Below are positions 1 through 64,000 of a stretch of 64,000 nucleotides of DNA, piece after piece (position 1 is the first letter of the stretch; each line of letters begins with the position of its first letter). The notes beneath the pieces are model-generated. The model made no database searches and was not told where the DNA came from. It saw only the letters and a list, made by a program, of their open reading frames with translations. Position numbers and translations under genes: made by a program. The stretch is taken from positions 7,445,789-7,509,788 of the forward strand of contig NC_049994.1 of assembly GCF_000003815.2 (NCBI RefSeq), written 5' to 3'. This stretch comes from Branchiostoma floridae. Its lineage: Eukaryota > Chordata > Leptocardii > Amphioxiformes > Branchiostomatidae.

Positions 1-644
1 ATACTGGTAACGTAAAATGTTGCCTCGTGATGACTTGTATGTTGTCTATGCCTCAATGAATATTCTAACAAGTTTTGTCCACAACTTAAGTTTTTTTTAA
101 TGACTACTTGTAGTGCGCGTAGAACGTATGTAACGTATGTAACGAACGTAAACAAGCTTATGTTGTTACGGTGTATTTGCAAGATACCTTTAATCGTGTT
201 GTCTAGTAAGAAACGTTTTTGCTATCGTTGTTGTAAGTTGTAACGTTTGTGTTAATGTGATTGTTCGTTACGTTACTGTCCTTCGGTGTAGATGTATAAA
301 TCAACAATCTACTAAATACGGTTGGCTGAAAGCTACCAAAAGATCCAAATTAGAGATACTGACATTTCTTATTATCCTTACTTCTACTTTCTATCAAAAG
401 TCTTGCGCGTTTTCTTTGCTTGAGCTCGAGTTTCCCCAGCTTGAAATATCTGATCTCTCGTGAGTTCTGAAAAATGGCTGCCCGTGACACCGCCTGCCAC
501 CAATGCGTCACCAGAGAGCCAAAGGAGCTGCCATCTTACCAAGAATAGTTTCGAATTGATCTCGGTTTTTCTTTCCTGTGAGTTGGATCCGCAATTTCTC
601 TAAGTGTAGGTTTCTTTTGTACTCACCATGTATTGAATCTACAG
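1..644 (+). other. Intronic sequence before the first visible collagen exon
   Basis: There is no Gly-X-Y coding block before position 645. The stretch ends with an acceptor (ACAG at 641-644), so it is the 3' part of an intron of the collagen gene, whose 5' exons lie outside the window. Short open frames here have no recognisable content. Confidence 0.7.
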
Positions 645-752
645 GGTAACCGAGGTAACCCCGGTCCCAACGGTCCCGCTGGAATCCCCGGCCCTCTCGG
701 CCCACCTGGCCCCGCTGGATCCGCAGGCAAGCAGGGAGATCGCGGTGATACT
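645..752 (+). CDS. Collagen exon, 108 bp, twelve Gly-X-Y triplets
   Basis: ACAG acceptor and gtaagt donor; phase 0 at both ends. It encodes 36 residues ending GKQGDRGDT. The RGD inside GDRGDT is a potential integrin motif, although RGD in native triple helix is usually cryptic. Confidence 0.95.
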
Positions 753-3700
753 GTAAGTCTAGTCTACCGACAAACGTATCTATTCTTCTCTTGACCATTG
801 TTTCTATTCGCACGGGAACCGTAGGGACAAAGGGGTAACGCTGGTCAACCAGGCCCCGGCGGCCTGCCTGGTGCACAAGGCCCGCCCGGCCCGGCCGGTT
901 CTCCCGGCTCGAACGGAGACCGTGGTAACAGTGTAAGTAGAAGACAGTTTGGATTGGCACAACCCGAAACTCATTTCACCACGTGGCTGCAAAGAGACAT
1001 CGGCAAAGTCCACATCAGCAAAGTCCACATCCACCACCCTTACTCCCTACCCTGATCTCCAGACATAAATAATATCTCCAAGTAGATCTTTCGGTTGGCA
1101 CTAGATACTGTTTTACTGTTTCTTGCCCATGGATAGTGTCTTCCCAACCGACAGATTTGACAAGAGATCAAAGATATACCCATGTACATTATCTTGCTAC
1201 AGAACCATTTTTCATGTTTTGCCATACATGAATAAAGTTAAAATCAATCATCATTTCCTCATGAATGCTACAAGACTTCATTTTTCGAAGAAAAAAAGAG
1301 AAAATGTTGCTCCTCATCACAAACGTTGCAATTTCATGGTTAGCTCTAATGTAAATATGCTGATTTCTATGATTTTTTTGTCATAAAAAGGTAATGTTCC
1401 TGCTAACTTTCCTTTTTTTACTTTCTCTAGGGTCCCCCCGGTCCATCTGGTCCTACTGGTGCTATGGGTCCCCGTGGTCCAGCTGTAAGTATATGTATCT
1501 TTTCATACTGGCAAAAATGTTAATTCGTTATGACGAATGCGTAACATACTATTATCTGACCCGCTGAAGTTGTGATATTTGAATTTGTCTTGATGTATGC
1601 TGACTCTGAATCTTAACTTACATCTGAACTTAATATGCATCGGCCACAAGTGTTAAAATCAAAGCATCAATGTATGTTAAAATCATGTTCCTTCATTCAA
1701 AGATGGCGTTGCTTTTGACTTACCCCGTTCTGCGATGTTTCGTTATGCTCACCACAATCTATGACGTGTTGTTTCCCAGGGTCCTTCTGGTGCACCTGGT
1801 GCTAAGGGTGAGTCTGGAGAGGCAGGAGAGCGTGGTCCCAAGGGACACCGCGGATTCGCTGGTCTGCAAGGTCTTCCCGGTCCCCCCGTAAGTAGTAGTA
1901 GTAGTAGCAGTAGTAGCCGTAAGTAATAATAGTGTTAGTAGCCGTAAGTAAAAGTTGTAATTGTAGTAGTAGTCGAGACAACCCGTAAGTTACATACATT
2001 TAAAAAAGCGGCGTTGCACTACAAAATCTACCAATAGATTCATCTAACGTAAAGTAGGACTTCTTCCGACTACCATGGTCTTCACATCGGTAGAAACAGA
2101 CTACGGCGGTTTAAGTATTGGAGACTGGAATCCTTCGTTTTAAAATAGATATGGGTAACCATGCATAACCATATATTGGTGTCAATTCACCCTCCAATAT
2201 AACATAAAGGCTAGGTCTCGGTTGGGAGTGCTTTCTTATTGCTGTTGCTATAGGTAAAATTCTTACCGGTTGTGTGTCCGCAACTGTACAAGAACTATGC
2301 GGCTTAACTACAGAAGACGTGCCTAACCGTTCTCTCTTTTGTATGTTCCAGGGTCAGCCCGGTGACCAAGGTGCAACTGGTCCCGCCGGTCCCGCTGGAC
2401 AGAGAGTAAGTGACCATAGACACACATACAACACATAGTGAGAACACTGACAACAGTAACTGAACAACACACGAACAAATCAATCACAGGTTTAATTTAC
2501 TGAGAAAAAAATCAAGACATTCTTTGAGTCTCGAAACACGGAAATTTATGCTCAATATAATAGCATCTGTTACTACAAGTAAAAGTATTTACCCATTTGA
2601 AGCATTTCCTTGGTAAAACATATGTAACAACCTAACTGGTGTCCGACACAACAAATTAGACCTACCTGGATGTCCTAGTTAGACTTTGCAAATGCAAACC
2701 CAAACACGTTAACCAAGTCTCGTCCCAAAAGCAACGACTTGATATCCCTAAATGCCCTGTTTTAAGAGCAACGGATATAGGTTACCCCGCGGTTAACGGT
2801 GAATAGGTGTTAAAGGTGTCCCCCTTTTTTGTCCTGTAGGGTTCTCCTGGAGGTCGTGGTCCCGCTGGTCCACCTGGTAACGATGGTAAGAGCGGTCCCG
2901 CTGGTATGATGGGTCCACGTGGTCGTCCCGGTGAAGCTGGTCCCGCTGTAAGTATCTCTATATCTCTGTCTTATATGCGATCCCACCGTCTTCTCTTGTA
3001 GATAGGGCTGTGTACCTAATGTCTGTACCATTTCAATTTGGTACGGTACAGGTCCTGATCTAAAAGTCTGGTTACTGGTATACCTATTTATGTATACTTG
3101 TACACTTATACATATTTCTGGCCTGAACGTCTGGTTATTGGCATACCTATTCATAAACCTGATTGAAGTAAGCACTGGCCGATACATCTCTTGTACCTGT
3201 ACCATTTCAATTTGTTACGGTACAGGTCCTGACCTAAACGTCTAGTATACCTATGCATAACTAAAGCACATGTTGATATCATTTTTGTTGCAAAGTATAG
3301 GGTAAACCCCAAACCCTGAAAACTCAAGAAAATTTTAACAAACTGTAAAATAATCCAAATACCATTGATATCATGATGGTCGAAGCTGTTCCTTAATTGC
3401 TGTGCGTGTACCTGTACCTGAATTGATTTAGGTATATAGCCCTATTTGTAAAGCACTCTTAAAGGGTGGGATCGATAGTTTGTTACAAATCTCGATGTTG
3501 ACCCGATTTTAATGGACTATTATGAATCTATTCGTTCTATAAGCATGTATAAGCAATTTTCGTTCTTATCGCCATTGTGGTAATATATCAGCATGTTCAG
3601 ATCGTTATAGAAACGTCTTTACACAACTTTGATTTTGATATGTTAATATTTTAAGTTTCCTTCTATCTAGCGAACTAGAAGACCACTTAAATCTCTTTTA

Positions 3701-6700
3701 TGTAAGAATAAAACAAAATGTTCATGATATGTTTTTATTGATAAGTATTATGAATTGTTCTGCTGGGGAAGACGACCATTTGGCTTTACTTAAGCCCCCT
3801 ATATCTTATTTGCATAACATGCGAGAAGTCCTGGACAGGAGGTGCTTGTAATAGGCCCCCATGTGTGTTGTACGCACGTGTTATGTTCGGAAGGCTGTGT
3901 CTCACTAACTAACTCACCATAATCAGTTTCAGGTTGCACGTATTAACAAATATTTTAATGCATAATTGCTTTGTATTTTACAGGCTTGACGATTAATTGC
4001 TTTTGTTTTACATTTGTTTTTGTTTTATTTTGTCAGCGACTTAGATGACGTTGAACGATAATGTTTGTTTTTCATACTGCTATTTTGTACTTAATTCACG
4101 TTTTGTTGTCTTGCTTTGTTTTGTTTTAATACCAACTTATTTTTGCCTGTTCTCCCAAATATAGAGACAAAAGTCGTTGTTGAAAGAAAAATGGCGACTC
4201 TACTACGTACTTTATCACTGACACAAATTGTAGTTTTTTCTTCTAACTACTTGTTGTTTTTTAACGTTCCAGTTTAGTATGGAGCCCTTTAATTCTATTG
4301 AAAACGTAGATCCTTCTTGCGAAAGCAAAATGGGAGAATTCCACTTCCTAACTCAATGTCAAGTTGGTTTGCACTTCGTCGCATTGCAGGCTTAAAACAT
4401 TGAGTTAGGAGACCTGTCTTGGCGCCGACAGCTAGCTAACAGCCTTTGGTATAACACCGACCACCTCCTAGTTTACAGACGTCCACACTAGGCGAAGCTT
4501 ACCTAACTGATGGCATGACAACACGTACAACCACCCAACCCCAGCCTCTCGTACGTTCACGTTTGTGTCGACGGTACGTAACCTCGCCGTTAGCGTCGGG
4601 CAGCCTGACAGGGATATCTTTAACACTGAGCGCCCTCTATCCTAGGGTCCAGATGGTCCACGTGGTCCCCCTGGCCCGCCCGGTCCTCCAGGTCCGCCCG
4701 CAGCTCCCCTGCAAATGCCACAAAGAAAAGTGACGACCCGCTTTAACCCCCAGACAGGACAATTCCAAGAGGTATGGTGATAAACCGCGATTTCTTACTT
4801 TTGTACCGTACGTAACATTTTACAGGGTATGCCCGGCCCCCCTGGTCCTCCCGGTCCCCCCGGACCCGCAGGCGATCCCGGTGGCTTCCCCGCCTCCGCA
4901 TTCATGGGCCAACGTGCCAAGGGCCCAGATCCACTCGCCGGCTATTACAGAGTAGGTCTCCCCTTCGCTACTAAAGGATAAGGAATCTTTACTTTCTAAC
5001 AGCTTTCTGCTGTGTTAGATAGTAATGAGCATACATTATTGTACACCAGTGGTAAGTGGCATGTGATTATATATACTTCCATTTGCTAAAGCCCTAACAT
5101 TTTCTTCGACAAGTCACTTCTAACAGCTTAAATTTTAGAAATGGATTCCTGTAAGTATTTTTTACTCCATTTTCCTTTAAAGAATCCCCGCTTTCCCTTA
5201 CCTACATCTTGAGGTTAGAGCTTTGCATGGTGAACTGCAGTATCATAAAGAGGGATCCAAATTCGTAGTCAGCGCAGGAAACTAGCCCTGCCGTGGGAGT
5301 GGGGGCCACTACTCTTCACTTATTTGCTCTTTCTTTGTTGATGAATTAGTGAACTTAACAGTATCAACGCTTATGGGAAAATAGATTGTGTTACATGCTT
5401 AATTCGCTTTTGGCAATATATCTATATGAGCTTTGTAATCTAGAGTAAGATAATTTACAATTACGCAATTTTAAGAGTTATCAAAAGCTACGAATGTGCA
5501 TGGTTAGTGTTGTAAGGTGTACGTATGATTTGGCTAGTTCTAATCGATGTTTTCTATACCCCCCACCCCAACGTCTAGGATGCCCCTGGCGACGGCAAGG
5601 GTGCCGACCCCAAGGTTGCCGACGCTCTGGAGGCCATCAGCGCACAGATCGAGTCACTCAAGAAGCCCACTGGCACCAGGAAGAACCCAGCCAGGACTTG
5701 CCGCGATCTTGCTCTCTGCCACCCAACATGGCCATCTGGTGAGAACAATGCTTTACTCAAAAGCAAGACATAAAGTTACAGTATATAGGACAATTCTCTA
5801 GCCCTTGATAACAGCTAGCAACGTCTGCCGTGATCTTACTCTCTGTCACCCAACATGGCCATCTGGTGAGACCAACGTATAAGATGCTTTGTTTACAAGC
5901 TAGACATCAAATTACAGTATAGGACAATACCCTAGCCCTTGATAATAGCAAGCAAAGTAGGTTCGACTTACTATTCCTCCAAAAACATAAGTCAAGCAAA
6001 GCGTTTCCGTCTTCCTCTTCTTCCAAAAAAGAAGTCAAACCCAACCTCTTGATATAACAAATACTAGTTTTTGAGCAGCCACAGATTTGAAGATTTTTAT
6101 GTTACGTGATGTCCGTCCCCTATGGTTCTACCGTGTACTTGCAACTAAATTTGAGCAAAGAACTTGCAAAGAAACTTTCAATGATAACTTACTAGTATTA
6201 CTCTAAAACCTGCGCATGTGGCAAAATGTCCAAGGTGTAGCCAGGCCTTCCTCCGTGGCAAATTATTCTCCCAATAATAGCCAGCGTAGTCAGCCTGGTA
6301 GAGACTAACAAAGATAGCTGCTTTGACATTTTCTCGTGTTTGTATCTGTCTGTGACTGACAAAGTGTTCTCCGCTTCCCTACAGGTAACTACTGGATCGA
6401 TCCTAACCAGGGATGCACCGTTGATGCTATCGAGGTATGGTGCGACATGAAGACATACGAGACCTGTGTCTACCCCAAGCCAGCCAAGGTGAGAGCTAAT
6501 GTCATTGTTCTTGTCGTAACTGGTAGCAGCTTACAGCTGCTTGTTTCAAACCCTGTAAAGTGCATCGCTGTTGGGGCTCCACTTGTCTTCCAGGAGGCTA
6601 GCAAGCACGCTAGCAGCCCCATATCTTTATAACTACAAAGCATACCCTACTATTTGAACATCAAGGTACCAGTCACTCCGTAAGGTTAACAACATCCATC

Positions 6701-7880
6701 TTACTACTAGTATATGGGTGGATGAAAACGTAGTCCTATGGCCGCACCTGGGACAATAACCGTCCGTCGTATTGGGGTCACCTTAGTTAGCACCGAATGG
6801 CAGCCGTTCCAGAACCTTGCGATTTAACCGAGCTCAGCCTCGCAATTCAGTCCCTGGCTGCGAAGAAAAAGTAGTTGTCCCACTCAACAACAGTAGCCAA
6901 CAATCACGTTGAATAATGGCGTTGAAATCACAGCGTTGACGGGTTGCGACATGTACTTTTAACTTTGAATTGAGTCATGTTTGGTGACAGTCTGGCTTCC
7001 TCTATCGCTCGCAGGTACCAAGGGGAGCATGGTACAAGGGCCCGAGCAAGCACGTCTGGTTCGGCGACAGCATGAAGGGCGGCTACCACTTCACCTACAC
7101 CGCCGACGAGATCCAGATGCAGTTCCTGAGGTTGTCCAGCACCGGCGCTCGCCAGAACATCACCTACCAGTGCAAGAACTCTGTAGCGTACTACGATGCC
7201 TACAACAGCAACTACAAGAAGGCCCTCAAGATCATGGGCAACGACGAGACCGAGTTGTCGGCCGAGGGAGCCAGGAAATTCCAATACGATGTAAACCTAA
7301 AGGAAGATGGATGCCAGGTCAGTTATTTGTTGATTAATTACTCCACTTCAAAGTTATCACATCACATATGTACCTCATATTTTATCAATAGATTTGATAG
7401 GATATTTCCGTACTCAAAGCAGAACGCTTACCTACAAGTTGTCAATTTGTCATCTTATAATTCTCAAGTTAAGATTAACGGAAAGAAGCAAAAGGTGAAA
7501 GTTGCCGGGTAAATGGTATCGGCCCCCGTCTCGGTCGAGGGAGGCTTGATTTTTGATTGATACAGATTTTTACGATGGAATATATTTTTTAGTAGGCAAC
7601 TATGTTGGAATCTCTTATTTGTTCAATAGGCAACGTGGAGATACATGAAACTCAACTTTCCTTAATGTGTCTTATTTTTCACGTGGTGATACGTGAAACT
7701 CAACTTTCCTTTGTGTGTCTTATTTTGCAGAGTGCCGCACCAGGAAAATGGTCGCAGACAGTCATGGAATACAAAACAAAGAAGACGACGCGGCTGCCGT
7801 TTATCGACATTGCACCTTACGACATCGGCAGACCAGACCAAGAATTCGGCGTGGAAATTGGCCCGGTCTGCTTCAAGTAG
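645..7880 (+). CDS. Fibrillar collagen alpha chain (clade A, type II-like), 3' part of gene
   Basis: Secreted procollagen chain; the visible 502 codons cover the end of the triple helix, the telopeptide and the complete C-propeptide that drives trimerisation. Exons: 645-752, 825-932, 1431-1484, 1780-1887, 2352-2405, 2840-2947, 4646-4771, 4826-4951, 5579-5738, 6385-6488, 7015-7317, 7731-7880. Helix exons are exactly 54 or 108 bp and start with a Gly codon, the fibrillar collagen signature. The cross-link site KGHRGF is in the fourth exon. The telopeptide has GPDPL as in type II collagen. The C-propeptide has eight cysteines (ARTC, ALC, QGC, VWC, ETC, YQC, DGC, GPVC) and the conserved QNIT glycosylation site, and ends GPVCFK. 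Having the second cysteine means homotrimers are possible. The segment after GDSMKGGY that includes the chain-recognition region is several residues shorter than in vertebrate types I-III. Odd: the helix is interrupted near its end (see finding). The 5' end is outside the window. Confidence 0.96.
825..932 (+). CDS. Collagen exon, 108 bp
   Basis: Acceptor GTAG at 821-824, donor gtaagt at 933. Thirty-six residues of unbroken Gly-X-Y, phase 0 at both ends. Confidence 0.95.
1431..1484 (+). CDS. Collagen exon, 54 bp
   Basis: Acceptor CTCTAG ending at 1430, donor gtaagt at 1485. Six triplets, ending GPRGPA. Confidence 0.95.
1780..1887 (+). CDS. Collagen exon with helical cross-link site
   Basis: 108 bp, phase 0. 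It encodes [17 protein letters not shown], the equivalent of the C-terminal helical lysine cross-link region of vertebrate types I-III (KGHRGF). This anchors the alignment: the following 54-, 108- and junction-exon order matches vertebrate clade-A genes. Confidence 0.96.
2352..2405 (+). CDS. Collagen exon, 54 bp
   Basis: Acceptor CCAG ending at 2351, donor gtaagt at 2406. It encodes [18 protein letters not shown]. Confidence 0.95.
2840..2947 (+). CDS. Collagen exon, 108 bp
   Basis: Acceptor TGTAG ending at 2839, donor gtaagt at 2948. Twelve triplets including [18 protein letters not shown]. It is followed by a 1.7-kb intron in which I see no further Gly-X-Y block. Confidence 0.95.
4646..4771 (+). 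CDS. Collagen exon: end of main helix plus non-helical insert
   Basis: 126 bp, phase 0. The first 18 residues are Gly-X-Y ([18 protein letters not shown]). The next 24 residues (start [10 protein letters not shown], end TGQFQE) have no Gly-X-Y pattern and are basic and Gln-rich. The next exon then resumes Gly-X-Y. Vertebrate clade-A chains have no such break here. Confidence 0.9.
4826..4951 (+). CDS. Collagen exon: minor helix, telopeptide and start of C-propeptide
   Basis: 126 bp, phase 0. About six Gly-X-Y triplets ([18 protein letters not shown]), then a telopeptide containing [25 protein letters not shown] and the YYR/Asp junction resemble the type II/type I telopeptide, where BMP-1-like proteases cut before Asp. 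The Asp is the first codon of the next exon. Confidence 0.93.
5579..5738 (+). CDS. Collagen C-propeptide exon 1
   Basis: 160 bp, phase 0 in and phase 1 out. It encodes [12 protein letters not shown] through the coiled-coil-like [17 protein letters not shown] and the conserved [20 protein letters not shown], with the first two propeptide cysteines. Its 3' end and donor are duplicated downstream. Confidence 0.95.
5697..5960 (+). repeat. Tandem duplication across collagen exon/intron junction (period 127 bp)
   Basis: The last about 40 bases of the exon ending at 5738, its gtgaga donor and the start of the intron recur 127 bp later (GATCTT at 5705 and 5832; donors at 5739 and 5866). Copy 2 has a few substitutions (for example CGTGATCTTACTC). 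Using the second donor would run into a TAA about 11 codons into the intron, so it cannot give a full chain. Confidence 0.85.
6385..6488 (+). CDS. Collagen C-propeptide exon 2
   Basis: 104 bp. The initial GT completes a Gly codon. It encodes [20 protein letters not shown] and [10 protein letters not shown], including the conserved calcium-loop segment YWIDPNQGC and three cysteines. Donor gtgaga. Confidence 0.95.
7015..7317 (+). CDS. Collagen C-propeptide exon 3 (chain recognition, N-glycan site)
   Basis: 303 bp, 101 codons, phase 0. It contains [31 protein letters not shown] and a Gln at the final codon. The stretch between GDSMKGGY and FLRL is shorter than in vertebrate types I-III. Confidence 0.95.
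7633..7730 (+). repeat. Duplicated 3' end of last collagen intron (period 48 bp)
   Basis: The acceptor-proximal segment (ACGTGG...GAAACTCAACTTTCCTT...TTATTTT) occurs twice, at 7633 and 7681. Only the second copy ends in CAG; the first reads TTTTCAC, so it lacks the acceptor AG. Confidence 0.8.
7731..7880 (+). CDS. Collagen last coding exon
   Basis: 150 bp; encodes [32 protein letters not shown] and the terminal GPVCFK, then TAG at 7878-7880. It matches the fibrillar C-propeptide end. Confidence 0.96.
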
Positions 7881-8097
7881 AGAACTCACCAACATTTCTA
7901 TTTTTAACTGTTCTATTTTTGTATCGGAGCGCTTTTCTCATTTTTGGGTATTCTATCGGATCGCCAAGATAGTGATTTCTAAAGTCGTGGGAGGATTTTA
8001 ATCTTTAAGGACACTCTGGAGCCTTAACATTGGCGTAGATTTTTTTTTGTACAGTTAGAATATAGCAGAGTGCCACGGAGTCGCTCTTGAGCTATCA

Positions 8098-8103
8098 AAT
8101 AAA
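8098..8103 (+). terminator. Candidate collagen polyadenylation signal
   Basis: AATAAA 218 bp after the stop codon. A second AATAAA lies at 8912-8917. Which one is used cannot be told from sequence. Confidence 0.5.
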
Positions 8104-8993
8104 TTTGCAAGGAACGGGTTCACAAAGAAAGACTAAGAGGCGAGATGGTGCTATCAAGTGAGCATAAGTCTATTTTATAGTTCAAGAGCACTTTTGTACA
8201 TAAAGAGTCTTGTTGAAGACTGTTTTTGTAGTGTGATTTTACAGCTAACGCTGCAATAGCGTGCACGATATGTACACCAGCGACCACAGGTGAGATGCGA
8301 AACGAAACTTGAAAGAAATCCAAGGTACCACCAAGAAAGATTCTAGTCATCTTTTTCTCCTCGTAGGAGACATATTTTCGCCAAACCTGTGGCCGCTGCT
8401 TGGAAGACAAAATTCAGGGTCCAAAAAATAATCGGTGCTAACATTCCCAACACTATGGTGCTTTGACTCCTTACCTCAAATATCGGGGAAAAAACTAAGC
8501 TTCACCCCCTTAGTTTGCGATGAAAAATAAACTTAAATGAAAGGGCCTCCATACTATACCCAAAACTGCACGTAGAAGTCCGGGACGATATGGGCTTGCT
8601 TGGGATCTTTTTTTGCGTTTGTCCTTTTTTGTTTTTGGGGTATGATAGACACATAGTTTTTCGTAGAATTAGGTCCAATATTCCATTTCGGTACCGATGC
8701 AATATTGGGCTTAGTAGTTAAATAGGTGCTAATAGAGTATGTGTAATGAGTGTTATGATTTTGATTGTTCTTTTTTTGGAATCCATAAATAGGACGTCTG
8801 TAATGAGGACCCTTTCCTAGATTATGTTAAGACATATCCATGATTGTAATTATACTTGAGATATTTTGTGAAGCCCAGGACTTTCTACATGCAGCCCGTG
8901 AGGAAGGAAAAAATAAAGCCTTTTGCAAGAAGTTGCACTTTTGGCTCCTGTGGCGTTTATATAGTAAGTAGTGAAACAAATACAGTATAGGAG

Positions 8994-9146
8994 TGAGTGA
9001 ATGAATGAATGAATGGGTGAATGGATGGAAGGGTGGATGGATAGACGGACGGACGATGAATGGATGGATGGTTGGATGGAGGAATGATGGATGATTGATG
9101 GATGGATGGATGAAGGAAGGAAGGATGGATGGATGGATGGATGGTC
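8994..9146. repeat. (GGAT/ATGG)n microsatellite
   Basis: Interrupted tetranucleotide array of GGAT, GAAT and GGAC units, about 150 bp. Confidence 0.9.
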
Positions 9147-9359
9147 CAAACTATAATGAAACGTTACTTCGATATTTTCCGGTGGTGCTCAATGCACTGA
9201 TGAATCGATAGACAAGACATCTTATGGGAGTTGTTTAGGTAACCTTTGGAAAAGACCGATCAAAATCTTTCACAATGAGAGCAGTAAATATAACGACAAT
9301 ATGGTTGTGTTACACGCTACGAAGCAATCACAAGAAAAGAGGAGTGTACTAGTAAAATA

Positions 9360-9545
9360 TCTAAGTGAAATTTTCCAGTTGAGGCCACCTGATTTGCAAT
9401 TGTGTATCAGGAACCGATGAGTTCCAGTCGACCTTGCTTGCCCTTGGCAGTAAAGTGTAAATCTTAAGGTTAAGAAATTGGAGGAGATTCAAACCCGCAA
9501 CCCTTTGGTTACCACGAACTACTTTTAAGTCACCTAGATATGTTT
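9360..9545 (-). mobile_element. tRNA-derived SINE-like sequence
   Basis: On the minus strand a B-box-like GGGTTTGAATCTCC (plus 9480-9500) follows a degenerate tRNA-like head. It resembles Pol III SINE heads. Boundaries are approximate and no target duplication was found. Confidence 0.35.
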
Positions 9546-9677
9546 TGTACCAAAGACAGACAATTTCAGTTAATTCTGAGCAAAGGAAGCCAATCTTATT
9601 TCGTTCTGAGGTCAGAAAATAGGAGGAGGGCTGTTAGGGGTCCTAATAAAGTATTTCATATAGGTTGCGATCGAAGA

Positions 9678-9752
9678 TAGCCTGGATGCCAGACTGTATC
9701 CAGTGTTTTCACAAGCCGGAAAGGCTCTTGAAACAGTCTGGCATCTAGGCTA
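9678..9752. mobile_element. Foldback element 1 of AGCCTGG hairpin family
   Basis: Terminal 20-bp arms TAGCCTGGATGCCAGACTGT and its reverse complement match at 19 of 20 positions, with a 35-bp loop. The ends match those of the four other palindromes listed here. Confidence 0.75.
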
Positions 9753-10049
9753 GATCGAGGACACTAGATGCTAGATCGAGGACACGGGTATTACATAAAC
9801 AACTTGCGTCGTAAAATTTATCTACGGAAGATTTATGTACGTATACAAGACTGACCGGCACACTGGCGACCCTAAACAGTGCGATCAGAGGGGCGAACTG
9901 CAGGTACAAAAGGATGGATTCCCAACCCACTGCCGACCTTCGTTTACAAGTGGTCGTGATCGATCGGGAGCAACAAGGTATACGACAACAAATTGAAGGC
10001 ACTCGTTGGACGGTCGTGGCCGGATGTGTTGTACAAAAATGTGCAGTCT

Positions 10050-10400
10050 TGCTACGAAACGGGCGTTGTTGACCCTTGCCGGTGGTCAGTTTAAATAGTT
10101 GGTTTTAGTCCTTCCCGTACCAAATGGTGCATCGGGCGGGGCCCATCTCTGTTTCTAATTCTGTAGCCCGGGGCCACACAAACTTTGTGCAGTCACTACA
10201 TACAGCAGAGTCTAACTATTGGGAGGTAGTGCACTTTTAGTACAGTCATCTGTTGAACCACGTATACCACACTAAGAGAAAGCAGCATGTACAATTTTCA
10301 GAATCTTCGGAATGGCTTTGCCGGGGATCGAACTCACGACCTACCGACCGAAAAGTAAACACTCACTGCCCACTTTACCATTGCACCGGTTTGCATAGAA
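10050..10400 (-). mobile_element. tRNA-derived SINE-like sequence
   Basis: The minus strand has a tRNA-like head: an A-box-like TGGTAAAGTGGGCAG, then a B box GAGTTCGATCCCCGGC (plus 10318-10335). The body runs toward lower coordinates. The 5' boundary near 10400 is fair; the 3' end is a guess. Confidence 0.45.
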
Positions 10401-11089
10401 CGTACAAATTTAAAGACAACAGCAACAGAATATGTGACAGCCCCTAAAGTTGTGATAGTCGTTCTCTGAACAGGTGCAAAATGATCATTCCCAAAGACAT
10501 CCTGACTCTCACTTCCTGTTGTTTTGAAAAGGAGGGTTCACACATCCGGAATTCCAGACGTGAAAGATGGGTTCGTCTGAAGTTTAAAGTTGAAATTACA
10601 ATGAATAGTGAACAAAAGTGCGATGGTTAACTCTAAGGACTCAAAAACAACATGTAAAGCAAGGGTGAGTGTGGGGGCATTTTCGACTCTAAAATATTAG
10701 GATAAACATGCAAGGACATTTCACGCAGACCACGCCCCCTCCCTCTCCCCTTAATTTGGGCTCCTACTAAGTGTATAGCTAGGAGGTGAGGGAGATAAAG
10801 TTCTGAGTTTGTCTGTGTGTCTGTCTGTGTGTGTTTGTGTTTCCGTTTTTGTGTGATCAACATAACTCAAGAACCTCTGGATGTATTACGAGAGTAGGTG
10901 TTCGGAGGACGAAGGTCAAAGCCGACTCTGGCCCCCAGTATGTGGCCTTGGTACTGCAGCAGAACTTCTTTTTTTATATTTCAGCCATACCATAGGTATG
11001 GTGAAATATATTGTATTCGTAATGTTTCTTTCTTTCTTTCTTTCTCCTGTCAAATCTTCAAATCGAATCAACTCCGCCATTTTTTAACC

Positions 11090-11990
11090 GATTGACTTGA
11101 AATTTGGCACAAAGGTAGAGTAGGCCAATACCCTCAGGTGTTTTTTTCATTTTTTTCATATCTGCCTTTAAAATGATTTTATTGAGGTTATTGTCAATTT
11201 TTATGTATATTTCGGGCTCCTGTACCCTGGTATTACAGCCAAATGACATGAAATTTGATACAGAGGTGCCTTGATCATATGCTCACCTAGATTCAATAAC
11301 AGTTTTGGCATGCGGTACAACAAAATGCTTAATTTTGCGATTTTTGGCCATTTTTTGACCAGAAAAGGACATTTTTGGCCCCTGTAGCCTCGTTTTACAA
11401 CCAAATGATCTGAAATTTGGTATAAAAGTGCTCTTCAATTATGTGCACATAAATTCAATAAAAGTTTTCCCATACGGTACAACAAAATGCTTAATTTTGC
11501 GATTTTTTGACCAAAAAAGGACATTTTTGGCTCCTGTAGCCTCGTTTTACAACCAAGTGATCTGAAATTTGGTATAAAAGTGCCCTTCAATTATGTGCAC
11601 ATAAATTCAATAAAAGTTTTCCCATACGGTACAACAAAATACTTAATTTTGCGATTTTTGGCCATTTTTTGACCAAAAAAGGACATTTTTGGCTCCTGTA
11701 GCCTCGTTTTACAACCAAATGATCTGAAATTTGGTATAAAAGTGCCCTTCAATTATGTGCACATAAATTCAATAAAAGTTTTCCCATACGGTACAACAAA
11801 TGCTTAATTTTGCGATTTTATGGCCATTTTTTGACAAAATTTTGACATTTTTGGCTCCTGTTCCCTCGATTTACAACCTAATGACCCGTAAATTGGTAAA
11901 GGGGTGCTCTAGATATTTATTCAAATGACCCATGTATATTTTTTTGGCATGGACCACTTTAAAATGATATATTTGGGGTTTTTTTGGTCA
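11090..11990. repeat. AT-rich satellite, monomer about 162 bp, five to six copies
   Basis: CCTGTANCC recurs at 11219, 11381, 11533, 11695 and 11857 (spacing 162, 152, 162, 162). Each monomer contains TGAAATTTGGTATAAAAGTG-like and CATACGGTACAACAAAATGC-like segments. The outer monomers are the most diverged. Confidence 0.9.
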
Positions 11991-12560
11991 TTTTTGAATG
12001 GCCAAAGGGGTCAACGACCTCAAGGCCTATTGTTGCATGAGGGAGATGGCTGAAATATGCTGTATTTGCTCTCAAGCAAATGTCGGCCTTTCTAGTTTCT
12101 ATATATATCTTTTGACCTGGACGCGCTATGGTCAGCTTGTGACGTATACGCGTAAGATAGCTTTGGCGTACTATTTTGATAATAGCAATAGTTTGAGTAA
12201 AGTAAAGTAAGTAATAGTTTGATAGTAGCACTGTCGCCAACTTCTATACTATCACTAGTCAGAGCTCTGTTACCGTTTAACATTTCTTGATCTATTAAAG
12301 GAAGATCTGGAAACTATGACCCCAAAGGAAAGGCGTGTGCGGGGCATTGGAGAGGGGAAAGTCTCAGAAGTGGTGACCCTAGCAGAAAATAAGATTTCTT
12401 GATAAAAAGAGTCACAGTTGGTAGTGGTGCCTGTTTTTTGTTTTGTTTTTAAACTCTCTGTTACGGCCTCTGGGTTGTTATGTCTGGGTCAAATCAGGAT
12501 CGTGTGTCATGGTACTCGCCGATACCCATATTCATCCACTCTACATCACAACCTTGACAT

Positions 12561-12930
12561 TTGTGTGTGTGTGTGTGTGTGTGTCCATAATGTGTGTGTA
12601 TGTGTGTCCATAATGTGTGTGTCCATAATGTGTGTGTGTGTGTGTGTTTACGTGAGTGCGTGTGTGTGAGTGCGCGCCTATGTGTGCGTGTCGTTATGTG
12701 TGTCTGCGTGGTGTTGTGTGTGTCTGTGTGCGTCCTGTGTGTTGTGTTTTTGTGTGTATGTGTGTGTGTGTGCGTGTCTGTGTGCCTGTGTTTCTGTGCG
12801 TGTGTGTCTCACTCTGTGTGTGTGAGTGCCTGTGTGTGAGTGCCTGTGTTTCTGTGCGTGTGTGTCTCACTGTGTGTGTGAGTGCCTGTGTGTGAGTACC
12901 TGTGTGTGTGCGTGCGTGTGTGACCTATAG
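12561..12930. repeat. (TG)n-rich simple repeat
   Basis: Long impure TG/TGTC/TGCG stretch with internal repeated blocks (GTGAGTGCCTGTG). The Cys/Val-rich reading frames over it are artefacts. Confidence 0.92.
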
Positions 12931-13834
12931 ATGGTGGGTGACCTTTAGTCCAACGCTTCCATCTTGCCTTTGTTCTAACTTCTACCCAAGAGCTGCTCCG
13001 TACGTACGGCCATTCCATAAATCTCTCCCGCTGTTTCCTGTGTGCGTCTGTGCTCGCGGCGGGGGGACGTCTCAGGTGACAGGGCTGTCTGGTAAACAGG
13101 TCTCAAGTTGGAGGTCACGGCCCTTGAAGGTCAAGCGAAGGTCATCTCCTGTTGTGTCTGTGAAGCTTGGAGTTCCCGCCTCCGTCCCATCGCGCACGGG
13201 CAGACCTGACCCTGTGACTCTGCGGTAACCATGTGCAGATGTGACCTGAGGTGATCAGACGACACACACGAGGGCCTCGCCAACTCTGTTCCCTGTATGA
13301 GGTACCCTGGAAAACCAGACATTTACCCTGGAAACCCAGACTTTGGGGACTTTACCCCTCTGCCGGCTGAAGTCCTTCCTCAGCTTATGTTACTGTTTTA
13401 TGCCACCGGAGGAATCTGCTTGGAGATTAAGTGTGACTGCACTGTCGCTGATTGGAGTTCAAATATGAATTTCTATCACGATGACGGATCAAAACCGTAT
13501 CTTTTGGTCAGGGCCGGCAGAGAATCATTAGTTCGGCAGCCAATGCAGGTCTTCCCGAGGAGCGTAGATAAGCACACTGGAGATTCGTCATGCAGGGAGA
13601 GTTTGCCGACCTAGCTAGAAGTATGAGGGAGTCGTGCACTTTTTTGTTTCTTTGTTTGTTTGTTTTATTTGAATCTCCATAGGTAGGTCTTCAGGAGACC
13701 TAGAAATTATTAGAATTCTTAGCGGCTTGTTATGGTACTGCAGCGTAAGCTTCTGTTTTGATATCTCGTTTTTCACCGAAATGTAGCGAGCTTTTTCAAG
13801 TCACCGTTAATCGTAGCTGTCCTCACTCGGTGTA

Positions 13835-13943
13835 CCGAAAGTGCGAAAAGGAACGAAAAGGAACGAAAAGGAACGAAAAGGAACGAAAAGGAACGAAAAG
13901 GAACGAAAAGGAACGAAAAGGAACGAAAAGGAACGAAAAGGAA
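13835..13943. repeat. Decamer array GGAACGAAAA, with unique head
   Basis: A head reading ACCGAAAGTGCGAAAA is followed by about nine tandem GGAACGAAAA units. The same head and unit recur at 15.1-15.7 kb. Confidence 0.92.
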
Positions 13944-15111
13944 TGGAGTATGAAGCAAACTTAAATAAAATCAATGAGAATATAAGGAATCGGTACTGCG
14001 GGCGTTAGAAGCCTATGAAACGTGTTTTATTTTACTGAGAATTTGACATTATCAAATTTTTACAGCGCTGTTTCAGGCTGTTGTTTTTGTGTGGCTAAAT
14101 TATTCTTTGAAGATCTGCGAAATACAAAGAAACGGAACTGAGATAAGAAAGTAAGGACTAAAATTCAGTGGGTGGTAGATGAATATCGATTATTATACAT
14201 TTTCAGGATGAGGCAAGATTGTAACGTTGTTGTTGTATTTGGGTGGCTTTTATTCTCCCTAGAGGGGAGCGCCGCATGCAAATGACCCGCGAAATCCGGT
14301 CAGGAAAGATATGCTAATAAACTGCTGCCCCACGAGCATGACAGCTCCTTTCAACAGGGCCAACAACATGGTTTTCTGGAGACTGGAGACATATCTTCTC
14401 GCTCGTTCACAACGAAAGAAAAGCTGTAAAATGAGAGACATATATACATTGTACCAAAGAGATTTCATCAAGTTGTACAATGAGTATTCATCATTTTGGC
14501 GGGAAGAAAGGTGCCAACGTGAGGAATTTGTGCAAAGGATATTGGGAAATACAATTTCTGTCAACAATTTTCCGTCATATTCAATACAAATAAATTTCTG
14601 CCTCTTGCGACCGACATCAGGCCCTCGCTGATGATAAAAAAATCCCAATGCCGGGTTTAGATGTCCTGGTTGCAAAACAAATTTAAGGCGTTGAATTGAT
14701 ATTAATGAAAGTGTGAAAAAAAAGGAAGGAAGAATAATTCCCAACATGCTGGGCTCGAACTTCCGATCGTCGACTTCCCTGGGTTCGAACATTCGACCTA
14801 TATTTCTCTAAGGTCAAGTTCTTACAAATTGTGCAATACATATACTTGTAACTTTGCTATCATTGCATTTTTTAAACAACTATATCCACATAGCATGGCT
14901 TTTTATGATAAAATATGCGCAATCGTTCTCAACATAATCCATTTCTTCTTGTGAAATTTTATAATATAAATGTAATATGGATATTCTAAGGAATGTTATA
15001 ACCACATTAACACGTACATGAACATAGATATGCATAGATAGGTCTCATCGATACTCATTGCTCCATGGATCCGTTGCTCTAGGAATATCGTGGAATCAAG
15101 TCCTCAAAGTG

Positions 15112-15710
15112 CCTTTACGTTCCTTGTATCTTTACCTTTTCGTTCCTTTTCCCTCCTTTTCGCACTTTCGGTACTTTCATTTTGTCCTTTCNNNNNNNNN
15201 NNNNNNNNNNNNNNNNNNNNNNNNNNNNNNNNNNNNNNNNNNNNNNNNNNNNNNNNNNNNNNNNNNNNNNNNNNNNNNNNNNNNNNNNNNNNNNNNNNNN
15301 NNNNNNNNNNNNNNNNNNNNNNNNNNNNNNNNNNNNNNNNNNNNNNNNNNNNNNNNNNNNNNNNNNNNNNNNNNNNNNNNNNNNNNNNNNNNNNNNNNNN
15401 NNNNNNNNNNNNNNNNNNNNNNNNNNNNNNNNNNNNNNNNNNNNNNNAGAAAGGACGAAAAGGAAGTACCGAAAGTGCGAAAAGGAACGAAAAGGACATT
15501 TGCTCCTTTTCGTTCCTTTTCGTTCCTTTTCGTTCCTTTTCGTTCCTTTTCGTTCCTTTTCGCACTTTCGGTACTTTCATTTTTGTTCCTTTTCGTTCCT
15601 TTTCGTTCCTTTTCGTTCCTTTTTGTTCCTTTTCGTTCCTTTTCGTTCCTTTTCGTTCCTTTTCGTTCCTTTTCGTTCCTTTTCGTTCCTTTTCGCACTT
15701 TCGGTAGACC
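15112..15710. repeat. Palindromic decamer cluster broken by assembly gap
   Basis: The decamer occurs in both orientations. The reverse form (TTTTCGTTCC) runs at 15130-15175 and 15506-15700; the forward form is at 15448-15500. The head ACCGAAAGTGCG / CGCACTTTCGGT occurs in both orientations. The N run 15192-15447 lies inside it. Confidence 0.85.
15192..15447. other. Assembly gap (256 N)
   Basis: Run of N inside the inverted decamer cluster; translated frames across it carry no information. Confidence 1.
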
Positions 15711-16568
15711 CTCCTCACTCTAGGTGAATTACTAGTATCTAAGAGGAGGAATTTGTCGACGTTGGACTACGTAGTACTAGTATGTGTTATCCAGAATTCT
15801 TCGTTAAGCATTATGATTATTTGAATTATTGACAAATTCTTCGCATCGTATCTAGTCAAAGCTTAAGGCTAGATAGACAAAAATCATAACGTAAACGCAG
15901 CCCCCAAAATTGCTGCTGCAGGACCAATGCCAACCACCAGGAGGCCCAAAACCGCTGGAACCACACCATCTACCCACCTACCAAAAACATCGCAATCCAT
16001 CCAGCAGTTCTTGATATGTATCCCCACACATCACATAGACTCAAAACAGGCCCTTCGTCTTCAACGAGGTAATGAAAAAAGGTACATTTAGCTCTATGTA
16101 AGATTAGGACACTACGAAAAGCATGTTTTCCTATCATTTCTTTTAAATACATGGTAAGTTAGATCAACCCTAGCACTCAGGGAGAGAAGTTAGTCAAGTC
16201 AAAGTTTATTGCACAACATTTGTAAAACGGGTACAAGGTATGGCAAACTTAGGTAACGTTATATTGTACAGACAACTAGCAATATGCTAGTAGTGGAATT
16301 AATCTAACAAAGTAACAATAGATAAAGGTTATGCAATGTTCTATTGCTAATAACATGAAAACATACTACATTCAGGCTGTATTTTATACAAACAATATGA
16401 CTGAGAGTAGACATAGCGAGGATCTTATCATCTAGTATATACATTACTATGACAATGTGTACAAAATTATGTTGAAATCATGAGGTTCCTTTTCTGCAAT
16501 GATGTGTATATGTATTGGGCTAGCTACGTAAACGGAAACAGTGTCGGGACATGACATAAGTACATGAA

Positions 16569-16668
16569 NNNNNNNNNNNNNNNNNNNNNNNNNNNNNNNN
16601 NNNNNNNNNNNNNNNNNNNNNNNNNNNNNNNNNNNNNNNNNNNNNNNNNNNNNNNNNNNNNNNNNNNN
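16569..16668. other. Assembly gap (100 N)
   Basis: A run of exactly 100 N, the usual placeholder for unknown size. Confidence 1.
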
Positions 16669-16790
16669 AATTTAGGCTCTTTTCTTCATAGGAAAGTGGG
16701 GACCTTCTTATCATGAAAATGGTATTCATTTTTCTACGCCTTTCTTTTGCATGTTTGGACCATAGTTGGGAGGCATCATTGCATCATAAA

Positions 16791-17055
16791 GTTACGGCCG
16801 CGTGGCGCGTTGACACACCCGATCCCTCGATCTCGGAAGTTAAGCAACGCGACGGTCCGGACAGTGCTTGGATGGGAGACCAACCAAGGACGTCCGGATT
16901 GCTGTAGCCTCACGAAGCTTTCCACGAAATCGTCTTCCGGGAGGGACGTAAAACGGGGGTCCCGTGCTCGAGGAGGTGCCTCGACCACGTTAATCAGCCT
17001 CATTACTCATAATGGGTACCTACTGGCTGGCAAAATACACCTGGTGATTATAAAA
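16791..17055 (+). mobile_element. 5S rRNA-derived SINE (or 5S pseudogene with SINE-like tail)
   Basis: The first 120 bp (16791-16910) align along the full length of 5S rRNA: TACGGCC near the start, CACCCGATC, GATCTCGGAAGTTAAGCA, CTTGGATGGGAGACC and GCTGTAGCCT at the end. The internal Pol III control regions (A box, C box) are readable. The 5' GCCTAC and the middle have changes that would break pairing. A tail without 5S similarity follows, with GGGACGTAAAACGGGGGTCC, ending in A/T-rich sequence. This is the structure expected of a SINE3-type 5S-headed element. Confidence 0.7.
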
Positions 17056-17316
17056 TTATTCTGATTATACAAATGCAGTACAAAAGGTCATATACGAGGG
17101 GGCCAGAATCGACCTTGACCCTCGTCTTCTCAACCCCTACCCACGTACTAAATATCATAATAATCCATCCAGAGGTTCTAGAGTTTTGCTGACCACAATT
17201 ATCCGGAAACACAGACATACAAACACGCACGCCAAAAACTGAGCCGTTTTCGTGGAGGTAACAAATCGTGTTTCAGGAGATGCCGCCGAGCTCACGATGT
17301 TATAGGTTATTCCAGG

Positions 17317-17604
17317 CTAGGGATTGTCACGCCAAAGATGGAACCCGTTACCACACGGTGATCCCCGCTGATTCAAACAGCACGTACAACCTCCCCTGAC
17401 CCGAGAATTCCTGCCGACAAACCACAAGTTGACTCTGTGCCACTCGGGCCGCTCTGCAAACACCATCAGTCGTGCGGGCCTGTCACTTCCAGATGCGGGG
17501 AGGGAGAAGAGAAACACTCCGTCAGTTTGTCCAGATGTCACGGGGACACCAAATGTCATCCCTGTCATTATAACAAGGAGATAGAAGAAAAACTGGCATA
17601 CCAC
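17317..17604 (-). CDS. Orphan ORF with signal-peptide-like N terminus, 95 aa
   Basis: I do not recognise this protein. From the ATG at 17604 it starts MVCQFFFYLLVIMTGMTFGV, a typical secretory signal, then a short mature part with one cluster of Cys (GGCTCCLNQRGSPCGNG), ending at TAG 17317-17319. No intron is needed. There is no clear polyadenylation signal or promoter, and it lies among repeats, so chance is quite possible. Confidence 0.25.
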   Translation of the reverse strand: MVCQFFFYLLVIMTGMTFGVPVTSGQTDGVFLFSLPASGSDRPARLMVFAERPEWHRVNLWFVGRNSRVRGGCTCCLNQRGSPCGNGFHLWRDNP

Positions 17605-17623
17605 ATGGTTGTCATTGTGGTGG

Positions 17624-17738
17624 TACCGTAAAATGGGAAAATGTTCGCGGGAATTTTAATTTCGAGGTAGAGAGAAAATTTCCGTGTTCGCGGTGGTTTT
17701 GAGTTCGTGGTTGAAACCGCCATGCAGGTTTTACCGTA
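17624..17738. mobile_element. Short MITE-like element, TACCGTAAAA ends
   Basis: Ends TACCGTAAAA and TTTTACCGTA are perfect inverted repeats flanked by or including TA. The interior has GTTCGCGGTGGTTTT-like sequence shared with the element at 17896. Confidence 0.55.
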
Positions 17739-17895
17739 GAAGGCCAAAAGTTTACGCTGAAGAGGTTACCACAGACCTAGAATCACCGTGAAGATTTATC
17801 ATTTTACAGTATTTGGGGGAAGAGTATCTGCTGAGCTCAGCATGCAGAAATCAATCGCAAAACTCCAAAATGGTGCCAATGATGAATTGGGAAAC

Positions 17896-18085
17896 TACTG
17901 TAAAAGACGAAATATTCGTGAGGATTTGATTTCGCAGTGTGGAGTGTTCGCGGTGGTTTAGAAGTTCGCGGTTTCAACAATGTGGTAGGCATGCAAAAGA
18001 CATAACACTAAAATTCCCGTCGTGATTTTCAGTTCGCAGTAAGGAGGGCACCTCGAAGACCGCGAATATTTCCCCTTTTACAGTA
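17896..18085. mobile_element. MITE of TACTGTAAA family
   Basis: 190 bp between TACTGTAAAAG and CCTTTTACAGTA. The TA at each end is consistent with a Tc1/mariner-type TA target duplication. Confidence 0.6.
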
Positions 18086-18503
18086 TATCATCGACTTGGT
18101 GAAGTATGTGGACATTTGCCAACCCTTTCACAACATAATATATTTGGTGACATGATATCATATCGAAATACTGTCACGCATTCACGACCTTCCCACGACT
18201 TGCCCCCGACCACTCCACAACCGATTGCAAGGTCGGCGCTGGGTCGGGAGTTTGCCTGGAATACAATTTCAGCCCAAGTTCGCTCCTCTGATCGCATCAA
18301 TATAAAGTGTGACTTTCCCGTCTTTGAGTCAAAGTTTCACACTTGACCGTCGGCAGACGACTTCTAAAGACTTGTACGCAACCTCGCCGACCAACTCTCA
18401 AACCACGGAAGACCTTGCCCACTACAACATTGTCTAGAGGAGGTCGGGAGGCCATGGTCAGCTATGAGCTAAGTGTGACAGGGGCTTTTCGCTGTACCAT
18501 CTC

Positions 18504-18596
18504 TAGCCTGGATATATACCACACCCCAGCCCGATCTAGAAAAATTTGAAAGATATTTTTGAGATCGGGCTGAGGTGTGGTGTGGTATCCAGGGTA
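18504..18596. mobile_element. Foldback element 2 of AGCCTGG hairpin family
   Basis: The left arm TAGCCTGGATATATACCACA and onward pairs with the right arm ending GTGTGGTATCCAGGGTA. The inner arm CCCAGCCCGATCT pairs with AGATCGGGCTG. It shares its inner segment with element 3. Confidence 0.7.
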
Positions 18597-19340
18597 TACC
18601 ATCTCTTGATCTATCCTGCACCATCCCTTTTTGGCCACACATGTGTTTTCACATCTCAGTCAGCGGCTTTGCTCCGTCTGTTGTTCAAGTGTAACTCAAG
18701 ACATTATTTGCTGTTTCTAGAATGTGGTCTTGTTTCTTGTTTAAGCACCCATGTCCATAAGATCCTTACAGAGCTGTGTCCCTATACACACATACACACA
18801 CACCGACTAAAAATGTCACCAAATACCAACACAGACTAGGGTTTTCGTGGCTCTGGGAAGACAATGTGGATTGCTTGTTGAGGTTTCACGGCAAGTTCTC
18901 ACGAAACCAAACACACAGACGGAAGGGGAAATAGCCATCTATTGTCAATCGTTAAATGCCACCCAGCGCTGTGTTTGGTGACAGCGAACTCAAGTGGGGT
19001 TGGATAAATAAGCACCATAAACTATACATAACCCCCTGCCTTTATTCATATGGCTGTGTCTAGCCTGATTAAATCTCGCTTATAGCAGCCCGCCAAACAT
19101 CCACCGGCCTCCGCGGGGAAGGGGCAGTTACAGCCCTGGACAGCGGAGTTTGTGTTACACAGACTAGGCTGTGTCTACGGTACCTTCTAGCTTGGTAACC
19201 ATTCTCCTCTATTCGGGTACCGGCTACAGGGCCAACATGCCCCCAGAGACATTTTACCATAATCCCCCTCCCCGAATTAGCCCCCCACCCCCACCCCCGC
19301 TAATGGAGCTATCATAAGGATTTTGATGCCAAGCTAGACC

Positions 19341-19433
19341 TAGCCTGGATACCAGACCCCAGCCCGATCTCAACTATATGGCGTCCACACGATAGATATT
19401 TTTGAGATCGGATGGGGTCTGATATTCAGCCTA
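19341..19433. mobile_element. Foldback element 3 of AGCCTGG hairpin family
   Basis: TAGCCTGGATACCAGACCCC pairs with GGGGTCTGATATTCAGCCTA. The interior AGATATTTTTGAGATCGG is also present in element 2, so both are copies of one family and not chance palindromes. Confidence 0.7.
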
Positions 19434-19728
19434 ATCTAGACCAGCCCCCAAACATCGCGAAAATTAGGCAACATACGGTGAATAATTTTTCCAGTCGGCC
19501 AAAGAAGTGCCCAGGGAGTCTGTTTTAGTCTAGAATTTCCAAAGTCAGACTCTGTTTGGGGATCCGGTGGTATCTTTGGACGGATAACTTCTCTGGTAAA
19601 GCTATTCGCGCGCGTGTTGAGCGATTGGTAGTAAATAAATCTACATATTCTTCATGAAACAACCGGGTCCAAAGACAAATAGTACATGTTTTACTTCCAT
19701 TGCGAAGGGGCCCTTTAGGCTGTTAATG

Positions 19729-19732
<4 letters not shown>

Positions 19733-19792
<60 letters not shown>

Positions 19793-19808
19793 CAGACAGA
19801 CAGAGAAA
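19733..19808. repeat. (GA)n microsatellite
   Basis: Nearly pure GA run followed by GACA units; CA-rich sequence follows at 19838-19858. Confidence 0.95.
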
Positions 19809-20559
19809 GAGACATACAGACATTCACACACCGTGGCACACACACACACATACACACACTCAGTATAGCAACTACGCTTACATGTTCACAATGAAATTCC
19901 AACAGCGTACAGTGTTGTAAATTTCATCGGGCCATGTTGATCCTTGAGCCGGGAAGCTGGCCAGTGTAGGCCCCAGAAAAAGGCTGGCATCCAGGCTACC
20001 ACCAAACCCCTTATTAAACATCCAGTATCCATACACAAACAACATAGGTAGTTTCTTCTACTGTATCTAGACAACGTAAATACAAGAGCAAACGAGGGAC
20101 ACAGCATTAAGAGATTAAAGCATGGCCGACTTGTCGAAGTTACTTTTTACAAGCGAGAGGAAACAACCACATCCCAAACACTTGGCTTGCGTTTCCAAAA
20201 TCAAAGGCATTTTCGAAGTCTTCTATCAAATGTAATCTAGTGGCAAGTTTCCAATTGGCCGAATCTCAGTGCAATTTCAAATCTGCTGGTGTAGCGCCAG
20301 GGTTTATAGTTCCGTGCCCTAAAAACCTGGAACAGTTTGCCAAAATTGCGATTGTCTGGGTTTTTTTGGCAAGTTTCCTGTGGCCACAACTGTGTCAGAA
20401 GAATGTTGGCTAAACTCAAACCAGTTTTGCTCATTCAACGAAGAGCTAACCTTCCACTGGTTGTGACAGAGAAGACAGACGCTATGTACAGTATTTACAG
20501 GTTCATTGTATTGGATAAATCTCTTTTCGTCAAGTACAATGACCTGTGAACCACAGCTT

Positions 20560-20690
20560 AACGTACTGCTAAGGGCTGCAACCCTTTCCAGTAGCGTGGA
20601 TGTAGGGTGAGCGACAACAGCTGGGATTCGAACCCACGACTTTTTGGTCCAGAGGCACTAACTCACGAAACTACATTTACCTTAGATAAT
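20560..20690 (-). mobile_element. tRNA-derived SINE-like sequence
   Basis: The minus strand reads TCGTGGGTTCGAATCCCAGC (plus 20621-20640), a near-perfect Pol III B box, preceded by a tRNA-like GTTAGTGCCTCTGG segment. Boundaries are approximate. Confidence 0.5.
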
Positions 20691-20758
20691 TTGTAGTCAC
20701 CCTGTACACTGAACGTAGTTTTCTTTTCCAGTCATACAGTGGACAAGACTTGACACAG

Positions 20759-20930
20759 TACTGTAAATTCGGTTATTTTCACGGCAAGCTAATTTTGCAG
20801 TAAGATGGCAAGTTAGTTTTAAGTTTACCGTTGAAACAATAGTAATTTAAAACATATATTCAGTGTCAAGTTCTGGACACCTCTCACCACGAAAATTAAA
20901 CCAATGCAAAAATTTTAAGGATTTACAGTA
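20759..20930. mobile_element. MITE of TACTGTAAA family
   Basis: 172 bp. Ends are TACTGTAAAT and ATTTACAGTA; the interior contains AAAATTAAACCAATGCAAAA near the right end, as in the other copies. Confidence 0.6.
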
Positions 20931-21599
20931 ATTGAATCAAGTCACTAAACAAAAAAGGCAATCAGTTGCAGATAGAGAGAACGAAGGAAAATATTTTGAA
21001 AGAATTAGCCCTTGGATGTGTCTATCAACAATTTCTCTCTAAGGAGTTAGAGGAATGGAAAATGCCTGTCAACATTATGTATTTGGAAGAGAAACTTTCC
21101 TCTTAATCCAGTCCTTTCATGCTATTAAATTAGCTTGAAAGACTCTAACATTGTTCTGTGATTTTAAGAAAGACAGAAAATCATTTGTTGAGATGGCAAA
21201 ATCGGCACTTGAAAATCCAAGTCCGCAAGCATACCTGTATATATTAAAGGTATTCTAGCTTGTCCAGTCAAAATCAAACAAGTGATCCCCTCTACATAAG
21301 GACCACCTGGCTTTTGATATAGCCAAACCTGTACTAGTGACCACCTCTATACATGTTACAAGAAATAAGAACAAAACAATTGCTTACCACGACTATTGTT
21401 TGTTTTTCTTCCATCAGTATTTATTCTGCAAGAACAAAGACATATAACTGTTGCACACGGAGATAGATTGAATCATAGCAATTCTAAATTGTCAACTACA
21501 TGTACTTTGTAATTTTGTATGATGTTGTTTTATCTGATATTGTTTTTAAACTCCAGTGTGATTAAGTATTTTGATGTTATTCTTTACAAAGGCCTATCA

Positions 21600-21778
21600 T
21601 ACTGTAAGTATATCTATTCTTGCGAGGACTCAATTTCTTACTAAGAGGGGAAAGACAGTTTTAGATTCGCAATAACGTAGTGGTAATACGAAACGCACAT
21701 TCTCATGGTGCCCCATATTTGCTGTGAGATGTAGATTCGAAAATAAAACAACTGCAAACATTTTGAACATTTACAGTA
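21600..21778. mobile_element. MITE of TACTGTAAA family
   Basis: 179 bp. Starts TACTGTAAGT; the right end reads AAAACAACTGCAAACATTTT and then TTTACAGTA, shared with the copy at 24004. Confidence 0.6.
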
Positions 21779-22095
21779 ATTCTTGATGTTGACTGACAAC
21801 CAATAGATTCCTTTCACCAACAAAGTACAACATTTGCTCTGACATTGGAATTTCTACTGATGTCACTAAATAACCAAAGACACATAACTATTTTGGAGTC
21901 AAAGAAATACACAAAACATTTCTTTTCTAATCACTTGAAAGCTTATAATGTGATAATAGACCCTTGTAAATAATAAACATCTGCAAACATTCACCACTTG
22001 CCCTTTCTATTTCTTAAACTAGAGGTTTTGGGTGCGTAACAGAGTTCTTATACTAGTAGGCTTGTTGCAAAGAACAGTATATACAGTACAACCAT

Positions 22096-22212
22096 CTACG
22101 CTATCGAGGCCAGGTAGTCCTTGACTTCACTGGGGCTGAGTCGACGAAACCCGTTCTCATTACACAAGCCGATTTCTATGTTGTCTTCCGTCATCTGGCC
22201 TTCAAAACTCTC
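22096..22212 (-). CDS. PSMA2: PSMA2 last coding exon
   Basis: 117 bp, 38 codons then TAG. Acceptor TTCTCAG. It begins [11 protein letters not shown] and ends VKDYLASIA. Confidence 0.96.
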
Positions 22213-25200
22213 CTGAGAATGCAAAACGTCAATGGTTCTAAGATAGGAAGTTACAGTCAAATTAGTGTAGATACTCAACTAGTAAGAATGGTTGCAGATA
22301 AACTTTACCTAACTTTGGCATCATCAATGCCTAACTGAACTGAATGCCTAACTCAGCAACCCATTTTCCAACTTTGTCAACCTGTATAGTCCACAGCCTA
22401 ACTCTACTAACCAATATTGTGCATTGTGTAACATCACTGTAAAAGTCATTTATTTTTACGGAATTTCAATTTCAATGAAAGGAGGTTTTTGCAACACTCA
22501 AACTTTCAAAGTGACAATTCTGTAGCACAGTAGTAATATATTAGAAGTATATATTTTTGGAATCCAAAATTTTCCACAGTGAAAATAAAACTGTTGAAAC
22601 ATCTAAAAATTCAGTCATTATCAAACATCAGTGCAGCAACATCTAAACCAATTGTAGAAACAAGCAACCTTACAGAATGCTTATTACGTTCAAGCCACCC
22701 CCCTCATAAAAATAATCACTTGAAAACATTTGTTACCTTGAGTGTTAGAATAGCTGTGTGCACTGCATCTTCCAACTCTAGGTCCTCATTGTACCTGCAA
22801 ACATACACAACAGTTTAAATTAAAGTCATGTATAAAAAAATACCAATGGATTATGTGAAAAAAAATCACTGTTTTTGGCCATTTTTCTACAATAACACTT
22901 GAATCTTAAACAAGTATTCAGGTTCGGAAACACACCATTTTCCCACTAGGCCTTACCAAGTTTTCTAAATAACAGTGTCCGGAAAAGGAGGGTAGTCATT
23001 GAGGTAGCTACATTGTAAATACTGTCTGTTTGTTAGTAAACATGTTGCCTCCAAAACTGAAATATGTAAATGATGCTGAATAGCATTTGAACGCTTTTTA
23101 TAGCTGGCAAATTAGGCAAATATTTTTCTGAGATCTTCAATACCAATTTGTGCATAAAATGCTATAAGTGCTTTGGTTGAGAATGGCTGAGGCCATAGCA
23201 ATTTGATAGATGTATTTTTTAACTCGGTCAGCAAAACACTGGTATCTTCTGTGTTTATATGCAAAAATAGTTCTCCAAACTGGTCTGAAAATATACATTA
23301 CTAAATACAGAACAACTTGATGATGGATTTACACGTAGCAGATTTGTTTGTTCTGCCATGTCACATGTAAACAAACCAACATGGGACTTGTAAATGAATC
23401 CCCAACTAGGCAGCTGTTCTGTTGTAAGAATTTGGAGGTGTCCCGTGACCAAATGTTTATTGTTAGAACAACGTTTGTTTGTTGTAAACAACAAATATTT
23501 GACATGCAATGTAGCCTTAGAATAAGGGCAGTTGTCCAGTTTCCAGCAACTTTGGAACCAAAACAAGGGCCTAAGCGTTCATTCATAATTATAAAAGTTG
23601 TAAGGAAATAATACAAGTTTTACAGAACCTCTACGCATTTTCCTGATGTCATACAATTCACTACAGATTTACTTGTGACCATTAATAAAACTTGTATGAT
23701 TTCCATAAAATTTCTGTATTTCTTAGCAGTGGATGGAATAAAGTCTGTAACATTTGTAGGGTTGTATTCCATAAAACACAAATAAATTCTGTGAAATTTG
23801 TATGAATACTTGGGTACCCCTAGCCTAAAAAAAGGAGAGAAAAAAATCTCACCTTTTCTCCAGGAATGTCTTGCCATTGATGAAGTTCTTCCCCATTGCA
23901 GTGGCTTTCCAGGCAAAGTATGCCCCCTAGGAGAAGGGTAAAAAGAGAGAGAAATTCTATTACTCTATTCACCACTTCCTTGACACAGTTGTGCATACTC
24001 CCAAACTGTAAATCCTTATTTTAGGTGACTCAATTCTGTAATAGGTGGTTTTAAGTTCGTTGTATACTACAGTAGTAATACTTTACAAATGCAGCATTAT
24101 CATGATTGCACAATGGAGCTGTCATTGCAAACACTGTGCAAATAAAACCACTGCAAACATTTCAAGTTTTACAGTACAAAAAAAGAAAACCACAATGGAG
24201 GTCATTTTCTTATTCTTTATGAATTCCTATCACATCAAAAATTCATTTGTTTTTGCAGCAAAAGGAGAAAGCAGGATTTTGCAGTTGAAACTATTCTTTA
24301 ATAGCATATTTGCCATGTCATAATTTCCCAGTGGACAGTGTTTCCGCCAGAGGGGCGTCCACCCGTCCAATGACGCCCTCATTTCGTTTTGGACGGCTTG
24401 AACGCAAACACAGGCCGTCCTGATAAAAAATTTGTGACCAACATTTTTGCCGAGAAATCTGTACAAAGTCGATAAATGTAAACCGCAGTTTTGTGTTTTG
24501 CATTGAAGCTAGAGGCTTGGGGACGCCGTCCACAGTCGGTAAGCCGCAAACTGTTTGTTTTGCTATTGTTAATGATTGTTGACAATGTGTGTCGGCGGCC
24601 TTTCGCATAAGATAATCTCATTAAAAACCCGTTTTTCAAGGTCTCAGTTCAGCGAATTTGCCTTGCCGCTATGACCCAGACATTTCGAAAACCTGGCGGT
24701 ACTCGTAAATTATATCGGATGATCTCACTATAATACTACAAAGTACAAGTTGTTATTGGGAGAAATAAGACAACACACCTAGTTTTTCTAGATAAACAAG
24801 CTTGACAGTCTCTGTTTTCATCGTAAACAGAACAAAACACGCACAAACATGTGCTCGGCACGGGGAATCTCCGACCTTCAAGTTCGCGATCGGCGGAAGA
24901 ATAAAACGTTCACATAAGAGGGGTTCGGCGTAAAAACAACAAGCATACCTTTGCTTCCTTTCGATATGAGTTTTGAGCCCGCAAAATCTGAAAAAACGGC
25001 AGAAATTTTCGGGGCAAAATATGCTTCAAAATGGCGGTCTGAGTTGTTGTTTTTCCTAAGCCAATCAGATAGCTAGCTGCCCTGACGTCACAGATCTCGC
25101 GAGATTTTTTTGCGAGAGTTTACGATATTTTCGCCACCATTACCGCTAGTTGCTTTCACGATGTTTTTCGTCATTTCTCAACGCAAATTTCTCGATCTTT

Positions 25201-28200
25201 GGAAGGTTTTAGATGATCTACAAGTATACTGCAACATAAAAGAGAATATATACAAGTTCTATTGTTTCCAAGTCCAAGAAGCGTTTCCTGCCGTTCCAGT
25301 TTTAACCGGACTTGAACCGAAACTTTTTACAAGTCTAGTGCCGGGTTCGGCGCGGCGTACCGTACGCAACACTTATCAAAACTTCATTGTAGTTGTTTTG
25401 TTTTTCCTTGCAACAAGTAAATTTAATTTTTGCGGTTTTACAATTAAATTTAATTTTCGCGGCTTTACAATTAAATTTAATTTTCGCGGTTTTACAATTA
25501 AATTTAATTTTTGCGGTTTTACAATTAAATTAAATTTTTGCGGTTTTACAATCAAATTTAATTTTTGCGGTTTTACAATTAAATTTAATTTTTGCGGTTT
25601 TCGCGGCACTCCGTTCCCAAGTGAACAGCCTCTCAGCTGAGGTCTGGCGGAAACACTGCCAGTGGAGAGGTTACAACAAAAACCATGGAAATGAAACCAA
25701 CAAGAACATTTTAAAATTTAAGATTTACTGTAAGAAAGGATGAATGGCATATATGATATCATGTTACCACTTACAGAGGGATCGCACTGGAACAGGTAAG
25801 GCCGATCCTCATCCCATCCTGCAACCAGCAGCGACACTCCGAACGGCCGCACTCCTCTGTAGGGTCAAAGTAGGAATGTCAACAAAAACTATCTTTCCAC
25901 AGTCATGTACTTCCACCTTTAAAGTTTAATACAAAGTTTTTTATGTACAGTAAAAGCCATTTAATTGCTATACAAACTCTATTCTTTCCATATACAGTTA
26001 TTTTGCTTCCGAATAATATGCTGGAAGAGACTTGAGAGTGTGCAGCCTCCGATTGAAACCCAAAATAAACTTAGCCTGGGTACCACCCGGGTAGTAGTTT
26101 GCTCCTATGTTCGCTTCTGCTACCTGTCTGGAAACCGGCAAAATCAAACCGTTTGGTGCTAACATCTGTGAATGAGCGAATTAAGGAATAGGTTCTGGAG
26201 TGCCCGTTTGATGACAACAGGCCCTATTGCAAGCACACAGACGGTTTTCAGGTGTTGGAACGCGTTTCTTAATTCACTCGTGTAGGGACCAAAATTTGGA
26301 TGATCCCAGACATTAACATGATCAAGGTTCCCAGACAGAACAGCAGAGAATAGACTGTAAACAGTGTATAATTGACGCCAGAGTGAACTAATTTTCCGGA
26401 TGGTACCAGGTATAAACAAGTCCACTAGCTCTATTGTCCAGGGCAAGTGAAAGTGCTGTTCGGGCAAGTGCATGTCCTACCCCACTTGTCCGATCGGGCA
26501 AGTAAGATTTTTCCATTGATTTTAGTGCAATTTTAATATACTTGTTACTTTTTACAGTCATGACATCAAGCAATTGTCTACAGAGAATTCCATTGCTGGA
26601 AGTGAAAATGCATATACTAGTTACAGTGACATTTGAATTTTGGGCAAGTGAAAAATTGGTTCGGGCAAGTACATTTTTTATGTGCTTGCCCGATAGGACA
26701 AGTGGATTTTAGAAAACTTGTTCAACCCTGACGGTACCGAGGCTAAAATAAACTGGTTGTGCCCCCTCAATGATACAATAAATGTTCCATACCCGGACTG
26801 CGTGTACTCCTGCATGACGTAAGCCACCTTCTGCACCAGCTGGGTGGTGGGGATCTGTTCCTGGTACGTCAGGAAGTAGTTCTGTGCGATCCGCCTGGCA
26901 TGGCGCACCAACAACCTGGGCAAATATGCAGGAGTAAGGTCAGCTTTGGTACAAATAACAAGGTAAAAATTCTGTGTGATCCGCCTGGCATGGCGCACCA
27001 ACAACCTGGGCAAATATGCAGAAGTAAGGTTACTTTAGGTACAAATAACATACAAATAACATACAAATAACACACTTCTTCACGGAGTAAAAATTGTGCT
27101 TGATTTGACTATTTACACTAATAAACTACCAGGTTTTAACATTGCTTTGTCAGCTTTGTTAAGACAGTATCTATAGCCTTTGTGATAACAAAATCCTGTA
27201 TTGTAAAGATATGTCAAGCTTGGCTCAAAGATGCCCCCTAGCATTGTTAAACATAACTGCATACTGTTCATACACATCATTGACATGAGGTAACAAATGA
27301 ATATACATTGTAGCCAAAGACATGACCACAGTAGCAGCCTGACTCTGTTCCCCAGAAAATATTAAAGTTCATATCCCTGAGACACTTTTTTTCTGCATTT
27401 TGAAGAATAGACTTTGTTAAGAAAAGTCTTGCCCTGTTACATCGGATATTTTTATCTAAGGCCAAAGATCAATTTTTTTTCAAGATTTACGAATATCAAT
27501 GATAACAGGATTCTTCTCAGGAAGAAATATCTTTTTGCTTGATCAAGTTGTTGAAAGACAGCTTAGAAGTTTAAATCACAGCACAGGGGGTCCGAATCAC
27601 AGCATGGGGCGCTACCTACAGTAAATTTTTGTGACATTGGGAAAATGGAGTGTTCACAGTGGCCGCTTCACCCCAACATAAAACCACCAGGAACATTTCT
27701 GCTTTTATAGTATACTTAGAGTCAGATAATCCAAGCCGAGAAAACTCACTGTGACTGAGNNNNNNNNNNNNNNNNNNNNNNNNNNNNNNNNNNNNNNNNN
27801 NNNNNNNNNNNNNNNNNNNNNNNNNNNNNNNNNNNNNNNNNNNNNNNNNNNNNNNNNNNNNNNNNNNNNNNNNNNNNNNNNNNNNNNNNNNNNNNNNNNN
27901 NNNNNNNNNNNNNNNNNNNNNNNNNNNNNNNNNNNNNNNNNNNNNNNNNNNNNNNNNNNNNNNNNNNNNNNNCTTGGTGATCATCTCCACCTTGTGCACA
28001 CTGTGTTCATCATACAGCACTGACTTCTGCTTCTTCTCTGTGGCCAGCACAACTCCATTGGATGCTGTAGGAAAGAAACCATCTAACTTTAACAACAAGC
28101 AAAGCAAATACAGTCAATCCTGGACAAGTAACCACCTGGCATCACAGGACACATTAAAAGTCTGCACCATTTTTAAATAGTTCAAACGCTCTTCCAAGCA

Positions 28201-29452
28201 TCCAACTGTCTTACCCAGCCAGCAACAGCTTTTTCTTTGGGGGTGGGGGGAGGGGTGGGGGGTCACAAAGGGGTATTCACACTGCGCTCAACAACCAAAA
28301 TTGTATACTCAATTGAAATAACGTATGATTCTATGAAGGTTTTTCAAGTAGCTAGTACTAGTAGAAGTGCAATGTCGGTCTTGTTACAATTCACATTTTT
28401 AGCCAAGCATTACACGTCACCATTAGTCTTTATGATAAGTGTGTTAGGTCCTTTCATGTACAGAGGTTTTTGATGCTTGTAGCTAAAGCATAAAGCTCTC
28501 TCATACACAGGGCTGCCGGCTTTATGTCACCATCAGGAATGACGAATGCAATCCCTTACAACATGTCTGACCATGGTCATGAGCCCTTGCCAATGAATCC
28601 AAGGGATTTCATACAATAGTCCAATGTAATCTGGCTTACCATGGCTCACCTTTATACAAATCTTAAATTACAGTCCGATCTAATNNNNNNNNNNNNNNNN
28701 NNNNNNNNNNNNNNNNNNNNNNNNNNNNNNNNNNNNNNNNNNNNNNNNNNNNNNNNNNNNNNNNNNNNNNNNNNNNNNNNNNNNAAATATTGTGATGTAC
28801 AGTATAGAGAGAGGGGCGAAAGAGAGAGAGAGAAACACCAACCACAATAATCATTTTTAAAACTTATAGTATGGCGTCCATATAATCAAATCAACATGGC
28901 CTAGCGAGGCCAATACGAAACAACCTAATGATAATAAATCAAGTCCTGAGAGAAAACTACAATAGTTAAATAACTCTATAATAACGTCAACCAGTTTCCA
29001 AAATACGTTTGTCATGTATGTTCCAACAAAGGGTGGGAGGGGGGCATCACTATGACATGATGTGTTCTGTTCTATAGTTAAAAAGGCAGAGTGACTTTCA
29101 AAAACAAATGATACAGTTATGTTCCACAAGTTTCTTAGTCCTTGTTTCAAAACATTATCATCCTCCACTGTTTCTTAAGGACCAAAAGAAAAGAAAGAGC
29201 GCAAAAGTTCACGTGTAGTAAACTCGCGCGCTCCCAGTGATTCTGCAAAAATCGCAAAAAGACACCCAAATCTTTACACATTTTTCTAGTCCAGACATCT
29301 CAAAACGGCTCCACACTTCTAACCAAAATAAACAAAATGTCTTCTTCTTCCCATGTGGTGTAAAGTTATGTTATGAAATGTGAATTTTGAGTGCAAAACC
29401 GGAAAATTATTTACCTGAAAGTGGTGAGAGAAAAGCTGTAGCGTTCCGACAT
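22096..29452 (-). CDS. PSMA2: Proteasome 20S subunit alpha type 2
   Basis: Structural alpha-ring subunit of the 20S proteasome, in cytosol and nucleus. Visible exons in transcription order: 29452-29415, (one in a gap), 28064-27973 or beyond, (one in a gap), 26915-26793, 25856-25775, 23926-23853, 22794-22737, 22212-22096. The protein starts [12 protein letters not shown] and contains [99 protein letters not shown] and [20 protein letters not shown], ending VKDYLASIA. It is collinear with human PSMA2. About 40 residues are missing: the [14 protein letters not shown] helix and the HIGLVYSGMGPDY strand. They fall where 100 N (28685-28784) and 213 N (27760-27972) sit, so this is an assembly loss and probably not gene decay. 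Head to head with MRPL32. Confidence 0.97.
22737..22794 (-). CDS. PSMA2: PSMA2 exon 8
   Basis: 58 bp. Acceptor TTGCAG, donor gtaaca. Encodes [19 protein letters not shown]. Confidence 0.95.
23853..23926 (-). CDS. PSMA2: PSMA2 exon 7
   Basis: 74 bp. Acceptor TCCTAG, donor gtgaga. Encodes [24 protein letters not shown] plus two bases of Arg. Confidence 0.95.
24004..24176. mobile_element. MITE of TACTGTAAA family in PSMA2 intron
   Basis: 173 bp. The left end is AACTGTAAATCC. The right end is ACCACTGCAAACATTTCAAG and then TTTTACAGTA, the same inner right end as the 21600 copy. Confidence 0.55.
24336..25658. mobile_element. hAT-type DNA transposon, non-autonomous, 1323 bp, in PSMA2 intron
   Basis: Terminal inverted repeats CAGTGTTTCCGCCAG (24336-24350) and CTGGCGGAAACACTG (25644-25658) are exact. 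They are flanked on both sides by the identical octamer CCAGTGGA (24328-24335 and 25659-25666), the 8-bp target duplication of hAT elements. No transposase frame is present. The interior holds a CRE, a TCTCGCGAGA motif, a possible exon with donor on the minus strand, and a 27-bp minisatellite. It ends 109 bp from the PSMA2 exon 6 donor. Confidence 0.9.
25419..25600. repeat. 27-bp minisatellite, about seven units, inside hAT element
   Basis: Unit like AAATTTAATTTTTGCGGTTT plus TACAATT. It is in frame over 9 codons, giving open frames on both strands (FCGFTIKFN) that are repeat artefacts. Confidence 0.9.
25775..25856 (-). CDS. PSMA2: PSMA2 exon 6
   Basis: 82 bp. Acceptor CTACAG; the first A completes GGA. 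Encodes [27 protein letters not shown]; donor gtaagt. Confidence 0.95.
26793..26915 (-). CDS. PSMA2: PSMA2 exon 5
   Basis: 123 bp. Acceptor GCCCAG, donor gtatgg. It encodes [20 protein letters not shown] through QEYTQS. A partial tandem copy lies 90 bp upstream in the intron. Confidence 0.95.
26876..27040. repeat. Partial tandem duplication of PSMA2 exon 5 acceptor end (period 90 bp)
   Basis: The segment GATCCGCCTGGCATGGCGCA CCAACAACCTGGGCAAATAT occurs at about 26888 and about 26978. On the minus strand each copy has a CAG acceptor followed by codons for LLVRHARRI. The 90-bp period is divisible by three, and the frame between copies is open. Confidence 0.85.
27760..27972. other. Assembly gap (213 N) hiding PSMA2 coding sequence
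   Basis: Coding reads straight into the gap at 27973. The missing residues correspond to HIGLVYSGMGPDY of alpha-2 subunits. Confidence 0.95.
27973..28064 (-). CDS. PSMA2: PSMA2 exon 3 (3' end abuts gap)
   Basis: Acceptor CCTACAG, phase 1. It encodes (A)[20 protein letters not shown] and then [10 protein letters not shown], where the N run begins. The exon may continue into the gap. Confidence 0.93.
28685..28784. other. Assembly gap (100 N), probable site of PSMA2 exon 2
   Basis: No sequence for the conserved [20 protein letters not shown] segment is visible between exons 1 and 3, so the exon is probably in this gap. Confidence 0.7.
29415..29452 (-). CDS. PSMA2: PSMA2 exon 1
   Basis: ATG at 29452-29450, twelve codons plus two bases, donor gtaaat. 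YSFSLTTF is the conserved alpha-2 N terminus. Human has one more residue (Gly) before Tyr. Confidence 0.93.
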
Positions 29453-29706
29453 TTTGAATGTTTCCCACAATGCATCAGATATCAGATGAAACCATTTAGT
29501 CTGATTCTCAGGGAGTAATAAAATTGAGATGATCTTTAATAAAGACTTTAAAATTCTCTTTTCACTCAAATAACTTCAAATACAATATTTCAATAGACTT
29601 TAAAATATCTATTTGTACGTATAATATTGTATTTATACCATAATAGAAAAAAAAGGTAAAATTAAAATTTCTCCCCTATCATTTTACCAGGAAGTAGTGT
29701 TCCAAG
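29453..29706. promoter_or_regulatory. Bidirectional PSMA2-MRPL32 promoter, 254 bp between start codons
   Basis: No TATA box in a functional position. A ZNF143/STAF-like motif TTCCCACAATGCATCA lies at 29462-29477 near PSMA2. An ETS motif CCAGGAAGTAG lies at 29687-29697 near MRPL32, and a YY1-like AAGATGGCG overlaps the MRPL32 start (29704-29712). The middle is AT-rich. Human PSMA2 and MRPL32 are also divergent neighbours. Confidence 0.75.
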
Positions 29707-29797
29707 ATGGCGACCTCCTTGCTGAGAATTTTTCACGCTGCGTTTCAAAATGTTGAAATTCGACTGCTTCAGGCGTTTGGCTTGCATCCCCCACCAG
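29707..29797 (+). CDS. MRPL32: MRPL32 exon 1
   Basis: ATG in context AAGATGGCG, 30 codons plus one base, donor gtaaga. Presequence-like. Confidence 0.92.
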
Positions 29798-32283
29798 GTA
29801 AGACAGTTATACACATTTTTAAATTGTTTATATTAATTTGGTATCATTTATTTCTGCAGTTATAGGTGAAATATAATGATTTTCTTTGGGTTACCGCTGC
29901 CCCCCTCCCACTCCTTGGTACACTTTTCCGATATTTCGAACTTCCATTTTGAAGACATGAATAACAATCGTTTAAAAACACATTTACCTACATACTAGTA
30001 TTTAGCCTTACTGCAAACCTGGATTTGAAACGCAGGTTTACTTTAGTTCAAATGTGGTAGGTCTTTCTTTACTCTGAAGCATATTTTTAAAGAGCTCTTC
30101 ATAAAATATGCATTCGTTCAAATATTATAGTTGACCTCCCACATTTTGAACTAAAAACTAAAACCCTTTTACGTGTGTCTGTATGGGGGCTGAAAATGTC
30201 GTGGCAGACTGTAGAAACTTGGTAGAAATGGTCTATAAACTCTACTGTACTTCCCTTTTGTTATTTTCCTGAACCAGTAAGCCCCAAAACATGCAAACGC
30301 ATGTCTTTATAGATCTGTTTATTTTCTAATACTATAATAGGCCAAAACATCCGTTCCAAATTCCAATGATTTTTTTCAGGTCCGCTTTTTTCTGAACCAG
30401 TCCAACAAAAAATGGTTTTGTACCAGTATCTGTACCTGAAGAGGATGTTGGTCTCCAAGACAGGGACCTCTTGCCTTCATGCGCTATAGAGTCATCTGGA
30501 GGACCTTCATAGTGTCACCTGATGGATGACTGAACTGAATTCTGACTCTGTACCTGAATTTTGTGTACTGGCCCTACCCCAAGTCATTGCTATACTTTTC
30601 TCCACAGGCCCTGCTCTAACTATCCCAGGCTGCCACCACCCCCTACAGGGTAGTCAGGGCTCCGACAGGCCAGAACCCATTTCCAGATGGAAATTTTGTG
30701 TACCGGTACCTACTGCTAGTCAAAGCCATGTCCTTTCATCCACAGGTCCTGCTCTAGCTATCCCAGGCTGCCACCACCCCCTACAGGGTAGTCAGGGCTC
30801 CGACATGACAGAACCCTCGGGACTGAGCAGTCTCCTGGGCGGGGTGTTCCTCATGGCCGCCCCAAAGCACCGCCAGAGTCTGGAGCGGAGACACAAACGA
30901 CAGCGACACCCGGACAAACTCATCAAACCTAAGGTAGGGTCTCAGTGTCATGAGGGTTCTCCCCAGAATTTTTTAGTATAGTGGAAGGGCTGGCAAAAAT
31001 AACCCAAACCAAAGTGCTGCACTTTCATGAAAATAGGTTCATTTTGCATGACATAGGGTGTCAAATACTACAAGTATAATATATTATAGTGATTCCTTTG
31101 TTCTGAAGTGGCAAAACGACTATTGTTTTCATCATAGCCCATTCACAAGTTTTTGCAGACAATGCCCACTGGAAAAGTGATGCCACTTGGCACAAAAGTC
31201 TGTGAATTTTCATTAATTTTAGCAAAACTAACCAAGAAAATAGGAAGGAAATACACTAAATTTCAAAACTAGTATAGTGGAGCTGGGCTAGAAGTAAAGT
31301 GGAGGGCCTCCGTCATTCCATTCTCTGTGGAGGACTCTGGACTGATGTCATGGAGATTTTAAAAAATGTAGCCTGGTATCCAGCCTATTAGTATTACAGC
31401 TCCTGAGTTTCTTCTGTGTATTTGCAAAGAGGACAGAAGAGACTTCGGAGCTATAATACGGCTGGATACTGTTACGGCTAAAGAAACTGTGCATATCCAG
31501 GGATTTTTCTCGAAAAAAGATTGCAAAGGAAGGACTGTCAACCCAGGCCCTGCTTGGAATTGTATGCTTGCCAGAGGATCTGCTCACAAGGAAAAGGGTG
31601 GCCTGGCACATAGGAGCACAGTGCTGTTGTTCCCATCTTTAAAAAGTTCATAACCCTGTCTGATTACCGTTTATTGGTTTTATGTGGTTTTATGTTCAAG
31701 GGTTTTCACATCAAATTATGTCTTCACTATAGAATTACTGGTAATACCACCAGAAACACTTCCACTTTTACAGGAATGTATGGCAATTTCAAATTAACTG
31801 CTAACTTGAAACCACCACAAAAACTACCATTTCTCTCCACAGTGAAAAGTCCATACAAAAATTTCCGTTTTTAAATTTTTTTTAGCCAATTTAGGGGAAC
31901 CTATTTGCCTACCTTGCAGTTTCATGTAGCAATAAGATGCACTGCAGTTTCTATAGGTTCTGCCAGAGGGGGTGATTGCATTGTATTTATCTTATCTATT
32001 GTAGGAAAACCTCTTCCCCTGTCCCGAGTGTGGTTCCATGATGCAGGAGGGTTTCCTGTGCATAAACTGCTACCAGCGCATCAAGTACGAAACCGACATC
32101 ATTCGCCAGAAGATTAAAGAAACAGAGACTGACGGTCTGGCCTCCACGGCGGAAACCGTAGTGCGGTACGCAGACGAAACGATTACAGAGTCCGACAAGT
32201 CGAAAAGGGTGATCGAGATGGCCAGAAAGAAACCTCACTGGTTCACGAAGGACATGTATGATGAACACTGGAAGACGAGCTAA
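29707..32283 (+). CDS. MRPL32: Mitochondrial large-ribosomal-subunit protein bL32m
   Basis: Component of the mitoribosome large subunit. Exons 29707-29797, 30746-30933 and 32005-32283 give 185 aa (human is 188). The N terminus (MATSLLRIFHAAFQNVEIRL) is Arg/hydrophobic as in a mitochondrial presequence. GVFLMAAPKHRQSLERRHKR is the conserved L32 core; AAPK follows the site where human L32 is matured by the m-AAA protease. Exon 3 has the zinc-binding CPECG...CINC pair and ends KKPHWFTKDMYDEHWKTS. Phases are consistent (1, 0). An alternative exon 2 acceptor at 30608 lies in a duplicated segment. Convergent with TGFBR2. Confidence 0.96.
30553..30828 (+). repeat. Tandem duplication of MRPL32 exon 2 acceptor region (period 138 bp)
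   Basis: Intron end, acceptor and the first about 65 bases of exon 2 occur twice. Acceptors are before 30608 and 30746. Both copies contain CCAGGCTGCCACCACCCCCT and ACAGGGTAGTCAGGGCTCCG. The 138-bp period keeps frame, and the sequence between is open, so the upstream acceptor would add 46 residues. Confidence 0.88.
30746..30933 (+). CDS. MRPL32: MRPL32 exon 2
   Basis: 188 bp. Acceptor CCACAG, donor gtaggg. Contains SSLLGGVFLMAAPKHRQSLE and ends DKLIKPK. Confidence 0.93.
31369..31472. mobile_element. Foldback element 4 of AGCCTGG hairpin family (MRPL32 intron 2)
   Basis: TAGCCTGGTATCCAGCC pairs with GGCTGGATACT; inner GTATTACAGCTCC pairs with GGAGCTATAATAC with one mismatch. It shares end and inner arm with element 5 at 60369. 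Confidence 0.7.
32005..32283 (+). CDS. MRPL32: MRPL32 exon 3
   Basis: 279 bp. Acceptor TTGTAG. Begins ENLFPCPECGSMMQEGFLCI NC, includes STAETVVRYADETI, and ends with TAA 32281-32283. Confidence 0.96.
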   Translation, partial: ENLFPCPECGSMMQEGFLCINCYQRIKYETDIIRQKIKETETDGLASTAETVVRYADETITESDKSKRVIEMARKKPHWFTKDMYDEHWKTS

Positions 32284-32880
32284 GGATAGCCATGCAGTTA
32301 TGAATGTAAACACTAGGTGGCACTGCTGTACTATCATGACCCAGAAAGAGTTATTTTCAAAGTTAGATAACCCTATCTAACTCTAGACTCAATGCTAGAA
32401 ATGCTAGCACAGGTCACAGCAAATGCAATGTTTTTTGTGTGTTTTTGTTTAGGTTGGTTTCTGTCTTTATTTTCTGAATGCACTGTCATTTAATAGAGTT
32501 ACAAAAAAATGTTGCCTTCATTTTGAAAAAGTTGTCAGGAAGGTTTTATAAATGTTACCACACAGAGTATAGTATACTGAGCAAAAGATTCTTTATTTTT
32601 GTTCTTTCACATCTTCTTTGGCCCCTCACAACATTAAAAGCCACTTTCCAATTTTTTTTTTCAATCCACAGCATGCATTTTTGCATTTGTTCAATTTGTA
32701 GCTGCTATGTACGATTTACAGTATGATTGAAAACCTTTTCCTTGTAACAGATGAAAAGTGATGCTCAGATATTATCCATATAAGCAAATTAACATGCCAA
32801 ACAAGCAAAACTAAAACTTTCACTCCCACTACTATTGTTACTTCTAACTTACTATAGTTACTTCTAACTTCTTTATGTAA

Positions 32881-32934
32881 ATTAAACATTAAAGAACATA
32901 CATTGTCATCATATTTTTCAAGTTAGCTTTTATT
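32881..32934. terminator. Candidate opposing polyadenylation signals of MRPL32 and TGFBR2
   Basis: Plus strand: ATTAAA at 32881-32886 and 32888-32893. Minus strand: AATAAA at 32934-32929. If used, the convergent transcripts end within about 50 bp or overlap. Many weaker A/T-rich alternatives exist. Confidence 0.35.
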
Positions 32935-33835
32935 GAGGACTTCCCTCCAACAAGAATTCATCCATATTATTATTTGTGCTTTCAGCAGGACATATTTACA
33001 AGAGTTAATATGTACAAAATAGTTAATAAACATAACCGCCAGTCAGTAAATGCTAGGACAGAAAATAAGTGTCAATCTAATCACAACATATCATCTTCAG
33101 TAAAAAAAAAGTAATTTTCTGGCACACCAACATTAGCTTACAAGTTTTCTTTTCAAAACATTGAAAAAACTTATACTAAAATGAATGTGATACAGCATCA
33201 ATTACATTAATAACATTTACTTTGTGTGTGCTACTTTGTAACTGAGTGGAAGGATGACTGCAAAGGTCAGAGTGTCAGGAAGTAGAGGTCAGAGTTGATA
33301 GAACTAGTCATCAATCAGACTTATTATCATTTGCTTCTGTAATGTCTCATTGTGAAATCAAGAACAATTCTAAGATGGTCACTTAGCACAAAGTTAACTT
33401 CATGTGTACTACGTTGTTACTGTGACTATAAAAAGAAATTTGTAGTATCTGTGCAATTATAACTTATTAGAACTCTCAAAATTTCACTATGTTATATTAT
33501 AAGGAGTGTATATCATATACCAACAGAAGAAGCAAAGAATCTATACATTTGATGTCACACGTATGTTTTTCTGGCAGTCACATTTAAAAGAAATGTTACA
33601 TAATGGTAAAGAACAGTCTCCCAGAAAGTGAGTTAAAACAAGTTCTCAGAACTTTGAAAATGAAGGATGAAAGAAAGAGAGAGATGGCGACCAGCAACCA
33701 CATTTAGTAGCTAGAAAAATAGAATGTTATGTATACATGTTTATACAGAACTATTTACAATACTCCCTATTACACAGGGAAGAAAGGGCACTTTTGTACA
33801 AAATTACTTCAACTTCACTTGGCCATTGGTTGTGG

Positions 33836-33985
33836 TGTCAACCAATCAGATGGCAAAGAAAGCTGGCAAGCAACCAATCAGTATGCTGTATGATAGACCA
33901 ATCAGATTGGTCCCTAATATCTGTGATATTTTAGCCAATCAGATGGAAAATACAGCAGGCAAGTCAACCAATCAGCATTCATTTG
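33836..33985. repeat. Cluster of five CCAATCAG motifs in TGFBR2 3' UTR region
   Basis: CCAATCAG or CCAATCAGA recurs at about 33842, 33873, 33898, 33936 and 33968, within 150 bp. Reverse CTGATTGG occurs in other introns here. It may be a degenerate repeat element and not regulatory. Confidence 0.5.
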
Positions 33986-34755
33986 CTTCAAGAATTTCAG
34001 TTATGCAAATCAATTTTTGCAAAAAAATGTCATGATTCCCTGGGTTACAATTTTTACTTTGTGCGTCAATTTGCTCAGAATCATTACACTTCATGTTCAC
34101 AATATTCCTACCACATTACAACAGCCACGCTAAAAACCGCTACAAAAATGTCCAATCCATCTAAATTTCCAATCCAACTACATCACAACTTCTGTGAGAT
34201 TCAATTTAAAGGTTACATATTCCCCCAATGAACTGAAATCTCACTAGTGTGTTAGTAAAAAATATATTACCCAACAAAACCTGCAATAAAACAGTTCCTA
34301 AAAAGTAGCAGTTATAATCTGCTTTGTGACCAAAACTTAAAGCATATTTTGTATCTCTACATTTGTAAAAGTACTGCAATTCATTGAAATTTATAGAAAA
34401 TGATTGACTCAATATGAAGCCTACACATTGAAAAATTAACTCATTTTTGTTGTAGCTACAAGCTTGATTAGATATGCTGAGATATCTATTTACAAGTTCC
34501 GGTTTTCCAAACCTAAAAATAGTATGCGGACGAATTGCACAAAATCGGAATACAAAAGCCATATGCATCCTTTTGAAGAATCTTAGACTGAAACAAGTTT
34601 CTAATTCGTAAAAGTCCCTGCAGGGCTGAAACAAGTTTCCAAATTGTAAAACACCTTGCCGAGTAACGTTCTGTTTCACTATGTAACTTATATATGTAAA
34701 GCATCTGAAGGCTAGGTAAACAAGCATTTGTACAGCTCTCATCTTTGAGTCTTGG

Positions 34756-34953
34756 TTATACATCTGTTTCTTCAATATATCTGGTTTTTGGTCTTAAGGG
34801 TTCTTTTTCGTCATCTTCTGAGTCTATAGTGATGGCGGTGAACTGGCGCTTCTGTAGTTCGTTTATTCTCTCCTCTGCGCACGACGCGGTGATGCGAGCC
34901 TCGCCATCGTGGTCCCAACAGTCCTCGATGATCTCTGACATTCGGCACAGCCC
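34756..34953 (-). CDS. TGFBR2: TGFBR2 last coding exon
   Basis: 198 bp. [30 protein letters not shown] completes the kinase; a tail rich in Asp/Glu ends RYIEETDV and TAA at 34758-34756. Confidence 0.96.
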
Positions 34954-37900
34954 CTGGAAAGGTCAAAGGTCATAAGGTCAAGGGACAAAGTACCAAATGC
35001 TTACAGCAGCTTTAAATGCAATCTTAGCAATATTAGAGCTTTAAAAGTGGAGATAATCTGGATGAAGAAATCTGTATAAAATTGGTATCTACCGCACTAT
35101 CTTCCCATATTCATATCATCATTTCATACTTTGACTTTTTGAGTGGTTAAGAATGGCGCAGAAAAAAGCTGAGCAAGGATTCCCTAAATAATGTAAACCA
35201 CAAAAATTACACTTCACGCCGTCCTCATTACACCACTACTGTGGAATCAAATACTAGTATTTCCTCCTTGAAAGTTGGTATGGAATAGAACAGAGTTGCT
35301 TCATCTTATTACATAGAAAAGTGCCCCAAGACTTTGATAATTGAAGTTCTACATCCCTGACTGACTGGGGCTAAAATTGCTTCTAATAGCTATATGTTTA
35401 GCCTCCATAGCAGGCTCTCTATGGAGGCTATATATGTTGCCCTTAAGAATGTTCCCATTGCTAGGAGACACCAAGCTTAGCTCACCTGATGTACCAGCCA
35501 ACCAGGTGGGATGTCAGGCCTCTCTCGTCCACGGATCACCACGTCTTTCATGGTGTCGATCCCGGGGTGGTCGCCGCTCAGCTTGTCAGCGTACGCGGGT
35601 TGGTAGGGGGCCACATCTACAACAACAATACGCAAGGTCACACAACAACTCTCGTAGTAATGAAAAAGAAACATGTTTGTTATAGTAATCACTCTTCGAT
35701 TAACGTGCTAGCTATTATGCTATAGAACGTGTCCATGAGTAGTTATCAGTGTCCATCGTCGCCATATTGGAGCTCATAAGCTACAGTATCATATTCAAGA
35801 CTTGACACCAAGATGGCCAACAGCTGGCAATGCTATGACTCTTTCATGATGGGTATCATCTTTTCAACTGGAAAATTAGTGGGGTCATGTGGCATAATAG
35901 AAAGATGTTCGACCCATAACCCAGAGGTTCTGGGTTCAAATCTGCTGATTGGCTACCAATCTTTGGAAAGGCACTTTACATGACTTTCCTCACTTCACTC
36001 AGGTGGAAATAAGTACTCTACGTGGTTAGGGCTGTCCATTGGTCCAAAGAACCCACCACACCTATCAAAAAAGTGTAGTGAGGAAAATCATAACAGGTGC
36101 CTTTCACTAGGACACAAGATCTGGGACCTCTGGTTCTGGGTCAAACACTCTGCCGTTACGCCACACAACTTCACGACAAATGTTGATGTTGAATAAGAAA
36201 AGCCCAGAATACTGACCTCCAGTGACCTCACACCTGGCGAGCATCTCCCACAGTACCAGTGCCATGGCGTACACGTCAATCTGTTTGAAGGACTCCAGGT
36301 TTACCAGGTTCACACGGGACTCCAGCGCCTCAGGGGCCATGTACCTAGGTGTGCCCACCTGTCAACATAGATAGGTTTTAGTACATTAAGTACAGTTGTT
36401 GATAAGACAAACTTACATGTATGCATTCATCAAATATCTGCACTTCTTCAATACAAGAGTTTAGGACTTCTTGGCTGTGCAATGACATTTTGTTACTTAA
36501 GTTCTTGAATCTTCTTACAACGCCTATGGTATCTATGAACTTGTTCTCTTTGAATGCACACTTTGTTTTTTCCTTGTGCTCTCGAATTAGATTCCGAGTT
36601 TGTAGAGAATATCATCCCTCTGTCAGCCAATCAGAGAACACTTCTACCTAAGGAAAACATTTAGGCAATGCTCTGATTGGCTGAAATGTCGACAGCTGGT
36701 TAGAGGCCGTGGCAACCAAATTTGAAATGTTAGCCTGATTTAGCATATTGCATTGGCAGAGGTGAGGCTTTGGTAGTAGAATGGCAGGTACATATAGTTC
36801 TGGTGTAAGCTTGATAACAGACAACTGAACTGAACTGACCTGGCCACTGTTAGCGTACTCTTCCACCCTTATTGTGGGGTCCAAGTTGAGAGCCAGCCCA
36901 AAGTCAGCCAGGCAGCAGGTTCCGTCACTCTTCACCAGCACATTCGAGCTCTTCACATCCCTGGTCACATTAATAAAGACAGCGGTTATAAAAAAAAACT
37001 TTCATCCATTCATGACGCAGCATTTCGAAAAGGTCACGTGATGAAAATTGGTGGGGCCGTGTTGCCAGAGGAAGATAAAAGGCGAGAAAAATTGTTGATG
37101 AAGAAAGGAAACTTAACATTGACTGCCTATATACGGCTGGTAAATATATACATATATCATTGCATGAAAATAATATTATGTGGTTTTTTAGTATCTTCCG
37201 ATATGAATCCAAAAATAACTTGCAATTCACAACATTTCATGCAGGGCCTCTGCCCTGGTGTATCAGCCAACCATTTGTCCTTCTTATTGAGGAAGGCTAC
37301 CAGCTAATCATGTCGCCGTCTACGGTTAAAATACAACGTGATTGGCTGGCAGCTTTTCCCAACAACAGGAGTATCTGATTGGCTGATGGTTGACCAACAC
37401 TAATGCATTCAGAAGGGCAGATCTTAGACTGTTGAGCCAGGCTTGATACTGTAATCGTGACACGCAGTGGGCCTGACATCAGAGGATGGACCAAGAGGGT
37501 CATCTCACCTGTGAGCGATCGGCATCTTGGCCGCTCCGTCCGTGGCTCTGTCTGCGTGCAGATAGGCCAGCCCTGCCGCTGTCGTCTGACTCATCACAAT
37601 CAGCTGTTCCCACGACAGCACGTGACGTCCGAGGTACGCCCTCAGACAGCCGTTACTATGGTAACTAGTGATGAGCCAGTACTGCCTATCGATGCCACTA
37701 CCCCGCTCCTCAGCTGTCAGAAAGTCTAAGATGTTGGGGTGCTTCAAGGCTGGGTCTGAGAAGATGTCCTTCTCACGTTGCCAAGATTGCTTCTCATCGT
37801 AGCGGAAGATCTTAACGGCGACAGTAACGAATCTGTCCTCGCTCTCTTGAAACAGTTTTCCCTTCCAGACTTCTGCGAAGCGTCCCTTCCCGACCGAGGT

Positions 37901-40900
37901 GTCCAGTTTGATGGGTAAGTGTTCCTCGTTGTGATTCAGAGTGTTTTCCAAGCTCGGGTCGGCCACCTCCGAGTCGAAGTCGTCGAGCTTTATTTGGTAG
38001 TTTCCGTTGCCGTCCTCGAGCTTGGTGCCGAAGATTGACGAAGGCGGGGTCTTCGGGTGTCTCCGGCGGTAGAGAACGTACGCGGCAAAGATGACAAGGA
38101 CCAGGACCAGGATGGCGGGGATGATGGTGACGATACCGATGAGGACACTGGTGTTGTCTGGTCCATAGGCTCTGTCAGCTGGGAGGGAACAGAAAATAGG
38201 ATTTAAATCACTGTGAACACACACCAATACAAACATTCAAAATTATATTTCTGATTATCAAGATTCATAGAACAACCTGCTTGTTAACTTCAGTTTGCTT
38301 GTGTCTCGAAGAAAAACTCTACAGCCAAAGATACATGAAAGTCTGTGCATATTATTTGCAGCATTACAGTCACTAAGCGGACGCGCATAAGATTGCAAGT
38401 CGCATCAATATCGGTAGATGGCGTAGTGGGAACATGTGCGTTCGTGTATTTGGATAGTCAAGTACCGTTCGCGCAGTGGGTGGCCAATGTTGTGGAAGGT
38501 GTCAACAGATATGTTAAATGTTGTTCTTTCTTTAGACCTTGTATTTGTGGACTTAAAGTGGCTCTTAACCTTTGCCGTATTATGTAGACTTTCGCTCAAG
38601 AGACGAGTAAGACCTCCATGTTATAACGTTATCGGATAATAAATATACGAAGTACCTTTGGATACAATGTTTAAAAATATATGACATTCCAACAAGTAGC
38701 CGATCTGTGAACGCGTCGCACCAATCTTTCGTCACTCATTTGTACTTCGTAGTGTACATGTTTCCCAACGTATGTTGTTCTTCCTGGCACCAATACGACA
38801 GCACTTTTTTGAAAACTTTCACCGGTCCTTTGAGATAAAAGCGACCCTCCGGCTCCAAACCCTCTTGACTTGGTGCCCCAAAGTCTACCATAAGGTTCTG
38901 TTCTTTCTTGACGTTTGACTTCAGCTACAAGTCCAAGTTTACGTTCCAGTAACCACTTCCTTTAGCTGCTGATACGTGTAGTAGATGAACATGTGATAGC
39001 GGGGCTTCTCTTCCGCTTACACCAGGCGTCATCTCTAGTGGCTACACTTCACAGAACAACTCGGGAACATCTCAATATAAACAATTATCAATGGCAGGAA
39101 GGATGGATTTAGTTTGTAGTGGTAGAATGATGTTTTTATTGGCAGACAAAATTATTTGTGTGTTTTTTTTTACGTTGTTAATTCCTGTGTATGAAAATGG
39201 AAAGTTTGTGAAGTTTGAAATTTAGATCAAAATAGCAACGGAAACAAATATTAAAACATTTTTTTTCAAACCGTAGCCCGGTGGGGCAGCTTTCGGGGAC
39301 AAAAAGTATGATATAAAACTTTAATAAAAGACACTTAACTACACAAGACGTAAAGAGAATAGTCGTGCCCAATATTTGTGTATATTTTTCTTATTTTAAG
39401 TATACATTTCTATTTTTCGTTTCCACAAACAGTCCGGCCTTGGTCCCGTTGGGAAATTTGACGTCATTAGCCAATAGACGGGAACGGTTTTGATCCACTC
39501 ACACTACGAGGGACCAATGCGCCTTTGAATTTCTTGAGTCAGCATAAATGTTGGACTCCCTCCAAGAACTTGAGGAAATAAAGAGTCAAGTCACTGCCGC
39601 GAAAGATGACATTTCCTGTAAGTTACAGGAAGGGCGTAGATTTGCGTAAGGGGGTAGATGATCTACTGGTATACATATTTTTGGACCGCTTGTCGGTGTC
39701 GTGCCAAATTTATGCTCCGCCAAATTTGTTGCTACGTGGAGTAGTGAGCGTGCTTTTATCGAGAGGGTTAGAGTATAGGGACCGGGTTAGGATAGAGTAG
39801 GGTTTACCAGGTTTAATACAGTTAAGATTGGGGGTTTATCAGTTATCAATTTATCAGTTAGGTTAGCCAGCAAAATCATTGGGTAGAGAACTCTACTCTA
39901 CTCTCTCTACTCTAAAGCCTCTCTACTCTAAACTTTTTCGATAAAGCGACTATGTAAACCCAAGGACGCTATATAACGTCCTTGTTAAACCCTTGTTAAA
40001 GTGTCGGAGCAAATATTTGACAGGGGCTAAAATCTGGCTTGACACCGGACGTCCATGTCCACACATTATAGATATGACAGATCATGACACGCACAGAACA
40101 ATTTATTTTCTTTCACTATTCGGGCTGCCAATTCTTGCCATTTGATAGATGTCAACACTTAATGAACTTTCTTCCCTCAGCAAAACTCAATCCTGTATCA
40201 CTCAATAATTTTGCCCACGGCATCCGGTTTCCCAGATGTCGATACGCCCCCCTCCCCCATCCCCTTGGCACACGTCCATACACGCGGTGCCCACGTCATG
40301 CCCACTCTATTCCTTGACAACTTCCCACGGGACCAGTCTTTTACTCCAAATCAGGAAAACGTTGGCGAGAGAAAACATACGACGGCCTAGTAGGTTAGTG
40401 AGTACCTCAAGTTTGTATAGGAGAGATACAATCGAAATTTGGTATACTACTGGTCAATACTATATTACTAATATATCACCATTACACGGGGTCAGAGCGA
40501 CTACAATACGTAGTATAACGTTCTTCTTCTTTCGGTTGAGGCAGCCGCCTTCATCTAATTGAAGATTATGCTGAAAGAAAAAACTTACTTTCTATAAAAA
40601 AAACTCGTGGGCGTCTGTCATAGAGGCTAAGACATATCCACGATATATATGAGAACGTCGTGAATATGTCGTATTGAGCTATCATTGTCTTTCGATACTC
40701 GAGTAATTGTCGAGAAAACGTTAATACTCGATTAATTGTCGACAAACGTTGGTGGAAGATTGTGATGTTGTGTCTGACTCTCAGAGAAGCCAGTCTGTCA
40801 GAAAACTGCACGATCTCTCAACCCCAACATCTGCTGGGAGATAACACTTGAGTCTCAGTCTGTCTGCACACTTGTCCCGTATACAAACCAGACTTGTCAC

Positions 40901-43900
40901 GTGCCATCACTGTTGTATCAGGGCTGACGTCAGAGTTGCGTTGCGCGGTAGGGTGTGACTTAAAATCCTTGAAAATCCTTCTTTTCCTTGAAAATTTTTG
41001 CCCAATCTGGGGACTTTTTGAGTTAGAAGAGACAGGTAGGGTCTAAGCTGTCCTGTTTGGGTCAAAATTTGTTCAGTTCAGCAGTTCAGCTGGTGTAAGG
41101 ACAGGTTTTAGTTATAGGGTGCTACTGGTTGTATCAGGAGGGAAAAGGGGTCAGAGGTGAGGTTTCTTTCATAGAGCGAGCTTTTCTCCGAGAATGAGCC
41201 AAACAACCCTCTGTTTTCTTTGAATACTTATAAACTAGACCCAAGTGACTTTCTGGTGGAGAAGAATTTTAAAGATTGAACTATGGGTTAGTACTTTTTT
41301 GAAGCCTTCATTCGGTGTATTTCAACATGCTTGTCAATGGGCAGCCCTAACTTCGATGTCTGACCATCAGACACACACGTCTGGGAAAGGTGCTTCAGAT
41401 TCGGTTCCAGGGTGAGACAGAGACAGGACAGCGCCCTCTGGCGGAGGTGCACCGTCATCACCCCTACCAAATGTCATTTCCTCACATCGCACGTCTAACC
41501 AAGCGGCGGCAAAAATGATCTCCCATACTCTCCAAGCAGAGGTTGGTGGGGAAGATGTGGCCTTCACAGCAGATACATGTACCTGCTTTTTACCCAGCAC
41601 GTCAGAAAAAAAGAGAAAGAAACTGGACAAGTGAGGGACTGTTTATTCAAACGTCAAGACAGAAAGCCTTTAGTTTCATGGATCCTATCACGAGTGTATT
41701 TAGAGAGACTGCTTGCAACATGTGAAACTACACTGATGTGAGTTTTTCTCTCGCGCCCCCACTTGAGTTAGTTTGAGTATGCACAGCTACTTTGGAGAGG
41801 TTTCAATCCGCGTGACTTCCTATTTTGTCTAGGACAGGAGACAAGACAGTCATCTTTGGCCTTTGATGCAGGGTGATTCATTCATTTTGTTCGCAAAGTG
41901 GAAACAGGTTCGAAAACATCACCCGAACCTTCGAATTCTCTGTTTGATATTGACTACTATGCAAATTTGGACGGTGCAGAAACGAATCAGTGCCAGTTTA
42001 AATTACAACCAATTTTCTGTGCAATACGGTAAGAAAACAAAGACAATTCATTTCCAATCAAAATCTAAGGAACATTTATTTACATGATATAAGTAGTTTG
42101 TAGATTGCAAATTTGTGTATTATCATAGTATAATCATATCTTCCAGACATAGTCTTCTATTTCGATGAAAATTTAAACAAGCTGCGCTCTTAAAACAATA
42201 ATTGAAATGTTTTCACAAAGCAGAATTCTTCCACTCTTACGTCAGTTCATATTTGTTTTCCTAAGTTCACAGCTATAGTAAACACAGAGGTCGTAAGGTC
42301 ACACCCCGTACACGCCATGTTGTTGTGCCACTAACACTTGGTTCTGACTTGAAGAGACTCGCCGAAGTGTCTTAAGACTAGGACAGGTTTGAGGCACACC
42401 TGTTGCACGGAACTTACACCTGTGGGAACTGAAGAGGAGAGGAAGAAGGAATGTACAGTAGCGCCGCATTTTTGCCCTGTTGGTCAGCTGTGAGTGGACA
42501 CTTGACCAGGACTTTGGACAGTGGGTTCTTTTCTTTTTTTAGATTCGTCCTCGAATTTCCGAGTTTTTATTCCTGTGCGGCACATCTTTCCTGTTTTATC
42601 TGTATAACCAAATCAAACCAAACAGTAACTGAACAGTACATAGTGACTGTTTGATGCTCGCCTTGAGATGTGCACTTTGGCTCTGTCTGTCTGACTCAGG
42701 TTTTGTGTCAGACGGTTGAGGAAGTCGTCCCATCTGTTCCACAACTCACAAGTCAGACTCGCGAGGGGAAAAACTCCGTCAAGCCGTGCCCTGCCGATCT
42801 TGTTTGGTGGAGAGAACGAGGTTTGCAGACGAACTGTCGAAGCTGAGGGTGACCGACCGACACAGGATGTGTCATTCGTGAGAGGGGGAGGGGGGTCACA
42901 GTACTTCTGACAATCAAAACTTCCGACACGGAGCGAGGATGGCCAATCAAGAACACGTTTCTAACTTTAGGGTACGCGCGTGTGTGTGTGTGTGTGTGTA
43001 TGTGTGTGTGGATATTAGGTCAGGGGGGTTGAGACTATGATTGGATCCAAAAAAACACAATGGACCCTAGAAAGGCAACATTTTCGAGAAAATGCAGAAG
43101 GTTTCCCTCCCAATAATTTGCCTTTTACAAAACCTTTGCTCTCGTTGTTGTAAAAGCTAATACGTTGATGTCGTTGGTAGTTCTAATAAAGATTAACTCT
43201 GATTGGTTCATAACAGAAGAAGAAGAACACACCAGCAAAACAATATATTTTCCCTTCGGATAACAGAATGACGAGGAAAAAACAAGAAAAGGACACATTT
43301 AAATGAAACTTTGAAAGGCAGAAAAATTAAGGCAAAAGAAAAAAGATTACAAACGCTGGCATACTTTGTAAAGTTGGGGAAGAAATGTTGGTCTTTTAGA
43401 AATGAAATTTAGATTTTTGGAACGTCTTCATATTCTTTTTGCCTGAAGTTGTATCACAAGCTGGACACATCTGGTCTTGAACTTTTTCCAACATATCGTG
43501 ACGTCATCACCCTGAGGAGGAAGTATCGCTGCCACGAATCTGTCTACACGAACCATCTGCTATGGATGTGAGACCTGGCGAGGCGCGAATCTGTCTACAC
43601 GAACCATCTGCTACATGAATGTTTAATCCCCTAGGTGGTGATTGCAACATGTGCAGACGAACTTGACCCAACTGCCCAATAGATGTTTTGTACACTGAAT
43701 AACACACCTTATCTGGTGATAATTGAAACGATATTAGAACCCTCAGAGGGTCTCGTAGATATTGTAGAGTTGTAGATTTCAACTATCTATGATCATCTAT
43801 GTTCTGTAGTAGATTTTTTTAGAAGTCTAGTGCGTGTCGCTTATGTAACACCAGTTTGGACACATACCATAGCGAATGTACAGAAATTCTCTTCGTGCCA

Positions 43901-46900
43901 AATTGTAAATTAGAAGTCTGCACGCGAACAGAAACGTCTTGTTAGCCTTTAACACTAAGTGCAGCTGATATCAACAGCACCGAATGGGGTAGTCTTGGTC
44001 GGTATTGTCGATCGCGAGGAAACAATCAATCCAAAAAGTTCGCGCGTCTACAATTCCAACACTAAGATTGGAGACTTTTTGCAAGGAAAATTTAAGAAGC
44101 CATCTACAACGTAGCTCTACAACCATCGATCAACAGAGACGGGGGCGCCATAGGCTTTCTGCAACTTATGATCTACTGCTCACCGAGTCACGTGTTCTAA
44201 TTCTGCATAGCATGACGTCACAGGAACAGCTCATTTCTTGACAAAGATTGGAGTTTGGTAGTTGAATATTTCGGTCCAAATTTTTGGTGTTGGAGATTAC
44301 ACAAAAATTCATTGTTATTGGTTCTCTGAGTAAGTTTATTATGACAGAAAGGATGGAATATAAAGACTTACCACTAGCAGTGGCAGAGCTACCCACGAAG
44401 TGATGGTTGGACTCACCCCCTGGACGGACAGTGGGATCGTCCCGTCCAGGCCCTGCCATGGGATCCCAGGGGAAACCGCCCGACCCCACGGGGGGAGACG
44501 GAGAGTCATTTGGATCCAGTAGGAAGTCCGGGGGGATGTCTCCTCCCGACTCCGGGACCGAGGGACGGTCCACTCCTGCACGGGGGATGATGATCTCTCC
44601 GTTACACTCGTCCGTCCCGCACAGACAAGTGTACATCCCCGGAAACTGAGCGAAAAAAGAGGTCAAGATTAAGGATTAATTTTTGTAATCATACAGAAAC
44701 AGTGAAATAAAAGCAAGTTGACTTCATATTCATAAACATTAAAGCTTGTTTTCCTTAAAATTAAAAAAAAATTCTCCGAGATGATGAGGATTCTTCTTAA
44801 CTACTAATTACTAGCATCATTTTCTACTTCATTTCCCGCCTTTCTCATTTGATGTTATTTCATTTTTTTTCCTTTTTGTTTTCCTATTCCTCATTCTGTC
44901 TCTGTACAGTCGTAACTTTGTTATGTTGGTAGTTGATGCTTACTGTATCATCTGCCCTGCATTCGTCCTCCTGAGGGTTGTTGAAGTTGAAGCCGGGCCA
45001 GCATCCCGTCTGCACTTCATACGTCATCTCTGCCGTCTGGTTGTCCACCACAGGGTACATGGACGCGACGCAGCCATCGCCCTCCCCCTCGCACACCTTG
45101 ACGTAGTCGCACCTGACGTCACAACGTCCCGTGACGTCATCGCACACGGGCGTCGTTCCCTCGCAGGCGCGGCACGACGTGGCGGCCCGGGCGGGCGACA
45201 TCAGAGCAAGCGCTGTGGAGACATCAACAAGACAAAAATGTCAAATGATTTTCAAAGATGGCGGCGGCCGTAGCTATCATGCTAAAGGCATCGCCCTTGG
45301 AGCGTCGCTAAAAATTAGAACTTACGAAGCTCACAGTAGTTGCCTTGCTGTGTTTTAGAGGTTGAAATTACAAACGCTATAGGAGGTTCCCCTTGGGGAA
45401 TTGTTGTCATTTTTTTTTTTAACCGGGTAAACTTCAACGGCATCAAATAAGTTTGAAACAAGGACAAGCTCAAATCCTTGTCATTCTTTTAAAGGAGTAA
45501 ACTTCAACGACATCAAATAAGTTTGAAACAAGGACAAGTTCACGGCCGTATCTGGTGAGTCTCACGTAGTTGCCCCGCACCTGTTACTGTTCTCCAGACC
45601 TTCTGACAAGCCGCGTACTGCAAACTACAACTGTCATAAACGGAGGGCGCACTAGGGGTTTTCCACAAGCCTTGATATTTTCGTGACAACAACAACGTCT
45701 CGTATTTTCCCAAGTCTATGCCACTTACCCGACATGTCACTTGCCTCCAATTGACAAACTTTTCAGTTGTTAAAAGATACTAATAAATCCAGTAACATTT
45801 CTTGAAACAAGAACTAAGAGAAACACGAGGCATACCGCCAGTATGTTTCCGTCCGAAGGTTTGATGCAGGTTGGTGGTGACATCCCCGCGTTGATAAAGC
45901 CACATACAACAACACATGAGTCATACGTGAGAACACCAGCCCACAGTACTCCAACACTAGTTTAACAACAAACACGGTATTTCGGCTGGTGATCCTTTAA
46001 AAGCAGTCAGGCGAGGAGACAGAACCACACAACCACACCTGAGACTACAAACATGTTTACTCAAAACTTCAACTTGTGTCATTAAGTGTAGGGAGACAAT
46101 AGTAAAAAGGGAGTGGGCTACAGTATCAAGTGTCGGGCCATACATGGGCAATGATAGATGTCTGTACTAATGGTGAGCTTCAATTGGGTTTCAAAAAGCC
46201 GCTAGGGGGCCCAAATCTCCACCACCCACTCTCTACCATTCAAAAATCACGACCACAGCACACTTAGAACACAACATATCAAAATCACCGCTGCAGGACC
46301 ACAGGATGTCGCTAGGTGGCTCATTATTGGACTTGAGACCTTTGTTTGTTTGTTTTTCTTTGAATCCTACCCACCTACTACATATCATAAGGATTCCTCA
46401 AAGACTTTTCGTGTTACGGGTGAAACAAACACACACACACACACGCACACAGACACATACAAATAAACGGCACCCAAAACATAACCTTCGAAGGTGATAA
46501 CCATGTTCCAAAATCTATGTTAGTACATTGATCTTTTTCTGTTTAAAAAGTATTTTTCATAACTAAATATAACAAGTTGTACAACTGCTGAATTGATGGA
46601 TAAACATAGACGATATACCCGTGAGAACTGTACGGGGGCGAGGTTAGGAATGCGGATTTTAGCATCTTCCTATGTCTATTATCATGCAATGAGGCATCTG
46701 GAATCTATTGAATCTGACATTTCTAAATCCCTCCCTAATATTAGTGACTGGAATTCCGTCAATCCACAAATCTAGACAAAATCAGAAAAGTCCTATTCTG
46801 CTTTGATGCGATTTTCTGTACAATTGAAACTTTGACAAATCTTCACCTAAGAATGGCATGCTTTTTAACAGCCCCACTAACATCTATAATGATTCTCCCC

Positions 46901-49900
46901 ACCCTTGACCTTCCCCTACACGTCATAATGACCGCTCCCCGCGGACATGGTTACCTGGAATTCGATAACGAGTGTTTACAAAAGAACCGGGCGGTTTGTT
47001 GTCGGCGGTGAGTTCAGACGGTGTCGCACGGGACTCCTATCTCTCTACACATCTCCCTTTTACAAGGACTACACTGTTACCATGGCAACTACGTCAATCA
47101 GTCGGTAAATCACCAAGCTTCAAAGGTGTGCCCTTTCGGAAATTAGACCCATAGAGAGAGATGTGGTTCAGTGAAGCAATCCTTAAACAAACGTCTTAGC
47201 AAGTTTCCAGCATAGAGAACTCTTGATAAACATTCCGACACATCACGAACTTTTATGTTGAAACAATAGTTTGAAGCAATATGCTGGCAACAACAGATAC
47301 TACTGCAAGCTTAAAAGTAAAAGAAAAGTTTCAAAACTCATGACAAACAGAGCACAGAAACTTTTTTTACACAGTGATCAGACAACAAAGCAAGGAGGCT
47401 TTAAAACGTTTTTATATGAGTATAAATTGTGTAATAAAACGATTATTTCATCAACAGAACTGAGCCAAAACAGAACTGACTATCTACGTTACGCAAAAAA
47501 AACCTACGCTCCACAATTATAATAATATCGGGTGTATATATTGGGTGTATATCAAACTTTATGGTTCTGACTGTCTTTCTATTCTGTCCACGGTGATATA
47601 CATGAATATCTGTGAGAACTATAGTAAGAGCTACCGCTGTGCGGTTTCGTGACGGTATAATTGCCGATAAAACTTAGGGGATTCACTAATGATGGCGTCC
47701 TGTACATTTCTGAGAAGACCTTCCTCCCCATGCCCCCCTCCCCATTCCCTCGGGCCATGGTCCTAACTGGTCAGGTCTGGTTTACGTTAGCTGACGACAT
47801 TCCGTTCTAACTCCACCTGTTGGGCGGTGCGTCAAGCTACGCTGGACTGTCCCATCAAAAATATTGAAGGGGGTATCAACATTTTAGAATTGTTTGATGA
47901 AACATTTTTTAATGTTTGTACAAGAATACGCCATAATAGTTGAGAACGAGGTGAATAGTTTTGTTTTCTTTTATTCACCAACAATAAATGACAAACTCGT
48001 TTTTTTTCTTTCAATTATTTTTGGCGACCGTGTCATTTTGATCAATTGATGTTGTAGTCCCCATTGTCTTTTTCAGACACCTTTCTTCGCAAAGATATGT
48101 ATGTTCTATAATTACGAAACTTTTTCAAACTTTCAAACGAGAAATTGGTATACTAATCGTATGAATCTATGATATCACCTCCATAGTTCACAAAAAACAA
48201 TATTTTTTTTCAATTATAAATTTTCAATTAAAAATAATTTTCATTTATAGGTTCCAACGCTCAAACACAACCAACAACAGTACCTCAATCGTAGGTGAAT
48301 CAAGGAGGTAAATGATCTCCTTAAAGTATGACAAGTGTTAAACTTAAAGACCCCCCGTAGTCGGTACTGTACAATCAGTCCACTTATCCAATCAATCTGT
48401 CTCTCCTTACCTCCACTTCAAACACATCGCTACGAATTAATGTCGCCTTTGTCTCCATCTTAGTTACCATGGCAACGCCTGGGCATCAAAGACGTGCCCA
48501 AGGTCACGCGCCTGACAAGGTCAGTCAATTAGCCGCCGTAATTGCCCCCCTCCCCCAGAGTGATCCGGGCTTCGATAGCGCCGTTATTGTTGGCAAAATC
48601 ACAGCTGTGGAGTGGAGGGTGTCGGGGGGACAGGTGAAGGAGTGTCGGGAGGACAGGTGAAGGAGTGTGTCGGTAGGACAGGTAGCATTTCTGTCAACCA
48701 ACACACGGCAAAATCATGGGAGAGAGAAATAAAACTAGGGGGGGGGGGTAGGGCAGGTGAAGGAGTGTGTCGGTAGGACAGGTGAGGGAGTGTGTCGGTA
48801 GGACAGGTAGCATTTCTGTCAACCAACACACGGCAAAATCATGGGAGAGAGAAATAAACTAGGGGGGGTAGGGCAGGTGAAGGAGTGTGTCGGTAGGACA
48901 GGTGAGGGAGTGTGTCGGTAGGACAGGTAGCATTTCTGTCAACCAACACACGGCAAAATCATGGGAGAGAGAAATAAACTAGGGGGGGGGGAGGGCAGGT
49001 GAAGGAGTGTGTCGGTAGGACAGGTGAGGGAGTGTGTCGGTAGGACAGGTAGCATTTCTGTCAACCAACACACGGCAAAATCATGGGAGAGAGAAATAAA
49101 CTAGGGGGGGTAGGGCAGGTGAAGGAGTGTGTCGGTAGGACAGGTGAGGGAGTGTGTCGGTAGGACAGGTAGCATTTCTGTCAACCAACACACGGCAAAA
49201 TCATGGGAGAAAGAAATAAACTTGGAGAAGCTGTAGGGGGTTATCAAAACAAATCTTGGAGGTGCAGTTTTGAAATTAGAGCTCTTGGGGACAGATTTGA
49301 ACGTATCACGTGTATAGTTTATTTACAAGCGAGACAATTATTTTCAGGTCAAAAAATAGACGAATTTTAGAAAATATAAAATTCACCATTATTTTTCTTC
49401 AACTATTTACATTTTGTAAAACATACTGTTTGAAGATTTTTCATGTGGATTGATGTCCTATTCAGGTCGGAGTTCTTGTATCCAACGGTTCGATGAGGAT
49501 TATTGGTCCGTAAGTCCTGTACATGAACTTGGACAAGTGTTTGACAAGCCAACTTCCGTGGTCAACTTCCTTGCTAATCTGATAGCATTAACTTAACAGT
49601 GTGGGAGGTCAACTTGAAGAAGACAACCGTCTTGATAAATGCTGTTTCTCTCTCCGTCTGACTCTGTCTCCCTCTCTCTCTCCCCTCTCTCCCCCTGTCT
49701 CTCTCTCTGTCCTTTTCTCACCCCACTCTGTCTCTCTCTACGTTTTGGTGGATTTGCACAAAGCCTGGCCCCCCAAGTCGTACCCTTCACAGACCCACCA
49801 CCATTTTGTTTGTTGATATGATCTACCTTTTGTATAAACAATACTGTTGTACTTCACATGCAGGCGTGCAGATGAATAACTTACTCGCATCAGTGAGAAC

Positions 49901-52900
49901 AAGGACTATATGTCTGTGACAATACTTTACGTTTGGGATCGCATTGTTAGCAGCGACACCTATGCTGCAGTGCGAAGTGAACAAGTCAGTACTTTGCCCT
50001 GAAGGTCACCAAAATCAACTGTTGTTACATTACTTGGTTTTGATTAAAGAATTTTGTTATCCAGAAAATGTGCACCTTGTATGTCAAATAATCCAAGCAG
50101 AATAACAGATGTTGCGATAGAAGATCTTAACGTCGAAAAGGCTACAGTCCTTCTTTTCTACGGAGTTATAGTACTTTTAGTTTTCTACATTACATGTAAC
50201 TCGAGCCCTGTCTTTCTTTAGCCACGAACTTACAAGAACACCACCGCATTTGAAGAATTAAGTTAAGGAACTTGCTACAAACGATTTGCCATTCATTGAC
50301 ACAGAACCCTATAATTTGGGCCATAGATAGTCCCTAGTTTATGTTAGTTGTATAGAGTTCTCACTTGTCAGCTTACATCCAACCTGAATGCTGTTATTGT
50401 TTACTCCTTCATAACACCTTGGTATTTCGGACCCTCCTAGATCTAGCAAAAATATACCTTACTCACAAGTACCCTGTACTTTGTACCGTAGATGTAGTCC
50501 CTACGTGAGTACAAAATTACAGTGTCTGGAGTAAACACTACTATCCACTACACACCTTGTCTAATGTTTGAACTATGCCGGGTTAAGAGGATAACTCCTG
50601 AGTATGTATGGAATCAGACATGGTATGAGGTAACCATCGTAACCAAGGCTGTGCTGTTTTCATACTTTACGGGGCTTACCCACTTAAAACACTACATATA
50701 TTATTCATGTCCCAATGGCTATGCAACTTGTAGATCTATTCTAAGCGTTTTTGTAATCTTTTCGTCGTGAATGTTGTTGACAATGAGGTAGCCATCGTAG
50801 TCAAGGCTGTGCTGTTTTCATTCTTTTAACTCTACGAGGCTTACGCCTTTGCATACATTATGCATGCCCCAATGACAAGGGAACTTCTATATCTATTCTA
50901 ATTATAAGCGTTTTTGTCATCTTTTCGTCGCGAATGTTGTTGACAATGAGGTAGCCATCGTAGCCAAGGCTGTGCTGTTTTTATAGTTTAACTCCACGGG
51001 GCTTACCCACTTAAACCACTGCATATATTATGCATGTCCCAATGACTATGGAGCTTCTACATCTATTCTAAGCGTTTTCGTAATCTATTATTTTCGTCAT
51101 GAACGTCTTTGACTTCGAAAACCCAACCCTAACCACATGTGACAGAACCAATCTTCTACAAGGATCCAAGAGTAATACACCCTGCTCGGCGAATTTTCGG
51201 TAGCAACAGCAGAGTTCTGACAACTTTGGTACGCGAACGATTCACGACAACCCTAAGACTAGTAAGAGATATAACAGAATATCTAAGAGGGTAACTCACT
51301 TATATATTCTCAAAAGCTATACGTACCTTCACGTATCATCAATAGATAATGTCCTGATATGATTATGACTAATTGGCTATAAATATCCATAACATATTGA
51401 TAATTCGCAAAGTTTGCGATCGTACGAATACCGTACGAAGATCGCACGACGAACGTAATCGGGCCCGAAAGGACAACAATAACAGAACGTACCTGAAACT
51501 TGTTACATAACTGGTCAAACTTACTTTAAAGACCATCCGAAATTGCAAACTCGTGCATTAAGGCTTAATTATTCCTCCAGCTGTTTCTTACCGTTTCTCA
51601 GGAAGTTGTAAGAGTTTTCTATCAGACGGCTGTCGTCTCAAGAAGACTTGGGTCAAAAAGAAGACCCGACATTGGACATGTTCCAAAACTAGTTTGGCGT
51701 GAATCCAAGGTCAGGGACCCTAACTAGGGTCTACGCCGTTTGGATTGTTCCATTTCAACAGCGGGTGTGCGATTCTAAATGAAGCCGGCTTCGGTTGACC
51801 AATTTACTCTTTAAATTCTCGTTTGACTGATACAAAGAATCACAGTAAGCGATAATAGGTACTCCTTCTTATTCATTACAATGAAAATAAAATAAAAACA
51901 CCCCTCTTGATTGGACTGACCCAGACATAACTAGTGCGCACTCTCCCATAGTGAAGCGGTCGTGTTGAACATCTTATCTGACGTTCTTGCACTCAAACAG
52001 AGCGTGGTGCGCTTTAAGGGTTTGTTTGGCGAAGTTGGGCGACAAAGTCAACCGAGCTCTCAGCTGTTGTACCAGCAGACTAAAGAGTTGGTGATATACG
52101 GAGAGAAGTGGGAGGGGGGCAGTACAGTGACTATTAAACTCTGACTAAAATATGACAAACTCTGGGACATGAAGAAGACGAAAAACAAGAAAGGAACATT
52201 AACAAACAACATTGACAGAGGAAGAGTGGGAGGGGGGCAAAGTTGTAGAATGACGGAAGAAAGGCTACTACATGTGCAAGGAAACCCTAGGACATAAGGA
52301 AGAAAGAATAAGAGTAAAGGACCAACAGAAGAAGAAGAATAGATCAAATTCCTTTGAAACGACACAACACAACTGAATACCTGACAAAGAGGAAGACAAA
52401 AAGGCGAAGACTTTAAGTATTAACATAAACTTAAAGACTAGAGTAGAATGTCAAAGACTGAAGGATTTGCCTTGCTTATCTAAAATATACAGTAGTGTTT
52501 TAGAGGAACGGTGAATGGTATAATCAATGCAACCAGAAATCTTCGCACGGTTTTCCAACATGTAGACAAAGACAGCACCACTCCTAAACATGTTGTTACT
52601 GACAACTTGAATTGTTTATTTACGTATGTCTGCCCAGCCACTGTACCGACATGACCCAACCTAATTCCGATGTCTGTTGATCTTTAAAATCACATCTGAA
52701 CTGCGATAAAATTACCAAGATTGCAAGAAATCTTTGGTTGGACGCACAAAACATTTGTCTATAAATATTGCCAAGCGTATTTTAGCCCAGAAACTTGTTC
52801 TTTTTTAAATATGTCCCAAAGTGTGTATCCTTATTCGTAAGTTCTTCGCAAAGTAGACTTGAGTTGTAAGTAGCAGAGTTATGCTTTCTTTATCTGAACA

Positions 52901-55303
52901 ATTAAGTATGGCAAAATGTAGTATTCAGAAAAGCAAGTAGTAGTGGTGAATCTGCTTTTGCTATGTGCTCTCGTACTTCAAACAATTATACAAGTCCAGC
53001 GAAGTCATGCATCGCATACAAAACACACCCAATTCAGCTGCGAACAGTTGAACACTAAGATATATTGCCGTGGTGTTTTGCGTTAAGCTAACATAAACAC
53101 ATAGACACACAAACACCACTAATATTACTGTGAAGAATTGTTTTTGTGACTGGAACCTTGTATTTCTAGCTCCGGGGTTGCCACGGCCCAGGTATGTAAG
53201 TCATGCCAAGGTCGACCCAATCAAAATGGCGGAGGGGTTCCTAAAGCCTGGCTGCAGCCAAGGTCAACATGTTGACGGTACAAGGTCATTATTAGAAAAG
53301 GTGGGGCATTAGGAGGGTTAAATAGGGGGAAAGGCAGCAGTTTAACCTTTGAAGACCAAACCGTACGAACGTGAGGATAGGTTGTCAACCCCTTTTTGAT
53401 CCTCAGTTATATCTACACACTCACTTTGACAAGCAATTATGGTCCAATGACTTCAGAAAACTTTTTCACGGATTCACAGCTGGAACCTAAACTTTTCATT
53501 TCTTCTTCTTCTTAACCATAAAATACCTCACATAAACATCTAAAACAAGAAAAAGAAGAAAAAAACAGTACCATTGATCGCGTTAACCTGTATAAACTAA
53601 CGTTATAATAATATAGAAGCGTACAGACTTTGTACAAATGTATACTAGTAGCTCGCAATTCCAAGCGCGGATTTTACCAAGTTATCTGACTGGAAGTTGT
53701 GGTTTGACCAGGATTTAATCTGATTCAGTTCCTTTACTATGCGGCTCACAACCAACAATAAAGTATTATCCGTATGTCAAGATAAATACCGCATTGTCAC
53801 CCCAGAATACAATATATGCTAGTCACGGTGTGTTGTGTAGATAATCTACATTCACTGACTTTCTACATTGAGGTCTTCCTGTGAGGCATGGGCTTCCGAA
53901 ATTGTGTCAGAAACAGTGCAGCATTTGCACATGTATGATTCACCTCCTCACATATGTGGCAAAAGTTGTTTTTCCGCTTTTTCTTTCACAGTGAGTCACA
54001 GAAATATATATAAACAATGGAAATACAGTGTAAACTAAACTAAACTAAACTAAACTAAACTAAACTAAACTAAACTAAACTAAACTAAACTAAACTATAC
54101 TAAACTATACTAAACTAACCCAACCGACCGAAGAACTCTACTTTGCTCACTTGACTCTAAACTAGTTGCTTCTTCAATTTTCTATTTCTGCAATATGAAA
54201 AAGGCCAGTTTTGGCAGACGGCATAGCTTTACTTTTTAATGCATCTTCAATTTTCGTATCTCTAATGCTGACAAGCAGAAATTACTTGAAGCATCACTGC
54301 ACTGATGTAGTTGTAATGTATAATTGTTGTAGAGTACCGATTCTGAGACACAGTACTTAACGCAAGCACCCCACTTACTTAACTCTCAAACAAGACAGCC
54401 CATTTATCTTGAATGGCTTTTTAAACCTAGACAGTCCCCGCAGGTTACCTGACCATACCAAGACGCTCCCCTGGGGCGAGGTGAGCTCCTTTAAGGCCCG
54501 CCTCCCAGGAGAACTGGCCCGACCAGTGTCTGGGACTGCCCGCCCCGAGCTAGCGACCTACGGCCGGGCTGATTTCCCCTGCCCACTGACTTCAAACCCG
54601 AACGAAAACACACCGAAATCTCAGTAGGCAAACAAACAGCTGGACGAAACGAGTGATCCAAGCCGTCCAGTTCCAACTTTGCCCTTGAAGTTGTACGAAG
54701 GGAATTATACAGGGAGGGGGGTGTACCATTTTTACCAGTCTTACAGAAGACAGATGGTACGAACGAGCCATCGCGACGCAGAGAGCCGACATAGACAGCA
54801 CGCCAGACACGATTTTCTACTTCACTGACTGTACATACATTCACTTTAAATCACTGCATGTCTTGTACAAACATACTATACTTCACAGCAAAAATGCATG
54901 CACAACTACCACACATACAACACAAGCGAGTAAAAAAGATTCACAGTGTACAGTCTCGTATAGTACTAGTGAACACACAGCTAAGTCTTCAATGTATCGA
55001 CTTACCAACCACTTCTTAAAAGTGTTGTACTTGAAGGTGTTGTATCACATCCTAGAAAAAGATACAGCTTCTCGGAACTCGATCGGTAGCGACAAAACAG
55101 CACAGCGGATGCGTGAACAATGAGCCTCGACGATCTCACACGATTGTAAACTCCTCAAACTTCGGTTGTAAAAGTCGCAGGTGAGACTTACCGATTGCTA
55201 AGGTGGTCAACAGAAGACTGGAAGTCGGTCCGACGATTGAACAGCCGCGACGCCGGTTCGACGCCGCCAGTCCCCAACCCCGACGCAAAGTCGCGGAAAC
55301 CAT
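34756..55303 (-). CDS. TGFBR2: TGF-beta receptor type II (serine/threonine kinase receptor)
   Basis: Binds TGF-beta-type ligand and phosphorylates type I receptors at the plasma membrane. Eight exons: 55303-55192, 45212-44944, 44645-44372, 38178-37509, 36960-36840, 36358-36217, 35616-35486, 34953-34756; all junction phases agree and give 638 aa (human 567-592). Signal peptide about 1-47. The three-finger ectodomain has twelve Cys, as in human, and ends [13 protein letters not shown] Pro/Gly-rich stalk about 150-218 makes it longer than human. TM about 230-252, no GS domain. Kinase: P loop GKGRFAEV, Lys341, FLTAEER, HRD Asp443, DVKSSN, DFG Asp461, [44 protein letters not shown]. These are TGFBR2-specific and not ACVR2 or BMPR2 motifs. 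Intron 1 (10 kb) holds one arm of an inverted duplication. Confidence 0.97.
35486..35616 (-). CDS. TGFBR2: TGFBR2 exon 7
   Basis: 131 bp. [43 protein letters not shown]; acceptor TTGTAG, donor gtgagc. Confidence 0.95.
35878..36085 (+). mobile_element. tRNA-derived SINE in TGFBR2 intron 6
   Basis: Head with A-box-like GTGGCATAATAGAAAGATG and B box GGTTCTGGGTTCAAATC (35926-35942). The body ends in a conserved CGTGGTTAGGGCTG...GAACCCACCA segment typical of invertebrate-deuterostome SINEs. Confidence 0.6.
36217..36358 (-). CDS. TGFBR2: TGFBR2 exon 6 (activation segment end, helix F)
   Basis: 142 bp. [20 protein letters not shown], then [20 protein letters not shown]; donor gtcagt. Confidence 0.95.
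36840..36960 (-). CDS. TGFBR2: TGFBR2 exon 5 (catalytic loop and DFG)
   Basis: 121 bp. [26 protein letters not shown], ends ANSGQ; donor gtcagt. Confidence 0.95.
37509..38178 (-). CDS. TGFBR2: TGFBR2 exon 4 (transmembrane and kinase N lobe)
   Basis: 670 bp. Acceptor TCCCAG, donor gtgaga. [22 protein letters not shown], juxtamembrane region, P loop [15 protein letters not shown], catalytic VAVKIF, and ends KMPIAH plus two bases of the HRD Arg. Confidence 0.96.
39548..39617 (+). CDS. Candidate first coding exon of an unidentified nested gene
   Basis: ATG at 39548, 23 codons ([23 protein letters not shown]) plus one base, then a consensus gtaagt donor. The peptide is helical and acidic. Upstream within 130 bp are a CRE (TTTGACGTCATT at about 39460) and a CCAAT box (39472). 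I found no continuation exon on this strand. Family unknown. Confidence 0.35.
43530..43625. repeat. Two-copy tandem repeat, period about 55 bp
   Basis: CGAATCTGTCTACACGAACC ATCTGCTA appears twice. Confidence 0.85.
44372..44645 (-). CDS. TGFBR2: TGFBR2 exon 3 (finger end and stalk)
   Basis: 274 bp. Acceptor CGCTCAG, donor gtaagt. Begins [20 protein letters not shown], then an acidic Pro/Gly-rich stalk much longer than in vertebrate TGFBR2. Confidence 0.93.
44944..45212 (-). CDS. TGFBR2: TGFBR2 exon 2 (ectodomain)
   Basis: 269 bp. Acceptor CCACAG, donor gtaagc. Encodes [20 protein letters not shown] through [21 protein letters not shown]: nine of the twelve ectodomain cysteines. Confidence 0.93.
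45425..45545. repeat. Two-copy tandem repeat, period 72 bp
   Basis: GTAAACTTCAACGNCATCAA ATAAGTTTGAAACAAGGACA occurs at about 45428 and about 45500. Confidence 0.85.
47076..47089. promoter_or_regulatory. Perfect RFX X-box (left arm, first)
   Basis: GTTACCATGGCAAC fits the X-box consensus, followed by TACGTCAATCA. Reverse counterpart at 63537-63550. Confidence 0.55.
48469..48519 (+). pseudogene. Unidentified gene, left copy, block a (start codon in X-box)
   Basis: ATG within GTTACCATGGCAAC (48463-48476). Seventeen codons ([17 protein letters not shown]), then a gtcagt donor. One residue differs from the right copy. Upstream sequence has a 5' UTR-like TCTCCATCTTA. I call the left copy a pseudogene because block c is frameshifted. 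Confidence 0.4.
48600..49225. repeat. Minisatellite, unit 120-125 bp, five copies (left arm)
   Basis: GGTAGCATTTCTGTCAACCA recurs at 48681, 48806, 48926, 49049 and 49169. Units contain AGGAGTGTGTCGGTAGGACA GGT and a variable G run. Confidence 0.93.
49466..49509 (+). pseudogene. Unidentified gene, left copy, block b
   Basis: 44 bp between a TTCAG acceptor and gtaagt donor; frame from block a gives [14 protein letters not shown] plus two bases. The length matches the right copy exactly although the first half has diverged strongly. Confidence 0.35.
50630..51110. repeat. Three-copy tandem repeat, about 155-160 bp (left arm)
   Basis: GAGGTANCCATCGTANNCAA GGCTGTGCTGTTTT occurs at about 50627, 50786 and 50948, each followed by TATTATGCATGCCCCAATG-like sequence. 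The right arm has one copy. Confidence 0.85.
51627..51692 (+). pseudogene. Unidentified gene, left copy, block c, frameshifted
   Basis: After a TCTATCAG acceptor the frame reads [17 protein letters not shown] one-base deletion relative to the right copy then diverts it to a stop at 51690-51692. Confidence 0.35.
54031..54117. repeat. (TAAAC)n microsatellite
   Basis: About 17 TAAAC units, with TATAC variants at the right end. Confidence 0.97.
55192..55303 (-). CDS. TGFBR2: TGFBR2 exon 1 (signal peptide)
   Basis: ATG at 55303-55301 in Kozak context cgccATGG, 37 codons plus one base, donor gtaagt. The exon ends [10 protein letters not shown]. The phase-1 join to exon 2 gives [19 protein letters not shown], one continuous hydrophobic signal core, which is why I link it to an exon 10 kb away. 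Confidence 0.85.
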
Positions 55304-55510
55304 GGCGGGAGAAAATGGTAATATGTAAGCGGGGGAACTAGAAGACAATACCCGTCTAGTGTCCCCGACAGGAAATGCCGTAAATGTTCGCAATAGTCAC
55401 TGAGCTGGTGGAGTCGCGAGTGAGACAGTGACTCATAGCTAACTTCCGCTGTGTGCGTAGTTCTGCAAGCCCCCGCCCCCGCAACGCACCGGAAGTGGGC
55501 GGAGCTAACC
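55304..55510 (-). promoter_or_regulatory. TGFBR2: TGFBR2 promoter/5' UTR region
   Basis: GC-rich and without a TATA box. Contains an AP-1 consensus TGACTCAT (about 55429), a GC box CCCCGCCCCCGC (about 55470), an ETS motif CCGGAAGTG (about 55490) and GGGCGG (about 55497). Confidence 0.55.
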
Positions 55511-58241
55511 AGCGCTTTAACTCAAATAGAGGCTCTTAAGAAGTTCTTAAGACACGTCTTACGGGGTCAAGCAGTCGCAAGCTAACCCCAACAAAGACGT
55601 AAACATTTCAATAAAACACACACCAGCAGACATAGCTTACATTAACCCCCATACAAACTTTAACAAAGCCCATTGCGTCCTTTTATGATCAGAACAGGTG
55701 TTCTTAAAACCTCCACTGTGAGCCTTATACAGTAGGACCCATCAATCACTATTGTACAGAAGGGTAACCTGTGATGGATAATCTTTAGCCAGATCATTTT
55801 CACATTCCCATGCAGTCACCTGGGGGACGATAGATATCTTGTACAAACCACAGGCAGAGATCGCATCAAAACGTGACACTAACAAGTTCCGGTGTTGTGA
55901 ATAATTGTGTTGTTGTTTGCTGTTCTTGTTTATATCTTGATTCGTCTCTGTAATACTTTGCCTTTAACGTTACCTCCACGAGCACGGGTATTGGTGCTTC
56001 AAAATCTGTGGTCTGAAATTTGAGAGAAAGGTTTGAAAGAAAAGAAAAGGCAGCGAACTGATTTCAAATTGTAAATGTCGATATGTGTGACCCAAAAAAA
56101 GTTAGTTCTAAAAGCAATGCAACCCTTACCTATATTTGCGATTCATCCCCAGAAATAACAGCATAGGGAGTATCCGTTTAATGTGTTGGGGAATTTGACC
56201 TTTTGGGCAAGATTAATCAATTACAGCGCTAATTCTCACTATGTTATAGATATTTATAAACTTCTAATCACAATCATGACAGAATAATATCTATTGATGA
56301 TACGTGAAGGTAGGCTTAGCTTATAAGAAAATCCATAAGAGTAACCCCCCTCCCCATGTTGTTATTGAGCTAGCCTGACCTGTTCCCTGTACGGTGACCC
56401 AGGGGGCGTGGCAATGACGACAGACGAGCCCTTTAAATGACGTAAGGGTTAGTTCACTCTAAAGTACGGGGTGAAATCGTCAAAATACTTTTAGTTTTGG
56501 TAGAATTAGACAACAAATGTCCCAATATCTAGTCCAACAAACGTTGTAACAATTATTTTACTTTTAAAAGGTAAAAAGTATCGTAATTAAAGAAGAGCCA
56601 GAACATAAGGATATGACGTCTAAGAACTGTTCCCCTCTAAAGAATAGAATCGCCCACCAGACTTCTCAAGAAGCCACACGTGTGTGTGTTTTGGCGCGAA
56701 GTCGATGTGTACATGCCAGTGTGCTGTCTGTTAGCAGCAAATCAAATAGGGATTGATGAAACTGTGGGAAGCTGATCTTTGGGTGTATTAACTTTGAGGC
56801 GCAGCAAAAATACTGAATAGATGGATTGAAATAGAAACGAAAATGGGAAAAATTAAAGTGGGTAAAAAAGACGAGCATCTCCTGTCGGCTGAGCATAAAA
56901 TGCACGTGTGGGTGGACAAGTTATTTCTGTCAGCTAGGGACAAAAATTATGGACTAAAGATAAAGATCCAATGACGAGCGCGTGGGTTGAAATATAGGTT
57001 AAAAGTCATCAGACACCAAAATATATCAGTATACTGCAAAACCTGTACTGTATCGGTACCCTAATATCGTGCTGTACCCGATGATCGCCCACTTTGGGTA
57101 ATGCATGTGCCTGCATGTTGCAGTGTGTTATGGAAAAGCAAGTTCTTATGAGCAATAAAGGACATTGAAAAAAAATTGTATTCAGCGATATAACAGAATA
57201 GATTCGTAAGTGGAGTGAAAATCTGTTTCCCGAATGGAAAACATGTTGTTTTTGTTTGTGTGTTCTTCTCCTATGTCTGCCATGAACCAATCAGAGCTTA
57301 GAACTGGCGGTGACATCAGCATATTACTAGCTGTTACAGCAAATATGAAAAAAGTATAATCTTTTACAGCAAATATGAAAAAAGGATTTTAGCTGCTACA
57401 GCAAATATGAACAATTTAATACAGGTTTGCTGTATCGATAGCGTGTGTTTTTCATACGATTCGTAAGTTCTCGCATAGTGAATCGTGCGGTTTTCATAAC
57501 ATTCGTACTTTTTCGCATAGTGATTTGTGCGTATTCCATGAAATTCGTGCAAACATATGAATGCCTGCAGTTTAATTCCAAAACTCAAAACCCTTTCGCG
57601 AGGGATTTCATTTTGCGGAAACAGATATTCGGGTGATCATATGATTTCGCGGCGAAATAGCGAAAATTTAAAAAAAGCGCCAGCGAAGTTAACACAATCT
57701 ACAGTATGTTCCCCTTGCGTCGTCTGACTGTAATGTAGTGATTTAGCCCATGGCTACTTCCCCTCAGCCAATGAGGAGCCCCCATTTTCTGTTGATATAT
57801 CCACATAGTATGGTGCTATGAAAAAAAGTGTGCTGCTATTTCATGCAAATGAGGGAAAAACTGTGGTGATATCAAGAAAACAGGGGTGATATCTGCCTGA
57901 AAACTAGGAGTGATTTACTCATGTGACCCGTTCTGACCAATCCTCGCTTACCTTTGAGACCATCTTCTGGGACCAGAATAGTGTCATGTGATAACTGACC
58001 AATCCCACTCTTGACTTCTAATTGCCCAGAGGAATATCACCAGACTTCTGTCTCTCCAGGCACCTTGCCCGGGAAGGTCTTGACAAGATTAATGACCTTG
58101 TGTTGTTACAGCCAGAAACTGTCTGTCACAGCTTTTCAAGCAATAACAAGAAAGATTGTGGACTTTTAGGACAAAATAAAGTAACATTTTGTAAAGCTGA
58201 TGAACTAGAAAAGCTTCGGGGAAGTATGCCATGGGCTAAGT
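55511..58241. other. Loop of inverted duplication upstream of TGFBR2
   Basis: No recognisable gene. It has a three-copy TACAGCAAATATGAAAAAAG repeat (57335-57412), a diverged tandem pair with TCGCATAGTG (57455-57540), and a 45-bp match at 56275-56315 to inverted sequence at 51328-51370. Confidence 0.6.
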
Positions 58242-58407
58242 TAGTTACCCCATGGTCTTGGGCTCGTTTTCTGTGAATATCACCAGGCCCGCCACCTCGG
58301 GGATTTCTAGTCTCCCCTCGGGCTTCGCCCTCGGGGAGACTAGAAACCCCTCGGTGGGCGGGCCTGGCGATATACACAGAAACCTCGCCCCGCCCATGGG
58401 GTAACTA
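58242..58407. mobile_element. GC-rich foldback element, 166 bp
   Basis: Ends TAGTTACCCCATGG and CCATGGGGTAACTA are exact inverted repeats. The inner arms CACCAGGCCCGCC...CCTCGGGG and their complements extend the hairpin almost to the centre (CTCGGGCTTCGCCCTCGGGG). Outer TA may be a target duplication. Confidence 0.8.
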
Positions 58408-58684
58408 TTACTTGTGCGAAGCTACGAGAACTGTTGACAGACAGACCAGACGGACCGCGTGGGCAGCTGTTTTCTCAGGAGGGTTCGGCGGTGCGAATGT
58501 GTGCCGGGTTACGTCATGCTAGCGAGAATAGTTCCAGACGGCATGGTCGTGTGTAGATGTGCCCACTCAAAGTCCACAAACAAAATCCTAACATGTGGTG
58601 CGTCACTGAATGACAAAATTTCATTTTGTGAAAATACCGACCGAAAGTCCTTCCATCGGAAGTAGAGGTCACATGACGTTGAGT

Positions 58685-58685
58685 A

Positions 58686-58716
<31 letters not shown>

Positions 58717-58740
58717 GCACACACACACACACACACAAAC
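58685..58740. repeat. (CA)n(CG)n(CA)n compound microsatellite
   Basis: CA run, then about nine CG dinucleotides, then CA run; an alternating purine-pyrimidine tract that could form Z-DNA. Confidence 0.95.
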
Positions 58741-60251
58741 ACAGAAAGAGAGAGACAGCGACGATACAATGATATAATTATTATAGGGCATATATAATAT
58801 AAACGTTGTATCTTGTTTGGCTCTAGAGAGATCAGCATTTTCACAGCAATGACTCAGTCCTCTATTTTTACATTTTAACGTTACATGTATGAGGTCATGT
58901 TGTTTACACTTTGCATTTTGGTATATCTCATTCTATTTAATTCCCTAGCACTTGTTAAATCCTGGGGTGACAATGTGGTATTTATCTTGACATACGGATA
59001 ATACTTTATTGTTAGTTGTGAGCCACATAGTAAAGGAACTGATCATGAATTAGATTATATCCTGGTTAAACCACAACTTCCAGTCAGATAACTCGGTATA
59101 ACCAGCGCTTAAACTTAGAGCAAATACATTTGTTAGAGATTGTGATGTTATAATGTTAGTTTAACTTGTGCAAGTTGACGCGTTCAATGATTTACTCCTT
59201 CTTATTGTTCAATAGAACGAATGTTTAAGGTATTTGTGGTTAAGAAAAAAATATGAAAAGTTTAGATTCCAGCTGTGAATATGTGAAAAAGTTTGGAACT
59301 GGGAGCAAAAGCATTCTTTAAAAGATTTTGTGTTTCTTATGTTATAACGTAAGTTAATACAGATTGACGCTTTCAAAGTAGTATTTTGCTTCTTTCCCTT
59401 GTTCAAGGAAATGTTTCTAACAGCTACCTTCTGGTAAACTTGTCATGAAAAAGTTTGGGTTTCAGCTGGAAAACTATTCTAGCTATAATAATCTTATAGT
59501 TATTGGTCCATAAATTCTTGTTATGATGGGGGAGGGGGTAGATTTTATAACTGAGGATCAAAAAGGGGCTAGCCACCTATCCCTACGTCCGTACGGGCCA
59601 ATCTAGCTGGGTTGATCCAATGCCTTTTCCCCTATTTAACCCCCAAATGCCCCCACCTTTTCCAATAATGACCTTGTACCGTCAACATGTTGACCTTGTA
59701 CCGTCAACATGTTGACCTTGACTGCCTCCGCCATTTTGATTGGGTCGACCTTGGCATGACTTACATACCTGGTCCGTGGCAACCCCGGAGCTAGAAATAC
59801 AAGGTTCCAGTCACAAAAACAATTCTACACAGTAATATCAGTGGTGTTTGTGTGTCTATGGTTCAGTTAGGTTTATATAACGAAAAAACAACAACAAGAC
59901 AATATAGGTTATCAAAGTGTTCTATGTCCTCAGCTGAGTTGGGTGTGTTTTGTATGCAATGCGCACCACGCTCTGTTTGAGTGCATGAACGTCAGATAAG
60001 ATGTTCAACACGACCGCTTCACTATGGGAGAGTGCGCACAAGAGATGTCTGGGTCAGTCCACTTGGGAGGGGTGTTTCATTTTCTTCTTAATGGTTAGAA
60101 TTAATATATCTACTATCGGGTTGCTTATTGTGAGTAAAACGAAAATTTTAAAAATAACTTGATCAACCGAAGCCGGCTTAATTTATCATCACACACCCGC
60201 TGTTAAAATGGAACAATCCAAACGCCATAGACCCTAGTTGGGGTCGCTGAC

Positions 60252-60336
60252 CTTGGATTCACGCCAAACTAGTTTTGGAACATGTCCCAATGTCGGGTCT
60301 TCTTTCTGACCCAAGTCTTCTTGAGACGACAGCCGT
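60252..60336 (-). CDS. Unidentified gene, right copy, block c
   Basis: 85 bp between TCTATCAG and gtcagc; completes Pro, then [28 protein letters not shown], ending in phase 0. Joined to a and b it gives an open 60-codon N terminus. Further exons were not identified with confidence. Confidence 0.4.
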
Positions 60337-60368
60337 CTGATAGAAAACTCTTACAGCTTCCTGAGAAA

Positions 60369-60478
60369 TAGCCTGGTATCCAGCCGTAATATAGCTCCCG
60401 AGTCTCTTCTCTCCTCTTCTTAATTGCGAAGAGAAGAGAAGAGACTCGGGAGCTATATTATGGCTGGATACCAGGCTA
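60369..60478. mobile_element. Foldback element 5 of AGCCTGG hairpin family (filled site)
   Basis: 110-bp near-perfect hairpin: TAGCCTGGTATCCAGCCGTA ... TATGGCTGGATACCAGGCTA, with AGCTCCCGAGTCTCTTCTC paired by GAGAAGAGACTCGGGAGCT. The left duplication arm lacks it at the matching place (51580-51605). Confidence 0.85.
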
Positions 60479-61527
60479 CCTGACAAAGAAACAGCTGGAG
60501 AAAGACATTTTGTTCTTTAAGTAAGGTTAACTCCAACTAATTACTCGAATAACAGGTTTTCGGTAAGTTCTGTTACTGGCTGTCCTTTGGGGTCCTGGCC
60601 ACATTTGTTGTACGATCGTCTTACGATCTTCGTACGATTGCAACCTGAGTGTACATGTATGTTCTTGAGAAAGTCGTGCATTTGTCGTAGGTATAAAATT
60701 CAAAAGTCTTTTTTACCAAAGGAGCTGTCTTGGATCATTGTCGTCGTGTGGAAAAATATATGAAATCCAAATCGCACGACTACCTACGATAAAAAAGTAC
60801 TATAACATCCTAGTTGATCAAGCTAATTTTGGGTCTAAGTAAAGTCAACGTCAAGTTTACGTATGAAAACAGCATAGCCTTGGATAAGATGGCTATCTCA
60901 TACCATATCTCATTCCATACATACTCAGGAGTTATACTCTTAACCCTGCATAGTTCAAACATTAGACAAGGTGTGTAGTAGAGGGTAGTGATTATTCCAG
61001 ACACTGTCATTTTGTGCTCACAATTGGACTATCTACAGTACAAATTATAGGGTATCTGTGAGTATGGTATATTCTGTGCAGATCTATAGGGTTGCAAAAT
61101 ACCAAGGCGTTTTTAAGGCAGCGAAGGAACAATAACAGCATTTAGGTTAGGCGTATACAGGTTAAGTAATAATTGTATACAAGTAACGTTAACTAGCGAT
61201 GTCTATATCTATCGCACAAATTACTTGCGGTTGTCCGTAAGCATAACAAATATTGTGTAGCCAGTTCCGGTAAGTCAAGTACATAGGTTTCTCTTGAGAC
61301 AACGGCCTTTCAAGTAATAGCAGTTGTTAGGTTTTATGTAAATTTATGTAAATTTAGAAAAGTGAGGGAAATGAAAAGTGTAATGTTTTTTTTTACGTTT
61401 GATCTTCCACCACACCGCACCACATGTCACTTCAATGACGTTATCAGACCATCATCAGCTTAGCAAAGGAAGTTGACCACGGAAGTTTGCTTGTTAACAC
61501 TTGTTCACGTTCATGTACAGGACTTAC

Positions 61528-61571
61528 GGACCAATGATCCTCACCAGACCCCCCACCCCAACAACGCTGAC
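61528..61571 (-). CDS. Unidentified gene, right copy, block b
   Basis: 44 bp between TTTTCAG and gtaagt; VSVVGVGGLVRIIG plus two bases of Pro, in frame with block a. Confidence 0.4.
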
Positions 61572-62029
61572 CTGAAAAGGACAACATTTAACATGCGAAA
61601 ACTGCTGCTAAGTCCATGTTCATTTGGTTATATGGGTGACATCCGCGCACGCTTCAATTTTCAGCCGGCTTTTTGGACCATACAGTAAATCGTACAAAGA
61701 AGATGCAAAGTTAGCAAAAAATATATTGTGAATAGCAATAAAGATATCAGAAGACCAATACTAATGTCATACAGTCTCAGCCTCAAAGTCAAAGAAAGAA
61801 CAAAAATAAGTAGTTTTGCGTTCAAACAATTCTTCAACCTCCATGACCACTTTGATTTAATAGTGAAAACTAAAGAGGGGGGCAACTTTATTTATTCGCA
61901 CGCTCTTACCAGAGTTGTCCAGGCTAATCTATAAAGTATATGCAGAGATTGCCTCTTTTGCAGATACATTGTACAGCACTTTGTATCACATCAGCACTTC
62001 ACCCCCTCCGCCGGGGCCAAGCAGCTTTG

Positions 62030-62445
62030 ATAGCCCCCCCCCCCAAGTTTATTTCTTACTCCCATGATTTTGACGCGTGTTGGTTGACAGAAATGCTACC
62101 TGTCCTACCGACCCACTCCTTCACCTGTCCTCCCGACTACCCCCCCCCCCCCAAGTTTATTTCTTTCTCCCACAATTTTGCCATATGTTGGTTGACAGAA
62201 ATGATACCTGTCCTCCCGACCCACTCCTTAACCTGTCCTCCCGACCCCCCCCCCCCTCAAGTTTATTTCTTTCTCCCATAATTTTACCGTGTGCTGGTTG
62301 ACAGAAATGCTACCTGTCCTACCGACACACTCCTTCACCTGCCCTACCCCCCCCCTAGTTTATTGCTCTCTCCCATGATTTTGCCGTGTGTTGGTTGACA
62401 GAAATGCTACCTGTCCTACCGACACACTCCTTCACCTGTCCTCCC
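62030..62445. repeat. Minisatellite, unit about 105 bp, four copies (right arm)
   Basis: Inverted counterpart of the left-arm array: TTGACAGAAATGCTACCTGT recurs with variable C runs. Its shorter unit lacks the doubled AGTGTGTCGG block. Confidence 0.9.
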
Positions 62446-62549
62446 GACACCCTCCACTCCACAGCTGTGATTTTGCCAACAATGACGGCGCTATCGAAGC
62501 CCGGATCACTCTGGGGGAGGGGGGCAATTACGGCGGCTAATTGACTGAC

Positions 62550-62600
62550 CTTGTCAGGCGCGTGACCTTGGGCACGTCTTTGATGCCCAGCCGTTGCCAT
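62550..62600 (-). CDS. Unidentified gene, right copy, block a (start codon in X-box)
   Basis: ATG at 62600-62598 inside a perfect X-box (62593-62606). Seventeen codons ([17 protein letters not shown]), donor gtcagt. RFX X-boxes mark ciliary gene promoters, but here the motif overlaps the start codon. I do not recognise the protein. Confidence 0.45.
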
Positions 62601-63536
62601 GGTAACTAAGATGGAGACAAAGGCGACATTAATTCGTAGCGATGTGTTTGAAGTGGAGGTAAGGAGAGCCAGGTTGATTGGATAAGTGGACAGATTGTAC
62701 AGTGCCGACTACGGGGGGTCTTTAACGCTGGTCGTACTTTGAAGAGATCTTTTACCTCCGTAACGGAGGCTCACCTTCGACGGAGGAATTGTTTTTGGTT
62801 GTGTTTGTACATTCGTACCCATAGCTCAAGATTCCTTTTGATGGATTTTAATGGAATTTGGTCAGTGGTAGTTACTGAGGTTCCAACGAAACATGACGAT
62901 TTGGGGCCCCTAGCTACAGTTTGAAGTGCTGCAGTATTACGGGCCAACAACCATTTCCTGAAAGTAGCCTAGTGCCGTATAGTCCATGTACAGCTAGTGA
63001 GTCATCATCCCTATCAAATAACCCCTTATAGGAGGAACATAGTTGGGATTGATTAAGGGAAAGAATGGGAAGATCTCCAACATCCGTGATGGCTATGGCA
63101 TTGAGAAATTCGCTTCACCGAGTTATGGGATCTCCCATCTCTGATTTGTACCAGAAGGAAGATACACCATTATGTGTACTTTTTATTCTATGTGAACTAT
63201 GGAGATGACACCATACGTTTCCATAGTTCATCGTTCATCACATTATCCGTTACAATGAACGGGATATCGTAAAGACAATACGTTTTGTCATCTGTTCCTC
63301 ATGAATGTGAAGTTTCAAAGTTTTTATGTTCAGAAAGTGTGAAGTGGCGTCTTTTGTTCCCAGCATGTTTCAAGAAAACGTTTGCACATCTAACACTTGC
63401 AAACAATTGGTATGTTTGTCATGAGTTCTCTATGCTGCAAACTTGCTAAGACGTTTGTTTAACTCGTCTCTCTATGGGTCTAATTTCCGAAAGGGCACAC
63501 CTTTGAAGCTTGATGATTTGCCCGCTGATTGACGTA

Positions 63537-63550
63537 GTTGCCATGGTAAC
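63537..63550. promoter_or_regulatory. RFX X-box (right arm, first)
   Basis: GTTGCCATGGTAAC, the reverse complement of the left-arm motif, retained after duplication. Confidence 0.55.
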
Positions 63551-63790
63551 AGTGTAGTCCTTGTAAAATGGAGATCTGTAGAGAGATAGGAGTCCCGTGC
63601 GACACCGTCTGAACTCACCGCCGACAACAAACCGCCCGGTTCTTTTGTAAACACTCGTTATCGAATTCCAGGTAACCATGTCCGCGGGGAGCGGTCATTA
63701 TGACGTGTAGGGGAAGGTCAAGGGTGGGGAGAACCATTATAGTTGTTAGTGGGGCTGTTGTGAAGCATACCATTTCTGTTAGGGAAGTTT

Positions 63791-64000
63791 TATGGAAACT
63801 AAATTTTTCTTGTCTATTTCTATTTTCACCTTTATCCGTTGGGTAGCCTATATCCGTTGTTTCGAAAAACAGGACATTGAGGGATATCAAGTCGACCCAT
63901 GGTGCACGTGCAATATGTCCGTCCGCGTGTGTATACTAGTATGTGTACCTGCATTCAGCATTAATCTAGAAGATTTTATGGATGAAGCTTAAGTGACGAA
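63791..64000. other. Sequence beyond the right arm
   Basis: About 200 bp with no match to the left flank at 46560-46840 and no recognisable feature. Confidence 0.5.

Follow-up and report, generated by a model that had tools for sequence, protein, structure and literature searches.

The TGFBR2 locus of Branchiostoma floridae raises the question of why a promoter lies between two mirrored copies of neighbouring sequence and what has kept parts of these copies alike. The window, i.e., the whole stretch of 64,000 nt analysed, had been described in the first-pass annotation as carrying blocks at 46.85–53.8 kb that reappear in reversed order and orientation at 63.8–58.95 kb, around a 5.1-kb spacer. 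Self-comparison corroborated both the blocks and the spacer (5,122 bp, 53,823–58,944), the latter with TGFBR2 exon 1 (55303-55192) and the promoter region inside it, as annotated. No matches were detected when the arms were compared on the same strand or when the right arm was reversed but not complemented. The outer ends, placed at 46.85 and 63.8 kb, were wrong: ten further collinear inverted blocks plus weaker ones reach 38,046 and 72,155. Traced as far as gaps allow, 38,046–53,822 pairs with 58,945–72,155 via collinear inverted blocks, so that the duplication is about twice as long as first reported and its right arm runs past the window end to about 72,155 (window numbering). The collinear inverted blocks delimit the following parts:

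38046..53822, minus strand: left arm, the original copy, running from TGFBR2 intron 1 through nt 133 of exon 4
53823..58944 (5,122 bp), no strand assigned: spacer between the arms, with the TGFBR2 promoter region and exon 1
58945..64000, plus strand: in-window part of the right arm, an inverted, decayed copy

The inverted chain consisted of 18 blocks and 6,951 aligned bp. Among four control regions of 50 kb each, no inverted chain exceeded 3 blocks; control region C1 had two of that length, and the remaining three regions had no such chain. Two copies that are collinear and oppositely oriented to a degree beyond chance make this an inverted segmental duplication. The inner breakpoints are sharp, near 53,822 and 58,945. 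The spacer core itself is not duplicated, apart from two short stretches similar to pieces of the arms (56228-56347 and 57222-57418), and its sub-stretch 54000-54500, the sole part of the spacer searched, had one match genome-wide.

The exons of TGFBR2 were read from the sequence as follows:

55192..55303, minus strand: exon 1, 112 nt, start codon and most of the signal peptide (in-phase join counted by hand)
44944..45212, minus strand: exon 2, ectodomain; no right-arm counterpart found (splice sites and phase by hand)
44372..44645, minus strand: exon 3; no right-arm counterpart found (boundaries by hand)
37508..38178, minus strand: exon 4 open frame, transmembrane segment and kinase start (the lower end is the end of the open reading frame, the donor site not being fixed)

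By hand reading, the junction of exon 1 with exon 2, whose first base is 45212, keeps the phase and yields one continuous signal peptide. The kinase exon matched best the solved chains of TGF-beta receptor type-2 (E 2.7e-50, versus 1.5e-29 for activin receptor 2A) and is thus closest to this receptor. The exon 2 ectodomain gave a weak hit to Pfam ecTbetaR2 (E 0.0044, 17.4 bits, below the cut-off of 25) and no match in the PDB. The earlier placement of the remaining TGFBR2 sequence beyond the left arm proved incorrect, as the arm contains exons 2 and 3 and terminates within exon 4, of which it includes the first 133 nt. That the arms are the 5' half of TGFBR2 itself had been overlooked. In the right arm, comparison of the arms revealed neither exon 2 nor exon 3, and the exon 4 counterpart is truncated and interrupted by a dispersed repeat. 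Across the 124 kb examined, neither a second first exon nor the kinase part of exon 4 was found on the right side, which had one exon 4 fragment only. As a copy of TGFBR2, the right arm is dead.

Among the matches listed in the genome-wide searches, matches to the arms elsewhere were confined to dispersed or simple repeats within them, so that the arms are low-copy sequence and not a dispersed repeat. These searches scored the best 40 candidates, which in one arm search were filled by one transposon, and weaker copies (below about 370 bits in one search and about 720 bits in another) could escape; the segment 41370-46850 was covered through its right-arm counterpart.

The alignable part of the arms was 87.2% identical over 6,930 aligned columns (approximately 13% divergence), but this identity is distributed very unevenly. 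The range given earlier, from near identity to about 90%, understated the spread, the chained blocks showing 74–93% gapped identity with exact runs up to 157 bp. Neighbouring stretches align at about 40–55%, the level of unrelated sequence. Windows of 50 columns with at most one difference numbered 30 of 125, against 1.1 expected, and the patchiness amounted to 4.4 times the binomial variation. Many windows were of intermediate divergence, with no clean two-state pattern. Sixteen islands of 50–267 columns, 96–100% identical, occur in the same order in both arms with poorly alignable sequence between them (left-arm coordinates, no strand assigned):

38817..39022: island in intron 3, 206 columns, 2 differences to 70964-70759
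41366..41465: island, 100 columns, 3 differences to 69625-69526
41782..41858: island, 77 columns, 1 difference to 69224-69148
42199..42428: island, 231 columns, 8 differences to 68640-68410
42664..42830: island, 167 columns, 4 differences to 67283-67117
43503..43566: island, 64 columns, 0 differences to 66300-66237
43633..43682: island, 50 columns, 0 differences to 66170-66121
45565..45677: island, 113 columns, 3 differences to 65095-64983
45821..45937: island, 117 columns, 3 differences to 64678-64562
45955..46092: island, 138 columns, 0 differences to 64531-64394
46893..47159: island with a putative RFX X-box at 47076 (twin 63537), 267 columns, 6 differences to 63733-63467
48401..48641: island with a putative RFX X-box at 48463 (twin 62593), 241 columns, 3 differences to 62668-62428
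48665..48726: island opening a tandem array, 62 columns, 0 differences to 62427-62366
51607..51714: island, 109 columns, 2 differences to 60355-60247
51934..52012: island, 79 columns, 1 difference to 60039-59961
53100..53235: innermost island, 136 columns, 3 differences to 59860-59725

Open frames through the left-arm islands were little above chance (23 versus 17.6 expected), although one frame of the island 48401-48641 is open in both arms. Three ORFs tested, covering two islands, had no match in Pfam. Coding islands are disfavoured on both counts, and the islands appear to be non-coding, a view supported rather than proven by the frames and domain searches. Structured RNA was rejected as well: the Rfam scan of 46000-64000 returned 18 matches, none above the gathering score, and ARAGORN detected no tRNA at the locus. 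The sub-threshold miRNA matches fall on a hairpin element at 60.4 kb, an inverted repeat at 58.3 kb, and a dinucleotide run, and four further sub-threshold matches in this stretch were weak and scattered.

The islands are GC-richer (0.49 versus 0.41) but not enriched in CpG (observed/expected 0.73 versus 0.79). They contain a 14-mer motif which we take to be the RFX X-box. All four such 14-mers in the 124 kb examined lie within islands, two per arm, and three were found in 200 kb of control sequence; genome-wide the motif has 3,466 sites versus 7 for the reversed control. The islands had 45 motifs in total, a number that none of 300 shuffles reached (mean 12.2); scaling from the remaining left arm, a comparison set that still included exons 2-3 and the left-only insertions, gave 18.2. 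Most of the telling motifs had been noticed in the sequence before counting, and the counts serve as support only. After removal of the pre-noticed RFX, nuclear-receptor, YY1, and PBX motifs, the excess over the remaining left arm was about 1.5-fold, a figure that still includes some motifs also glimpsed beforehand (AP-1, FOX, SMAD, homeodomain, and the CRE half). No ETS, SOX, RUNX, TEAD, SRF, or full CRE motifs were found within the islands.

On balance, we lean towards the view that the inverted duplication is old, that its coding part decayed, and that cis-regulatory elements were retained to either side of the promoter. The duplicated segment of TGFBR2 measures 16 kb and runs from intron 1 into the beginning of exon 4. 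It was copied long ago, probably by template switching, and the copy lies inverted upstream of the promoter of the same gene, which was left with exon 1 in the 5-kb spacer. The exons of the right copy decayed, whereas the islands may be cis-regulatory elements under purifying selection on both promoter sides, gene conversion perhaps aiding their identity. The loss of exons 2-3 and the broken exon 4, set against islands elsewhere in the arms that are 96–100% identical, were counted in favour of such selective retention. From these patterns we infer a probable enhancer function of the islands and selection as the probable cause of their identity.

The main rival is a possible, if somewhat unlikely, explanation: the same old inverted duplication, in which functionless islands are alike only through repeated short gene conversion, while sequence that had diverged too much was no longer converted and ceased to be alignable. 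Selection and conversion are inseparable from one genome. Island lengths resemble the non-crossover tracts of amphioxus, with a mean of 99 bp and 90.9% under 200 bp according to PMC12500494; the same paper describes GC-biased conversion except in one class of events, and GC-rich islands are what such conversion would also yield. Similar patchiness was seen in one of our control regions. Three of 11 control self-alignments reached 4.9–5.2 times the binomial variation, all of them from one tandem array in control region C3, and the other eight gave 0.71–2.19. The even stretches of this array overlap likely exons and seem to include some intron, which fits gene conversion. Since the control array is equally patchy, patchiness was dropped as proof of function. 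The confinement of all four X-boxes to islands argues against conversion alone, as does the motif density exceeding that of the remaining left arm, partly a post hoc observation. The many windows of intermediate divergence point the same way, but conversions stopping at different times could match them too.

The earlier suggestion of recombination between the arms, by which the promoter and exon 1 would be flipped, was not supported, and the single assembly analysed shows no second orientation. An active switch of this kind, with polymorphic or silenced TGFBR2 alleles as its outcome, is very unlikely. Inverted homology with four near-identical islands does exist, and widely spaced, diverged inverted repeats can interact in yeast when single-stranded, as stated in PMC10164571, which lends the idea some plausibility. 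However, the homologous stretches are short, those four islands of 206–267 bp being the longest near-identical ones. A flipped exon 1 would, moreover, face a copy in which exons 2-3 are missing and exon 4 is broken, so the inverted allele should be null and selected against.

It is still less probable that the arms are two haplotypes of one locus set side by side by the assembly, even though amphioxus genomes are very heterozygous (3.2–4.2% according to PMC12500494). The divergence of about 13% in the alignable part, with arms that look unrelated elsewhere, is outside the allelic range, no run of N interrupts the sequence between 28,785 and 67,597, and coding exons were lost on one side only. 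Each arm also has private insertions, consistent with the indels noted earlier on both sides:

40922..41365, no strand assigned: left-arm-only transposon, 444 bp, flanked by two ATCAG copies (from the comparison of the arms)
60369..60478, no strand assigned: right-arm-only hairpin element, 110 bp, with a relative at 31368-31469

The empty site of the 444-bp transposon is retained in the right arm. A merged-haplotype artefact was rejected on these grounds, in agreement with the first-pass annotation, which had considered an assembly duplicate unlikely. Two inverted copies of one large transposable element, a reading with a negligible chance that only the inverted orientation favours, were rejected, as the segment that was copied consists of introns and exons of TGFBR2 and the arm blocks occur at one locus only among the matches listed, the other matches being dispersed or simple repeats in the arms.

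The closest functional precedent for the preferred reading, by analogy, is the palindromic IgH 3' regulatory region of mammals (hs3a / hs1,2 / hs3b). In 8 species, according to PMC3068965, a centre of 3 kb is flanked by inverted branches about 3 kb long. In mouse, inverted hs3 copies lie at the ends of a 25-kb palindrome, and dismantling it altered function though the enhancers were retained (PMC4757795). Both loci have inverted arms around a non-duplicated core. The IgH loop, however, contains an enhancer downstream of the genes, whereas that of TGFBR2 holds a promoter and first exon; the TGFBR2 arms, known here from sequence, are 13–16 kb long and carry decayed coding remnants. Inverted segmental duplications with a single-copy spacer arise by replication template switching, and the order of arm, spacer, and inverted arm with sharp inner breakpoints is the same at TGFBR2. 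Those known from human disease are young and uniform, unlike the old, patchy duplication at TGFBR2. Duplicated conserved non-coding elements and shadow enhancers are usually found beside two gene copies or scattered. The islands resemble them in being short, highly similar, apparently non-coding, and in two copies, but their order is mirrored around one promoter, and their conservation is judged from arm-to-arm identity only. Mammalian sex-chromosome palindromes gene-convert and are near-identical over tens of kb; they share inverted repeats with high-identity stretches with the TGFBR2 arms, which are 87% identical over the alignable part.

The analogy raises a tentative and rather doubtful idea that the TGFBR2 promoter sits in the loop of a mirror-image regulatory palindrome, in which the same ordered enhancers and paired RFX X-boxes flank the promoter and may act as one folded unit, a mode of action proposed for the IgH 3' regulatory region, possibly serving the divergent PX-domain gene on the right too. 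To our knowledge, palindromic enhancer architecture is familiar from the antibody heavy-chain locus only. The titles and abstract openings listed from the open-access library searched contained no description of the TGFBR2 locus or of a mirrored regulatory array around a promoter. If the islands are conversion tracts only, the locus would be a clean case of how identity persists in patches between inverted repeats for tens of millions of generations. If they are regulatory, it would be a natural experiment in which a dead gene copy had kept its non-coding part alone, mirrored around the promoter, and could test whether palindromic enhancer architecture occurs elsewhere in chordates.

Self-alignment of the window reproduced the inverted blocks that the first-pass annotation had described around the TGFBR2 promoter and first exon. 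The limits proposed there (46850..63790) were too narrow: in the extended sequence, the structure runs on from 38,046 to 72,155. In the genome (513 Mb, 431 contigs), the window occupies C16:7445789-7509788; 124 kb were read, comprising the window with 20 kb to its left and 40 kb to its right and including ten N runs; window numbering is used throughout, with positions from 64,001 onward lying outside the window. Collinear blocks of a left arm (38,046-53,822; span 15,777 bp) recur inverted in a right arm (58,945-72,155; span 13,211 bp) across a spacer of 5,122 bp. No matches were obtained in the same-strand alignment of the two arms or when the right arm, reversed without complementation, was compared with the left one. 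The longest inverted chain contained 18 blocks versus at most three in four 50-kb control regions from other contigs (C1-C4), a small sample in which both three-block chains came from C1. The right arm has one gap of 294 N, beyond 67,597. Because 6,159 N at 74,477-80,635 could hide more sequence, 72,155 marks only how far the right arm can be followed.

The TGFBR2 exons were read by hand from splice sites:

55303-55192, minus strand, exon 1 (112 nt)
45212-44944, minus strand, exon 2
44645-44372, minus strand, exon 3
start at 38178, minus strand, exon 4

The phases agreed at all three junctions, and joined exons 1 and 2 form one hydrophobic signal peptide. Compared with known structures, the kinase part of exon 4 matched TGF-beta receptor type-2 (E 2.7e-50) better than activin receptor 2A (E 1.5e-29); the ectodomain gave a weak match, under the cut-off, in Pfam and none in PDB. 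The left arm is thus TGFBR2 itself, beginning in intron 1 and ending 133 nt inside exon 4.

As a gene, the right-arm copy is dead. Its homology runs along intron 1 until approximately 40 bases before the splice acceptor of exon 2 and picks up again within intron 3; no counterpart of exons 2 and 3 was found in this arm. Exon 4 retains its start and splice acceptor, with homology stopping inside the transmembrane segment; a dispersed repeat (~71,637-72,060; at least 36 relatives of 79-81% identity among the matches listed) and a final 90-bp piece follow. Across the 124 kb, neither exon 1 nor the kinase part of exon 4 turned up in a second copy.

The arms are 87.2% identical across 6,930 aligned columns, and the identity is patchy. 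The variance of 50-column windows was 4.4 times binomial (24.6 vs. 5.6), and 30 of 125 windows had at most one difference when 1.1 were expected. Strict scoring delimited 16 islands, near-identical stretches found in the same order in both arms (50-267 columns with 0-8 differences each; 2,155 bp in total). The weakest alignable blocks agree in about 78-82% of ungapped columns. If these blocks are neutral and mutate at 5.1e-9 per base and generation, the rate quoted in PMC12500494, the duplication would be at least some 20-26 million generations old. Exact runs (138, 148, and 157 bp) would not outlast such a period under neutrality, so selection or conversion must be acting. Tandem arrays adjoin an island in each arm, at 48631-49222 in the left (120-bp units, 4.9 copies, 96% matches) and at 62034-62452 in the right (108-bp units, 4.0 copies, 84% matches).

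Selection on the islands seems somewhat likelier than gene conversion, and a mixture of both is possible. On the side of selection, the islands outlasted the coding part of the copy, contain motifs of a regulatory type, and look non-coding: 23 open frames run through them versus 17.6 expected, and one island, which keeps an open frame in the left and right arm alike, had no Pfam match. All four X-boxes in the 124 kb fall in islands, two per arm; 200 kb of control sequence contained 3. The X-box 14-mer GTTRCCATGGYAAC, which we take to be that of RFX, has 3,466 sites in the genome versus 7 for its reversed control, being ~500 times commoner; part of the listed sites are clustered. The island motif total was 45, against a shuffle mean of 12.2 and 18.2 scaled from the rest of the left arm, the most telling motifs having been picked after the islands had been read. 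Several standard motifs were absent from the islands.

The less likely reading, that the islands are conversion tracts between the arms, draws on a control showing equal patchiness, a tandem array in C3 (C3:11000001-11050000, 30.8-43.9 kb) whose repeats are patchily identical to each other and whose genes, judged from translation, are presumably fibrinogen-related. Of 11 control self-alignments, the three from this array varied by 4.9-5.2 times binomial and the eight remaining ones by 0.71-2.19; the even stretches of the array lie partly, not wholly, over likely exons. The island lengths are also similar to the non-crossover tracts reported in PMC12500494, which likewise reports GC bias for most classes of events, and the islands are GC-richer, with no CpG enrichment in them. 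As four islands exceed 200 bp, rare exchange between the arms is conceivable; a flipped loop would place exon 1 before the dead copy and would presumably destroy TGFBR2.

An assembly artefact was rejected, there being no N within 28,785-67,597 and a private insertion in each arm:

40,922-41,365, transposon of 444 bp in TGFBR2 intron 3, left arm only, flanked by two ATCAG
60369-60478, near-perfect hairpin element of 110 bp, right arm only

The transposon has a 5-bp flanking repeat, and its site is empty in the right arm; among the matches listed, at least 39 copies elsewhere have 92-99% identity and one has 82%. A relative of the hairpin element lies 29 kb off, at 31368-31469, and in Rfam the hairpin itself weakly matched a number of miRNA families on either strand, no match reaching its gathering score. 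A transposon pair was likewise dismissed, the arm sequences searched matching this locus only, dispersed and simple repeats aside, among the matches listed for the best 40 candidates scored, beyond which weaker copies elsewhere could escape; one transposon filled the 40 candidates of one search, and the dispersed repeat in exon 4 most of another's.

In layout, the locus comes closest to the palindromic 3' regulatory region of IgH in mammals; a region of that kind is further defined by enhancer activity and by persistence across species. According to PMC3068965, inverted branches of ~3 kb surround a 3-kb core there in eight species; in PMC4757795, dismantling the palindrome with the enhancers retained impaired some functions, others being little dependent on it. 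Unlike the IgH region, the TGFBR2 locus has a promoter and first exon as its core and arms that derive from the gene's own introns. A fibrillar collagen C-terminal domain exon lies at 6988-7509 of the window, plus strand. To the right of the window, the stretch L004 contains a gene divergent from TGFBR2:

L004 4563-4826 and 5758-6003 (~88.6-90 kb), plus strand, PX-domain (sorting-nexin-like) gene

Because it is sited between TGFBR2 and the PX-domain gene, the right arm could serve either of them.
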